Origin: Acidobacteriota bacterium
GTDB lineage: Bacteria; Acidobacteriota; Vicinamibacteria; Fen-336
DNA length: 47,983 bases
NCBI GenBank assembly: GCA_003223555.1
Contig: QHVM01000040.1
Span: 16,422-64,404, forward strand
Reading direction: 5' to 3'
Numbering within the stretch: position 1 is the first letter of the stretch; every line of letters begins with the position of its first letter. The notes beneath the pieces were generated by a model that was not told where the DNA came from, made no database searches, and saw only the letters and a program-made list of their open reading frames with translations. Made by a program: the position numbers and the translations under genes. Below are positions 1 to 47,983 of this stretch, in pieces.

Positions 1-1
1 G

Positions 2-97
2 TACTACGCGGACCCGACCGGCGCGCTGCTGGGCACGCTCTTCGCCGAGCTGCGAGGGGCGCCGGCGGTCGTTGTCACCCCCGAGCCTTCGCGGTAG
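2..97 (+). CDS. C-terminal end of an unidentified protein (5' truncated)
   Basis: An open frame enters from the left edge and ends at the TAG at 95-97, giving 31 residues that finish in VVVTPEPSR. The stop lies 9 bases before the start of the next gene, so the two may be co-transcribed. Too little is present to identify a family. Codon use is GC-rich and like that of the neighbours. Confidence 0.45.
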   Translation, partial: YYADPTGALLGTLFAELRGAPAVVVTPEPSR

Positions 98-106
98 GCT
101 CCGCCC

Positions 107-2353
107 ATGCGGTTCGCCGTCCTCATCGGGCTCGTGGCGCCGCTGGCCGCGCCGGTCGCCGCCCCTTCGCCGCAGGTGGCGCCCGGGGTCCGGGCCGAGC
201 TGGTGCGTTTGGACGCCGTCGTCACGGACGCCCACGGGAAGCTCGTCACGGATCTCAGCCGTGAGGACTTCGAGGTCCTCGAGGACGGCAAGCCGCAGCG
301 CATCGCGCAGTTCGTGGTCGCCGTCCACCGGCGGGGCGCGGCGCCGGCCGGGACGGCGGCGGCGTCCGTCCCGAGCCCCGACACGGTCGTGGCGGAGCCG
401 GCAGCGGGCGCGAGCGAGGCCGGCCGCCAGATCGTGCTGCTCGTCGACGACCTCCACGTCGCCCGCGGCAACCTGGATTACGTGAAGGCGGCCCTGAAGC
501 GCGCGGTGGACGAGGTCGTCGCGCCCGAGGACAACGTCGCCCTGATCACGACCGCCGCCCCCGGGGTCGTCCAGCAGCCGACGCGGGACCGCGCCGTCCT
601 GAAGCAGGCCATCGACCGCCTGGTGCTCCGGCAGCCCGTCGTCCCGCCGGCCCGCGGCTCACGCATGACGCCGGCCCAGGCCGAGATGATCCTGGGCGGG
701 GACAGCGTCGCCCTGCAGCTCGCCACGCGGATGCTGATCGCGGAGCCGGGGAGCATCTACGAAGGGCCCAGCCCGCAGGTGGCGGTCGAGGCCGCCTCCG
801 GCAGCGGCGGCACCGTCGCCGCGCTCACGGGTCCCGACGCCAAGGAAAGGGCCGCGGCCAAGGAGGCCGAGCGCCAGGCTCGGGGCATCCTCGACGAGGC
901 GCTCCGCTTCTCCGCCGCCTCCCTGAACATGGTCGAAGGCGTGCTCCGCGGCCTCTCGGTCCTGCCCGGGCGCAAGCTCTGCCTGCTCGTCTCGGACGGC
1001 TTCCTCGTCGGCAAGGGCACGAGCGCCGAGCGGACCTACGACCTGCAAGCCATCATCGATGCGGCGACCCGCTCGGGGGCCGTCGTCTACGCGCTGGACA
1101 GCCAGGGGCTGATGCCCACCGGAGGCGACGCCAGCGTCGTCGGCGCCTCCGTGCCGCCCGGCCTGCAGACACCCGTCGATCGCAGGAGCGAGCAGCTCTT
1201 CCGGGAGACGCTGAGGACGGTGGCCGAGACGACGGGCGGCTTCCTCATCCACGGCACGAACGATCTCGCCGGGGGCCTGCGCCGGATGATCGAGGACAAC
1301 GACGCCTACTACCTGCTGGCCTACGAGCCGGCCAATACCAGACACGACGGCCGCTTTCGCCGGATCGAGCTCCGGCTGCCGGCGCATCGTGACTACACGG
1401 TGCGGACCCGGAAGGGCTACTTCGCGCTGGACGATCGCAAGGCGGGCAAGCCAGGACCGGCCGTGGCCGGGCCATCGGCGCCGACCGGGCCGGCCGCGGT
1501 CAGCGCGCCCGCCGCCGGCGCGATCGAGGAAGCCGACGCGAGGGCGGCGCTCTCGGCGCCGATTCCCGCCGGCGGCATCCCCGTGCAGCTCGTGGCCGAT
1601 TACGTCGAGCTGCCTCCCGCCGGGCCGCAGGGCGTCATCCGCGCCCAGGTCGACCTCGGGCGCCTCCGCTGGCAGGACGCGGAGGGGCGGCGCCAGGCGA
1701 CCGTCGAGTTGGTGGGTGGCGTGTACGACGCCGAGGGACACGCGGTTGGCCCGCCCTTCGGCCGGATCGCCCCCCTCGACCTCGGCCCGGCGGAGTACAA
1801 GCGGGCCGCCGAAGCGGGGCTGCAGTACCAGCAGAGCCTGGCCCTCCGGCCCGGCCGGTACCAGGTCCGGCTGGTCGCCCGCGAGCTGAAGCTCGCCCAG
1901 TCGGGCGGAGCGGCGACCTGGCTGGAGATCCCGGACCTGGCCGACCGGAAGCTCGCGATGAGTAGCGTCTTCCTCTCTTCTTCGCCGACGGCCGCCGCGG
2001 GAGCCGGAGGCGCGGTGGGCGGGAACGACGCGCCGCGCGACGTGAGCGCCCGGCGCCGGTTCCAGCGCGGCGAGAGCCTGTACTTCCAGATCTACGTCTA
2101 CAATCCCGCCGCCGACGAGAAGGGGAGCAGGGACGTGGTGCTCCAGGCCCAGGTCTGGTCGGGGGGAAGCGCCATCGCCGCCTCCAAGCCCCAGCCGGTC
2201 GCGTTCCGCACGCGCGACGGCGTCCCCCTTCCCGAGACCAACGAGATCGGCCTCCAGGGGCTCGGCCCCGGCCATTACGACCTGCGGGTCGTCGTCGTGG
2301 ACCGCAAAGCCAACGCGACCGTGTTCCGCAAGGTGGACTTCACGGTCGAGTGA
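107..2353 (+). CDS. Exported VWFA domain protein (acidobacterial VWFA-related type)
   Basis: A 748-residue protein with a short, rather weak N-terminal signal-like segment (about residues 1-20). It then has the N-terminal block typical of the acidobacterial VWFA-related family: RLDAVVTDAHGKLVTDLS followed by REDFEVLEDGKPQ (residues 34-64). The VWA-like core begins near residue 108 with VLLVDDLHVARG. The classic metal-binding DxSxS is replaced by DDLHVAR, so ion binding is uncertain. LLVSDGFLVG near residue 290 is the second core strand. The C-terminal 200 residues form an immunoglobulin-like beta-rich region. The family is secreted and its function is not established. ATG at 107 is chosen because the signal segment starts there; no clear Shine-Dalgarno is visible. 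Confidence 0.85.
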   Translation: MRFAVLIGLVAPLAAPVAAPSPQVAPGVRAELVRLDAVVTDAHGKLVTDLSREDFEVLEDGKPQRIAQFVVAVHRRGAAPAGTAAASVPSPDTVVAEPAAGASEAGRQIVLLVDDLHVARGNLDYVKAALKRAVDEVVAPEDNVALITTAAPGVVQQPTRDRAVLKQAIDRLVLRQPVVPPARGSRMTPAQAEMILGGDSVALQLATRMLIAEPGSIYEGPSPQVAVEAASGSGGTVAALTGPDAKERAAAKEAERQARGILDEALRFSAASLNMVEGVLRGLSVLPGRKLCLLVSDGFLVGKGTSAERTYDLQAIIDAATRSGAVVYALDSQGLMPTGGDASVVGASVPPGLQTPVDRRSEQLFRETLRTVAETTGGFLIHGTNDLAGGLRRMIEDNDAYYLLAYEPANTRHDGRFRRIELRLPAHRDYTVRTRKGYFALDDRKAGKPGPAVAGPSAPTGPAAVSAPAAGAIEEADARAALSAPIPAGGIPVQLVADYVELPPAGPQGVIRAQVDLGRLRWQDAEGRRQATVELVGGVYDAEGHAVGPPFGRIAPLDLGPAEYKRAAEAGLQYQQSLALRPGRYQVRLVARELKLAQSGGAATWLEIPDLADRKLAMSSVFLSSSPTAAAGAGGAVGGNDAPRDVSARRRFQRGESLYFQIYVYNPAADEKGSRDVVLQAQVWSGGSAIAASKPQPVAFRTRDGVPLPETNEIGLQGLGPGHYDLRVVVVDRKANATVFRKVDFTVE

Positions 2354-2447
2354 GCGGAGGGAGTGGACACCGGGGCCCTCGATCTGGGCACGACCAACAC
2401 CGGCGTCTCCCGGTGGGACGACACGCGCGCCATTATCGCGCCGGGCG

Positions 2448-2477
2448 TTGACGGGTTCGAGCCACGGGGTCTACGCT
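2448..2477 (+). promoter_or_regulatory. Putative sigma70 promoter of the GH18-like gene
   Basis: TTGACG at 2448-2453 and TACGCT at 2472-2477 are separated by 18 bases. They lie 46 bases ahead of the ATG at 2524. The start codon has a strong AAGGAGG ribosome site at 2513-2519. The -10 box is imperfect. Confidence 0.35.
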
Positions 2478-2523
2478 GGATTCAAGCTGCTTCGGCGGTC
2501 GAAATTCGCGACAAGGAGGCTCC

Positions 2524-3603
2524 ATGCACCGCAGGCTCGCCGTCACGTGCGTCGGCGCGCTCGTCCTCGCCGCCTTCGCCGTCCCCCGTCTCGCCGGCGC
2601 CACGCCCATCTCGGTCTACGGGGCGTGGCACTGCGGCAACGACTATTGCACCTGGTCCACCGTCCGCAGCATCACGGAGTTCGACCAGAAGAACCACTGG
2701 CTCATCGACCGCGGGGACGGCCGCCCCTCGGTCAACCTCGTCATCCTCAGCTTCGTCCATCCGCTGCGGCTGCTGAACCGGACGAACGACTCCCAGACCG
2801 CCGACGGGGTGCCCATCGGGATGACGGCCGACGTGGTGAACTACTTCAAGAGCCGCAACGTCCGCGTGATGCTGTCGATCGGCGGCATCACCTACGTCGA
2901 CGCCTGGAACCAGGCCCTGGCCGCCGACGCGACCCAGCTCGGCCTCAACGCGGCCGACGTCGCTACGCGGCTCGGCGTCGGCATCGAGATCGACTACGAG
3001 GAGAGCAGCAGCCCCAACATCGCCGGCGTCCAGGCGTTCATCGACGCCTACCGCTCGGTCCATCCCTACGACGCGACCGGCAGCGATCCCGCCGCCCGCC
3101 TGACGATCGACCTCGCGGCCGGCGACCGTTGGCTCATCGGGCTCACCCGCAAGGCCACCGCGGACTGGCTCGACACGTCGCTCCCCGTCCTCGACTACGC
3201 CAACGCCATGGTCCCGAACCGCCAGCCGAACAGCGCCTCGGCCGCCACGTCGAACTGGCAGGAGCACGTCGACGGCAAGCCACAGTACAGCCCTCCCATC
3301 CCGCCCCTGGCCCCGGCCAAGTTCGCGGGCAGCCTGTACATCGTCACCGGCAACAAGCCCGCGCCCGAGTGCGTGAACTTCGGCGCCTCGCTCGAGAAGA
3401 GCACGGGGAGCTACGTCCAGACCGTGGCTCCCAACGGGGCGGGAGCGACGAGCGGGATGCTCGGCTACATGTTCTGGGCCGCCGAGTGCCAGGGGACGCG
3501 GTCGATCTGCACCACACCGCCCAACACGTGCGAGGGCGGAGTGGGAGTCGGCGCGACCACGTACAACGTCCCGATTCCCATGCCGGCCCTTCGGCAGAAC
3601 TGA
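2524..3603 (+). CDS. Exported GH18-like (chitinase-fold) protein
   Basis: A 359-residue protein with a clear signal peptide (MHRR, a hydrophobic stretch, cleavage near LAGA-TP at residues 24-27). Two GH18 landmarks are visible: the SxGG motif as SIGG (118-121) after the strand NVRVML, and a variant of DxxDxDxE as VGIEIDYEE (152-160), with E159 in the catalytic acid position and D157 kept. The first two Asp of the consensus are replaced by Val152 and Glu155, so activity on chitin is uncertain. The family hydrolyses beta-1,4-N-acetylglucosamine linkages by substrate-assisted catalysis. Several Cys near the C-terminus (about residues 313-335) may form disulfides outside the cell. A good ribosome site supports the ATG. 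Confidence 0.75.
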   Translation: MHRRLAVTCVGALVLAAFAVPRLAGATPISVYGAWHCGNDYCTWSTVRSITEFDQKNHWLIDRGDGRPSVNLVILSFVHPLRLLNRTNDSQTADGVPIGMTADVVNYFKSRNVRVMLSIGGITYVDAWNQALAADATQLGLNAADVATRLGVGIEIDYEESSSPNIAGVQAFIDAYRSVHPYDATGSDPAARLTIDLAAGDRWLIGLTRKATADWLDTSLPVLDYANAMVPNRQPNSASAATSNWQEHVDGKPQYSPPIPPLAPAKFAGSLYIVTGNKPAPECVNFGASLEKSTGSYVQTVAPNGAGATSGMLGYMFWAAECQGTRSICTTPPNTCEGGVGVGATTYNVPIPMPALRQN

Positions 3604-3610
3604 CGAGGCC

Positions 3611-3641
3611 GCGGGCGATGGTCGGCCAGCGACCAGCCCGC
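3611..3641. terminator. Hairpin between convergent genes
   Basis: GCGGGC (3611-3616) and TGGTCG (3619-3624) pair with CGACCA (3630-3635) and GCCCGC (3636-3641). This gives 12 base pairs with a 2-base bulge and a 5-base loop. It lies between the stops of the GH18-like gene and the minus-strand BNR gene and could end both transcripts. No T-tract follows on either strand. Confidence 0.45.
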
Positions 3642-3667
3642 CCGCCGGGCCACCCGCGTCGATCCGC

Positions 3668-6600
3668 TCATCGCGCTCCGGAGCGAGTAGCGGTGTCGAC
3701 GCTGGCCTTCAGCGCCGACCATGCCGCCAGCGTGGCGTCCAGGGCGGACGGGAGCTGGCTGAAGCCCGCCTCCGCTTCCGGCGTCGGCTCGGCGTCCGCG
3801 CCGTCGACGGCGCTGGCGAGGGCGGACAGCGAGCCCGCCAGCACGCGCAAGCTGCGGAGCCCGGCCGGCGGCATGCGACCCGGGATCTCGCCGAACTGCG
3901 GGCCGGTCAGGGCCAGCACCTGGGCGTCCAGCTCGGCCCGTGCCTGCTCGAGGAGCGCGCGGTGCGCCCGCTCGGCCTCGGCGATCGCCGAGGACACCCT
4001 CGCGCGCTGCTCCTCGATGCGGCGGGCCAGGGCGAACTGCCGCTCGTAGGCTGCCGCCGGAAGCGAGACCCGCGGATCGGGCGCGACGGTGAGCGGCTGG
4101 GCGAGGCGCTGGCCGTCGACGCTCAGCTCGACCGTGTAGCACCCGGGCGGAGCCCACACGCCGTCGGGGACGACGTCGCCCTCGGGCTGCACCGCCAGCG
4201 CGGCGGGCGCCGGATAGCGCAGCGGCCAGACGAACCGGTGCATGCCCGGCGCGGTCGACAACGCTCCCGGCGGCCTCACCCACTCCGGCGCCACGCGGAT
4301 GCGGCCGAGGTCGGGAGAGGGTGGCTTTTCGGCGCTGCCGTAGCGGCGCACGAGGCCGCCGCGGCCGTCCAGGACGCTCAGCACCACCGGCGTCGACGCG
4401 GCGCTCTTCAGGACGTAGTCGACGACCGCGCCGGGAGGAGGATTGGACGCCATCGGCTCGTCCCTGGGGATGGGCGTCCCGGTGAAGCCGGCCGGGCGCA
4501 AGCGCACGGCGACCGCCGGCGCAAAGAGCATCGCGCCGGCCGGCTGGCCCACCTTCGCCTGCCGGAGCGGCGTCACGTCGTCGAGGATCCAGAACGCCCG
4601 GCCGTGGGTGGCGGCGACCAGGTCGTCGCCGTGGACGTCGAGGTCACGGACGGAGCTCACCGGCAGGTTGAGCTGGAGGTTCTGCCAGTGGTCGCCGTCG
4701 TCGAAGGAGACGTAGACGCCCTTCTCGGTGCCGGCATAGAGCAGCCCCTTGCGCACGGGATCCTCCCGGACCGCGTTCACGAAGCTGTCCGCGGCAATCC
4801 CTTCCGCGGCCAGCGTCCAGCTCTTCCCGCCGTCGTGGGTGCGGTACACGTAGGGCTTGAAGTCGTCCAGCCGGTGGCGGTCCACCGCGGCGTAGGCGGT
4901 CTCGGCGTCGAAGTGCGACGGCTCGATGATCCCGACCTTGGACCACGGCGTCAGCGCGGCGGGGGTCACGTCCTCCCAGCGGACCCCTTCGTCCCGGGTG
5001 CGCCAGATGCGGCCGTCGTCGGTGCCCAGCCACAGGTCGCGGTCGGCCAGCCGTGACGGCGCGATGGCGTAGATCACGCCGTGGCGGCGGCCCGGCCGGG
5101 GAGCGTCGGCCGCGGTGGCGGGATCGAGCGTCGCCGGCACGCCCGGGTCCTCGCGTGAGAGGTCGGGGCTGATCACCGTCCAGTGCCGCCCGCCGTCCTC
5201 GGTGCGGAAGAGCCGCTCGCGCGAGAAATAGAGGACGCGCGGGTCGCGGCGGGAGAAGGCGAGGGGCAAGGTCCAGGCGGCGCGGTCGACGTCGCGGTGG
5301 GCCAGGGTGGGGTCGATCGACTGCGTCTGCTGCGTGCGCAGGTCGAGCCGGTCCACCCGGCCGCCGTAGATCACGTCGGGATCCTTCGGGTCGGGGGCGA
5401 TCATGTCGCTCTCGTAGCCCGCCGTCATCTCACGGAACTGCATCATGGTGATGCCGTCGATGGTCGTCGTTCGGCTCGGAACGCCCGCCGAGCCCGAGTC
5501 CTGCTGGGCGCCGTACACCCAGTACGGGAAACGGTTGTCGGTGATCACGTGGTACATCTGGCCCGTCGGCTGGTTGTGCCAGGAGCTCCAGCTCTCGCCG
5601 CCGTTGAGGGAGACGACCACGCCCTGATCGGTGCCCAGGATGCGTCGCTCCGGATGCTCGGGGTCGATCCACAGCTCGTGGTAATCGTCGCCGCCCGGCG
5701 CCCCCTTGACGGGAACGAAGGTCTTGCCGCCGTCGCGCGATCGATAGAGGGCGGTGTTGCACGCGTAGACGACCTCCGGATCGCGCGGCTCGACGGCGAT
5801 CCCGCCGAAGTACCAGCCGCGGCCCCAGATCCGTCGATCGCCGCTCGTCCTCGTCCAGCTCGCGCCGCCGTCCTCGGAGCGATACAGGCCGCCTTCCGGC
5901 GCGTCGACCATCGCGTACAAGCGGTCCGGACGGGTCGGCGCCACCGCGAGGCCGATGCGTCCCGGTCGGGCCGGGAAGCCATTGCCGCTCAGCGCCGTCC
6001 ACGTGGTGCCGCCGTCGCTGGACTTGTAGAGGCCGCTGCCGGGACCGTTCGACGGCGGGTAGACGCTCCACGGCGGCCGGCGCGTCTGCCAGAGCGAGGC
6101 ATAGACGATGGCGGGGTCACCCGGCTTGAAGGCGAGGTCGATGGCGCCGGTGTTCTCGTCCTTGAAGAGGACCCTCTGCCACGTGCTTCCGCCGTCGGTC
6201 GAGCGGAACACGCCGCGCTCGGCGTTGGGACCGTAGGGATGGCCGAGGGCGGCCACGAAGACCCGTTCCGGGTTGCGCGGGTCGACGAGGATGCGCGCGA
6301 TCTGCTGCGTGTCGGCGAGACCGATCTTCGTCCACGTCTGGCCGCCGTCGCTGGTCCGGTAGGCGCCGTCCCCCTGGGCGATGTCGGAGCGCATGTCCGC
6401 CTCGCCGCTGCCGACGTAGATCACCCTGGGGTTCGAAGGCGCCACCGCCAGCGCGCCGATCGAGCCGATCGGCTGGCCGTCGAAGATCGGCGTCCACGTG
6501 CGGCCGGCGTCGCTCGTCTCCCATACGCCGCCGTTCACGCTGCCGAAGTAGAAGTGGTTCGGCTCGCCCGGCACGCCGCTCACCGCCAGCGCCCGCCCGC

Positions 6601-6742
6601 CCCGGAAGGGGCCGATGAGCCGCCAGCGCAGCTCCTGGAACACGGCCGGATCGACTCCGGCGGATGCGGACGCCACCCCGGCCGGCAGCAAGCGGGCGAC
6701 GAGCAAGAGGACCCGGCCGATCCGCACGAAGCAGGCATCCAT
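3668..6742 (-). CDS. Exported BNR/VPS10-type beta-propeller protein
   Basis: A 1024-residue protein with an N-terminal hydrophobic export signal (about residues 8-28). It is dominated by repeated Asp-box/BNR motifs such as SDAGRTWTPI, SDGGQTWTKI, TDGGSTWQRV, SSDGGTTWTAL and EDGGRHWTVI. These are the sortilin/VPS10-like propeller repeats, spread over about the first 700 residues. The C-terminal part has a beta-sandwich region and a helical tail with EEQRARVSSAIAEAERAH. Very large proteins of this type are common in Acidobacteriota and relatives, often annotated as glycosyl hydrolase BNR repeat or sortilin-like, without a proven substrate. It follows the membrane gene at 6797-7486 by 54 bases and is probably co-transcribed with it. 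A purine-rich AAAGGAAG sits upstream of the ATG. Confidence 0.85.
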   Translation of the reverse strand: MDACFVRIGRVLLLVARLLPAGVASASAGVDPAVFQELRWRLIGPFRGGRALAVSGVPGEPNHFYFGSVNGGVWETSDAGRTWTPIFDGQPIGSIGALAVAPSNPRVIYVGSGEADMRSDIAQGDGAYRTSDGGQTWTKIGLADTQQIARILVDPRNPERVFVAALGHPYGPNAERGVFRSTDGGSTWQRVLFKDENTGAIDLAFKPGDPAIVYASLWQTRRPPWSVYPPSNGPGSGLYKSSDGGTTWTALSGNGFPARPGRIGLAVAPTRPDRLYAMVDAPEGGLYRSEDGGASWTRTSGDRRIWGRGWYFGGIAVEPRDPEVVYACNTALYRSRDGGKTFVPVKGAPGGDDYHELWIDPEHPERRILGTDQGVVVSLNGGESWSSWHNQPTGQMYHVITDNRFPYWVYGAQQDSGSAGVPSRTTTIDGITMMQFREMTAGYESDMIAPDPKDPDVIYGGRVDRLDLRTQQTQSIDPTLAHRDVDRAAWTLPLAFSRRDPRVLYFSRERLFRTEDGGRHWTVISPDLSREDPGVPATLDPATAADAPRPGRRHGVIYAIAPSRLADRDLWLGTDDGRIWRTRDEGVRWEDVTPAALTPWSKVGIIEPSHFDAETAYAAVDRHRLDDFKPYVYRTHDGGKSWTLAAEGIAADSFVNAVREDPVRKGLLYAGTEKGVYVSFDDGDHWQNLQLNLPVSSVRDLDVHGDDLVAATHGRAFWILDDVTPLRQAKVGQPAGAMLFAPAVAVRLRPAGFTGTPIPRDEPMASNPPPGAVVDYVLKSAASTPVVLSVLDGRGGLVRRYGSAEKPPSPDLGRIRVAPEWVRPPGALSTAPGMHRFVWPLRYPAPAALAVQPEGDVVPDGVWAPPGCYTVELSVDGQRLAQPLTVAPDPRVSLPAAAYERQFALARRIEEQRARVSSAIAEAERAHRALLEQARAELDAQVLALTGPQFGEIPGRMPPAGLRSLRVLAGSLSALASAVDGADAEPTPEAEAGFSQLPSALDATLAAWSALKASVDTATRSGAR

Positions 6743-6796
6743 GCCGCGGCTTCCTTTCTGGACGGACGCAGGTCGTCGAGAGGACCGACGGCCGGC

Positions 6797-7486
6797 TCAA
6801 GCCCCCGCGGACACGGACCCCGTCGGCACGTCGCGGTCGGAGCCGCGGCGAGCCAGCCGGCGGATCCCCACCGCCAGCGCACCGAAGAGCAGGCCGCCGA
6901 CGACGGTCAGGTAGATCCAGATCGACATCTGGGGCAGCAGCGCCGTCCAGAGGAACAGCCCCCAGTGGCCCATGGGCGGGAAGTCGGGCCGCGGCTTGGC
7001 GTAGTGCGTGTCCCAGCCGCCGAAGATGGAGAGGAACATGATCACCAGCACCGGCAGCCGGGCCGCGAGGCCGTAGGCGAGCAGCACCCGCCAGAGCGCG
7101 GGCCAGCCCGGGTGGGCCAGGGCGATGGCCAGCCAGGAGCCGACGCCGAAGACGGCGAGCTGGACGAGGAGCGACTTCGGGAAGAGCGCGAACGAGCCGA
7201 AGGCGAGCACGGTGTTCAAGGCGAAGGCCAGGGCGGCCCAGCCGGCCGCCTTGCCCGCGTGGACAGGCCCTTCGCCGGCCCGGGCCAGGCGCATGGCGAA
7301 GTAGATCCCGAACACCGGGATCAGCCACACGATCCCGACGAGGGCGCCGGGGCCTCCCGCCTCCCGGTTGAAGAGAGCCGGCGACCATCGCGAAAGCTCC
7401 CCGACGAGCCGCAGCAGCGTCACCGCCAGCGTGATGAGGGACGGGACGAGGATCAACCTGCCCAGTGAGGGCTTGGCGACGGCCAT
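6797..7486 (-). CDS. Polytopic membrane protein, function unknown
   Basis: A 229-residue protein with about six hydrophobic segments: ILVPSLITLAVTLL near residue 12, IVWLIPVFGIYFAM near 53, WAALAFALNTVLAF near 83, then LVQLAVFGVGSWLAIAL, LPVLVIMFLSIFG and IWIYLTVVGGLLFGALAVG. It ends in an Arg-rich cytoplasmic tail. No catalytic motif is recognised. It is the first gene of a likely two-gene minus-strand unit with the BNR protein downstream, and it is divergent from the GH3 gene. Confidence 0.75.
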   Translation of the reverse strand: MAVAKPSLGRLILVPSLITLAVTLLRLVGELSRWSPALFNREAGGPGALVGIVWLIPVFGIYFAMRLARAGEGPVHAGKAAGWAALAFALNTVLAFGSFALFPKSLLVQLAVFGVGSWLAIALAHPGWPALWRVLLAYGLAARLPVLVIMFLSIFGGWDTHYAKPRPDFPPMGHWGLFLWTALLPQMSIWIYLTVVGGLLFGALAVGIRRLARRGSDRDVPTGSVSAGA

Positions 7487-7588
7487 CGGCCACCTCCCGA
7501 GATGGACGGGAGTCTATCGCGTCCCGGCCGGCAATAGTCGATCCGCTTCGAGCCGGAGACGAGGACGCGGTCGAAGATGGCCCGGGCC

Positions 7589-7617
7589 TTGCCAGGCGGC
7601 CCCGGGCCGCATAGCTT
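7589..7617 (+). promoter_or_regulatory. Putative promoter of the GH3 gene
   Basis: TTGCCA (7589-7594) and TAGCTT (7612-7617) are 17 bases apart, 21 bases before the ATG at 7639. A GAGGAGGTT ribosome site precedes the start. The boxes stand out against very GC-rich surroundings but are only partial matches. Confidence 0.35.
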
Positions 7618-7638
7618 AACGGGACCCGAGGAGGTTGC

Positions 7639-9485
7639 ATGAGAGCCTGGCTTCCCGCCTTCGCCGCCCTCGCCGCGATCGCATCCGCGCTGCTGGCCGT
7701 GGCCGCCGCGCCGTCGGGATCGGCCGCCGTCCCCCCGGCGCGGAAGAGGTTCTCGGCCTACGACGCGCAGGCCCGGGCCCTCCTCGCGCAGATGACGCTG
7801 GAAGAGAAGATCGGCCAGATGGTGCAGCCCGAGCAGGACAAGCTCGCCGACGGGAAGGACATCGAGACCTACTTCCTGGGTTCGCTCCTCTCGGGCGGAG
7901 ACTCCGACCCCAAGACCAACAGCCTGCAGGACTGGACCGACCTCTACGACCGCCTCCAGTCCCACACCGCGCGCACGCGCCTGAAGATCCCTCTCCTCTA
8001 CGGCATCGACGCGGTGCACGGCCACAACAACGTGCTGGGCGCGGTCCTTTTCCCGCACCACATCGGCCTCGGCGCCACCCGCGACGGGAAGCTCATGGAG
8101 GAGATCGAGCGCGTGACCGCGGAGGAGGTCCGCTCCACCGGCATCCAGTGGGTCTTCGCGCCGTGCGTGGCGGTCGCCCGCGACGAGAGATGGGGCCGGA
8201 CCTACGAGAGCTATTCGGAGCGGCGGTGCGAGGCCTCCAGGGCGCCGACCTGAAGGACCCCCGGCGCGTGCTCGCCTGCGCCAAGCACTACGTCGGAGAC
8301 GGCGGCACGACGTTCGGGTCCAGCACCGTCGGCGATTGGCGGAACCCGGGCAAGACGTTCCTCCTCGACCAGGGTGACACCCGGCTGAGCGAAGCGGACC
8401 TGCGGCGGATCCACATGGCCGGCTACCGCACCGCCATCGAGGCCGGCGTCGGATCCATCATGCCGTCCTACAGCGCCTGGAACGGCGAGAAGATGTCCGG
8501 CCACAAGTACCTGCTCACCGACGTGCTGAAGGGCGAGCTGGGCTTCGACGGCTTCCTGATCTCCGACTACAACGCGATCGACGCGCTGTCCGGCGACTAC
8601 CGCAGCAAGGTCAAGCTCTCCGCCAACGCCGGGATGGACATGTTCATGGTCCCCCAGAAGTACAAGGAGCTCTACGCGGACCTCAAGGACCTGGCCGAGA
8701 AGGGCGAGGTGCCGATGGCGCGCATCGACGACGCGGTGACCCGCATCCTGAGGGTCAAGTACGCGCTCGGCCTCTTCGCCGAGGGCCGCTCGACGCTAGC
8801 CGACCGGAGCCTCCACCGGAGCTTCGGCTCGCCCGAGCACCGCGAGGTGGCCCGCCGGGCGGTGCGCGAATCGCTGGTGCTCCTGAAGAACGAGCGGCGC
8901 GCCCTGCCTCTCTCGAAGTCCGCCCGGCGCATCCACGTGGCGGGCAAGAACGCGGACGACCTGGGCAACCAGTGCGGAGGGTGGACCATCACCTGGCAGG
9001 GCAAGAGCGGCTCGCCCACCACCGGCACGACGATCCTCGCCGCGCTCAAGAGCGCCGCCGGACCGGGCACCGCGATCACCTATTCGAAGGACGGCTCGGG
9101 CGCTGGGGGGGCCGACGTGGGCGTGGTCGTGGTCGGCGAGACGCCGTACGCCGAGATGCTCGGCGACCGCGAGGACCTGGGCCTGGCCCGGGAGGACCTG
9201 GAGGCGATCGGCAACGTCAAGAAGGCGGGGATCCCGGTCGTCGTGGTGGTGGTTTCGGGCCGGCCGCTCATCCTCGGCGACGCCCTCGGCCAGGCCGACG
9301 CGCTGGTGGCGGCGTGGCTGCCCGGGACCGAGGGAGCGGGGGTCGCCGACGTGCTGTTCGGCGACTACAAGCCGACCGGCAAGCTCTCCTTCTCTTGGCC
9401 GCGGTCGATGGCCCAGATCCCCATCAACGTGGGCGACCCGGGCTACGACCCGCTCTTCCCCTACGGCTTCGGTCTGACGTACTGA
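7639..9485 (+). pseudogene. GH3 family beta-glucosidase, frameshifted near 8217
   Basis: Two overlapping frames together encode a near-complete exported GH3 glucosidase. Frame one (7639-8253) has a signal peptide, then [27 protein letters not shown] and [10 protein letters not shown]. It then runs into a chance TGA. The following frame resumes at about 8217 with [20 protein letters not shown] and [10 protein letters not shown] (Asp of SDY is the expected nucleophile). The C-terminal domain continues to [11 protein letters not shown]-like YGFGLTY at the stop. Family members carry about ten more residues between YSE and GAAVRGLQG, so a 3n+1-base deletion fits best. The family hydrolyses terminal beta-D-glucosyl residues in the periplasm. 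No start codon suits the second half, so the gene is inactive unless the break is a sequence error. Confidence 0.8.
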
Positions 9486-9500
9486 CGAGAGCCGTCGACG

Positions 9501-10410
9501 ATGATGACCATGACGAACGCCGCCGAGAGAGAGCCCTGGCCGCCGCTGCCGCTCGCCGGGTGGAAGGAAACCTATCGCACCCTGCACCGATGGACGCAGA
9601 TGGCGGGCAAGGTCCAGCTCGCGCTCACCCCCCGCACGAACCACTTCTGGAACGTCACCCTGCACGCCACCGCGCGCGGGCTGACGACCGCCGCGATGCC
9701 CGTCGGGACGGGCGCATGCACGATCGCCTTCGACTTCGTGGACCACGTGCTGCGCATCGACCGCGACCGCGGCGACCGGCGCGAGATCCCGCTCGCTCCC
9801 CAGCCGGTGGCCCATTTCTACGAGCACTTCATGGCCACCCTCCGCGCCCTCGGCATCGAGGCGCGGATCTGGCCGATGCCCGTCGAGGTGCCCGATCCGG
9901 TCCGCTTCGACCGCGACTCCTCGGGCGCGTACGACGCCGATTCCGCGCGCCGCTGCTGGCGGATCCTGTTCGAGACCGATGCGGTGTTCAACGAGTTCCG
10001 CGCCCGGTTCATCGGCAAGTGCAGCCCGGTGCACTTCTTCTGGGGCAGCTTCGACCTGGCCGTCACGCGCTTCTCCGGCCGGCCCGCGCCGGGCCGACGC
10101 CATGACCCGCGAGGCGTACTCGCACGAGTGCAACAGCGCCGGGTGGTGGCCGGGCGGGGGCGCCATCGACGGGCCCGCCTTCTACGCCTACTCGGCGCCC
10201 GAGCCGGCCGGCCTGGCCGCGGCCCGCATCGGCCCCCGGGCGGCCTTCTACAGCCCCGACATGAAGGAGTTCATCTACCGTTACGACGACATGCGGGCGG
10301 CGCCGGATCCCCGGGCGGCGCTGCTCGAGTTCCTCCAGACCACATACGAGGCGGGGGCGGACCTCGCGAAGTGGGACCGGCCGGCGCTCGAGCGACCCGG
10401 GCCGGCGTAG
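9501..10410 (+). pseudogene. DUF5996 family protein, frameshifted near 10092
   Basis: The first frame, from ATG 9501, encodes family-typical WPPLPLAGWKETYRTLHRWT, then HFWNVTLHATARGLTT and a well-conserved block ending KCSPVHFFWGSFDLAVTRFS. After GRPAPG (10077-10094) the sequence in the next frame continues the same family with ADAMTREAYSHE, SAGWWPGGG, AFYAYSAPEPAG and FLQTTYEAGADLAKWDR to the TAG at 10408-10410. The frame moves by +1, consistent with loss of 3n+2 bases or gain of one. A few residues expected before ADAM also seem missing. The function of DUF5996 is unknown. The gene starts 15 bases after the GH3 stop. Confidence 0.8.
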
Positions 10411-10430
10411 CGCCGGAAGGAGCAGCGAAG

Positions 10431-10703
10431 ATGGCCGCCGACGGAGCCTGCGCCCACATCGAGAGCGTCACCGACGTCAAGAAGGCGAAGCGCCGCGAGT
10501 GCGAGGAGTGCGTGAAGATCGGCAGCTCCTGGGTGCACCTGCGGACCTGCCAGACCTGCGGCGGCACGCGCTGCTGCGACTCGTCGCCGAACCGCCACGC
10601 CAGCAAGCACGCCCGCGCCTCCAGCCACCCGGTGATCTGCTCGGCGGAGCCGGGCGAGCGCTGGCTCTACTGCTACCCGCACGACGCCATGGCCGAGTAC
10701 TGA
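10431..10703 (+). CDS. UBP-type zinc finger protein
   Basis: A 90-residue protein rich in Cys and His, with the ZnF-UBP ligand pattern: CAHIESV near the N-terminus, RECEECVKIGSSWVHLRTCQ, TCGGTRCCDSSPNRHASKHA and HPVICSAEPGERWLYCYPHD. In eukaryotes the fold binds the C-terminus of ubiquitin. Stand-alone bacterial versions are common in high-GC genomes and their ligand is unknown. ATG 10431 has GGAAGGAG upstream and lies 20 bases past the DUF5996 stop, so the two genes are probably co-transcribed. Confidence 0.85.
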   Translation: MAADGACAHIESVTDVKKAKRRECEECVKIGSSWVHLRTCQTCGGTRCCDSSPNRHASKHARASSHPVICSAEPGERWLYCYPHDAMAEY

Positions 10704-10748
10704 GCCGGCCTTCCCGGGCGGCTCGGGTCTGACATACTGGGGACGGGC

Positions 10749-10967
10749 ATGAAGCATCCCGGCACCGCGGCCGTGCTCAGCCTGGTCATCCCGGGCGTGG
10801 GCCAGTTCTACAACGGCGACTTCCTGCGCGGGATCTTCTGGCTCATCGTCACCCCCGGCCTGTGGATCGGGAGCGGCGGCACGCTGGGCTGGATCTGCCA
10901 CGTCATCGCGGCCGCCACCGCCTATCACCGCGCCCGGCACTGGAACCAGATCCACCGCACCGCCTGA
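10749..10967 (+). CDS. Small TM2-like membrane protein
   Basis: 72 residues: MKHPGTAAVLSLVIPGVGQF, YNGDF, then two hydrophobic segments (about residues 8-20 and 28-58) and a basic tail RARHWNQIH. The proline/glycine-rich PGVGQFYNGDFLRGIFWL pattern is the hallmark of TM2/DUF5683-like small membrane proteins, whose role is unknown. It sits 45 bases after the zinc-finger gene and converges on hppA. Confidence 0.7.
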   Translation: MKHPGTAAVLSLVIPGVGQFYNGDFLRGIFWLIVTPGLWIGSGGTLGWICHVIAAATAYHRARHWNQIHRTA

Positions 10968-10981
10968 GGGGGCGTGCCACC

Positions 10982-11145
10982 AGCACCATAAGCGACCGCC
11001 AACCCCGAGCGACGGACTCACTCCGGCGCGAGGGGCGGGGAGTCTGGGGGGTGCGCCGCTAGCACCATAAGCGACCGCCAACCCCGAGCGACGGATTCAC
11101 TCCGGCGCGAGGGGCGGGGGGTCTGGGGGGTGCGTCGCTAGCACC
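10982..11145. repeat. Tandem repeat, two 79-bp units plus a stub
   Basis: Unit one is 10982-11060 and unit two is 11061-11139; the first six bases of a third (AGCACC) follow at 11140-11145. The two full units differ at only three positions that I can see. Each begins AGCACCATAAGCGACCGCC and ends in a G-run followed by GTGCGYCGCT. The repeat fills the space between the convergent small membrane gene and hppA. Confidence 0.9.
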
Positions 11146-11149
11146 CCCC
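11125..11149. terminator. GC hairpin at the 3' end of hppA
   Basis: GGGGGGTGC (11125-11133) and GCACCCCCC (11141-11149) form a perfect 9-bp stem with a 7-base loop. The hairpin starts 3 bases beyond the hppA stop on the minus strand. It is built across the junction of the second 79-bp repeat unit and the stub. No U-tract follows. Confidence 0.5.
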
Positions 11150-11152
11150 GGC

Positions 11153-13318
11153 TCAACGAATGAAAAGCGGCGCCAGCACGAGCGTGATCGTGGAGAGGAG
11201 CTTGATCAGCACGTGGAGCGACGGGCCGGCGGTGTCCTTGAAGGGGTCGCCCACGGTGTCGCCCACCACCGCCGCCTTGTGCGGCTCCGAGCGCTTGCCC
11301 ACCACCTGGCCGTCCACGACGAAGGTCCCCGATTCGATGTACTTCTTGGCGTTGTCCCAGGCCCCGCCGCCGTTGTTCATGGCGGTGGCCATGAGGATCC
11401 CGCCGATGGTTCCCACCATCAGCAGCGCCGCCACCGACTCGGCCCCGATCTGGCCGTAGGGCGAGAGGTACTTGAAGCTGAAGCCCACCGCCACCGGCGT
11501 GAGCACGGCCAGGAGGCCCGGGGCCACCATCTCCCGGAGCGCGCCCGCGGTCACGATGTCGACACAGCGCGCGTAGTCCGGCTTGGCGGTGCCGGCCATG
11601 ATCCCGGCGTTCTCGTGGAACTGCCGGCGGACCTCGGTGATGACGACCTGGGCCGCCTTGCCCACCGCCTTGATGGCCAGCGCGGAGAAGACGAAGACCA
11701 GCGCCGCCCCCAGCAGGCCGCCCACGAAGACCGGCACGCGGGTCAGGTCGACGGCCATGTGCAGGCCGGTGATCTTCGTGACCTCGTTCAGGTAGGCGCT
11801 GAAGAGCAGGAAGGCGGCCAGCGCCGCGGAGCCGATGGCATAGCCCTTGGTGAGGGCCTTGGTCGTGTTCCCCACCGAGTCGAGGCGGTCGGTCTTGCGC
11901 CGGATCTCCTCCGGCTGCTTCGACATCTCGATGATGCCGCCCGCGTTGTCGGTGATGGGGCCGAAGGTGTCCATGGCCAGGATGTAGGCGCAGGGGGCGA
12001 GCATGCCCATGGTGGCGATGGCCGTGCCGTAGAGGCCGGCCCCCGGCAGGTCGCCGAGGGCGTGCTTGCCGCACCAGTAGGCGCCCATGAGGGCGGCGGA
12101 GATCACGATCACGGGCAGCCCCGTGCACTCGAAGCCGACCGCCAGCCCGCTGATGATGTTGGTGGCGGGGCCGGTGCGGCTGGCCTCGGCGATGGAGCGC
12201 ACCGGCCGGTACCGGTACTCGGTGTAATACTGGGTGATCCACACGAACGCGTACGCGGTGAGGATCCCGATGATGCCGGCCCCCAGCAGGTAGCCCCGGT
12301 GCACCGCTACGTTCGCTCCCGCAGTGGCCCGCAGGAGCAGGAACACCGCGGCCGCGAAGCCGGCCATGGCGATGACCGTGGTGACCAGGTAGCCGCGGTT
12401 GAGGGCGTCCATCGGGTCCTCGTCCTCGCGGCAGTGGACGGTGAAGACGCCGACGATCGTGGCGATGAGGCCGAAGGCACGGGCGAGGAGCGGGAAGACG
12501 ATGCCCCCCATGCCGAAGACCGGGAAGAGCGCGATGCCGAGGATCATCGCCCCGACGTTCTCGGCCGCCGTCGACTCGAACAGGTCGGCCCCGCGGCCGG
12601 CGCAGTCCCCCACGTTGTCGCCCACCAGGTCGGCCACCACCGCCGGGTTGCGCGGGTCGTCCTCGGGGATGCCCGCCTCGACCTTGCCGACCAGGTCGGC
12701 CCCCACGTCGGCGGCCTTGGTGTAGATCCCGCCCCCGAGCTGGGCGAAGAGGGCCACGAAGCTGGCCCCGAAGCCGAAGCCCACGATCTGCAGCGGCACG
12801 TGCTCGTAGTCGTGGGTCCCGCCGAAGAGGTAGAACAGGCCGCCCACGCCGAGCAGGCTCATGGCGACCACGGTCAGGCCGCTGACCGCGCCGCCCCGGA
12901 GCGCGATCTGCAGCGCCCGGTTGAGGCTGGTCATGGCCGCGGCGGCGGTCCGGAGGTTGGCCCGGATCGACACGAACATGCCGATGTAGCCGGCGATGGC
13001 CGAACAGAGGGCGCCGGTGACGAACGAGAGGGTCACCTTGAGCGCGGTGCCGCGTCCCATCTCCGCGATGTTGGGGACGTTCCGGTTGAGGTGGTAGAAG
13101 CCGAAGATCACCGCCGCCGCCACCAGCGCCAGGAGAGCGATCGTCCGGTACTGCCGGTGGAGAAAGGCCTCTGCCCCCTCGCGGATGGCCGCGGCGATCG
13201 CCTCCATCTCCGGCTTCCCCGTGGGGGCCGCGAGGACCTGCCGGGCCAGAAAAAACGCGACGGCCAGCGAAAGCAGGCTGATGGCAAGCACAACGGCCAG
13301 AACCGCTTCGACGCCCAT
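11153..13318 (-). CDS. hppA: Membrane-bound proton-pumping pyrophosphatase
   Basis: A 721-residue polytopic membrane enzyme that couples hydrolysis of pyrophosphate to ion export. Signature motifs are present: GGGIYTKAADVGADLVGKVE (about 195-214) and DPRNPAVVADLVGDNVGDCA (221-240), which bind Mg-PPi, and VVGDTVGDPFKDTAGPS near the C-terminus. The segment GNTTKALTKGYAIGSAAL carries Lys where potassium-dependent enzymes carry Ala, so this is predicted to be the K+-independent H+ pump class. Length is normal for the family. ATG 13318 has GGAGG a few bases upstream. It is a single gene with no obvious co-transcribed partner. Confidence 0.97.
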   Translation of the reverse strand: MGVEAVLAVVLAISLLSLAVAFFLARQVLAAPTGKPEMEAIAAAIREGAEAFLHRQYRTIALLALVAAAVIFGFYHLNRNVPNIAEMGRGTALKVTLSFVTGALCSAIAGYIGMFVSIRANLRTAAAAMTSLNRALQIALRGGAVSGLTVVAMSLLGVGGLFYLFGGTHDYEHVPLQIVGFGFGASFVALFAQLGGGIYTKAADVGADLVGKVEAGIPEDDPRNPAVVADLVGDNVGDCAGRGADLFESTAAENVGAMILGIALFPVFGMGGIVFPLLARAFGLIATIVGVFTVHCREDEDPMDALNRGYLVTTVIAMAGFAAAVFLLLRATAGANVAVHRGYLLGAGIIGILTAYAFVWITQYYTEYRYRPVRSIAEASRTGPATNIISGLAVGFECTGLPVIVISAALMGAYWCGKHALGDLPGAGLYGTAIATMGMLAPCAYILAMDTFGPITDNAGGIIEMSKQPEEIRRKTDRLDSVGNTTKALTKGYAIGSAALAAFLLFSAYLNEVTKITGLHMAVDLTRVPVFVGGLLGAALVFVFSALAIKAVGKAAQVVITEVRRQFHENAGIMAGTAKPDYARCVDIVTAGALREMVAPGLLAVLTPVAVGFSFKYLSPYGQIGAESVAALLMVGTIGGILMATAMNNGGGAWDNAKKYIESGTFVVDGQVVGKRSEPHKAAVVGDTVGDPFKDTAGPSLHVLIKLLSTITLVLAPLFIR

Positions 13319-13418
13319 TGAGCCTCCGCTTAGGGTGAGAGGACCGACAAGAGTGCAGGAGGCCGGAGGTTAATCCGGGATCGCCTCGCAGGTCAAATAA
13401 GCGCCGGAGCGGGCCTCG

Positions 13419-13517
13419 TCAGACCGAAAACCCGTGCTGCCGCCGGTGGTAGGGGCCGTCGAACGTCACGGTCGACTTGAACAGCTCGTAACGGCCGTCG
13501 CCGGCCGACTTGGCCAT
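13419..13517 (-). CDS. Possible 32-residue small ORF
   Basis: An ATG at 13517 opens a 32-codon frame reading MAKSAGDGRYELFKSTVTF and ending in RRQHGFSV. The composition looks protein-like and not random. However, there is no convincing ribosome site and I know of no family. It lies between hppA and the DedA gene in 241 bases that otherwise show nothing. It could also be the remnant of a longer gene. Confidence 0.25.
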   Translation of the reverse strand: MAKSAGDGRYELFKSTVTFDGPYHRRQHGFSV

Positions 13518-13559
13518 GATGCCCACAGGTCGACGTGGTCCGTCCGCAACCGACGTCTC

Positions 13560-14201
13560 TCAGCTCGAGGCCGCCGCCGAACGGGCCTTCATCTTCTCCC
13601 GCGCGATCGAGATGAGGCCCGGCAACAGCGACAGGAAGATCACGACCGCCACCACGATGTGGATGTTCTTCTCGATGTCCGGGACGGTCCGGCCCAGGAA
13701 ATACCCGGTGAGGGTCATGCTCGCCACCCAGCCGATCCCTCCCGCGACGTTGTAGAGCGCGAACCGCCGGTAGGTCATCTCGGCCGCTCCCGCCACCACG
13801 GGGGCGAAGGTGCGGACGATGGGCATGAAGCGGGCGATGACGATCGTCTTGCCCCCGTGCTTCTCGTAGAACTCGTGGGTCTTGACGAGGTGCTGCTTCC
13901 GGAACAAGAACGAGTCTGGCCGGCTGTAGAGGGCCTGTCCGGCCCGCCGTCCGATCCAGTAGCCGGTGGCGTCGCCGGCCACCGCGGCCGCCATGACGGC
14001 CAGGTTCAGCCAGACGATGTTCAGATCGCCCTTGGCGGCGAACAGCCCGGCGGTGACGAGGAGCGAGTCGCCGGGCAGGAAGAAGCCCACCATGAGGCCG
14101 GTCTCGGCGAAGACGACCGCCACCAGGCCGGCGAGGCCCCCCAGCCGGATCAGCTCGGGGACGTTGTAGACCCGGCGGAAGAACTCCTGGATCAGCTCCA
14201 A
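13560..14201 (-). CDS. DedA family (VTT domain) membrane protein
   Basis: 213 residues with the DedA/VTT pattern: VVFAETGLMVGFFLPGDSLL (about 29-48), GDATGYWIGRRAG near residue 76, FYEKHGGKTIVIARFMPIVR (about 110-130) and a last hydrophobic helix VVAVVIFLSLLPGLISIA. The F/LPGDSLL and R-x-x-P-x-x-R motifs are those conserved in proteins linked to membrane lipid scrambling and undecaprenyl-phosphate recycling. The start is a TTG at 14201, 18 bases after the upstream permease stop, so the two are likely one transcript. There is no strong Shine-Dalgarno, which suits translational coupling. Confidence 0.9.
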   Translation of the reverse strand: MELIQEFFRRVYNVPELIRLGGLAGLVAVVFAETGLMVGFFLPGDSLLVTAGLFAAKGDLNIVWLNLAVMAAAVAGDATGYWIGRRAGQALYSRPDSFLFRKQHLVKTHEFYEKHGGKTIVIARFMPIVRTFAPVVAGAAEMTYRRFALYNVAGGIGWVASMTLTGYFLGRTVPDIEKNIHIVVAVVIFLSLLPGLISIAREKMKARSAAASS

Positions 14202-14219
14202 GAACCGGGACCGCCGCTC

Positions 14220-15758
14220 TCAGCGCGTGCGGACCGGCTCGCCGGCCACCGGCGCGGTCACGGGCGGCCCCGCCGCCATCCGCGCCATCACGCTGTGCTT
14301 CCGGCTGTAGCCGAAGTAGATGCAGAAGCCGATGAAGAGCCAGACGAACAGCCGCAGCCAGTTCTCGGACGGCAGCGAGAACATGAGCAGCAGGCAAGTG
14401 GCCATCCCGGCGATGGGCACGAACGGGACGAAGGGCGCGCGGAACGGACGCTCGGCGGCCGGGTTGGTGCGCCGCATGATGAGCACCGCGGCGCAGACGA
14501 TCACGAAGGCCAGCAGCGTCCCGATGTTCACGAGGTCGGCCAGGATGCGCAGGGGGAGGAACGCGGCCAGGGTCGCCACCGAGACGCCGGTCAGGATGGT
14601 GGCCTTCCACGGGGTCCGGAACCTCGGGTGGACGTCGCCGAAGAAGCCGGTCGGCAGCAGGCCGTCGCGGGCCATGGCCAGGAACACCCGGGCCTGGCTG
14701 AGCATCATCACGAGCAGCACCGAGGTGATCCCCGCCACCGCCCCCAGCGAGACGAGGAACTGGGCCCAGGGCAGGCCGGCCTGGCGGAAGGCGTCGGAGA
14801 CCGGCGCGTCGAGGTTGATCCTCTGGTAGGGCACCATGCCGGTGAGCACGGCCGCCACCGCGATGTACAGCGTCGTGCAGATGAGCAGCGAGGCGATGAT
14901 CCCGATCGGCACGTCCTTCCGGGGATTCCGCGCCTCTTCGGCATGGGTGGATACCGAGTCGAACCCGATGTAGGCGAAGAACACGATGGCGGCGCCGGCG
15001 AGCACGCCGAGCGGCTCGCCCGCGGGGCCGGACTGGCCGGCCACCGTCTTGCCGAAGAAGCTGATGCCGGTGAGGCCGAAGGGGGCGAACGGGTGCCAGT
15101 TGGCCGGGTTGACGTGGAAGGCGCCGACCACGATCACGAACAGCACGATGGTGACCTTGAGGATCACGATGCCGGTGTTCACGCCGGCGCTCTCCTTGAT
15201 CCCGATGACGAGCACGATGGTGACGAGCACCGCGATGACGATCGCGGGCAGGTCGAACCACGTCCCGGTCCCGGCCAGCCTCCCCGTGGTCAGGTCGTAG
15301 TCGAAGGGGGCGTTGGTGAGCATGTGGGGAAGCTTGATGTGGAAGATCCCGATGAAGTCCTGGAAGTAGTGGGACCAGCCGTGGGCCACGGTGGACGAGG
15401 CCACCGCGTACTCCAGGATCAGGTCCCAGCCGATGATCCACGCGAACAGCTCGCCCAGCGTCGCATAGGCGTAGGTGTAGGCCGAGCCCGCCACCGGGGC
15501 CATGGAGGCGAACTCGGCGTAGCACAGGGCCGCGAAGACGCATGCGATGCCGGCGGCCACGAACGAGAGCATCAGCGCGGGCCCGGTCCGGTCGTGGGCG
15601 GCCACGCCGGTGAGGACGAAGATGCCGGTACCGATGATGGCCCCGATGCCCAGGCTCGAGAGCTGGACCGGGCCGAGCACCCGCCGCAGACGGTTCTCCC
15701 CCTTCATCTCTTCCAGGAGGAGGCTCAAGGGCTTTCGGGCGAGGAGAGGATGGGCCAA
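14220..15758 (-). CDS. APC-superfamily amino acid permease (cationic amino acid transporter type)
   Basis: 512 residues with about 12-14 membrane segments. The N-terminus has the APC signature LSSLGIGAIIGTGIFVLTG (about 34-52), whose GxIIGTGIF loop binds substrate, followed by CYAEFASMAPVAGSAYTYAY. EEARNPRKDVPIGI is the cytoplasmic loop typical of the YfnA/CAT branch. The start is TTG at 15758, supported by GGAGGTGA five bases upstream. Starting at the first downstream Met would cut into the amphipathic N-terminus. It leads a two-gene minus-strand unit with DedA and is divergent from the NSS symporter. Confidence 0.92.
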   Translation of the reverse strand: MAHPLLARKPLSLLLEEMKGENRLRRVLGPVQLSSLGIGAIIGTGIFVLTGVAAHDRTGPALMLSFVAAGIACVFAALCYAEFASMAPVAGSAYTYAYATLGELFAWIIGWDLILEYAVASSTVAHGWSHYFQDFIGIFHIKLPHMLTNAPFDYDLTTGRLAGTGTWFDLPAIVIAVLVTIVLVIGIKESAGVNTGIVILKVTIVLFVIVVGAFHVNPANWHPFAPFGLTGISFFGKTVAGQSGPAGEPLGVLAGAAIVFFAYIGFDSVSTHAEEARNPRKDVPIGIIASLLICTTLYIAVAAVLTGMVPYQRINLDAPVSDAFRQAGLPWAQFLVSLGAVAGITSVLLVMMLSQARVFLAMARDGLLPTGFFGDVHPRFRTPWKATILTGVSVATLAAFLPLRILADLVNIGTLLAFVIVCAAVLIMRRTNPAAERPFRAPFVPFVPIAGMATCLLLMFSLPSENWLRLFVWLFIGFCIYFGYSRKHSVMARMAAGPPVTAPVAGEPVRTR

Positions 15759-15797
15759 GAAATCACCTCCGCCGCGGGACGCCGCCCGCAGACCCTG

Positions 15798-15825
15798 AGG
15801 ATAAGTGTTCCATGGTCCAAGTCAA
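15798..15825 (-). promoter_or_regulatory. Promoter of the APC permease operon
   Basis: On the minus strand, TTGACT (15825-15820) and TATCCT (15803-15798) are 16 bases apart. They lie about 40 bases upstream of the TTG start. The two boxes and their spacing are identical to those of the divergent NSS promoter. Confidence 0.6.
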
Positions 15826-15839
15826 CGCGGGCCGCGCCG

Positions 15840-15867
15840 TTGACTTTCGAACTCGATCCCCTATCCT
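15840..15867 (+). promoter_or_regulatory. Promoter of the NSS symporter, nearly leaderless
   Basis: TTGACT (15840-15845), 16 bases, TATCCT (15862-15867). The ATG at 15874 follows only six bases after the -10 box, so the transcript would begin at or beside the start codon. No Shine-Dalgarno is present, which agrees with leaderless translation. Confidence 0.6.
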
Positions 15868-15873
15868 TCGCCG

Positions 15874-17508
15874 ATGGCCCAGCCCAAGCAGGAGTGGGGC
15901 ACCCGTCTGGGCGTGATCCTGGCGGTGTCCGGCTCCGCGGTGGGCCTGGGGAACTTCCTCCGCTTCCCCGGCAACGCCGCCCAGAACGGCGGGGGCGCGT
16001 TCATGATCCCCTACTTCTGCGCCCTCCTCCTGCTCGGCATCCCCATCGGGTGGGCCGAGTGGACGATCGGCCGGTACGGCGGCCGCAAGGGGTTCCACTC
16101 CGCCCCGGGTGTGATGGGGGTCATCGGGCGAGGGGCCGCCGCCCGATACCTCGGCGTGTTAGGGGTGCTGATCCCGCTCGTCGTCTACTTCTACTACGTG
16201 ATCATCGAGGCCTGGTGCCTCGGCTACACCTACTACTACCTGACCCAGGGGGGGTTGGGCATCGACTCGAGCCAGGCGGTGGCCGACCAGGTGAAGGCCT
16301 CCACCGGCTTCTTCACGAGCTTCACCGGCCAGGCCGCGAACGGCTCCCTCTTCCAGGGGAGGCACGCGGGCGTGTTCGTCTTCTGGCTGGTGACCTTCGC
16401 CCTCAACGTTTACTACGTCTACCGGGGCCTCTCGAAAGGCATCGAGGAGTTCTGCAAGTGGGCCATGCCGGCGATGGCCGTGTGCGGGATCCTGGTCCTC
16501 ATCCGCGTCCTGACCCTGGGGACTCCCGATCCCGGTCATCCCGAGCAGAACGTCGTGAGCGGCCTCGCCTTCATGTGGAACCCCGACTTCGCCAGCCTGG
16601 GCAACTTCAAGACCTGGCTGGCCGCGGCCGGCCAGATCTTCTTCAGCCTGTCGGTGGGCTTCGGCGTGATCATCAACTACGCGTCCTACATGAAGAGGAA
16701 GGACGACGTGGTCCTGTCGGGGCTGACCGCCTCCGCCACCAACGAGTTCTTCGAGGTGGCGCTGGGCGGGATGATCACCCTCACCGCCGCCATCGTCTTC
16801 CTCGGCGAGCCCCTGACCCGGGCCAACACCGGCGGGACCTTCTCCACCGGTTTCTTCGCGGTGCCGGTGGTGTTCGCCCACATGCCGGCCGGGCGCTTCT
16901 TCGGCGCGATCTGGTTCTTCATGCTGTTCCTGGCCGCCATCACCAGCTCGCTGTCGATGCTGCAGCCGGCCAAGGCCTTCTTCGAGGAAGCGCTGGGGAT
17001 CGGGCGCGGCCCCTCCACCGCCCTCCTCACCGTGGTCTGCCTCGCGGGAAACCTCTTCGTGCTCTACTTCAGCCAGGGGCTCGTCGCGCTCGACACCCTG
17101 GACTTCTGGGTGGGCAGCTTCATGATCTTCATCGTGGCCGCGGCCCAGATCATCTACTTCGGCTGGGTGTTCGGGATGGAGCGGGGCATGGCGGAGGCGC
17201 ACGAGGGCGCCCACATGCGCATCCCCCGGGTCTACCGGTTCATCATCAAGTACGTCTCGCCGCTGTACCTCATCGTGGTCTTCGTCGGCTTCTGCCTGCA
17301 GGCCGTGCCCGGCTACGTCCGCACCGTGCTCGGCGACGCGGCGCGGGGGATCCCCCCCGACCACGACGCCCAGCTCGCCTGGCTGGTCATCGTGGCCGTG
17401 ATGGCGGGATTGTTCGCGGTGACCGTCGTCGGCAGCCGCCGGTGGCGGGCCCGCGGACTGGACCTGGACGGCTTACGGGGGCCCGACGACCAGGTCCGGG
17501 CGGCGTAG
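15874..17508 (+). CDS. Sodium-dependent neurotransmitter-symporter family (NSS) transporter
   Basis: 544 residues with the LeuT fold. The first helix carries the NSS hallmark AVSGSAVGLGNFLRFPGNAA (about 18-37), including the unwound substrate and Na+ site, followed by NGGGAFMIPYF. SVGFGVIINYASYMKRKDD (about residues 262-280) is the conserved helix-6/intracellular region. About 11-12 helices are visible. The family imports amino acids with Na+. The small subunit directly downstream marks it as a two-component MetP/MetS-like system, so a hydrophobic amino acid such as methionine or alanine is a plausible substrate. That last point is an inference. Confidence 0.93.
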   Translation: MAQPKQEWGTRLGVILAVSGSAVGLGNFLRFPGNAAQNGGGAFMIPYFCALLLLGIPIGWAEWTIGRYGGRKGFHSAPGVMGVIGRGAAARYLGVLGVLIPLVVYFYYVIIEAWCLGYTYYYLTQGGLGIDSSQAVADQVKASTGFFTSFTGQAANGSLFQGRHAGVFVFWLVTFALNVYYVYRGLSKGIEEFCKWAMPAMAVCGILVLIRVLTLGTPDPGHPEQNVVSGLAFMWNPDFASLGNFKTWLAAAGQIFFSLSVGFGVIINYASYMKRKDDVVLSGLTASATNEFFEVALGGMITLTAAIVFLGEPLTRANTGGTFSTGFFAVPVVFAHMPAGRFFGAIWFFMLFLAAITSSLSMLQPAKAFFEEALGIGRGPSTALLTVVCLAGNLFVLYFSQGLVALDTLDFWVGSFMIFIVAAAQIIYFGWVFGMERGMAEAHEGAHMRIPRVYRFIIKYVSPLYLIVVFVGFCLQAVPGYVRTVLGDAARGIPPDHDAQLAWLVIVAVMAGLFAVTVVGSRRWRARGLDLDGLRGPDDQVRAA

Positions 17509-17518
17509 GAGGAGCAGC

Positions 17519-17656
17519 ATGACCATCGGCGGCTGGATCTTCATGACGCTGTCGGTCTCGTTCGTCACGATCCTGTGCGGCTGGTGCTTCTACCGGGTGC
17601 TGAGCCTGCCCGAGGAAGAGGTGCCCCAGCCGGTCCAGGACTTCCACAGCGCCTGA
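17519..17656 (+). CDS. MetS-type small subunit of the NSS transporter
   Basis: A 45-residue protein: one transmembrane helix (WIFMTLSVSFVTILCGWCFY, residues 6-25) followed by a short acidic, proline-containing tail ending in VQDFHSA. It starts 10 bases after the NSS stop behind GGAGGAGCAGC, so it is translated from the same message. One-helix proteins in this position form the MetS/NSS small-subunit family, which is needed for full activity of the cognate symporter in Corynebacterium. It is easily missed by gene callers because of its size. Confidence 0.82.
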   Translation: MTIGGWIFMTLSVSFVTILCGWCFYRVLSLPEEEVPQPVQDFHSA

Positions 17657-17675
17657 AGGCCCACGCGATCAGGCG
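17650..17675. terminator. Inverted repeat joining two convergent stop codons
   Basis: CGCCTGA (17650-17656) pairs with TCAGGCG (17669-17675), a 7-bp stem with a 12-base loop. Each arm contains one of the two opposing TGA stops (small NSS subunit on plus, peroxiredoxin on minus). It may act as a weak bidirectional terminator, without a T-run. Confidence 0.3.
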
Positions 17676-18106
17676 TCCTGAAGGACCTGGGCGGGGTGCT
17701 CGGCCGGCTTCACGGTGGCGTAGGCCTTCTTCACCCGGCCGTCGGCACCGATCAGGTAGCTGATCCGCCGGGCGCTGCCGGCCTTGGGGTCGTCGCAGGC
17801 CCCGTAGGCGAGGCCGATCTTGCGGTCGGTGTCGCACAGCAGCGGGAAGTTGTAGCTGAACTTGCGGGCGAAGGCGGCGTTGGCCTGGGGGGTGTCGAAG
17901 CTGATGCCGAGGATCTCGACTCCCTTCCTCGCGTAGTCGTCCTTGAGGTCGCGGAACCCGCAACCCTCCTTCGTTCAGCCCGGGGTGTCGGCCTTGGGGA
18001 AGAACCACAGGATGACCTCCTTCCCCCGGAAGTCCGAGAGCCGCACGGTGCGGCCCAGGTGGTCCTGGACCGCGAAGTCGGGGGCGACGTCGCCGGGCTT
18101 GAGCAT
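17669..18106 (-). CDS. Selenocysteine-containing peroxiredoxin (Bcp/PrxQ type), TGA read as Sec44
   Basis: Conceptual translation gives 145 residues if the in-frame TGA at 17977-17975 is read through. Before it comes MLKPGDVAPDFAVQDHLGRT, then VILWFFPKADTPG; after it TKEGCGFRDLKDDYARKGVE, ILGISFDTPQ, FPLLCDTDRKIGLAYGACDD and RRISYLIGADGRVKKAYATV. The TGA falls exactly on the peroxidatic Cys of the family motif TPGC-T, and the resolving Cys five residues later (C49) is present. The reading frame is unbroken on both sides. Enzymes of this family reduce hydroperoxides with thioredoxin as donor; Sec would raise reactivity. ATG 18106 has GGAGGT eight bases upstream. A nonsense mutation is the alternative, made less likely by the exact position and the downstream hairpin. 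Confidence 0.85.
17945..17968 (-). promoter_or_regulatory. Putative bacterial SECIS hairpin
   Basis: Six bases after the TGA, the mRNA can fold with GAGG (17968-17965) and UUGCG (17963-17959) pairing with CGCGA and CCUC (17953-17945), one G bulged. The apical loop is GGUUC. The loop begins 17 bases past the UGA. Bacterial SECIS elements lie inside the coding region at about this distance and usually carry a G-U-containing apical loop, as this one does. Confidence 0.6.
17975..17977 (-). other. Recoded UGA (selenocysteine codon)
   Basis: In-frame TGA at codon 44 of the peroxiredoxin, in the slot of the peroxidatic cysteine. A conventional gene caller stops here and leaves a 43-residue fragment, losing the 101 codons downstream. 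Confidence 0.8.
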
Positions 18107-18127
18107 CGCGCTTGACCTCCGCCGGCG

Positions 18128-18133
18128 ATTATA
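18128..18133 (-). promoter_or_regulatory. Putative -10 box of the peroxiredoxin gene
   Basis: A perfect TATAAT on the minus strand ends 21 bases upstream of the ATG at 18106. No good -35 hexamer is seen at the usual distance, so an activator or an alternative sigma factor may be involved. Confidence 0.4.
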
Positions 18134-18142
18134 GACGGGCGG

Positions 18143-18172
18143 TTGACGGGGAGGGCGGCCCGGATGTATTTT
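18143..18172 (+). promoter_or_regulatory. Putative promoter/operator of the SDR-RidA-MarR operon
   Basis: TTGACG (18143-18148), 18 bases, TATTTT (18167-18172), followed by AAGTTTAAAGG just before the ATG at 18186. The AT-rich stretch 18166-18184 is exceptional in this GC-rich window. The operon encodes a MarR regulator, and MarR operators are AT-rich imperfect palindromes, so this is the likeliest site for autoregulation. The operator part is inference. Confidence 0.4.
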
Positions 18173-18185
18173 AAGTTTAAAGGAT

Positions 18186-18962
18186 ATGGCGGGCCTGGCG
18201 GGCCGGCGGGCGCTGGTCACGGGAGGCGGGCGCGGCATCGGCCGCGCGGTGGCCCTGGACCTGGCCCGGGCGGGAGCGGCGGTGGCGGTGGCCGCCCGCA
18301 CCCGGGCCGACGTGGAGGCGGTGGCCGCGGAGGCCCGGCGGCTCGGCGCGCCGGCGGCGGCCCTGGTGGCCGACGTGACGCGTCCGGAGTCGGTGCGCGA
18401 GATGTTCGGCGCCGCTCGCGAAGCCCTGGGCCCCATCGACGTCCTGGTGTGCGGGGCGGGTGTCGCGCCCTCGGCCACCGTGGCCCGGACGACGGATGAG
18501 CAGTGGCGGGCCGCCCTCGACACCAACCTCTCCGGCTGCTTCTATTGCCTGCGGGAGGCCCTGGGGGCGATGGCCGGGCAGGGCTGGGGCCGGGTGGTGG
18601 CGGTCGCGTCGATCGCGGGCAAGACCGGCTATCCGTACGTCGGCGCCTACGCCGCCAGCAAGCACGGCGTCCTGGGCCTCGTGAAGTGCGCGGCGCTGGA
18701 GGTGGCCGGGCAGGGCGTGACGGTGAACGCGGTCTGCCCCGGGTACGTCGATACGCCGATGACCGACGTCTCGGTGGCCCGCCTCGCCGAGAAGACGGGC
18801 CACCCGCCAGGCGACGTCCGCCGGAGGCTGGAGGAGATGAGCCCGCAGAAGCGTCTCTTCACCGCCGAGGAGGTCTCGGCCCTCGTCCTCTTCCTGTGCG
18901 GCGAGCAGGCGCGCGGCATCACCGGCCAGGCCCTGAGCCTGGACGGGGGCACGCTGGTCTAG
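18186..18962 (+). CDS. SDR family NAD(P)-dependent dehydrogenase, probably 3-hydroxyacyl-CoA type
   Basis: 258 residues, a classical short-chain dehydrogenase. The cofactor loop is TGGGRGIG (12-19), and the catalytic residues are S142, Y155 and K159 in ASIAGKTGYPYVGAYAASKH. PGYVDTPMTD and ITGQALSLDGG are the expected C-terminal blocks. R38 in AARTR favours NADP(H), though this is not decisive. As first gene of an operon with an enoyl-CoA hydratase and an acyl-CoA dehydrogenase, it most likely oxidises a 3-hydroxyacyl-CoA intermediate. A FabG-like or 3-hydroxybutyrate dehydrogenase role cannot be excluded. AAAGGAT precedes the ATG closely. Confidence 0.9.
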   Translation: MAGLAGRRALVTGGGRGIGRAVALDLARAGAAVAVAARTRADVEAVAAEARRLGAPAAALVADVTRPESVREMFGAAREALGPIDVLVCGAGVAPSATVARTTDEQWRAALDTNLSGCFYCLREALGAMAGQGWGRVVAVASIAGKTGYPYVGAYAASKHGVLGLVKCAALEVAGQGVTVNAVCPGYVDTPMTDVSVARLAEKTGHPPGDVRRRLEEMSPQKRLFTAEEVSALVLFLCGEQARGITGQALSLDGGTLV

Positions 18963-18980
18963 AGCGGAGTTGCCTTTGTA

Positions 18981-19096
18981 CGCAGAGACCGCAGAGAGCG
19001 CCCAGAGACCGCAGAGGTATCAACAGAGCAAACCATTGGCCCAGATCTCTCTTCTCGTTTCTCTGCGGCCTTTGCGAATCCTCTGCGGCCTCTGCG
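18981..19096. repeat. Inverted CTCTGCG-type intergenic repeat
   Basis: The left arm (18981-19017) is made of CGCAGAGACCGCAGAG-like units and the right arm (19060-19096) of CTCTGCGGCCTCTGCG-like units. The arms are nearly complementary at their outer and inner ends, around a 42-base spacer, and could form a long hairpin. The same kind of CTCTGCG/CGCAGAG element occurs between genes in many unrelated GC-rich bacteria. It lies between the SDR and ridA genes and ends ten bases before the ridA start. Confidence 0.8.
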
Positions 19097-19106
19097 TTGA
19101 AAAGCA

Positions 19107-19499
19107 ATGACGCTCGTCGCGGTGAACCCGGAGTCGCTGGCCAAGCCCCGCGGCTACAGCCACGGGATGAAGGGGCAGGGCGAGGTGCTCTTCGTGGCCG
19201 GCCAGGTCGGCTGGGACCGCGGCGCGGTGCTGGTCTCGGAAGACCTGGTCGCGCAGTTCGCCCAGGCTCTCGACAACGTCCTCGACGTCGTGTGGGCGGC
19301 CGGAGGCTCGCCGGAGAACGTGGCCCGCCTGGTCCTCTACGTGACCGACAAGCGGGAGTACCGCGAGCGGGCCAAGGACATCGGCGCCGAGTACCGCCGG
19401 CGGATGGGCAAGCACTATCCGGCCATGGCCCTCGTGGAGGTGCGCTCGCTCCTGGAGGACGGGGCCAAGGTGGAGATCGAAGCGGTGGCGCTGCTGTGA
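19107..19499 (+). CDS. RidA family enamine/imine deaminase
   Basis: 130 residues of the RidA/YjgF/UK114 fold. Motifs are YSHGMKGQGEVLFVAGQVGW near the N-terminus, then ALDNVLDVVWAAGGSPENVA, RLVLYVTDKREY and YPAMALVEVRSLLEDGAKVE. In classical RidA the C-terminal Arg of the ...T-R/VEV... segment (here VEVRSLL) and a nearby Glu act on the substrate; R in VEVRSLL is present. The family hydrolyses reactive enamines and imines to ketone plus ammonia. Placement in an aromatic/acyl-CoA operon suggests a pathway enzyme that releases an amino group. The ATG lacks a clear Shine-Dalgarno because the upstream bases belong to the CTCTGCG repeat. Confidence 0.88.
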   Translation: MTLVAVNPESLAKPRGYSHGMKGQGEVLFVAGQVGWDRGAVLVSEDLVAQFAQALDNVLDVVWAAGGSPENVARLVLYVTDKREYRERAKDIGAEYRRRMGKHYPAMALVEVRSLLEDGAKVEIEAVALL

Positions 19500-19972
19500 G
19501 CCGTCGGGCCAGCCGGCCACGGCGGACACCTGCTCCGGCCGGCGGCGCGCTCGCGACGGCGGTCTGGGTGCGGCTGCTGAAGGCCCACGGCCTGGTGCTG
19601 AGGCAGGTGCGACGGCGCGTGCCCGAGGGGCTGACTCTTCCCCAGTTCGACGTCCTCATCCAGCTCCATCGGCGCGAAGAGGGCATGACGCCGGGCGAGC
19701 TGACCCGCGCCCTGCTCGTCACGGCGGGGAACGTCACCGGGATCGTGGGCCGGCTGGTGGCCATGGACCTGGCCGAGCGCCGTCCGGTGCCCGAGGACCG
19801 CCGCGCCGTCCGGGTGCGCCTGACGCCGCGCGGCCGCCGGCTCATGCGCCGCGCCATCCCGCGCCACCGGCGCGACCTCGACGCGCTCCTCTCCGGCGTC
19901 GTTCCCGCCGACCTGGCCCGACTGCGCGACCTGCTGGGCACGCTCGGCCGCGCCCTGGAGTCCCGGCCATGA
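19496..19972 (+). CDS. MarR family transcriptional regulator
   Basis: 158 residues starting at the GTG that overlaps the ridA stop (GTGA). The winged helix-turn-helix is clear: LTLPQFDVLIQLHRREEGMT, then PGELTRALLVTAGNVTGIVG (recognition helix) and the wing RRPVPEDRRAVRVRLTPRG. MarR proteins in aromatic-acid operons usually repress until an aryl-CoA binds. This one sits inside the operon it most likely controls, so its target is probably the AT-rich promoter before the SDR gene. Its stop overlaps the next start (ATGA). Confidence 0.9.
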   Translation: MSRRASRPRRTPAPAGGALATAVWVRLLKAHGLVLRQVRRRVPEGLTLPQFDVLIQLHRREEGMTPGELTRALLVTAGNVTGIVGRLVAMDLAERRPVPEDRRAVRVRLTPRGRRLMRRAIPRHRRDLDALLSGVVPADLARLRDLLGTLGRALESRP

Positions 19973-20769
19973 GCCCTCGCTCCTTCCGCTACGAGGAAGA
20001 CGGCCCGGTGGCGAGGATCACCCTCGACCGGCCCGAGGTCCTCAACGCCCTCACCTTCGAGGTGTACCGGGAGCTGACCGACACCTTCCGCGCCCTGGCC
20101 GGCCGGAAGCCGGTGCGGGTCGCGGTCATCACGGGCCGCGGCCGGGCGTTTTGCACCGGCGGGGACGTCAAGGAGATCATCGGCGAGCTGCTGAAGTACG
20201 ACCGCCTGCGGCTCGAGGCCTTCACGCGCCTCACTTGCGACCTCATCCGGGCCATGCGCGGCCTGCCCCAGCCGATCGTCGCGTCGCTGAACGGGCCGGC
20301 GGCGGGGGCGGGCGCCGCGATCGCCCTCGCCGCCGACTTCCGCGTCGCCGCCGACACCGCCCGCATCGCTTTCCTCTTCGTGAAGGTGGGCCTCTCCGGC
20401 GCGGACATGGGCGCGGCCCACCTCCTCCCGCGGCTGGTGGGCCTGGGGCGGGCGACCGAGCTGCTCATGACCGGCGAGTTCGTCGAGGCGGCCGAGGCGC
20501 TGCGCATCGGGCTCTACCATCGCGTGGCGCCTCCCGACCGGCTGGAGGCGGAGACGGCCGAGCTGGCGGGCCGCCTGGCCCGCGGGCCGGCGGCCGGCCT
20601 GGCCGCCACCAAGGACGCCCTCGACCGCGAGGTGCCCATGAGCCTCGAGACCGCCCTCGACCACGAGGCGGCGGTGCAGGCGGCGCTCATGGAGGGGCCC
20701 GACTTCCGGGAGGGCTTCGCCGCCTTCATGGCCCGGCGCCCGCCCCGCTTCGACGGCGCGCCGGAATGA
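19969..20769 (+). CDS. Enoyl-CoA hydratase/isomerase family protein
   Basis: 266 residues of the crotonase fold. VARITLDRPEVLNALTFEVY is the N-terminal block. The two oxyanion-hole regions are GRGRAFCTGGDVKEI and SLNGPAAGAGAAIALAADFR. LPRLVGLGRATELLMTGEFV follows. A Glu is found in the region where hydratases have their first catalytic Glu, but assignment without alignment is uncertain. The family hydrates or isomerises 2-enoyl-CoA, and in this operon could act on a ring-derived acyl-CoA. It overlaps the marR stop by four bases and is followed by a 46-base gap. Confidence 0.9.
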   Translation: MSPRSFRYEEDGPVARITLDRPEVLNALTFEVYRELTDTFRALAGRKPVRVAVITGRGRAFCTGGDVKEIIGELLKYDRLRLEAFTRLTCDLIRAMRGLPQPIVASLNGPAAGAGAAIALAADFRVAADTARIAFLFVKVGLSGADMGAAHLLPRLVGLGRATELLMTGEFVEAAEALRIGLYHRVAPPDRLEAETAELAGRLARGPAAGLAATKDALDREVPMSLETALDHEAAVQAALMEGPDFREGFAAFMARRPPRFDGAPE

Positions 20770-20815
20770 GCAATCGGCAAACGCCGTTGGAGCGCCCGCA
20801 AGGCGCCGCGTTTAG

Positions 20816-21946
20816 ATGACAAAGAGCGCGTTCCTCGAAGAGCGCCACCTCAAGCTGGCCGAGCGCGTGCGCGCCTTCGGCGACAAGCGCCTGCGGGCGG
20901 CGCTCCGGGACGAGGCCGACCCCGCCGGCCGCACGCGCGAGCTCGTCCTCCAGCTCGCCGAGGAGAACCTCCTCGTCGTGGCGGTGGCCCCTCCCTGGGG
21001 CGCCATGGACCTTCGCTCGGTGGTCGTGGTCCGCGAGACGCTGGCCTACTTCTCCTCGCTCGCCGATACCGCTTTCGCCATGCAGGGCCTGGGCTCGTAC
21101 GCGCTCGGCCTCGTCGGCACCGACGTGCAGAAGAAGCGCTGGCTGCCGGCGGTGGCCCGGGGCGAGGTGCTGGCCGCCTTCGCCGTGACCGAGCCCGAGG
21201 CCGGCTCCGACCTGGCCGCCGTCCGCACGCGCGCCCGCCCCGACGGCCTCGTCTGGCGGCTGCGCGGCGTGAAGACCCTGATCTCCAATGCCGGCATCGC
21301 CGGGCTCTATACCGTGCTTGCCCGCAGCGCCGACGGCGACGACCATCACGGCTTGTCACTGTTCCTGGTCGACGCCGAAGCCCCTGGCCTGGTCGTCAAG
21401 CCGCTGGAGGCGATCGCCCCCCACCCGCTCGGCGAGGTCCGCTTCGAGGCCACGCCGGCGGTGCTCCTCGGCGCGGAGGGCAAGGGCTTCGGGCTCGCCC
21501 TGGCCACCCTCGACGCGTTCCGGCCCAGCGTGGGGGCGGCGGCCTGCGGCTTCGCCGCCCGCGCATTCGACGAGGCGCTGCGGTGGGCCCAGGCGCGGCG
21601 CCAGTTCGGCCACCGGCTGGCCGAGTTCCAGGCCGTGCAGATGGCGCTGGCCGAGATGTACGTGGACCTCGAGGCGGCCCGTCTGCTCGTGCATCGGGCG
21701 GCATGGCTCAGGGACAACGGCGCCGAGCGCATCACGCGGGAAGGCGCCATGGCCAAGCTGGCCGCCACCGAGATGGCCCAGCGGGTCGTGGACCGCTCGG
21801 TGCAGATCCACGGCGGGCAGGGCGTCATGCGGGGGGCCACCGTGGAGCGGCTCTACCGGGAAGTCCGCTCGCTGCGCATCTACGAAGGCACCAGCGAGAT
21901 CCAGAAGCTGGTGATCGCCCGGGACATCCTGAAGGACACTCGATGA
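20816..21946 (+). CDS. Acyl-CoA dehydrogenase
   Basis: 376 residues, normal for the family. FAVTEPEAGSDLAAVRT is the FAD-binding segment, GFGLALATLDAFRPSVGAAA is the mid-domain helix, and WAQARRQFGHRLAEFQAVQ and QIHGGQGVMRG are the usual C-terminal motifs. The catalytic base is in IYEGTSEIQ near the C-terminus. The enzyme introduces a 2,3 double bond in an acyl-CoA and passes electrons to ETF. Neighbouring genes point to an alicyclic or aromatic-derived acyl-CoA more than to fatty acids. No Shine-Dalgarno is seen before the ATG, and its stop overlaps the following start (ATGA). Confidence 0.93.
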   Translation: MTKSAFLEERHLKLAERVRAFGDKRLRAALRDEADPAGRTRELVLQLAEENLLVVAVAPPWGAMDLRSVVVVRETLAYFSSLADTAFAMQGLGSYALGLVGTDVQKKRWLPAVARGEVLAAFAVTEPEAGSDLAAVRTRARPDGLVWRLRGVKTLISNAGIAGLYTVLARSADGDDHHGLSLFLVDAEAPGLVVKPLEAIAPHPLGEVRFEATPAVLLGAEGKGFGLALATLDAFRPSVGAAACGFAARAFDEALRWAQARRQFGHRLAEFQAVQMALAEMYVDLEAARLLVHRAAWLRDNGAERITREGAMAKLAATEMAQRVVDRSVQIHGGQGVMRGATVERLYREVRSLRIYEGTSEIQKLVIARDILKDTR

Positions 21947-22656
21947 GATCCGGAGACGTCCTCCGCGAGGAGGAGATGAGCCCCGAGTACCGCCGCATGG
22001 TGGTGCAGATGATGGAGAGCCAGGCCTACCGCGAGCTGGCCGCCGCCCACATGTTCGGCTATGGCCTGCGCTTCGTGCCCGACAAGTGGATGAAGTTCAT
22101 GGTCTGGCACATCCAGGAGGAGACCGAGCACTACCAGGCGGTATCGAAGATGTACCGCGACTTCACGAAGGAGGAGGTCGAGCCGCGGGTCCGCGAGCGG
22201 CTGGCCGACAAACCCGTGCCCTTCGCGGAGAGCTGGTTCGAGCTGGCCATGGCCCAGTTCCTCTACGACCGGGGCGGCTTCTGGCAGCTCAAGGAATACG
22301 AGGAGTGCTCGTTCGTGCCCTACCGGGGCGTGATCCAGAAGATCGTGAAGGAGGAAGCGGGCCACCAGGACCTGGGTGAGAAGATCGTGGTGGAGCTGTG
22401 CCGGTCGGGCGATCACGAGGACGTGAAGCAGGCCCTGTTCCAGAAATGGCTACGCATCGGTCTGCTGTCCTTCGGGCGCCCCGGGACGCCCGGCAACCGT
22501 TTCGCCATCGAGCACGGCCTGAAGAAGCGCGACTCCGGGGAGTGCATGAAGGACTTCATCGAGGACATCCGGCCGTCGGTCCGTGACGCGGGCCTGCGTT
22601 TTCCCCGACCGGCATCGTTGAAGATGGAACTACCGGACGACATCGACTGGAGCTGA
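21943..22656 (+). CDS. PaaA-like ferritin-fold diiron protein (phenylacetyl-CoA epoxidase family)
   Basis: 237 residues. Two ExxH motifs of a diiron four-helix bundle are visible: E60-T-E-H63 in QEETEHYQ and E138-A-G-H141 in KEEAGHQD. E31 in RELAAAHMFG and a Glu in LKEYEE (about 118-121) are suitable extra ligands. This is the arrangement of the PaaA/PaaC group that epoxidises the ring of aryl-CoA esters. No PaaB/C/E partners are present beside it, so the redox partner and substrate are unknown. The start overlaps the acyl-CoA dehydrogenase stop (ATGA). Confidence 0.8.
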   Translation: MRSGDVLREEEMSPEYRRMVVQMMESQAYRELAAAHMFGYGLRFVPDKWMKFMVWHIQEETEHYQAVSKMYRDFTKEEVEPRVRERLADKPVPFAESWFELAMAQFLYDRGGFWQLKEYEECSFVPYRGVIQKIVKEEAGHQDLGEKIVVELCRSGDHEDVKQALFQKWLRIGLLSFGRPGTPGNRFAIEHGLKKRDSGECMKDFIEDIRPSVRDAGLRFPRPASLKMELPDDIDWS

Positions 22657-22657
22657 C

Positions 22658-23134
22658 ATGGGACGAATCGTGGAGCTGTGCGGTGAGGTCGCGTCGGAGT
22701 CGGAAGAAGGGCCGGAAGGGCTCGTGCTTCCCCCCGAGGCGTGGGAGCGACTGCGGGCGGAGTGGGAGGAGCAGGACATCGAGGACGCCCTCGCCCTCGT
22801 CCAGGACAGCCTCATGCAATCGGAGCTGGTGGAGGCGGCCGACAGCCTCAGTGCGCGGCTCCTCGACCTGCTGGGGACCTTCGGCGAGACGCCGGCGTTC
22901 CGCCGGGCCGAGGCCGGCCAGGCGGTCTTGAGCCTGGAGGTGATCGGACAGCTCGCCCGGCGGGTGGCGCGGCTGGAAGAGGTCCTGGAGTCCTACCGCG
23001 AGGGGACACCGCCGGACCGGCGCGGCTTCGAGGCGCTGCGGCGGCGCCTGGCCGACCAGGGGATCGAGGAGGAGATGGAGCAGGGGAGGACCGCGCAGGC
23101 AACCATGCCCGACGACGAAGACGAAGGCGAGTGA
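22658..23134 (+). CDS. Small acidic helical protein, unknown function
   Basis: 158 residues, very rich in Glu and Asp, with a predicted all-helical make-up. Stretches such as QSELVEAADSLSARLLDLLG and VIGQLARRVARLEEVLESYR look amphipathic or coiled-coil. It ends in MPDDEDEGE. It starts one base after the PaaA-like gene stop, and its stop overlaps the next GTG, so it is firmly part of the operon. No family is recognised. It could be an accessory or assembly factor for the diiron protein upstream or the Fe-S flavoenzyme downstream; that is a guess from position. Confidence 0.75.
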   Translation: MGRIVELCGEVASESEEGPEGLVLPPEAWERLRAEWEEQDIEDALALVQDSLMQSELVEAADSLSARLLDLLGTFGETPAFRRAEAGQAVLSLEVIGQLARRVARLEEVLESYREGTPPDRRGFEALRRRLADQGIEEEMEQGRTAQATMPDDEDEGE

Positions 23135-24540
23135 ATCCGCAGGGGGCGCAGCGAAGCCGTTCCCGGTTGTTCCAGCCGTTCCCGATCGGCAAGGGCGGGC
23201 TGGTCCTCCCGAACCGCATCTGGCTGCCGGCGATGGTGACGTGGCGCGGCACCGAGGACGGCTTCGTGACGCCGTCGGTGCGCGAGATCTACCTCCGCTA
23301 CGCGCTCGGCGGGGCGGGCATGATCGTCCTCGAGGCGACCGGCATCCGCGACATCGCCAGCGGCCCCCTGCTCCGGCTGTCCCACGACCGCTTCGTGCCA
23401 GGGCTGAAGGCGCTGCGCGACGAGATGCGTGCCGTCTCCGATTCGGTCGTCATCCCCCAGATCATCGACTTTCTCAAGATCGCCACCCGCAAGCCCACCC
23501 GGGTGTTCATGGAGGACGCGTTCCGGCGCGGGCTGCTCGCGGAGAGCGTCCTCGGCCTGAGCGAGGCCCAGTTCGAGGCGGCCCTGCCCCGCTACCTGCC
23601 GAGCCCGCGCCACCAGCGCGACTTCTTCTACGGTTACCGGCAGACGATCGAGGACCTCTCCCTCGACGAGATCCGCCGGATCCCGGGCTGGTTCGCCTCC
23701 GCGGCCCGCCGGGCCCAGGCCGCCGGCTTCGACGGCGTCGAGCTGCACTTCGCCCACGCGTACACGATGGCCGCGTTCCTTTCCGTGACCAACGCGCGGA
23801 CCGACCGGTACGGGGGGAGCTTCGAGAACCGGATGCGCCTGCCGCTCGAGGTCGTGCGCGCAGTGCGGGAGGAGGTGGGTCGCGACCCCCTCGTCGGCTG
23901 CCGCTACCTCGGCTCGGAGGACATCCTCGGCGCGGACGGCGCCATCCATGGCAACACCCTCGAGGACGCCCAGGCGATCGGCGTCGAGCTGGCCCGCGCC
24001 GGCCTGGATTTCCTCTCCATCTCCCGGGGGGGAAAGTTCGAGGACGCCAAGCAGCCCCCAGTGGGCGAGGCCATGTATCCCTACACGGGCCACAGCGGCC
24101 ACACCTGCATCCCGCGAGGCAAGAGCGATCCCGTCGGCGTCAACGTCCCGTTGGCGGCGGGCATCCGGCAGGCGGTGCGCGCGGCCGGCCTGACGACGCC
24201 GGTCGTCACGTCCGGCAAGATCATTGCCTTCGATCAGGCGGAGTCGATCCTCCAGGAAGGCCGGGCCGACCTCGTCGGGATGGCACGGGCTCTCCTCGCC
24301 GATCCCGACCTGCCCCGCAAGTGGCGGGCCGGGTCCGATGCCGACCTGCGGGCGTGCGTTTTCTGCCCGTTTTGCGAGGAGGAAGACCAGCGCCACCGCG
24401 TGGTGACTTGCACGCTCTGGCCCAAGGGCCCTGACGGCGGTCGCTCCCGGCTCACGCCGGGCGTTTGGCGTCCCGATGCGCCTTGGAACTCCAGGCACGT
24501 CTTCAGCTTCGCCGATGCGACGCGCGTCACTACCGCCTGA
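23131..24540 (+). CDS. NADH:flavin oxidoreductase/old-yellow-enzyme with [4Fe-4S] motif (2,4-dienoyl-CoA reductase-like)
   Basis: 469 residues from the GTG that overlaps the previous stop. The barrel carries the OYE signature GFDGVELHFAHAYTMAAFLS, NARTDRYGGSFENRMRLPLE and, near the end, TSGKIIAFDQAESIL and GRADLVGMARALLADPDLP. A cysteine cluster CVFCPFC followed after 11 residues by another Cys matches the [4Fe-4S] ligands of 2,4-dienoyl-CoA reductase-type enzymes. The second FAD/NAD domain of FadH is absent. The enzyme should use FMN to reduce conjugated C=C bonds of a CoA ester, fitting a ring-reduction or dienoyl step. The last 25 residues have no recognisable motif. Confidence 0.88.
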   Translation: MNPQGAQRSRSRLFQPFPIGKGGLVLPNRIWLPAMVTWRGTEDGFVTPSVREIYLRYALGGAGMIVLEATGIRDIASGPLLRLSHDRFVPGLKALRDEMRAVSDSVVIPQIIDFLKIATRKPTRVFMEDAFRRGLLAESVLGLSEAQFEAALPRYLPSPRHQRDFFYGYRQTIEDLSLDEIRRIPGWFASAARRAQAAGFDGVELHFAHAYTMAAFLSVTNARTDRYGGSFENRMRLPLEVVRAVREEVGRDPLVGCRYLGSEDILGADGAIHGNTLEDAQAIGVELARAGLDFLSISRGGKFEDAKQPPVGEAMYPYTGHSGHTCIPRGKSDPVGVNVPLAAGIRQAVRAAGLTTPVVTSGKIIAFDQAESILQEGRADLVGMARALLADPDLPRKWRAGSDADLRACVFCPFCEEEDQRHRVVTCTLWPKGPDGGRSRLTPGVWRPDAPWNSRHVFSFADATRVTTA

Positions 24541-24575
24541 GCGACGCCTTTGTCGCCGCGGAGAGGCCCCCTAGA

Positions 24576-25418
24576 ATGTCCGCGATGCGCAACTGGATCG
24601 TCGCGCTCTGCCTCGCGTCACCCCCCGGCCTGGCCGCCGCCGGGGACGTGGAGATCGCCGCCCGCGCCGGGCAGGCCTTCCCCTTCTACCAGCAGTCCTT
24701 CCGCTTCGACCCCGGCCCGCTGCTGCTGCCCGCCCTGCCCGGGGTGAGCGTCGATCCGGTGCAGGACCTGCGCATCGACGCACGGGGAGGCCTGACCGTG
24801 GGCGGCGGGCTGGCCTGGTACCCGCGCGATCACTTCGGCGTGGAATGGCGCGTCGACAGCGTCGACCTGAAGGCGCGCGCCCAGGAGGCCGTCGTTCACG
24901 TGCGCGTCGACCTCGCGCCGCTGCTCCCCCTCATCGCCACCGACCTCTCGATCCCTTCGACGGTGCAGGTCGACCGCCCGAAGCCGCTGTCCTTGAACCT
25001 CCGCGCCCGGACGCGGGGAAGCTTCCGGGCCCACGCCTCGGCCGGTCTCAGCTACCTGCCCTCGCTGGGCGCGTCCATCCGCTCCGCCCTGCAGACGACG
25101 GGACCCACGTTCTTCGGCTTCCCGCTCCAGCTCGCCCGGCTGGCCGTGAGGGCCGAAGCCCGTCCCGAAGGGGAGAGCCGGTTCGGGTTCAACGCCGGGG
25201 GAGGCTTTCAGTGGCCGATGCTCCGACGGCTCTCGATGGAGGTGGACGGACGCTACTTCCGGTTCGCCCGCCAAACCCTCAACTGGACCGGCGAGCCCGG
25301 GCTGACGCTCTCCCCGACCGAGCAGCTGCTGCTGCAGCAGACGCTGGCCAGCCTGGGGCCGGTGCGCTTCACGCCGACGTTCTTCCAGGTCACCGGCGGC
25401 CTGAGCCTGAGGTTTTGA
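24576..25418 (+). CDS. Putative outer-membrane beta-barrel protein
   Basis: 280 residues: a signal peptide (MRNWIVALCLASPPGLAAAG) and then alternating polar/hydrophobic strands such as GGLTVGGGLAWYPRDHFGVE, FRAHASAGLSYLPSLGASI and SRFGFNAGGGFQWPM. It closes with TPTFFQVTGGLSLRF. A C-terminal Phe is typical of barrels inserted by BamA. No named family is recognised. ATG 24576 is used; ATG 24585 three codons later is equally possible. The gene is 35 bases past the OYE gene but is probably not functionally linked. Confidence 0.6.
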   Translation: MSAMRNWIVALCLASPPGLAAAGDVEIAARAGQAFPFYQQSFRFDPGPLLLPALPGVSVDPVQDLRIDARGGLTVGGGLAWYPRDHFGVEWRVDSVDLKARAQEAVVHVRVDLAPLLPLIATDLSIPSTVQVDRPKPLSLNLRARTRGSFRAHASAGLSYLPSLGASIRSALQTTGPTFFGFPLQLARLAVRAEARPEGESRFGFNAGGGFQWPMLRRLSMEVDGRYFRFARQTLNWTGEPGLTLSPTEQLLLQQTLASLGPVRFTPTFFQVTGGLSLRF

Positions 25419-26072
25419 TCACTTCCGGGTGATGATGTAGACGTCCGCCGGCCACGGCCAGCGGCGGCGGACCTCCGTCAGGGCGAGGCGCGGACGCCGT
25501 TCGACGACGCGAACGACCTTCGCGCGAGGCACGAGCAGCCGGTTGACGCCCAGGCACGCGATGGCCCGGCCGCCCCGCTCGGCGAACGCATCGAGGAAGC
25601 CCTCGATCACGCTGGTGCCCTCGGGCCCTCCGTCGGACTGGACGTCGGGGCCGGACAGCAGCGCCGACGGCACGTACGGGACGTTGAAGGTCACGCAATC
25701 GAACTGCCCCTCGCCTTCGACTCCGTCGAAGAACCGCGCCTCCACGACGCGGATCGGCGCGCGGTTCGCCTCGACGTTGGCCCGCGCCTTCCGTACCAGG
25801 TCGGGGCGCACGTCGGTGGCGACGACGTCGCAGCCCGTCCGCCGCCACAGGGCGAGGCCGACCGTGGCGAAGGCGCCCGTGCCCATGTCGAGCAGGCGCC
25901 GGCCGGGGCCGAGCCGGCGCCCCGCCACCGATACGAGCGCCGGTGTGGTCAGGTCGAAGTAGCGCGCGCCGCCCTCGAGGGGAGGAAAGTCGACGCCGAA
26001 CAGCCGCCGCGCGAGGGCCCGGGAACGTGAGACCCGCCCCCCTGCCCGCCGGAGCAGGCCCAGGACGCCCAC
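25419..26072 (-). CDS. SAM-dependent methyltransferase (PrmC/HemK-like)
   Basis: 217 residues from a GTG at 26072. Motif I is LLDMGTGAFATVGLAL (about 60-75), and ATDVRPDLVRKARANVEANR follows as the post-I acidic loop. The substrate motif of the glutamine-N5 group, NPPY, is here NVPYVP in FDCVTFNVPYVPSALL. The change from Pro to Val at the second position makes the target uncertain. It follows the carbamoyltransferase stop by six bases. Together with the deacetylase, this suggests a three-step small-molecule or glycan modification unit. Confidence 0.8.
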   Translation of the reverse strand: MGVLGLLRRAGGRVSRSRALARRLFGVDFPPLEGGARYFDLTTPALVSVAGRRLGPGRRLLDMGTGAFATVGLALWRRTGCDVVATDVRPDLVRKARANVEANRAPIRVVEARFFDGVEGEGQFDCVTFNVPYVPSALLSGPDVQSDGGPEGTSVIEGFLDAFAERGGRAIACLGVNRLLVPRAKVVRVVERRPRLALTEVRRRWPWPADVYIITRK

Positions 26073-26078
26073 CGAGGC

Positions 26079-27857
26079 TCAGGCCGGCTTGTCGAGGATG
26101 AAGCCGCCGATGACGAGGCTGTCCATCCCCGTGCCGTAGAAGCAGCGCACCGCGTCGCGCGGCGTGCAGACGATCGGCTCGTCCTTGACGTTGAACGACG
26201 TGTTGAGCACACCCGGCACGCCGGTGAGGCTGCGGAAGCAGTCGATCAGCTCCCAGTAGAGGGGGTTCGTCTTGCGGCTCACGGTCTGGGGCCGCGTCGT
26301 CTGGTCGGCCGAGTGCATCGCGCTCGGGATGTCGCGGCGCCGCGCCTCGGCCACGTCGAAGGCCATGATCATGAACGGCGATCGGGCCGGCTGCTTCACG
26401 TAGTCGGCGAAGTGCTCTTCCAGGATCGACAGCGCGAAGGGCCGCCAGCTCTCCCGGAACTTGACGCGGTCGTTCACGAGGTCCTTCATCTCCGGCCGTC
26501 GCGGATCGGCCAGGATCGAGCGGCCGCCGAGGGCCCGCGGTCCGCCCTCCATCCGGCCCTGGAACCAGCCGACGATCTTGCCGGCGGCGATCATCCGCGC
26601 CGCTTCGTGACCGACCCGCGGCGAGCGGCGGTAGGCGGCGCGGCTCGACCGGAGCACCGCCTCGATCTCGTCGTCTCCGTAGCTCGGCCCCCAGTAGAGA
26701 TGATCCATCTCGAAGCGCGGGTCGTCGCCCTTTTCGGCCGCCACGACCTGGGCCGCCCCCAGCGAGACGCCGCCGTCGTAGGCCAGCGGCTGGATGAAGA
26801 TCTCCTCGGCGACCCCTCGGCGGTGGATCTCGCCGTTCATCTTGCAGTTCAGCGCCACGCCTCCGGCCAGGCAGAGCCGGCGGCTGCCGGCCAGGCGGGT
26901 GGCCAGGCCGGCCAGGTGGACGCCGGCCTCCTCCAGCCGGTCCTGCACGGCGCGCGCGATCGCGCGGTGGCGGTCGGTCAGGGGCTCGTCCCGGCCGCGC
27001 GGCGGGCCCAGCCGCTCGACGACCGCGTCGGAGAAGAACTTCCCATAGCTGCGGCGGCCGTAGAAGAGGTAGTCGGCGTCGACACGGTACCCGTCTTCGG
27101 TGAGCTGCAGGACGTCGCGGACGAGCGCCTCCGCCTCGGGGTCCCGCTCCCCGAAGGGAGCGAGGCCCATGAGCTTCACCTCGCCCTCGTTGGGGTTCCA
27201 GCCCAGGAACTCCGTGAAGGCCGAGTAGTACCAGCCGAGCGAGTGCGGGATGTTGATCTCCTTCAGGCGCACGATGCGCCGGCCCTCGCCCCGGAAGACC
27301 GTGGTCGCGTTCTCCTCGCCGTGGCCGTCGAAGACGAGGATCGCGCTCTCGTCGAAGCCCGAGCAGTAGTACGCGCTGGCGGCGTGGGCGAGGTGGTGGC
27401 GGATGAATACGATGGGTGGGACGGGGCCGCCCCCGAAGCCGGCGTCGCGCAGGCCGAGGACGATCCCTTCGGTCAGCGTCCGGGGCTGGAAGGCGACCAG
27501 GCTGCGCACGCCGCCGAGGACGGCCGAGCCGAGGGAGGGGCGGCCGGGAGCGCGCAGCCGCGGCCGGGAGCGGCGGCCGGAGAGCCGGTGGCTCACGAAC
27601 GATCGGGCCAGGAAGAGCGGGAAGCGCCACCGGTAGGCGGTGGCGTCCCAGCCGAAGGCGATGAGGTCGACGTCCTTCAGGTCCATCTTCGCCTCGTCGA
27701 GGCAGAAGCGGAGGGCGCGGCTCGGGAAGTAGCCGAGGGCCTGCTTGACGCGGACGAAACGCTCCTCTTCGGCGAAAGCGACGAGCCTCCCGTCCCGGAG
27801 CACGCACGCCGAGGGATGGCCGCCGACGTCGACGGCGATGAGCCCGAGGACGTTCAC
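26079..27857 (-). CDS. Carbamoyltransferase (NodU/CmcH family)
   Basis: 592 residues. The N-terminal Kae1-like domain shows GLIAVDVGGHPSACVLRDGR, FAEEERFVRVKQALGYFP, RHHLAHAASAYYCSGFDESA and LVFDGHGEEN; the His pairs bind the metal and carbamoyl-adenylate. CLAGGVALNCKMNGE and GWFQGRMEGGPRALGGRSIL are the hinge and YrdC-like domain signatures. LNTSFNVKDEPIVCTPRDAV closes the protein. The family transfers a carbamoyl group from carbamoyl phosphate to a hydroxyl of a sugar or antibiotic. It overlaps the deacetylase stop (ATGA) and is the middle gene of the operon. Confidence 0.95.
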   Translation of the reverse strand: MNVLGLIAVDVGGHPSACVLRDGRLVAFAEEERFVRVKQALGYFPSRALRFCLDEAKMDLKDVDLIAFGWDATAYRWRFPLFLARSFVSHRLSGRRSRPRLRAPGRPSLGSAVLGGVRSLVAFQPRTLTEGIVLGLRDAGFGGGPVPPIVFIRHHLAHAASAYYCSGFDESAILVFDGHGEENATTVFRGEGRRIVRLKEINIPHSLGWYYSAFTEFLGWNPNEGEVKLMGLAPFGERDPEAEALVRDVLQLTEDGYRVDADYLFYGRRSYGKFFSDAVVERLGPPRGRDEPLTDRHRAIARAVQDRLEEAGVHLAGLATRLAGSRRLCLAGGVALNCKMNGEIHRRGVAEEIFIQPLAYDGGVSLGAAQVVAAEKGDDPRFEMDHLYWGPSYGDDEIEAVLRSSRAAYRRSPRVGHEAARMIAAGKIVGWFQGRMEGGPRALGGRSILADPRRPEMKDLVNDRVKFRESWRPFALSILEEHFADYVKQPARSPFMIMAFDVAEARRRDIPSAMHSADQTTRPQTVSRKTNPLYWELIDCFRSLTGVPGVLNTSFNVKDEPIVCTPRDAVRCFYGTGMDSLVIGGFILDKPA

Positions 27858-28762
27858 GAGGCGCTCACCGCGGCGGCCAGCTCCCCCGCCGTCACGAACC
27901 GCGCGCCCCAGGACCGCAGCCGCAGCGCGATCGCCTCCACCGCCTCCTCCATCCAGGGTCCCAGCCGCCGGAGGAAGAGCCGCTCGCGCAGCGACAGGCG
28001 GATCCTCGGCCGCGGGCCCAGCTCGTAGGGATGGAAGTAGTACTGAGCGTCGCCCGTGCGCAGCGCGCGGCGCAGGGCGGCCAGGGTCCAGGCGCGGCCG
28101 GCCACGCGGGTCAGGATCCCCGTGGCGGCCGGCAGGCGCAGCACCGGGAAGGTCGGCAGCGGGATCTCGACCATGTCGCCGGACGGATCGGGACGGGAGA
28201 ACGCCTCCGAGAACCGGTAGGGGTTGGCCGCCACGTGCCCGTGGCCGAAGTCCTTGCCGAGGAGAGGGCGGGCCGTGCAGACCGAGGCGTCGTAGCGGAA
28301 GCCCTCGCCGCGCAGGATGGGAATCATCCAGTCGCGGAGCAGCAGGTTGGGCGCGCGGTAGCCGACGACCGGCCGGCCGACGATGGAGGCCAGCAGTCCC
28401 TTGGCTTCCGACAGCTCGCGGCGGAAGCCGTCCGGTCCCAGCAGGTCCACGTCGACGTGGTGGAAGCCGTGGCAGCCGACCTCATGGCCGCGGCCCGCGA
28501 TCTCCCGCACCAGGTCGGGGTAGAAGCGGGCCACCTCGCCGAGGACGAAGAACGAGCCCTTCACGCCCAGACGGTCGAAGAGGCCGAGGATGCGCCGGGT
28601 CGGCTCGGCCAGCTCGCCCGCCGGCCGGTCGGCGCCGTAGTGCTCGCGGAAGAACTGGGCGGTGTCGCGCCAGCGGGAACGCGGCGACCCGGTGGCCCAG
28701 CGGCAGTGGTACCACTCGTCGAGGTCCACCGAGAGGACGACGCGCCTCGGCTCCGGCGGCAT
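27854..28762 (-). CDS. Polysaccharide deacetylase (XrtA/PEP-CTERM-type, DUF3473-like)
   Basis: 302 residues of the NodB fold. SVDLDEWYH near residue 11 gives the catalytic Asp region, GHEVGCHGFHHVDVD (around residue 95) gives the metal-binding HxxxH-like motif, and VVGYRAPNLLLRDWMIPILR follows. YYFHPYELGPRPR (about 243-255) is the C-terminal motif shared with the DUF3473 deacetylases found in exopolysaccharide clusters. It removes N- or O-acetyl groups from a polysaccharide. It is first in the minus-strand operon, with 35 bases to the divergent M1 peptidase. Confidence 0.92.
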   Translation of the reverse strand: MPPEPRRVVLSVDLDEWYHCRWATGSPRSRWRDTAQFFREHYGADRPAGELAEPTRRILGLFDRLGVKGSFFVLGEVARFYPDLVREIAGRGHEVGCHGFHHVDVDLLGPDGFRRELSEAKGLLASIVGRPVVGYRAPNLLLRDWMIPILRGEGFRYDASVCTARPLLGKDFGHGHVAANPYRFSEAFSRPDPSGDMVEIPLPTFPVLRLPAATGILTRVAGRAWTLAALRRALRTGDAQYYFHPYELGPRPRIRLSLRERLFLRRLGPWMEEAVEAIALRLRSWGARFVTAGELAAAVSAS

Positions 28763-28797
28763 GAAGGGCCATTGTATGATCCTCCGGCAGAACTCCG

Positions 28798-30912
28798 ATG
28801 CGGCTGCAGCTTCCGATCGTCCTGGGCGGCCTGGCCGTGCTCCTCGCGCCCTGGGCAGCGATCCGTGGAGATGCGCCGCCGCCCGCGGCCCGCGGCCTGC
28901 CCCCGCTGGTCGACGACCCTTCGCTGCCGGCGCTGCCCACCCGCTCGCCGCGCAACGCCAACTACACGATCCAGGCCCGGCTCGATCCGGATCAGCACAC
29001 CCTCCAGGGCAGCGAGGTCCTGGAGTGGCGCAACACCAGCGGCACCGCTCTCTCGACCTTCCCTTTCCACCTCTACTGGAACGCGTTCCGGAACAACCTG
29101 TCGACCTCGGCCCGCGGCGAGGGCCGCCGGGCCGCCCGCTCGCTCGACCAGAAGGAGAAGGAGCGCGGCTACGGCTACACCGAGGTGCGGTCGATCCGCC
29201 TCGTGGACGGGACGGAGACCGACCTCACGCCGTCGATCAAGTACGTGTCCCCCGACGACAACAACCCCGACGACCGCACGGTGATGCAGGTCTCCACGCC
29301 CTCGCCGGTGCCGCCCGGGGCGACCGTGCGCTTCAAGATCGACTGGACCTCCCACGTCCCGCACGGCGACGTGGGCCGGGCGGGCTGGGTGCACGACTAC
29401 TTCTTCATCGTGCAGTGGTTCCCCAAGATCGGCGTGTGGTGGAAGGGGGCCTGGAACGCCCACCAGTTCCATCCCTGGACGGAGTTCTTCGCCGACTACG
29501 GCGTGTACGACGTCCGGCTCACGCTGCCGAAGCGCGGTTTCGTGGTGGGCGCGACGGGCCGGCTGCAGGAGAAGACCGACGGGGCCGACGGGGCCGAGAC
29601 CTGGCGCTTCATGCAGGAGGACGTCCACGACTTCGCCTGGACGGCCAGCCCCCGCTACCGGGAGAAGAAGGCTCGCTTCGACGACCCGGGGTACCCGCCG
29701 GTGGAGATCCGGCTGCTCTACCAGCCGGAGCACGAGCACCTGGCCGACCGCTACCTCGAGGCGACGAAGATCTCGCTCCGCAGCTACGGCGCGTGGTCGG
29801 CGCCGTATCCCTACCCGCAGATCACGGTCATCGACCCGGCCTGGAGCTCGGCCTCGGGCGGCATGGAGTATCCCACGCTGTTCACGGGCGGCGCCAGCCT
29901 CTGGGCGCCAAGAGCGCTGCAGAGCCCCGAGGGCGTGACGATCCACGAGTGCGGGCACCAGTTCTGGTACGGCCTCGTCGGCAACAACGAGTTCGAGGAG
30001 GCGTGGCTGGACGAGGGCTTCAACAGCTACCACGACGAGAAGGCGGCCGCGCTCGCCCTGGGGCCGATCGGCTGGGGCCGTCGCTACTTCGGGCTCGCGA
30101 CACCCGGCCGGGGCACCCGCGGCGGCTGGCCGGTCGTCGCCCCCGGCGTGTGGATCGGCCGCGGAGAGGGTGAGCTCTCGGGCCTGCGCCGCTCGGGCGA
30201 GACCGACGTGATGGCCCGCCCGGGCTGGCAATACCGCAACGCGGAGGCCTACGGCCTGAACTCCTACGGCAAGCCGGCCTTGAGCATCCAGACGCTCGAG
30301 AACCTCGTCGGCGACGAGACGATGACCCGTATCCTCCGCAGGTACGCCCGGCGCTTCCGCTTCGCCCACCCGACGAGCGAGGACTTCATCGCCACCGTGA
30401 ACGAGGTCACGGGCAGGGATTACCGCTGGTACTTCGACCAGACGTGGTTCTCGAGCGACCGGTGCGACTACGCCGTGTCGGTGAAGACCGAGAAGGCGCG
30501 CACGCTGGAAGGCTACGGCGACGCCGGTCCCGACGGCGTGCCGTTCCTGACCTCGCCCCGCGCGGTCCCCCCGGAAGACAAGAAGGGCGGCGTGTGGGAC
30601 TCCGAAGTGACGGTGAGACGGCTGGGCGGCGTCAGGATGCCGGTGGAGGTCATGGTGGCCTTCTCCGACGGCCGCACGATCGACGAATCGTGGGACGGGC
30701 AGTATCGCTGGACCATGTTCAAGTACCGCGGGCCGGCCAAGTTGGTGCGGGCGATCGTCGATCCGCGCGGCAAGCTGGCCATCGACGTCAACCCCGCCAA
30801 CAACGACTGGGTGGACGAGGACGGCTGGTCGCGCCGCGCGTCGCTCAAGTGGTCCGCGCGCTGGATGTTCTGGCTGCAGAACCTCCTCGAGATGCACATG
30901 CTGGTGGGATAG
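28798..30912 (+). CDS. Exported M1 family metallopeptidase
   Basis: 704 residues with a signal sequence (MRLQLPIVLGGLAVLLAPWA, cleavage near residue 24). The gluzincin motif is H383-E-C-G-H387 with the third zinc ligand E406 in NEFEEAWLDEGFNSY, the standard spacing. GGMEYP (354-359) replaces the GAMEN exopeptidase motif, so the N-terminal amine site differs from classic aminopeptidase N. YRWYFDQTWFSSD occurs in the C-terminal catalytic subdomain. The protein is probably periplasmic or secreted. Three bases separate it from the next gene, an apparent membrane-protein partner. Confidence 0.95.
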   Translation: MRLQLPIVLGGLAVLLAPWAAIRGDAPPPAARGLPPLVDDPSLPALPTRSPRNANYTIQARLDPDQHTLQGSEVLEWRNTSGTALSTFPFHLYWNAFRNNLSTSARGEGRRAARSLDQKEKERGYGYTEVRSIRLVDGTETDLTPSIKYVSPDDNNPDDRTVMQVSTPSPVPPGATVRFKIDWTSHVPHGDVGRAGWVHDYFFIVQWFPKIGVWWKGAWNAHQFHPWTEFFADYGVYDVRLTLPKRGFVVGATGRLQEKTDGADGAETWRFMQEDVHDFAWTASPRYREKKARFDDPGYPPVEIRLLYQPEHEHLADRYLEATKISLRSYGAWSAPYPYPQITVIDPAWSSASGGMEYPTLFTGGASLWAPRALQSPEGVTIHECGHQFWYGLVGNNEFEEAWLDEGFNSYHDEKAAALALGPIGWGRRYFGLATPGRGTRGGWPVVAPGVWIGRGEGELSGLRRSGETDVMARPGWQYRNAEAYGLNSYGKPALSIQTLENLVGDETMTRILRRYARRFRFAHPTSEDFIATVNEVTGRDYRWYFDQTWFSSDRCDYAVSVKTEKARTLEGYGDAGPDGVPFLTSPRAVPPEDKKGGVWDSEVTVRRLGGVRMPVEVMVAFSDGRTIDESWDGQYRWTMFKYRGPAKLVRAIVDPRGKLAIDVNPANNDWVDEDGWSRRASLKWSARWMFWLQNLLEMHMLVG

Positions 30913-30914
30913 CC

Positions 30915-31861
30915 ATGCTCTACGCGCTCGTCCAGGGTTGGCGGCTGCTGCGGCGGAGCTTCGGCCTCGCCGTGCTCCTGCTGGTGGTGAACCTCGGCCT
31001 GGCGCTGCTGCTGGCCGTCCCCCTGGCCGGCGTCCTGCGCCGCGACCTGCACCAGATGCAGGCCTCCCAGAACATGATGTACGGGTTCGACTACCCCTGG
31101 TGGAGCCAATGGTCCGACGCCCAGTCGGGATGGACGACGAGCTTCGGCCCCGAGATCTTCGGCGTGGGCTTCGTGTTCCGGAACCTCGACCTGCTCCTCA
31201 AGGGGGCGCTGCCCGTCAACCTCTTCGGCGCCCGCGGTGACGCCGGTCCGCCGCTCGATCCCGTCATCCTCGGGGTCGGCCTGATCTACCTGCTCGTTCA
31301 GACCTACCTCGCGGGCGGGATCCTCTCGACGCTGCGGGGCGTCCAGGGGAGCTGGACGGTCCGCGGCCTTCTCCACGGCTCGGGCTTCTACTTCGGCCGG
31401 CTGCTGCGGGTGGCCCTCGTCGCCCTCTTCGGGGCCTGGCTCGTCTTCAGGGTCGACGCGCCCCTCGCCTGACATGGCTCCTCGGCCGCCACGCGTTGCT
31501 GCTTCTCGCCCTCCTCTTCGTGAACCTCGTCTCCGGCTACGCGAAGGCAATCGTGGTCCTCGAGGAGCGCTCGAGCGCCATCCTCGCCTTCCTGTCCGCG
31601 CTGTCCTTCTGCGGGCGGAACCTCGCGCGCGCCTTCGGCCACTACCTGGCGGTGGCGCTGCTGGGGGTGGCGCTGGTGGCGGTCTGGCGACTGGTCGACG
31701 GCGCTTACGCGACGACCGGCTACAAGACGCAGCTCGTCACCTTGCTGTTCTTCGAGGCGTTCGTCCTCGCCCGGCTGTCGCTCCGCCTCATGCTGATGGG
31801 CGGGCAGCTGGCCCTCTACCGCCGGCTTGCCGCCCCGGAGGCCCTCGCCTCGGCCGCCTGA
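30915..31861 (+). pseudogene. Polytopic membrane protein, frame-disrupted near 31470
   Basis: From ATG 30915 the first frame has membrane helices (FGLAVLLLVVNLGLALLLAV, then VILGVGLIYLLVQTYLAGGI and VALVALFGAWLVFR) and ends at TGA 31470-31472 after VDAPLA. Immediately after, in another frame (31475 onward), WLLGRHALLLLALLFVNLVS, then CGRNLARAFGHYLAVALLGV and RLSLRLMLMGGQLALY read on to 31861. The parts look like the N- and C-terminal halves of one protein. Net loss of 3n+1 bases would restore it, and a linker between the halves may also be missing. Alternatively, two separate genes exist with the second starting at ATG 31496. Function is unknown; it follows the M1 peptidase by two bases. Confidence 0.65.
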
Positions 31862-31866
31862 GGTCC

Positions 31867-32355
31867 ATGCCCGTCGACGCCGACGACTTCCGCCGCGCCC
31901 TCGGCCAGTTCGCGGCGGGGGTCACCGTGGTGACGACGCGGGACGGGCAGGGACGGGCGCTGGGGCTGACCGTCACCGCCTTCTGCGCCGTGAGCCTGGA
32001 CCCGCCCCTCGTCCTGGTGTGCGTCGACCACCGGTCGGAGACCCACGTCGGCTTCCGTCATGCGGGCCTGTTCGGGGTCAGCATCCTGGCCGAAGGTCAG
32101 GAGGAGGTCTCGCGGCGCTTCGCCGGCGGCGGGCCGGCCAAGTTCGCCGGCCTGAAGCTCGTCGACGGCACGTGCGGCGTCCCCCTGATCCCCGGCGCCC
32201 TGGCCCAACTGGAGTGCCGGGTGAGCGCGACCCATCAGGCGGGCGACCACACGATCTACGTCGGGGAGGTGATCTGCCTGGCCGTGCGGCCGGGACGGCC
32301 GCTTCTCTACCACGACCGCGACTACCGGCGGCTGGCGGGCGGAAAGAGGGAATGA
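31867..32355 (+). CDS. Flavin reductase family protein (FMN-binding)
   Basis: 162 residues of the HpaC/flavin-reductase fold: DDFRRALGQFAAGVTVVTTR, LGLTVTAFCAVSLDPPLVLV, GLFGVSILAEGQEEVSRRFA, LIPGALAQLECRVSATHQAG and DHTIYVGEVICLAVRPGRPL. These proteins supply reduced flavin to a monooxygenase partner, or carry flavin themselves. The stop overlaps the start of the benzoate-CoA-ligase-like gene (ATGA), so the two are co-translated. That links it to aromatic-acid metabolism. The start ATG lies six bases beyond the membrane-protein stop. Confidence 0.92.
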   Translation: MPVDADDFRRALGQFAAGVTVVTTRDGQGRALGLTVTAFCAVSLDPPLVLVCVDHRSETHVGFRHAGLFGVSILAEGQEEVSRRFAGGGPAKFAGLKLVDGTCGVPLIPGALAQLECRVSATHQAGDHTIYVGEVICLAVRPGRPLLYHDRDYRRLAGGKRE

Positions 32356-33911
32356 CGGGGCCGATGGAGTTCCCCGAGCGGTTCAACATGGCCTGGTACT
32401 TCCTCGACCGCAACGTCGAGGAGGGACGGGGAGACAAGACCTGCCTCTTCTGGCGCGAGGAGGCCTACACCTACCGCGAGGTCCTCTCGCGGGCCAACCG
32501 CTTCGGCAACGCGCTGCGGGCGCTGGGGGTGGACGTCGAGGACCGGGTCCTGCTCGCCCTGCCCGATCGGCCGGAGTTCGCCTTCGCCTGGTTCGCGGCG
32601 GCCAAGGTGGGCGCGGTCATCGCCATGGTGAACCCGACCCTGCCCGCCGACGACCTCGCCTACTACTTCCACTACACCAGGGCCAAGGTGGCGGTCGTCG
32701 ACGAGTCGACCCTCGACCGCCTCGATCCGCTCCGCGACTCCTTCGTCCACCTGCGTCACCTGGTCGTCGTGGGAGACCGGCCCGGCCGGCACGTGTCCTT
32801 CGCCGCGGCGTGCGCGAAGGCGTGGGACCGCCTCGAGAACGCCGACACGCACCGGGACGACCCGGCGATCTGGCTCTTCACCAGCGGCTCGACCGGCCGG
32901 CCCAAGGCCGCCGTCCACCTGCAGCAGGACCTACCTTGGAACACCGAGCGCTACGCGAAGCTCGTGATGGGCATCCGCGAGGACGACGTCACGGTCTCGG
33001 TGCCCAAGCTCTTCTTCGGCTATGCCACCGGCACCAACCTCCTGTTCCCGTTCGCGGTCGGCGGCGCCACGGCCCTGTTCAGCGAGCGGAGCGAGCCGGC
33101 GACGCTCTTCGACGCCATCGAGCGCTACCGGCCCACGATCCTCACCTCGGTGCCCACGATGATCAACGCGATGCTGAATCAGCCAGGGGCGAAGGAGCGC
33201 GACCTCTCTTCGCTGCGGCTCTGCCTCTCGGCCGGGGAGGCCCTGCCGGTGGAACTGTACCGTCGCTGGATGGAGGTCTTCGGGGTCGAGATCCTGGACG
33301 GCATCGGCTCGGCCGAGATGTTCCACATCTACATCTCCAACGTCCCCGGCCAGGTGGTGCCCGGCAGCCTCGGGCGCCTCGTGCCCGGCTACGACGCGCG
33401 CATCGTCGGCCCGGACGGCGGCGACGTGGCGGGCGGCGAGGCGGGGACGTTGTGGGTCAAGGGAGAATCGGCGGCGATCATGTACTGGCAGGCCCACGAG
33501 AAGTCCAAGGAGGTCCTGCGGGGGGACTGGGTCGTCACCGGCGACCACGTGCGCCGTGACGCGGACGGCCTCTTCTGGTATGAAGGCCGCACCGACGACA
33601 TGTTGAAGGTCGCCGGCATCTTCGTGAGCCCGAACGAGGTGGAGAACTGCCTGTTGCAGCACGCCCGGGTGGCGGAATGCGCCGTGATCGGGTATAAGGA
33701 CCGGGACGGACTGATCAAGCCCAAGGCCTATGTGGTGTGCCGGGCGGGGACCGGCGACGAGAGCCTCGCCCGTGAGCTCCAGGATTTCGTGAAAGCCCGG
33801 CTGGCGCCGTTCAAGTACCCCCGTTGGGTGGAGTTCGCCCTCTCCCTGCCCAAGAACGACCGGGGTAAGATCGACCGCAGGAAGCTGGAGGCCGCCGGCC
33901 CCCGAAGCTGA
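32352..33911 (+). CDS. Benzoate-CoA ligase family protein
   Basis: 519 residues of the ANL superfamily. The N-terminus (MEFPERFNMAWYFLDRNVEE) is that of benzoate-CoA ligases. The P-loop is LFTSGSTGRPKAAVH (about residues 175-190), the A5 region LDGIGSAEMFHIYISN, and the hinge/A8 motif WYEGRTDDMLKVAGIFVSPN. The C-terminal adenylation Lys is in KNDRGKIDRRKL. It should activate benzoate or a ring-substituted benzoate using ATP and CoA. Substrate choice cannot be read with confidence. It probably feeds the acyl-CoA operon at 18-24.5 kb. Confidence 0.93.
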   Translation: MTGPMEFPERFNMAWYFLDRNVEEGRGDKTCLFWREEAYTYREVLSRANRFGNALRALGVDVEDRVLLALPDRPEFAFAWFAAAKVGAVIAMVNPTLPADDLAYYFHYTRAKVAVVDESTLDRLDPLRDSFVHLRHLVVVGDRPGRHVSFAAACAKAWDRLENADTHRDDPAIWLFTSGSTGRPKAAVHLQQDLPWNTERYAKLVMGIREDDVTVSVPKLFFGYATGTNLLFPFAVGGATALFSERSEPATLFDAIERYRPTILTSVPTMINAMLNQPGAKERDLSSLRLCLSAGEALPVELYRRWMEVFGVEILDGIGSAEMFHIYISNVPGQVVPGSLGRLVPGYDARIVGPDGGDVAGGEAGTLWVKGESAAIMYWQAHEKSKEVLRGDWVVTGDHVRRDADGLFWYEGRTDDMLKVAGIFVSPNEVENCLLQHARVAECAVIGYKDRDGLIKPKAYVVCRAGTGDESLARELQDFVKARLAPFKYPRWVEFALSLPKNDRGKIDRRKLEAAGPRS

Positions 33912-33938
33912 TCCCCGCAAGCCAAACGGAAAGGAGAG

Positions 33939-33955
33939 AAGGAAGGACCTTCCTT
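33939..33955. promoter_or_regulatory. Perfect inverted repeat before the creatininase-family gene
   Basis: AAGGAAGG (33939-33946), one A, then CCTTCCTT (33948-33955). It lies 8 bases before the ATG at 33964. It could be an operator or, as RNA, a hairpin next to the ribosome site (GAGGAG). No regulator is obvious. Confidence 0.4.
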
Positions 33956-33963
33956 CGAGGAGC

Positions 33964-34716
33964 ATGGCCGAGAACTTCGTGATCCCCGACATGACCTGGA
34001 CCGAGGTCGACGACGCGATGAAGGACCGTCCGGTCGCGCTCTTGCCCGTGGGCGCCACCGAGGCCCACGGGCCCCACCTGCCGGTCTCCACCGACACCGT
34101 CATCGCCGTGGAGATGGCCAAGCGGGGCGCGGCCAAGCTCAAGGAGCACGGGGTGCCGGCGCTCGTGCTCCCCCCGGTCACCTTCACCGTGGCCGACTTC
34201 GGAGCCGACTTCGCGGGCACGATCTCCATCCCGCCCGACACCTCGGTGGCGCTGCTGCGCGACGTGTGCGCGGCCACGGTCAAGCGGTTCCGGGCGGTGG
34301 CCTTCGTCAACATCCACCTCGAGCCGCGGCACGTCGAGTGCCTGAAGAAGGTCGTGGAGGACGGGAAGAAGACAGGGATCAGCGTGTGCTACCCGGACAT
34401 CACCAAGAAGCGCTGGGTGGAGACGCTGGGCGAGGCCTTCCAGGAGGGAGACCACGGGGGCGCGTTCGAGACCTCGCTGATGATGGCGGCCGCGCCGGAC
34501 ATGGTCCGGGAGCGCGAACGCATCAGCCTGCCGCCCGTCGACGGCCTGATGCCCGCGCTCAAGAAGGGGGCCCGGTCGTTCGCCGAGGCGGGCGGCGAAG
34601 ACGCGTACTTCGGCGATCCCACCGCGGCCTCGGCCGAGGAGGGCGAGAACCTGTACGAGGCCCTGGCCGAGATCCTGCGCCTGTCGGTCATGGAGCACCT
34701 GGGGAGCAAGGCGTAG
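33964..34716 (+). CDS. Creatininase family amidohydrolase
   Basis: 250 residues. LLPVGATEAHGPHLPVSTDT provides the Glu, His and Asp metal ligands of the creatininase fold. The second His motif, usually NGHGGN, is here NIHLEPRH, which keeps the His but loses the glycines. DHGGAFETSLMM supplies the last Glu. The family hydrolyses cyclic or linear amides (creatinine, formamides, mycofactocin precursor). The NIHLE variant makes the substrate uncertain. It follows the CoA ligase by 52 bases, so co-transcription is plausible. Confidence 0.85.
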   Translation: MAENFVIPDMTWTEVDDAMKDRPVALLPVGATEAHGPHLPVSTDTVIAVEMAKRGAAKLKEHGVPALVLPPVTFTVADFGADFAGTISIPPDTSVALLRDVCAATVKRFRAVAFVNIHLEPRHVECLKKVVEDGKKTGISVCYPDITKKRWVETLGEAFQEGDHGGAFETSLMMAAAPDMVRERERISLPPVDGLMPALKKGARSFAEAGGEDAYFGDPTAASAEEGENLYEALAEILRLSVMEHLGSKA

Positions 34717-34765
34717 GCAGACGGGGCCGCGCAGGGACGAAATCAACCTGAGCGCGGCCTGCGGT

Positions 34766-35030
34766 GTGGCCATCCGCCGACTACCGGCATCTGAGCTGCT
34801 GAAGCGGATCCTCGCCGAGCGTCGGCGTCGGTGGGAGGAGGCCGAGCTGTCACGGCTGAAGGCAGGGGGCAAGGCGCCACTTCAGCCGAACGTCGATGTG
34901 AGAGGCTGCCCCAGGCCATCCTCAAATGGGCCTTCGAGGGGCAAGGGGTCGACCAGGACTCAAACGACGAGCCGGCGTCAGTGCTGCTGGATGCATTCGC
35001 GCTGAGCGCGCGGCGCGAACGCGGAAGGAT
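34766..35030 (+). pseudogene. Remnant of a type I restriction specificity subunit (hsdS)
   Basis: Two short fragments in different frames match the conserved helical regions of HsdS. From GTG 34766, one reads RRLPASELLKRILAERRRRW then EEAELSRLKAGGKAP, the central spacer helix. Around 34905-35025 the next frame reads LPQAILKWAFEGQG then DSNDEPASVLLDAF, the C-terminal conserved region. The target-recognition domain that should lie between them is gone. No hsdM or hsdR is nearby. This explains the otherwise gene-free 34717-35097 interval. Confidence 0.7.
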
Positions 35031-35097
35031 GACTGGAAGGCCCGTGTCGGTTGTTGATCGAGACCTGCCTTGTCCGCGCTTCGTGATAGACAACTTC

Positions 35098-36252
35098 ATG
35101 ATCATCAAATTTCCTTCTCACCTCACGACGGACGAGCTGATGGCGGATATGAACCGCCACGCCAGCGCCGAGCGCGAGAACGTCGCCTGCCTGATCCCCG
35201 ACATCGCGGAGTTCGATGCGCGCGACGGGCACCTGGCCGCCGGCTACTCCTCGCTCTATCTCTACTGCCGGGAGGTCTTGAAGCTCTCCGAGTTCGAGGC
35301 CTACCTGCGCATCGAGGTCGCTCGCCTCGCGAGGAAGTACCCGCTCATCCTCACCAAGCTCGCCGAGGGCTCGCTGCACCTCACCAGCGTGCGCCTCCTC
35401 GCCCCGCAGCTCCGGCCTGACAACTACCAGGAGCTGCTCGACGAGGCCTCGGGCAAGAGCAAGCGCGAGGTGAAGGAGCAGGTGGCGGCCCTCGCGCCGC
35501 GGCCCGACACTCCCCTGGCGGTCAGCTGGCTGCCGGATCCGACCCCGCCGCAGCGATCGCTCGCGGCGACTGCCTCGTCACCGCCTGCGCTGAGTGCGCC
35601 CGCATCACCGCCGCCGGCTATCCCGCGGCTGATCATGACTCCGCTCTCGCCGGGCCGCTGCGAGCTGCGCTTCACTGCGAACCGCAGCACGTACGACAAG
35701 TTCGAGCAGGCTCGGCACCTGCTCAGTCACGCCGTTCGCGATCTAGATCCCGGCGAGGTCCTCGACCGGGCCCTGACCCTGCTCATCAAGGACATCGAGC
35801 GGAAGAAGAACGGCGCCACGGACCGGCCGTGGCCCAGCCGGGAAACGAAGTCCCGCTCGCGTCACCCTTCGGCGGAAGTGAGGCGCATCGTCTCGAAGCG
35901 CGATGGCGGCCGATGCGCTTTTGTCGCCAAGACGGGCCGCCGCTGCAACGAGAGGTCGTGCGTGCAGTACCACCACGTCGATCCCCAGGGTCCGGCTACA
36001 CCTGAGAACATCCAGCTCCGCTGCGCGGCTCACAACCGCTACGAGGCCGGCGTCTATGGGCCTGTGAAGCTGAAGTACGCGGGAGTCGTCAGCGAGCGGC
36101 GCGCGTCGTACGCCGCGCGGACAACTTGGTCCGGACCAAGTTCAAGGGTCACGCGCGCGCATGTTGGCGGCCACGACGATTGCGAAGACAAGTTGGACTC
36201 CGGTAAGCGCAAGCCGATCCGAATACTCAACCTCATGAGCGAGCTTTCCTGA
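35098..36252 (+). CDS. HNH endonuclease domain protein (DUF222-like)
   Basis: About 384 residues from ATG 35098. The N-terminal helical region (AEFDARDGHLAAGYSSLYLY, then LKLSEFEAYLRIEVARLARK and SLHLTSVRLLAPQLRPDNYQ) is that of a widespread repetitive HNH family in GC-rich soil bacteria. The middle is proline/serine-rich and low-complexity. The C-terminal HNH core is RDGGRCAFVAKTGRRC, VQYHHVDPQGPATPENIQLR and CAAHNRYEAG. About 70 residues beyond the usual end (to LNLMSELS) look unlike the family and may be read-through after a frame change. ATG 35029 is an alternative start in the same frame. The target is unknown; the family is often mobile. Confidence 0.75.
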   Translation: MIIKFPSHLTTDELMADMNRHASAERENVACLIPDIAEFDARDGHLAAGYSSLYLYCREVLKLSEFEAYLRIEVARLARKYPLILTKLAEGSLHLTSVRLLAPQLRPDNYQELLDEASGKSKREVKEQVAALAPRPDTPLAVSWLPDPTPPQRSLAATASSPPALSAPASPPPAIPRLIMTPLSPGRCELRFTANRSTYDKFEQARHLLSHAVRDLDPGEVLDRALTLLIKDIERKKNGATDRPWPSRETKSRSRHPSAEVRRIVSKRDGGRCAFVAKTGRRCNERSCVQYHHVDPQGPATPENIQLRCAAHNRYEAGVYGPVKLKYAGVVSERRASYAARTTWSGPSSRVTRAHVGGHDDCEDKLDSGKRKPIRILNLMSELS

Positions 36253-36253
36253 C

Positions 36254-36694
36254 ATGTTCACCACCACCATCCTCGTGCGCTTCGGCGACCTCGACGCGGC
36301 GGGGATCGCCTACTACCCCAACCTCGTCAACTTCCTCCACGAGTCGTTCGAGGACTTCTTCGTCGGCCACGTCGGCAAGCCCTATCCCGACGTGTTCCGC
36401 GAGGGCCTCGGCTTCCCCACCGTCCGGGTCGAGATGGACTTCCTGCGGCCGGTCCATTACGGGGACCACGTCCAGGTCTCGGTGGTCGTGGAGAAGGTCG
36501 GGCGCTCCTCGGTCCAGATCCGCTACGAAGGTCGCGTGCAGGACCGGCCGGTCTTCCGCGCTCGGAACACCGCGGTGGTCGTGGACATGAGGACGTTCCG
36601 GCCGACGGCCGTGCCGGAATGGCTGCGGGAGCGGTTCGAGGCCGCGATGGAAGCCGCGCCTACCAGCGGTGGTAGGCCGGGTGGCCCGGCTTGA
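36254..36694 (+). CDS. Acyl-CoA thioesterase of the 4HBT family
   Basis: 146 residues of the hot-dog fold. VRFGDLDAAGIAYYPNLVNF at the N-terminus contains the catalytic Asp region of 4-hydroxybenzoyl-CoA thioesterases (usually GDTDPAGIVYYP). FPTVRVEMDFLRPVHYGDHV follows. It starts at ATG 36254, straight after the HNH gene stop, and its last 35 bases overlap the convergent PaaI-type gene. It may release CoA from dead-end aryl-CoA esters made by the ligase upstream. Confidence 0.88.
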   Translation: MFTTTILVRFGDLDAAGIAYYPNLVNFLHESFEDFFVGHVGKPYPDVFREGLGFPTVRVEMDFLRPVHYGDHVQVSVVVEKVGRSSVQIRYEGRVQDRPVFRARNTAVVVDMRTFRPTAVPEWLRERFEAAMEAAPTSGGRPGGPA

Positions 36695-37124
36695 CGGCGA
36701 CGAAGGTGCCGCGGCAGGTGTCGCAGACCTTGCCCCCGCTGGCGAGGCTGGCCTCCACCACCGCGCGGTCGCCGGAGGACTCGACGACCCGGGCCCGGAG
36801 CGTCACCGGCTCGTTGCTCGGCGTCGGCCGCAACAGCTTGACCGCGTAGTCGGCCGTCACCGTGCACGGCGGCGTCGCGGCGCCGGCCTTCTTCATGAGG
36901 TGCCAGGCGGCGGTCCAGTTGGCGTGGCAGTCGAGCAGGGTCCCGATGATGCCGCCGTTCAGGATGCCGGGGAAGGCCTCGTGGTGGGGCTGGGGTGTCC
37001 ACTCGGCCACGCACTCGTCCCCCTCGACGAAGCTGCGCACGTGCAGGCCCTGCGGGTTGGCCGGGCCGCAGCCGAAGCACGCGTTTCCGGGGGCATAGCG
37101 CTCCTGGAGGCTCGGCCCTTCCAT
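36660..37124 (-). CDS. PaaI family (hot-dog) thioesterase
   Basis: 154 residues. The hot-dog core appears as HHEAFPGILNGGIIGTLLDC, with the conserved N-G-G of PaaI enzymes, and PCTVTADYAVKLLRPTPSNE. ACFGCGPANPQGLHVRSF at the N-terminus adds a Cys-x-x-Cys-like segment common in this branch. GKVCDTCRGTFVAVKPGH near the C-terminus has another CxxC. It ends within the convergent thioesterase gene and starts one base below the AhpD-like stop, so it is in a unit with that gene. Confidence 0.88.
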   Translation of the reverse strand: MEGPSLQERYAPGNACFGCGPANPQGLHVRSFVEGDECVAEWTPQPHHEAFPGILNGGIIGTLLDCHANWTAAWHLMKKAGAATPPCTVTADYAVKLLRPTPSNEPVTLRARVVESSGDRAVVEASLASGGKVCDTCRGTFVAVKPGHPAYHRW

Positions 37125-37496
37125 TCAGTACAGCTTCAGGTCCATGTTGTCGGCGGCGATGTCGGTCAGGTCCACGATGGCGGCGGCGTTGACCCCGATG
37201 GCGATCGCGATCGACTCCGAGATCTCCTCGCGGGTGGCGCCGAACTTCAATGCCTTCTTGATGTGCCCCTCCAGGCAGCCCTGGCACCGCGCGGCCAGGC
37301 TGGCCGAGATGGCGATGAGCTCCTTGGTCTTGCGGTCGAGGACCGACGGCTTGTAGGTCTCCTTGTAGAACTGGAAATAGATCTCGCGGAAGCGGGGCTC
37401 GACCATGGTGTAGGAGCCCGTCTGGTCGGGCGAGCGAGGAGCGCCGTTGTCCTCCTCGGGGAACGGCACATGGTGGGGCTTCTTTTGCTCGCTCAC
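37125..37496 (-). CDS. Carboxymuconolactone decarboxylase/AhpD-like protein
   Basis: 123 residues. The alkylhydroperoxidase core is KTKELIAISASLAARCQGCL, with the redox pair C-x-x-C, then EGHIKKALKFGATREEISES. AhpD-type proteins act in peroxide detoxification with a CxxC; related carboxymuconolactone decarboxylases act in the protocatechuate pathway. The intact CxxC favours the redox function. Both are plausible in this context of aromatic metabolism and peroxide defence. It precedes the PaaI gene without a gap. Confidence 0.9.
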   Translation of the reverse strand: MSEQKKPHHVPFPEEDNGAPRSPDQTGSYTMVEPRFREIYFQFYKETYKPSVLDRKTKELIAISASLAARCQGCLEGHIKKALKFGATREEISESIAIAIGVNAAAIVDLTDIAADNMDLKLY

Positions 37497-37507
37497 CGTG
37501 GACTCCT

Positions 37508-38467
37508 TCAGTTAGGTCGTCCGGACGCCAGCCGCGTGGCGGGGCCGGCCGCCGCCTCGTGGAGCAGGTCGGCCACCGCGCTCTCGTAGGCGGCCTTGCC
37601 GTCACGGTACGCTTCGCCGTGGGTGTTGCCGGGGACGACCAGCACCTTGGCCCGCTCGCCGGCTGCCGTCTTCAGGTCGAAGGCGATGTCGGGCGGCATG
37701 CGGCGGTCGCCCGCGTTGCACACGAAGAGGACCGGCCGCCCGGACAGGCGGCCGGCGGCGGCCTGGACGTTCACTGCGGCGGGGTCGAACCCGCCCCGCC
37801 GTCCCATCCAGTAGAGGACCTCGGGTCCCAGCGGCCAGGGGGGCACGATGCGCATCCACCAGCGGAAGCCGCGGAAGAGCTGCAGGTGGTGCGTCACCGT
37901 GTCGGGCAGGCTCCGGTAGCTGCTGTCGCAGACGACCCCCGCCACCGAGCGGTCGTCGGCGGCGGCCAGCACGGCGGTGGCCGCGCCGAGAGAGACCCCC
38001 CAGAAGACGACCGGTCCCTTGGACCGTGACTCGGCGTACGCCTTGGCCGCTTCCGCGTCCTGCTTCTCGAACCAGCCGAAGCTGGAGACGCTTCCTCCGC
38101 TGGCGCCGTGATGCCGGAGGTCGAACAGCAGCGCGTTCCAATCCTGCTGGTGGACGAAGGGCGTCTTCTTCACCATCTCCAGCCGGGAACGGTTCAAGCC
38201 GTGGATGAGCACGACGGTGCCCTTCGGCTCCGGCGCCGAGATCCACCAGCCCTTGAGCGGCACTCCGTCCGGGGTTTGGAACGACACGTCTTCGAAGGCG
38301 AGCCCGAAGGAGACCGGGGTCAGCCCCTTGTTGGCCCGGTCGTTGTACTGGAAGCGACGGATCGTGGCCAGGCCGCCGAACCAGTACGGTACCCAGCCGA
38401 AGACGACCCCGCAGACGACGAGGAGCAGGACGACGCCCGCCCACTTGAAGACGCGCGGCGTGCTCAT
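37508..38467 (-). CDS. Membrane-anchored alpha/beta hydrolase
   Basis: 319 residues with one N-terminal helix (WAGVVLLLVVCGVVFGWVPY, about 9-28). The hydrolase core has GTVVLIHGLNRSRLEMV, with the oxyanion HG, then FDLRHHGASGGS, the nucleophile elbow WGVSLGAATAVLAA (Ser of GVSLG), a likely acid in FVCNAGDRRMPPD and the His in VPGNTHGEAYRDG. The substrate is unknown. It lies 11 bases upstream of the AhpD-like gene and may be its operon leader. A possible extended -10 (TGTTATCAT) is at 38519-38511 upstream. Confidence 0.88.
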   Translation of the reverse strand: MSTPRVFKWAGVVLLLVVCGVVFGWVPYWFGGLATIRRFQYNDRANKGLTPVSFGLAFEDVSFQTPDGVPLKGWWISAPEPKGTVVLIHGLNRSRLEMVKKTPFVHQQDWNALLFDLRHHGASGGSVSSFGWFEKQDAEAAKAYAESRSKGPVVFWGVSLGAATAVLAAADDRSVAGVVCDSSYRSLPDTVTHHLQLFRGFRWWMRIVPPWPLGPEVLYWMGRRGGFDPAAVNVQAAAGRLSGRPVLFVCNAGDRRMPPDIAFDLKTAAGERAKVLVVPGNTHGEAYRDGKAAYESAVADLLHEAAAGPATRLASGRPN

Positions 38468-38697
38468 CCGGCGGGCTTGCGCCCCAGGGGAAAGCTCAAA
38501 GGCCCCCGTGATGATAACAGATGAGCGCCGGAGGGGCGCGCTTCCCGCCGAGGGCGCCGCGCAGCCGCCGCGGGGGCAATGATGAATCGGCCAGCCGGCG
38601 GGCCTCTCGGCCTTCGAGCACGTCCCTCCTGGCGCTCACGCGATTCTACGCAGCCCGCGCGGGCAGGTTCCGCTCCCGGATGTGAAACGATGTGAGG

Positions 38698-38717
38698 CCG
38701 GGTCGGAGGGGACCCGG
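38698..38717 (-). terminator. Hairpin after the type II thioesterase
   Basis: CCGGGTC and GACCCGG form a 7-bp stem with a 6-base loop, directly after the stop of the minus-strand thioesterase. No T-run follows. The 250 bases 38468-38717 otherwise hold only promoter-like AT-rich spots and no convincing gene. Confidence 0.35.
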
Positions 38718-39467
38718 TCAGTCGGCGTCGAGCTCGCGCGAGAGCGCGGCCAGCAGCCGGGGCTCCGCCGAGCTCAAGAAGAAATGATCGCCGGGCATCA
38801 TCGTGCGCCGGAACGCCGCCGTGGTCTGCTCCCGCCAGGCGTCCAGGTACGGCGGTCGCACGCGCGGGTCGGCGATGCCGCCGAAAGCGGAGATGGGACA
38901 GTCCAGCGGAGGCTCCGCCTGGTAGAGGTAGGTCTCGCTGAGCCGGAAGTCGGCGCGGAGCGCCGGCATGACGAACTCCAGCATCTCGCGGTTGCCGAGT
39001 ATCTCCTTCGGCGTGCCGTTGAGGGCCGCCAGCTCCGCCACGAACTCCTCGTCGGGCAGCGCGTGAAGTGGCCGGTTGTGAAAGGGCGTCTGCGGCGCCT
39101 CGCGACCGGAGACGAACAGGTGGACCGGCCGGAGGTGATGGTCCTTCCGCAGCCGCCGGGCCAGCTCGAAGCCGACGAGGGCGCCCATGCTGTGCCCGAA
39201 GAGCGCGAACGCGCGGCCCAGGTACGGTAGCAGGGCCTTTGCCGCCGCCTCCACCAGGTCCGCCATGCTCGTGAAGGCCGGTTCGCGGTAGCGCGCGCCC
39301 CGGCCGGGAAGCTGCACCGCGCAGACCTCGACGCCTGCGGTGAGACGGCTCGGCCATCGGTGGAAGACGGCGGCGCCGCCCCCGGCGTAGGGAAAGCAGA
39401 AGAGGCGCAGCTTCGCCCCCGGGTCCGGCCGCGGGCGGACGAGCCACCGGGTCGGGCCGTCCATCAT
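38718..39467 (-). CDS. Type II thioesterase (GrsT/TEII family alpha/beta hydrolase)
   Basis: 249 residues. LRLFCFPYAGGGAAVFHRWP at the N-terminus and VCAVQLPGRGARYREPAF are signatures of external thioesterases from NRPS/PKS clusters. The nucleophile is in FALFGHSMGALVGFELARRL. The acid is near GGIADPRV, and the His in MMPGDHFFLSSAE. Such enzymes remove stalled acyl groups from carrier proteins, yet no NRPS or PKS gene is in this window. The start (ATG 39467) overlaps the stop of the upstream membrane gene. Confidence 0.9.
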   Translation of the reverse strand: MMDGPTRWLVRPRPDPGAKLRLFCFPYAGGGAAVFHRWPSRLTAGVEVCAVQLPGRGARYREPAFTSMADLVEAAAKALLPYLGRAFALFGHSMGALVGFELARRLRKDHHLRPVHLFVSGREAPQTPFHNRPLHALPDEEFVAELAALNGTPKEILGNREMLEFVMPALRADFRLSETYLYQAEPPLDCPISAFGGIADPRVRPPYLDAWREQTTAAFRRTMMPGDHFFLSSAEPRLLAALSRELDAD

Positions 39468-40378
39468 CGGAAGCGGCCCTCGCGCACGAAGGCGAGGGCC
39501 GCCTGCAGCAGGAACGGTCCGGCGGTGAGGAGAGCCGTGGCCGCCGCGAGGGTGACTCGCCCGCGCATCGCCCCCCCCTGGGTGAACATGCCGAGAAGGA
39601 GGCCGGCGGCGAGGCACAGCGCGGCCAGGCCGGGCGCAGTCGTGGCCGCCGCGCCCACGAAAGCGCCCGCCGCGACGGCGGCCGCGCGCGAGGCTCCGCG
39701 GGCGAGCAGCCCGGCGGCGGCGAGCAGGAAGCCGAGAGCCAGCGACCACGCGGGATCGCCGGCGGCCCAGGTCGGCGGCAAGAGAGCGGCCGCGAGCGTG
39801 GCCGCGGCCACCCCGAGGGCGGCGGGCCCCGCCGCGAAAAGCCGCGCCAGGAAAAGGTAGAGGCCGATCGAGGACAGGGCGCGCGCCACCGCGGCGGCGA
39901 CCGCCGCCGCCGTGGGCACGCTCGAGCCCGACAGCAGCGACAGGTCGGCCGCTAGGGCGTCGAAGCCGTGGGCGTGGGCGGCGAAGCTTCCTTCGCGCAG
40001 CGGCACGTACGTCGCGGGCAGGCCGTCGTGCCAGGCCATGAGCAGGGCCGACGTCGGGTCGAGCCTCTCCGCGCGCGCGAAGGCGGGCAGGAAGCCGGCG
40101 CCGGCGCGGCTCGCGGCCGCGGCGAGGACGACGAGCGCCGGCCACGACGGGCGTCGCGCGTCGGGGCGGAGCAGGCGGAGCCCGGCCGCCAGGGCGAACA
40201 CGACGAGGCATCCCGCGAGGAGCCGCGTGCGGCCGGCGAAGGGCAGCCACCACCAGGAGGCGATCCAGAAGGAGAGCGAGAGGAACGGGACCGCGGTCCA
40301 GGGCGCACGCACCCCGAGCAGGCCGGGCAGCAGGAGCAGCGCGGCCAGGGCGGCCGCGCCGCGGACGAGAGGTGTCAC
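39464..40378 (-). CDS. Alanine-rich polytopic membrane protein
   Basis: 304 residues from GTG 40378; a longer ATG frame from 40429 also exists but would cross into the divergent promoter region. Around eight to ten hydrophobic stretches are visible, for example AAALAALLLLPGLLG, LSLSFWIASWWWLPF and AAVAAGAFVGAAATTAPGLA. WHDGLPATYVPLREGSFAAH is a polar, non-membrane loop near the middle. It resembles the membrane part of GT-C type glycosyltransferases, but no catalytic DxD is recognised. It overlaps the type II thioesterase start, so the two are translated together. Confidence 0.65.
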   Translation of the reverse strand: MTPLVRGAAALAALLLLPGLLGVRAPWTAVPFLSLSFWIASWWWLPFAGRTRLLAGCLVVFALAAGLRLLRPDARRPSWPALVVLAAAASRAGAGFLPAFARAERLDPTSALLMAWHDGLPATYVPLREGSFAAHAHGFDALAADLSLLSGSSVPTAAAVAAAVARALSSIGLYLFLARLFAAGPAALGVAAATLAAALLPPTWAAGDPAWSLALGFLLAAAGLLARGASRAAAVAAGAFVGAAATTAPGLAALCLAAGLLLGMFTQGGAMRGRVTLAAATALLTAGPFLLQAALAFVREGRFR

Positions 40379-40446
40379 GAGCGGATTGTATGCGCGTGAT
40401 GCCAGACGCGGAGCGCCAGCGCGGGACATCCGGTATACGCTACAGC

Positions 40447-41262
40447 GTGAGCGCGATCTCCCCCTTCGTCCTCGTGTTGACCGGGGCCGCCACCGGCCTC
40501 GTCGGCGCGCTGCTCGGCCTCGGCGGCGGCGTCTTCCTGGTGCCCCTGCTCACGCTCTCCCTCGGCGTGCCGATCCGGGCCGCCATCGCGGCCAGCCTCA
40601 TCTCCGTGATCGCGACCGCCTCCGCCTCCTCCACGATCAACCTGGAGCGCGGGCTGGTGAACATGCGTCTGGGGATGGCCCTGGAGGTCGCCACGACCCT
40701 CGGCGGGCTGACCGGAGGCCTCGTCGCCGCGGCCCTCAGCCAGCGCCAGCTCTTCCTGACCTTCGGCGCCACCCTCGGCCTCATGGGCGTGGTCATGGCC
40801 GTGCGCTCCGGCCGCCGCAACGTCATCGCCGACGCGGGCCTCGAGCCGGGGCGGCTCGGGGGCCGGCTCCAGGAGGGAGAGGAGACCTACGTCTACCGGA
40901 TGCGGCGCTTGCCGGTGGGGCTGGCCGCTTCGCTGGGGGCGGGAGCGATCTCCGGGCTGCTCGGCGTCGGCGGAGGCATCATCAAGGTCCCGGTGCTGAA
41001 CGCCTTCTGCGGCATCCCGATCCGGGTCGCGGCGGCCACCAGCGCCTTCATGATCGGGGTCACGGGTGCCGCCTCGGCCTTCATCTACTTCGGCCGGGGG
41101 GATGTCGTCCTGCCCCTCACCGCCGCGGTGGCCATCGGCGCCCTGCCCGGCAGCCTGCTCGGCGCGCGCCTCAGCCACCGGGTCCAGGCCCGCTCGCTCA
41201 AGCTGATCATGGCGGTCGTCCTGCTCGTCGTGGGCCTCCGGATGGCGCTGGAGGCGCTCTGA
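40447..41262 (+). CDS. TauE/SafE family sulfite exporter-like membrane protein
   Basis: 271 residues from GTG 40447. Two homologous halves carry the family motif: TGLVGALLGLGGGVFLVPLL near the start and AISGLLGVGGGIIKVPVLNA in the second half. ASLISVIATASASSTINLER and AAATSAFMIGVTGAASAFIY are matching helices. The family moves sulfite or sulfur-containing organic acids. It is followed directly by a DUF1634 partner and lies near a sulfate-activation gene, which suits a sulfur role. Confidence 0.9.
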   Translation: MSAISPFVLVLTGAATGLVGALLGLGGGVFLVPLLTLSLGVPIRAAIAASLISVIATASASSTINLERGLVNMRLGMALEVATTLGGLTGGLVAAALSQRQLFLTFGATLGLMGVVMAVRSGRRNVIADAGLEPGRLGGRLQEGEETYVYRMRRLPVGLAASLGAGAISGLLGVGGGIIKVPVLNAFCGIPIRVAAATSAFMIGVTGAASAFIYFGRGDVVLPLTAAVAIGALPGSLLGARLSHRVQARSLKLIMAVVLLVVGLRMALEAL

Positions 41263-41531
41263 GCTCCCGGACCCGCGCGCTGGAGCGGGCGATCGAGGCC
41301 GCCCTCACCGTCGGCGTGGGCCTGAGCGGCCTGCTGCTGGTATCCGGGCTGGTCGTGGGCGCTCCCCATCTCCTGTGGTGGGGAGTCCTCCTCCTGATCC
41401 TGACCCCGCTCGTGCGAGTGGTCGTGGTGACGATCGGCCTCGTCCTCGATCATGACTGGCTGTTCTCCGCCGTCTCGTTCTTCGTCCTCGCCGTCCTGCT
41501 GTCCAGCATCTACGTGGCCGGCCGGCTGTGA
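41259..41531 (+). CDS. DUF1634 membrane protein, probable CTG start
   Basis: 90 residues if translation begins at CTG 41259, which overlaps the TauE/SafE stop (CTGA). In this frame no ATG, GTG or TTG occurs before the first helix. The three hydrophobic segments are AALTVGVGLSGLLLVSGLVV, LWWGVLLLILTPLVRVVVVT and SAVSFFVLAVLLSSIYVAG. DUF1634 proteins are commonly encoded right after TauE/SafE transporters. A GTG at the first helix would leave it truncated, so the CTG start is the best reading. Confidence 0.75.
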   Translation: MSSRTRALERAIEAALTVGVGLSGLLLVSGLVVGAPHLLWWGVLLLILTPLVRVVVVTIGLVLDHDWLFSAVSFFVLAVLLSSIYVAGRL

Positions 41532-41549
41532 TCCGGAACGCGCGGTGAT

Positions 41550-44000
<2,451 letters not shown>

Positions 44001-44004
<4 letters not shown>

Positions 44005-44028
44005 AGCCGCGGCCTAGGGCTGCTTCAT
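44001..44028. terminator. Inverted repeat between convergent genes
   Basis: ATGAAGC (44001-44007) pairs with GCTTCAT (44022-44028) across a 14-base loop. The hairpin covers the HAD stop and the stop of the minus-strand hydrolase. Weak evidence for a bidirectional terminator. Confidence 0.3.
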
Positions 44029-46017
44029 CCAGAAGTCGTAGCTGCCGCTCCCCGAGAACGAGAGGACGCGCCACGTGTAGGTGCCGGGCGGCCCCACGTA
44101 GGTGAGGTCCTCCGACGAGTTCGAGCCCATCGAGCTGGCCACGACGTACCAGGAGGCGCCGTCCGACCGGATCAGGTACAGGTTGAAATTGGTCCCGGCC
44201 GGACCGCGCAGCCAGCCCTTGTGCTCGCCGGTGACCCCACTGTAGTAGTAACCACCGTTGGGCTGGTAGGAGACGTCGCCCATGCCCCTCATCGTCCCGG
44301 TGTAGTGCGTGCAGCCCGTGCACGGCGCCGGGGGGGCCGACGCCGCCACCATCGATTGCGCGATCCTGGTGTTGGCGCTGACCGCGGCGGACAGGAAATC
44401 GCCGTAGTTCCTCTCCTCGCCTCCCGTGGGCCAGCCCCAGGGATCGCTGCCGTGGCCCACCACCGCTTCCCGGCCGTCGTAGGCGTTGTCGGAGAGCGAG
44501 ACCAGGCCGAAGTTGGACTTCTCTCCCCAGTGATCGCACCAGCCCCAGACCGTCATGCCGGCCACCGGGTGGACGTGGGCCGAGGTCGTCGCGTTGAAGA
44601 GGAAGTCGGCCTTGCTCGCGTACAGTTGGCCGCGCCCGGCCTGGCTGTCGGCCAGCCGCGTGGTGGCGAAGTCCTCGGGGTTGGGATAGCGCCAGAGGTC
44701 CGAGTCCGGGTTTGCGATGAAGCTGTCCCAGGTGACGATCGGCTTGTTCCCGGCGTACGCCGCCGTCAGGTCGAGCACGTGCTGGCTGCCGATGGCCGCC
44801 TGCAGGACGTCGACGTTCTCGCCGGCCGCGCGCAGGATCTCCTTCCGGGTGATGCCGTTCCAGCCGTTGAGGGTGGTCGGGCCCAGGACGAGGTGCTTGG
44901 GCGCATACTGCCGCATCTTCGCGGCCACGACCGTGAAGTATCGCTTCGCGTATTGATAGAGGAAGTCGCCGAGGTCGGCCCGCACCGCGGGGGTGGCGCT
45001 GGCCATCTCGTCGCTCCACTGGCCGACCCAGGGGTTCCGGCCGTCCTCGTCGAGGAGCCCGGTCCCCGTGCCCCAGCCGCCCTCGGAGTCGAAGCTCGTG
45101 TAGGCCGACCCCCAGGCGGCGTTGAGCGCGGACACGCTCCCGTACCGCGCGGCCAGGAAGTCCCGCAGCGCATACTTCGTGTAGACCTTGCGGTCGGCAT
45201 AGGACGAGACCCAGGGGCTCCCCGCCTGCTCGAAGTTCGTGACGAGGGCGATCCAGCCCAGGTGGGGGTGGAGCCGCGGGGCGGGGACCTCCGGGCCGGG
45301 GCCGAAGCCGTACAGGCTGTCCCCCTCGTCCATGGCGATGCCGAGCATCCACGGGTTGCCGTTGTTGCCGTACATGAGGCCGTCGTCGCCGCGCATCCAG
45401 CCGTCCACGTAGCTCTCCCAGTTCGGATCGAAGAAGTCGAGCGACTGCGAGCCCCTCCAGCCGTCGTAGTACCGGCCGGTCCCCCAGATGAGGTCCTTCA
45501 CTGGCCCCGGCCCGAGGCCGAAGCCGTTCTTCAGCGCATAGCGCGCCGGGTTGATGATGTGGATGTAGGGCATCGGCTCCGGGTTCGGGTCCGGGACGGT
45601 GCCGGAGCGCATGGCCCAGTGGTGGTACGCGCCGAGCGCGTTGAAGCCCCAGCTCTTCAGCCGGCGCGCGGTGTTGATCCGCCAATACTGCTGCCAGTCC
45701 GATCCGCCGCCGTACTTGGCGACGAGGCGAGCGTTGGTGCTGGTGCCGAAGTCATCGATCGAGTCCGAATAGATGACGGCGAAGATGCCGGTCATCCACA
45801 GGCCGTTGCCTTCGGGAGTGATGAACATCCAGCGGTCTCCGACCTGCTTGACCTGGAAATAGCCCGTGGCCGGCGCCACACCGCGGGCGAAGCCGCCGTA
45901 CGGGTCCACGGGCGCGGGCGCCGATTGCGCCACCCCCCATCGCGCAGACGCGAGCGCGAAGGCGAACGTCACCGCAAACGCACGAGCTATGAAGACGAAA
46001 CGCGCTATGAAGGCCAA
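44014..46017 (-). CDS. Exported agarase-like glycoside hydrolase with C-terminal beta-sandwich (copy 1)
   Basis: 667 residues with an N-terminal signal sequence (about 1-30, ending VAQSAPAP). The core has GYFQVKQVGDRWMFITPEGN, then KSWGFNALGAYHHWAM, DFFDPNWESYVDGWMRG and LHPHLGWIALVTNFEQAG. FLAARYGSVSALNAAWGSAY is a motif shared with GH42/GH50-type hydrolases. IVTWDSFIANPDSDLWRYPN lies near the catalytic face. The last 110 residues, after a CTGC segment, form a PPC-like beta domain ending SGSGSYDFWMKQP. The likely role is cleavage of an external polysaccharide; the substrate is unknown. A second copy lies upstream. Confidence 0.82.
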   Translation of the reverse strand: MAFIARFVFIARAFAVTFAFALASARWGVAQSAPAPVDPYGGFARGVAPATGYFQVKQVGDRWMFITPEGNGLWMTGIFAVIYSDSIDDFGTSTNARLVAKYGGGSDWQQYWRINTARRLKSWGFNALGAYHHWAMRSGTVPDPNPEPMPYIHIINPARYALKNGFGLGPGPVKDLIWGTGRYYDGWRGSQSLDFFDPNWESYVDGWMRGDDGLMYGNNGNPWMLGIAMDEGDSLYGFGPGPEVPAPRLHPHLGWIALVTNFEQAGSPWVSSYADRKVYTKYALRDFLAARYGSVSALNAAWGSAYTSFDSEGGWGTGTGLLDEDGRNPWVGQWSDEMASATPAVRADLGDFLYQYAKRYFTVVAAKMRQYAPKHLVLGPTTLNGWNGITRKEILRAAGENVDVLQAAIGSQHVLDLTAAYAGNKPIVTWDSFIANPDSDLWRYPNPEDFATTRLADSQAGRGQLYASKADFLFNATTSAHVHPVAGMTVWGWCDHWGEKSNFGLVSLSDNAYDGREAVVGHGSDPWGWPTGGEERNYGDFLSAAVSANTRIAQSMVAASAPPAPCTGCTHYTGTMRGMGDVSYQPNGGYYYSGVTGEHKGWLRGPAGTNFNLYLIRSDGASWYVVASSMGSNSSEDLTYVGPPGTYTWRVLSFSGSGSYDFWMKQP

Positions 46018-46158
46018 GCCGCACCTCCTGGCCGGGATCGTTACCGGACAATTCCAGTTTATCGGCCGCCGGGCGGACTGGGAGGGGCGGCCGCGCTTTC
46101 AGGGCATGCGGCCCATCGACGGCGGTGGGGGTGGCGGGCTCGGCTCGGGGAGCGGCTT

Positions 46159-46186
46159 CGGGTCCGCCGCTCGCGCGGCGGACCCG
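46159..46186 (-). terminator. Strong hairpin after the second glycoside hydrolase copy
   Basis: CGGGTCCGCCGC (46159-46170), loop TCGC, then GCGGCGGACCCG (46175-46186). This is a perfect 12-bp stem eight bases past the stop of the upstream copy. It should separate the two tandem paralogs transcriptionally. The 176 bases between them hold nothing else recognisable. Confidence 0.6.
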
Positions 46187-46193
46187 CGGGCGC

Positions 46194-47983
46194 CTATGGG
46201 AGCTTCATCCAGAAGTCGTAGCCGCCGCTCCCGGAATTGGAGTAGATCTTCCAGGCGTAGTAACCAGGCGGGCCCGTGTACGTGACGTACTCGGAGGAGG
46301 TCGACCCCTCGGACTTCGCCGCGACCGACCAGGAAGTGCCGTCGAAGCTCAGCAGGGAGAGGTTGAAATCGGTGCCCGTCACTCCGCGCAGCCACCCGCT
46401 GTGCGTTCCGCTCCGGCGGCTGTAGAAGGCCTCGCCGTCGGGCTGATAGTTGCGATCGCCCGCGCCGGACAGCGTCCCCGTGTAGTACAGGCAGCCGGCG
46501 CAAGGCAGCGTCGGAGGCGGGGGCGGGGGCGGCGGCGTCGGCACCAGCCACTGGGGAATCTGCAGGTTCACGCCGACTGCGGGCGACAGGAAGTCGCCGT
46601 AGTCTCTTTCCTCGCCGCCGGTCGGCCAACCCCCGGGATCGGTGCCGGCGCCGACCACCGCCTCCCGACCGTCGTACGCGTTGTCGGAGAAGCTGACCAG
46701 GCCGAAGTTGGCCTTCTCGCCCCAGTGATCGGTCCAGGACCACAGCTTGATGCCGGCCACCGGGTGGGTGCCGTCGGACGTCACCGCGTTGAACAGGAAG
46801 CCCACCTTGTCGGCGTAGCGCTGGCCGCGCTCGGCCTGGGTCGAAGCCAGCCGCGACCAGCCGGCCAGGTCCTCCGGGTTGGGATATCGCCACAGCCCCG
46901 AGTCGGGGTTGGCGATGAAGCTGTCCCAGGTGACGAGCGGCCGGTTGCCCACGTATCTCGCGGTGAGATCCAGCGCCTGCTGGCTGCCGATGGCCGCCTG
47001 CACGACGTCCACGCTCTCGCCGGCCGCGCGCAGGATCTCCTTCCGGGTGACGCCGTTCCATCCGTTCAGTGCGGCGGGCCCGAAGACGAGGTGCTGCGGC
47101 GCGTATTGGCGCATCTTGGTGGCCATGACCGTGAAGTAGCGCTTTGCGTACTGGTACAGGAAATCTCCGAGGTCGGCGCGCACGGCGGCCGCGGCGGTGG
47201 CGAGCTCGTCCTCCCAGCGGCCGACCCAGGCGTTGCGCCCGTTCTCGTCGAGGAGCCCGGACCCGACGCCCCAGCCTCCCGCCGAGTCGAAGGTCGTGTA
47301 GGTCGACCCCCAGGCCGCGTTGAGGGCCGAGATCGTCCCGTACCGCGCGGCCAGGAAGTCCCGCAGCGCATACTTGGTGTAGACCGTGCGGTCCGAGTAG
47401 GAGGTGACCCAGCGGCTGCTCGACTGCTCGAAGCTCGTGACGAGCGCGATCCAGCCCAGGTGCGGGTGGAGCCGCGGAGCCGGCACGTCGGGCCCGGGAC
47501 CGAACCCGAACAGGTCGTCCGTGTCGTCCATCGCGATGCCGAGCATCCAGGGGTTCCCGATGTTGCCGTACTTCAACCCGTCGTCACCTCGCATCCAGCC
47601 GTCCACGTAGCTCTCGAAGTTCGGATCGAAGAAATCGGGCGACTGGCCGCCGCGGTAGCCCGTGTAATAGCGGGGATCGGTGCCCGAGATCATGTCCTTC
47701 ACCGGGCCGTTCCCGAAACCGTAACGGTTGTCGAGGGCGTAGTAGGCGGGCTTGATGATGTGGACGTAGGGGAGCTGCTCCGGGTTGGGATCCGAGAGAG
47801 GCCCTGGCCGCATGACCCAGTGATGGTATTCAGCCAGCGTATTGAAGCCCCAGCGCTTGAGACGCCGGGCGGTGTTGATGCGCCAGAGGTTCTGCCAGTC
47901 GGTTCCGCTTCCGTACTTGGCGACGATGCGCGTCAGGCCGCTGGTGCCCAGGTCGTCCACCGAGGTCGAGTAGATGACGCCGT
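46194..47983 (-). CDS. Exported agarase-like glycoside hydrolase (copy 2, N-terminus outside window)
   Basis: At least 596 residues; the frame is open to the window edge, so the signal peptide and first strands are missing. It is a close paralog of the gene at 44014-46017: DFFDPNFESYVDGWMRGDDG, LHPHLGWIALVTSFEQSS, FLAARYGTISALNAAWGSTY, VTWDSFIANPDSGLWRYPNP and a final SGSGGYDFWMKLP. It differs in the linker before the C-terminal domain, which here is proline-rich (VPTPPPPPPPPTLPCAGC). It is placed directly upstream of copy 1, consistent with tandem duplication. Confidence 0.85.
   Translation of the reverse strand, partial: GVIYSTSVDDLGTSGLTRIVAKYGSGTDWQNLWRINTARRLKRWGFNTLAEYHHWVMRPGPLSDPNPEQLPYVHIIKPAYYALDNRYGFGNGPVKDMISGTDPRYYTGYRGGQSPDFFDPNFESYVDGWMRGDDGLKYGNIGNPWMLGIAMDDTDDLFGFGPGPDVPAPRLHPHLGWIALVTSFEQSSSRWVTSYSDRTVYTKYALRDFLAARYGTISALNAAWGSTYTTFDSAGGWGVGSGLLDENGRNAWVGRWEDELATAAAAVRADLGDFLYQYAKRYFTVMATKMRQYAPQHLVFGPAALNGWNGVTRKEILRAAGESVDVVQAAIGSQQALDLTARYVGNRPLVTWDSFIANPDSGLWRYPNPEDLAGWSRLASTQAERGQRYADKVGFLFNAVTSDGTHPVAGIKLWSWTDHWGEKANFGLVSFSDNAYDGREAVVGAGTDPGGWPTGGEERDYGDFLSPAVGVNLQIPQWLVPTPPPPPPPPTLPCAGCLYYTGTLSGAGDRNYQPDGEAFYSRRSGTHSGWLRGVTGTDFNLSLLSFDGTSWSVAAKSEGSTSSEYVTYTGPPGYYAWKIYSNSGSGGYDFWMKLP

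Follow-up and report, generated by a model that had tools for sequence, protein, structure and literature searches.

BoxB, the benzoyl-CoA 2,3-epoxidase, is not known to need a PaaC-like partner. PaaA is the catalytic subunit of PaaABCE, the phenylacetyl-CoA epoxidase. Its diiron ligands are E42, E72, H75, D126, E155, and H158, and a lysine bridge, for which the residues E49 and K68 were taken here from PDB titles, has been suggested to act in electron transfer (PMC4498308). The 2-aminobenzoyl-CoA monooxygenase/reductase (ACMR; PRK08255, 'bifunctional salicylyl-CoA 5-hydroxylase/oxidoreductase') is a flavin enzyme. Its monooxygenase domain hydroxylates the CoA-bound ring, and the OYE domain fused to it presumably brings about ring reduction (PMC3534580, PMC4539516). 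In Paracoccus, the operon has the gene order ACMR-SDR-MarR-ECH-ACAD-4HBT-RidA-ligase.

The window analysed here, a stretch of 47,983 nt from an Acidobacteriota bacterium, contains an operon (Table 1) with the conserved order SDR, RidA, MarR, PRK08258 hydratase, acyl-CoA dehydrogenase, PaaA-like protein, 158-aa protein, and OYE. Genes for a flavin reductase, an aryl-CoA ligase, a creatininase, and a thioesterase follow downstream of OYE.

Table 1. Operon genes and predicted iron-ligand codons in the window
Feature	Position	Strand	Basis or remark
SDR dehydrogenase	18186..18962	+	Pfam; 49% to Paracoccus operon SDR
RidA-family protein	19107..19499	+	BLAST, 43% to annotated RidA of Paracoccus ACMR operon
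MarR regulator, start uncertain	19568..19972	+	Pfam MarR_2; 39% to Paracoccus operon MarR
Enoyl-CoA hydratase, NF006107 (PRK08258) equivalog	19969..20769	+	344.9 bits, cut-off 330
Acyl-CoA dehydrogenase	20816..21946	+	Pfam; 47-50% identity to those of three ACMR operons
PaaA-like diiron oxygenase (putative), 237 aa	21943..22656	+	PF05138, six ligands, AF2 fold
Iron ligand E31 codon (PaaA E42)	22033..22035	+	alignments
Iron ligands E60 to H63 codons (PaaA E72, H75)	22120..22131	+	alignments
Iron ligand D109 codon (PaaA D126)	22267..22269	+	alignments
Iron ligands E138 to H141 codons (PaaA E155, H158)	22354..22365	+	alignments
158-aa protein, no known family	22658..23134	+	conserved in 10 operon-bearing family-f1 genomes
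Stand-alone OYE-type flavoprotein, C-x5-C-x11-C tail	23131..24540	+	PF00724 138.7 bits; start uncertain, GTG 23131 or TTG 23167
Flavin reductase	31867..32355	+	PF01613; nearest models HsaB, HpaC, StyB types, all under cut-off
Benzoate-CoA-ligase-family AMP ligase	32364..33911	+	TIGR02262 549.4 bits, cut-off 375.25
Creatininase-family amidohydrolase	33964..34716	+	PF02633
4HBT thioesterase	36254..36694	+	PF13279

The ATG of the PaaA-like gene overlaps the stop codon of the upstream acyl-CoA dehydrogenase gene. Among the 13 other genomes of the family, seven have a relative with 77-88% identity at the same operon position (one is cut by a contig end), and because of this conservation the reading frame is not a chance one. 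The product scores 52.5 bits with the Pfam model PF05138 (PaaA_PaaC), above the gathering cut-off of 28.5. The BoxB model TIGR03225 gave no match to it at E 0.001, while BoxB of the same genome, encoded by a separate gene adjoining that for BoxC, reaches 722.9 bits. Both ExxH motifs, described as intact in the initial annotation, are present, and E31 and D109 were recognised as two further ligands. No loss of metal ligands within the family, raised there as a possible objection, was seen: all six residues are invariant in an alignment of 19 rows, comprising the window and 18 other loci, and they align with the six ligands of PaaA. These comparisons confirmed, at the level of sequence, that the gene encodes a protein of the PaaA_PaaC family with the complete set of PaaA iron ligands.

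Structure prediction and phylogeny had both been proposed in the initial annotation as checks; the former was run on single chains. The AlphaFold2 model has a mean pLDDT of 93.2 (an earlier one from a 7-row alignment, with pLDDT 60.0, was set aside), and its nearest fold is PaaA with Z 23.2. SSO1313 of Sulfolobus (PDB 4mud), also a short PaaA-family protein, has Z 22.0 and is the best sequence match among solved structures, but its identity is only about 17%. BoxB (Z 19.5) has the same six ligands, but the PaaA-like protein is half its length. Despite the similarity in fold, ligands, and CoA-ester context, the predicted protein is not PaaA. Its match to the NCBIfam equivalog for PaaA (TIGR02156) is weak, 43.1 bits against a cut-off of 280, and the extensions that PaaA has at both its N- and its C-terminus are absent. 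In the tree, the PaaA-like proteins form their own clade (support 100/98) apart from a clade of four PaaA rows (98/98), the deeper branching order being unsure because the branches are long. The lysine bridge is lost as well, F38 (17 of 17 rows) and H56 (E in locus L045) standing in place of the E49-K68 pair. Therefore, the interface to a reductase must differ.

PaaB (PF06243) was not found in the genome from which the window is taken; it is present in three of 100 genomes searched and in none of the 14 genomes of the family. PaaE (TIGR02160) was above cut-off in none of 21 genomes, with a best score of 20.7 bits in the own genome, where the sole other PF05138 match found was BoxB and no PaaC was detected. 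The lack of these partners, reported initially for the operon, was thus also observed in the genome, where finding them would have counted against the claim, but the term orphan is wrong, as the gene belongs to a conserved operon. It is highly improbable that the protein is a diverged PaaA whose PaaB, PaaC, and PaaE were missed through divergence or through gaps in the genome, a draft of 151 contigs with 97.98% completeness, and this explanation appears largely refuted. paaA-paaB-paaC loci were readily detected in three relatives of the class, and both the lack of PaaB in the family and the separate clade argue in the same direction. The adjoining 158-aa protein of no known family could be taken for a diverged partner, but its gene persists in G003 and G005, genomes of two sister genera without the PaaA-like gene, and it was therefore rejected as a surrogate of PaaB or PaaC. 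In addition, it had no match in the loci of Planctomycetota, Rokubacteria, or Myxococcota, none in Pfam or NCBIfam at E 0.001 (best Pfam E 0.74), and a best match of E 0.21 to PDB profiles.

The operon belongs to a pathway other than that of PaaA. Each of the seven non-ACMR genes of the Paracoccus operon is matched in the window with 29-49% identity, and the genes by which an ACMR-type pathway was recognised, those for ligase, SDR, PRK08258 ECH, ACAD, RidA, 4HBT, and MarR, are all present, along with an OYE module. As far as can be judged from these matches, the operon equals that of Paracoccus gene for gene, minus the fused flavin hydroxylase/OYE gene. In contrast to ACMR, the flavin monooxygenase domain is missing from the window and the diiron protein is in its place, while OYE is separate, carries a Cys tail, and is 29-31% identical to the OYE half of ACMR. 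The flavin monooxygenase half was not detected in the own genome, neither with NF006101 (best 28.3 bits) nor with a free hydroxylase half as query (best 23.9 bits). The window OYE scores 128.8 bits with NF006101, its best stretch lying at model positions 394-671, and more than this with three other OYE models. In G014, a genome with the same gene order, the ACAD gene is followed by a fused ACMR gene (768 aa, 1073.8 bits, just missing the cut-off of 1078). The operon type, that of the 2-aminobenzoyl-CoA/salicylyl-CoA flavin hydroxylases, had escaped the initial annotation.

The nearest solved structure to the ligase is the anthranilate-CoA ligase 4wv3 (417.9 bits versus 392.2 bits to the best benzoate-CoA ligase), and the operon looks like one for the breakdown of anthranilate. 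Kynureninase was considered as a further pointer to anthranilate and dropped. A relative occurs in nine operon-bearing f1 genomes, but its 129-156 bits are below the cut-off of 246.4 and its neighbours in the five loci viewed are uvrA/lpxC-like genes (labels by sequence reading); in G000 it is split into parts of 96.7 and 32.5 bits. Good support for the initial suggestion of a differently partnered aryl-CoA oxygenase comes from the intact ligands, from the failure to find PaaB, PaaC, and PaaE, from the aryl-CoA ligase, and from the agreement of the remaining operon genes with those accompanying a flavin aryl-CoA hydroxylase. The sequence data speak neither for nor against the single-component enzyme also named there. 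We consider it probable that the PaaA-like protein is the oxygenase of an ACMR-type aerobic aryl-CoA pathway, replacing the flavin monooxygenase half, with the separate OYE reducing the ring. The likeliest substrate would be anthraniloyl-CoA.

Among 100 genomes of the class, 17 encode window-type OYE. Eight of them have the PaaA-like gene, all belonging to one family so that these counts are not independent, and the other nine carry a fused or free flavin-hydroxylase half. None of the 17 lacks both, and the PaaA-like gene was found in none of the 83 class genomes without this OYE. Among 12 named PaaA-like genomes from other groups, 11 carry OYE, which brings its presence to 19 of 20 in several phyla; in the exception, L045, which harbors the most distant PaaA-like protein, no window-type OYE was found. 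The adjacent OYE, already named as a possible partner, thus gained support. Its gene adjoins a free hydroxylase half in G022, G024, G054, and G092, and in the OYE tree the PaaA-like and flavin-hydroxylase partner types are interleaved. The ACAD gene and that for the 158-aa protein are only 14 bases apart in G003 and 21 in G005, with no PaaA-like gene between them; both genomes encode a hydroxylase half at another place, in G005 beside an aryl-CoA ligase. In these sister genera, the sequences thus show a flavin-hydroxylase half in exchange for the PaaA-like gene.

Strict mutual exclusion of the two oxygenases does not hold. G001, of the same genus, has the PaaA-like gene and a contig-end piece of about 49 aa beginning a flavin-hydroxylase half, and four Polyangiaceae contain PaaA-like, OYE, and fused ACMR genes. 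The PaaA-like gene is located outside the OYE locus in these Polyangiaceae (4/4) and in two Deltaproteobacteria; in the former it lies beside creatininase (4/4), in one also beside a ligase, and away from the SDR-MarR-ECH-ACAD-OYE locus. The PaaA-like protein therefore need not be a replacement in every genome, and its substrate may be a different one. Following these genomes, it could open an additional route into the shared lower pathway, for salicylyl-CoA, a substituted anthraniloyl-CoA, or benzoyl-CoA, leaving anthraniloyl-CoA to the flavin hydroxylase where present. This appears possible but doubtful, since in family f1 the gene is situated in the middle of the same operon that is combined with a hydroxylase half in sister genera, G003 and G005 have that half and no PaaA-like gene, and, for benzoyl-CoA, BoxB/BoxC are already encoded in the own genome.

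Across the PaaA-like loci, no shared electron donor was seen. The flavin reductase at 31.9 kb, initially suggested as perhaps serving the oxygenase, is indeed conserved with the operon, being detected in the loci of six of the eight f1 genomes with PaaA-like (G000, G001, G006, G009, G011, and G013); it was not found in the stretches fetched for G008, and the G010 locus meets contig ends. However, it is not specific to the PaaA-like protein because it is retained in G003 and G005, and it was rejected as a dedicated partner. OYE itself could be the electron-transfer component, and not, or not only, the ring reductase, of a two-component diiron monooxygenase, in which NAD(P)H would reduce FMN and the electrons would travel on through a metal centre in the Cys tail to the diiron site. 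Its co-occurrence with the PaaA-like gene, the loss of the lysine bridge, and the tail cysteines are consistent with such a role, C409, C415, and C427 being invariant in 28 OYE rows (the G010 row ends before them) and absent from three aligned ACMR OYE halves. Nevertheless, it is improbable, since the same OYE is also paired with flavin hydroxylase halves, which draw electrons directly from NAD(P)H, and since an Fe-S cluster is unsure because a fourth Cys is confined to family f1. Rather unlikely, too, is a combined scheme in which the diiron protein and the stand-alone OYE took over both ACMR reactions in several phyla while the dearomatising aryl-CoA pathway stayed the same, OYE perhaps also feeding electrons through its Cys tail before reducing the ring.

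For the PaaA-like protein as the oxygenase replacing the flavin monooxygenase half, we infer activity, substrate, regiochemistry, order of steps, and electron donor, and propose the following course. The ligase would form the aryl-CoA, and the reduced PaaA-like protein would use O2 to place one oxygen onto its ring. Once hydroxylated or epoxidised, the ring would be reduced by OYE, with FMN, giving a non-aromatic enamine-ketone. RidA would release ammonia, and SDR, acyl-CoA dehydrogenase, and enoyl-CoA hydratase would continue as in beta-oxidation. Electrons might come from OYE, from the flavin reductase, or, wherever one is encoded, from a thioredoxin-like 2Fe-2S ferredoxin. In the open-licence literature, no paper was found joining PaaA-like proteins or anthraniloyl-CoA with diiron, or joining benzoyl-CoA, non-heme diiron, and old yellow enzyme.

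If this reading is correct, a further type of aerobic aryl-CoA ring oxygenation would join those of PaaABCE, BoxAB, and the flavin enzymes, one that does without a PaaC-like scaffold and without a PaaE-like reductase. A known flavin enzyme would have a non-homologous diiron counterpart in the same operon, which would allow flavin and diiron chemistry to be compared in nature, probably on one substrate. Automatic labels like 'phenylacetic acid catabolic protein' would also be corrected, and a function would be assigned to a conserved PaaA-like clade present in Acidobacteriota, Planctomycetota, Rokubacteria, and Myxococcota.

The PaaA-like gene of the window is intact and specifies a protein of 237 aa. 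Its start overlaps the stop of the acyl-CoA dehydrogenase gene, and it is followed after 1 base by a gene for a 158-aa protein and then by the OYE gene. The protein is a member of the Pfam family PaaA_PaaC (52.5 bits, cut-off 28.5), but reached 43.1 bits with the PaaA equivalog model, far under the cut-off of 280. Its predicted structure, built from a 19-row alignment, has a mean pLDDT of 93.2. The closest fold is that of PaaA, with Z 23.2, an rmsd of 3.5 across 229 residues, and 17% identity; next come 4mud, a short protein from Sulfolobus (Z 22.0), PaaC (Z about 20), and BoxB (Z 19.5). In the phylogeny against PaaA, PaaC, and BoxB that the initial annotation had proposed, the PaaA-like proteins form a new, single clade (100/98), separate from PaaA (98/98) and PaaC (98/94). 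Since several branches are long, the deeper branching order is unsure. The closest named relatives (77-88% identity) are from Acidobacteriota MAGs, some labelled Vicinamibacteria; a sister group is represented by a protein of 38% identity in a deltaproteobacterial MAG (L045).

The iron ligands of PaaA, given in a review as Glu42, Glu72, His75, Asp126, Glu155, and His158 (PMC4498308), are matched by E31, E60, H63, D109, E138, and H141. All six are retained in the 17 PaaA-like rows aligned with PaaA (four rows), PaaC (four), and BoxB (one). They are also invariant across the 19-row alignment. The two ExxH motifs are intact, as originally described. Of the PaaC rows, three have lost at least four ligands, and Haloferax PaaC keeps all six. 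The same review describes a lysine bridge of PaaA thought to act in electron transfer (PMC4498308), and E49 and K68 are named in a PDB title. This pair, E and K in all four PaaA rows, is replaced in the PaaA-like proteins by F (17 of 17) and H, the latter being E in L045.

The initial annotation had called the protein an orphan, and a search of the entire draft genome (151 contigs, 97.98% complete) likewise detected no PaaB, no PaaC, and no PaaE above the cut-off. PaaB was found neither there nor in 13 relatives of the same family; it is present in three of 100 genomes of the class, always between PaaA- and PaaC-like genes. The only other PF05138 match of the genome is BoxB (722.9 bits, cut-off 499.1), adjoined by BoxC (810.1 bits, cut-off 712.3). 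With these two genes present, benzoyl-CoA is probably served by a separate aerobic route. No PaaE scored above the cut-off in 21 genomes. Two further proteins were noted besides. One, a divergent PF05138 protein of 311 aa in G001, a genome of the window's genus, has all six ligands and lies on a 5.4-kb contig without paa genes among its gene calls. The other, a PaaA_PaaC protein on an Alteromonas macleodii plasmid, has E in place of D at one ligand; genes for a radical SAM protein and a MaoC dehydratase come after it.

The gene order in the window is SDR, RidA, MarR, enoyl-CoA hydratase (NF006107/PRK08258; 344.9 bits, cut-off 330), acyl-CoA dehydrogenase, PaaA-like, 158-aa protein, and OYE, with flavin reductase, ligase, creatininase, and thioesterase genes further along. 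From hydratase to OYE, the order is kept in the seven family relatives with a PaaA-like gene, as far as contigs reach. In three (G006, G013, and G011, the reductase of the last cut by a contig end), flavin reductase, creatininase, and thioesterase directly adjoin OYE, indicating that both parts of the window's cluster form a unit; these three stretches gave no ligase match. Three genes between an outer-membrane-like gene and an M1 peptidase gene look like an inserted cassette splitting the window's cluster, because these flanking genes are nearly adjacent in L015, a locus from the same genus. A 389-aa ORF without Pfam match, its C-terminus HNH-like by eye, separates creatininase from thioesterase; in L017, these two genes are neighbours. 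A transporter of the sodium:neurotransmitter symporter family, possibly for aromatic amino acid uptake, is encoded directly upstream of the operon, and another near the operon in L018. A kynureninase-like gene, two split matches in the window's genome (L124, contig C126) and whole in relatives, lies beside uvrA/lpxC-like genes.

Coordinates of features in the window and in other loci
Feature	Location	Position (strand)
PaaA-like gene	window	21943-22656 (+)
Symporter-family transporter	window	15874-17508 (+)
Methyltransferase, NodU-type carbamoyltransferase, polysaccharide deacetylase	window	25419-28762 (-)
389-aa ORF	window	35083-36252 (+)
OYE gene	window	23131-24540 (+)
Outer-membrane-like gene/M1 peptidase, nearly adjacent	L015	10098-10166
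BoxC + BoxB	L026 (G000:C100, own genome)	7046-10158
Divergent PF05138 protein	L025 (G001:C12)	3032-3967
PaaA_PaaC protein, A. macleodii plasmid	L050	5932-6684
PaaA-like, sister group	L045	10001-10693
Thioredoxin-like 2Fe-2S ferredoxin	L036	4392-4712
Thioredoxin-like 2Fe-2S ferredoxin	L035	4752-5078
Thioredoxin-like 2Fe-2S ferredoxin	L037	3111-3422

All three Planctomycetota loci contain SDR, hydratase, dehydrogenase, PaaA-like, and OYE genes, two of them MarR, and two a RidA-like protein (by likeness). Between dehydrogenase and PaaA-like, each encodes a thioredoxin-like 2Fe-2S ferredoxin, a candidate electron donor (L036: 87.9 bits to NF041612, below the cut-off of 150; the other two called by likeness). 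Both Rokubacteria loci carry PaaA-like, SDR, RidA-like, ligase, and OYE genes. No electron donor common to all PaaA-like loci was seen.

The operon resembles those of 2-aminobenzoyl-CoA monooxygenase/reductase (ACMR), a fused flavin monooxygenase and OYE (the reaction is treated in PMC3534580 and PMC4539516). On plasmid 1 of Paracoccus denitrificans PD1222, a bifunctional salicylyl-CoA 5-hydroxylase/oxidoreductase is encoded with SDR, MarR, enoyl-CoA hydratase, acyl-CoA dehydrogenase, thioesterase, RidA, and AMP ligase; an Aminobacter aminovorans operon is similar. The seven Paracoccus genes besides the hydroxylase/oxidoreductase each have a match in the window (29-49% identity). In G014, a genome of the same taxonomic order, a fused enzyme of 768 aa, which with NF006101 scored 1073.8 bits against a cut-off of 1078, follows the acyl-CoA dehydrogenase, occupying the place of PaaA-like, 158-aa protein, and OYE. 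A Sphingomonas daechungensis plasmid (L047) carries SDR, PRK08258-type hydratase, acyl-CoA dehydrogenase (unannotated), RidA, and ligase genes, with neither flavin hydroxylase nor PaaA-like within 16.8 kb.

Among the 100 genomes, 17 harbor an OYE of the window's type (E 1.7e-115 or better); beyond these, G088 has a contig-end OYE piece adjoining a hydroxylase half. PaaA-like genes of the window's clade are present in eight of the 17 and in none of the 83 others, leaving out weaker hits in G064, G071, and G091 (beside PaaB) and the divergent protein of G001. The flavin-hydroxylase half (E 4e-64 or better) was detected in 20 genomes, 11 of the 83 and nine of the 17, and these nine are the ones lacking PaaA-like (G003, G005, G022, G024, G030, G034, G040, G054, G092). 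It adjoins OYE in G022, G024, G054, and G092. In G003 and G005, the 158-aa gene starts 14 and 21 bases, respectively, after the dehydrogenase stop, and no PaaA-like gene intervenes. The flavin hydroxylase of G003 is part of a fused enzyme truncated at contig ends; that of G005 is a free half adjoining a ligase. The association of PaaA-like with OYE (Fisher test, p = 1.3e-7) is overstated by this value, because all eight carriers belong to one family. Better evidence is the OYE in 11 of 12 named PaaA-like genomes of Planctomycetota, Rokubacteria, and deltaproteobacterial/myxococcal groups (52-56% identity), giving 19 of 20 overall; the OYE is lacking for L045, whose PaaA-like protein is the most distant. 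The OYE tree intermixes rows that have PaaA-like with rows that have the flavin half; five changes of the PaaA label are required, two of them forced by strongly supported branches.

Several genomes speak against a strict replacement. G001 contains PaaA-like and a contig end opening a flavin-hydroxylase N-terminus, and four Polyangiaceae possess PaaA-like, OYE, and the fused enzyme. In the latter, PaaA-like sits beside creatininase, away from a single locus that comprises SDR, an unscored gene of RidA size, MarR, hydratase, dehydrogenase, and OYE. Two deltaproteobacterial MAGs have PaaA-like on one contig and OYE on another. Given these arrangements, some hosts may use PaaA-like for a second substrate.

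The ligand set, the fold, the operon, the co-occurrence, and the failure to find Paa partners are observations. In the mechanism inferred for the window's operon, the diiron centre would activate O2 and oxygenate an aryl-CoA ring with a single oxygen atom, the OYE would then reduce the oxygenated product, and RidA, SDR, dehydrogenase, hydratase, and thioesterase would complete the pathway. Judged from the ligase, which scored 417.9 bits to anthranilate-CoA ligase 4wv3 and 392.2 to the best benzoate-CoA ligase, from RidA, and from the likeness to the ACMR operon, anthraniloyl-CoA is the favoured substrate, with salicylyl-CoA as a possible alternative. The OYE has a cysteine tail, C-x5-C-x11-C, invariant and with three Cys throughout; a fourth is confined to the window's family. 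It is reminiscent of the Fe-S motif in FadH-type OYEs, and it is a possible Fe-S site, but at 469 aa the protein is too short for their FAD/NAD(P)H domain.

In open-licence papers, covering part of longer result lists, no literature on this clade or partnership was found. The enzyme is of a known kind rather than a new one; what would be new besides the clade, if the reading is true, is its partnership.
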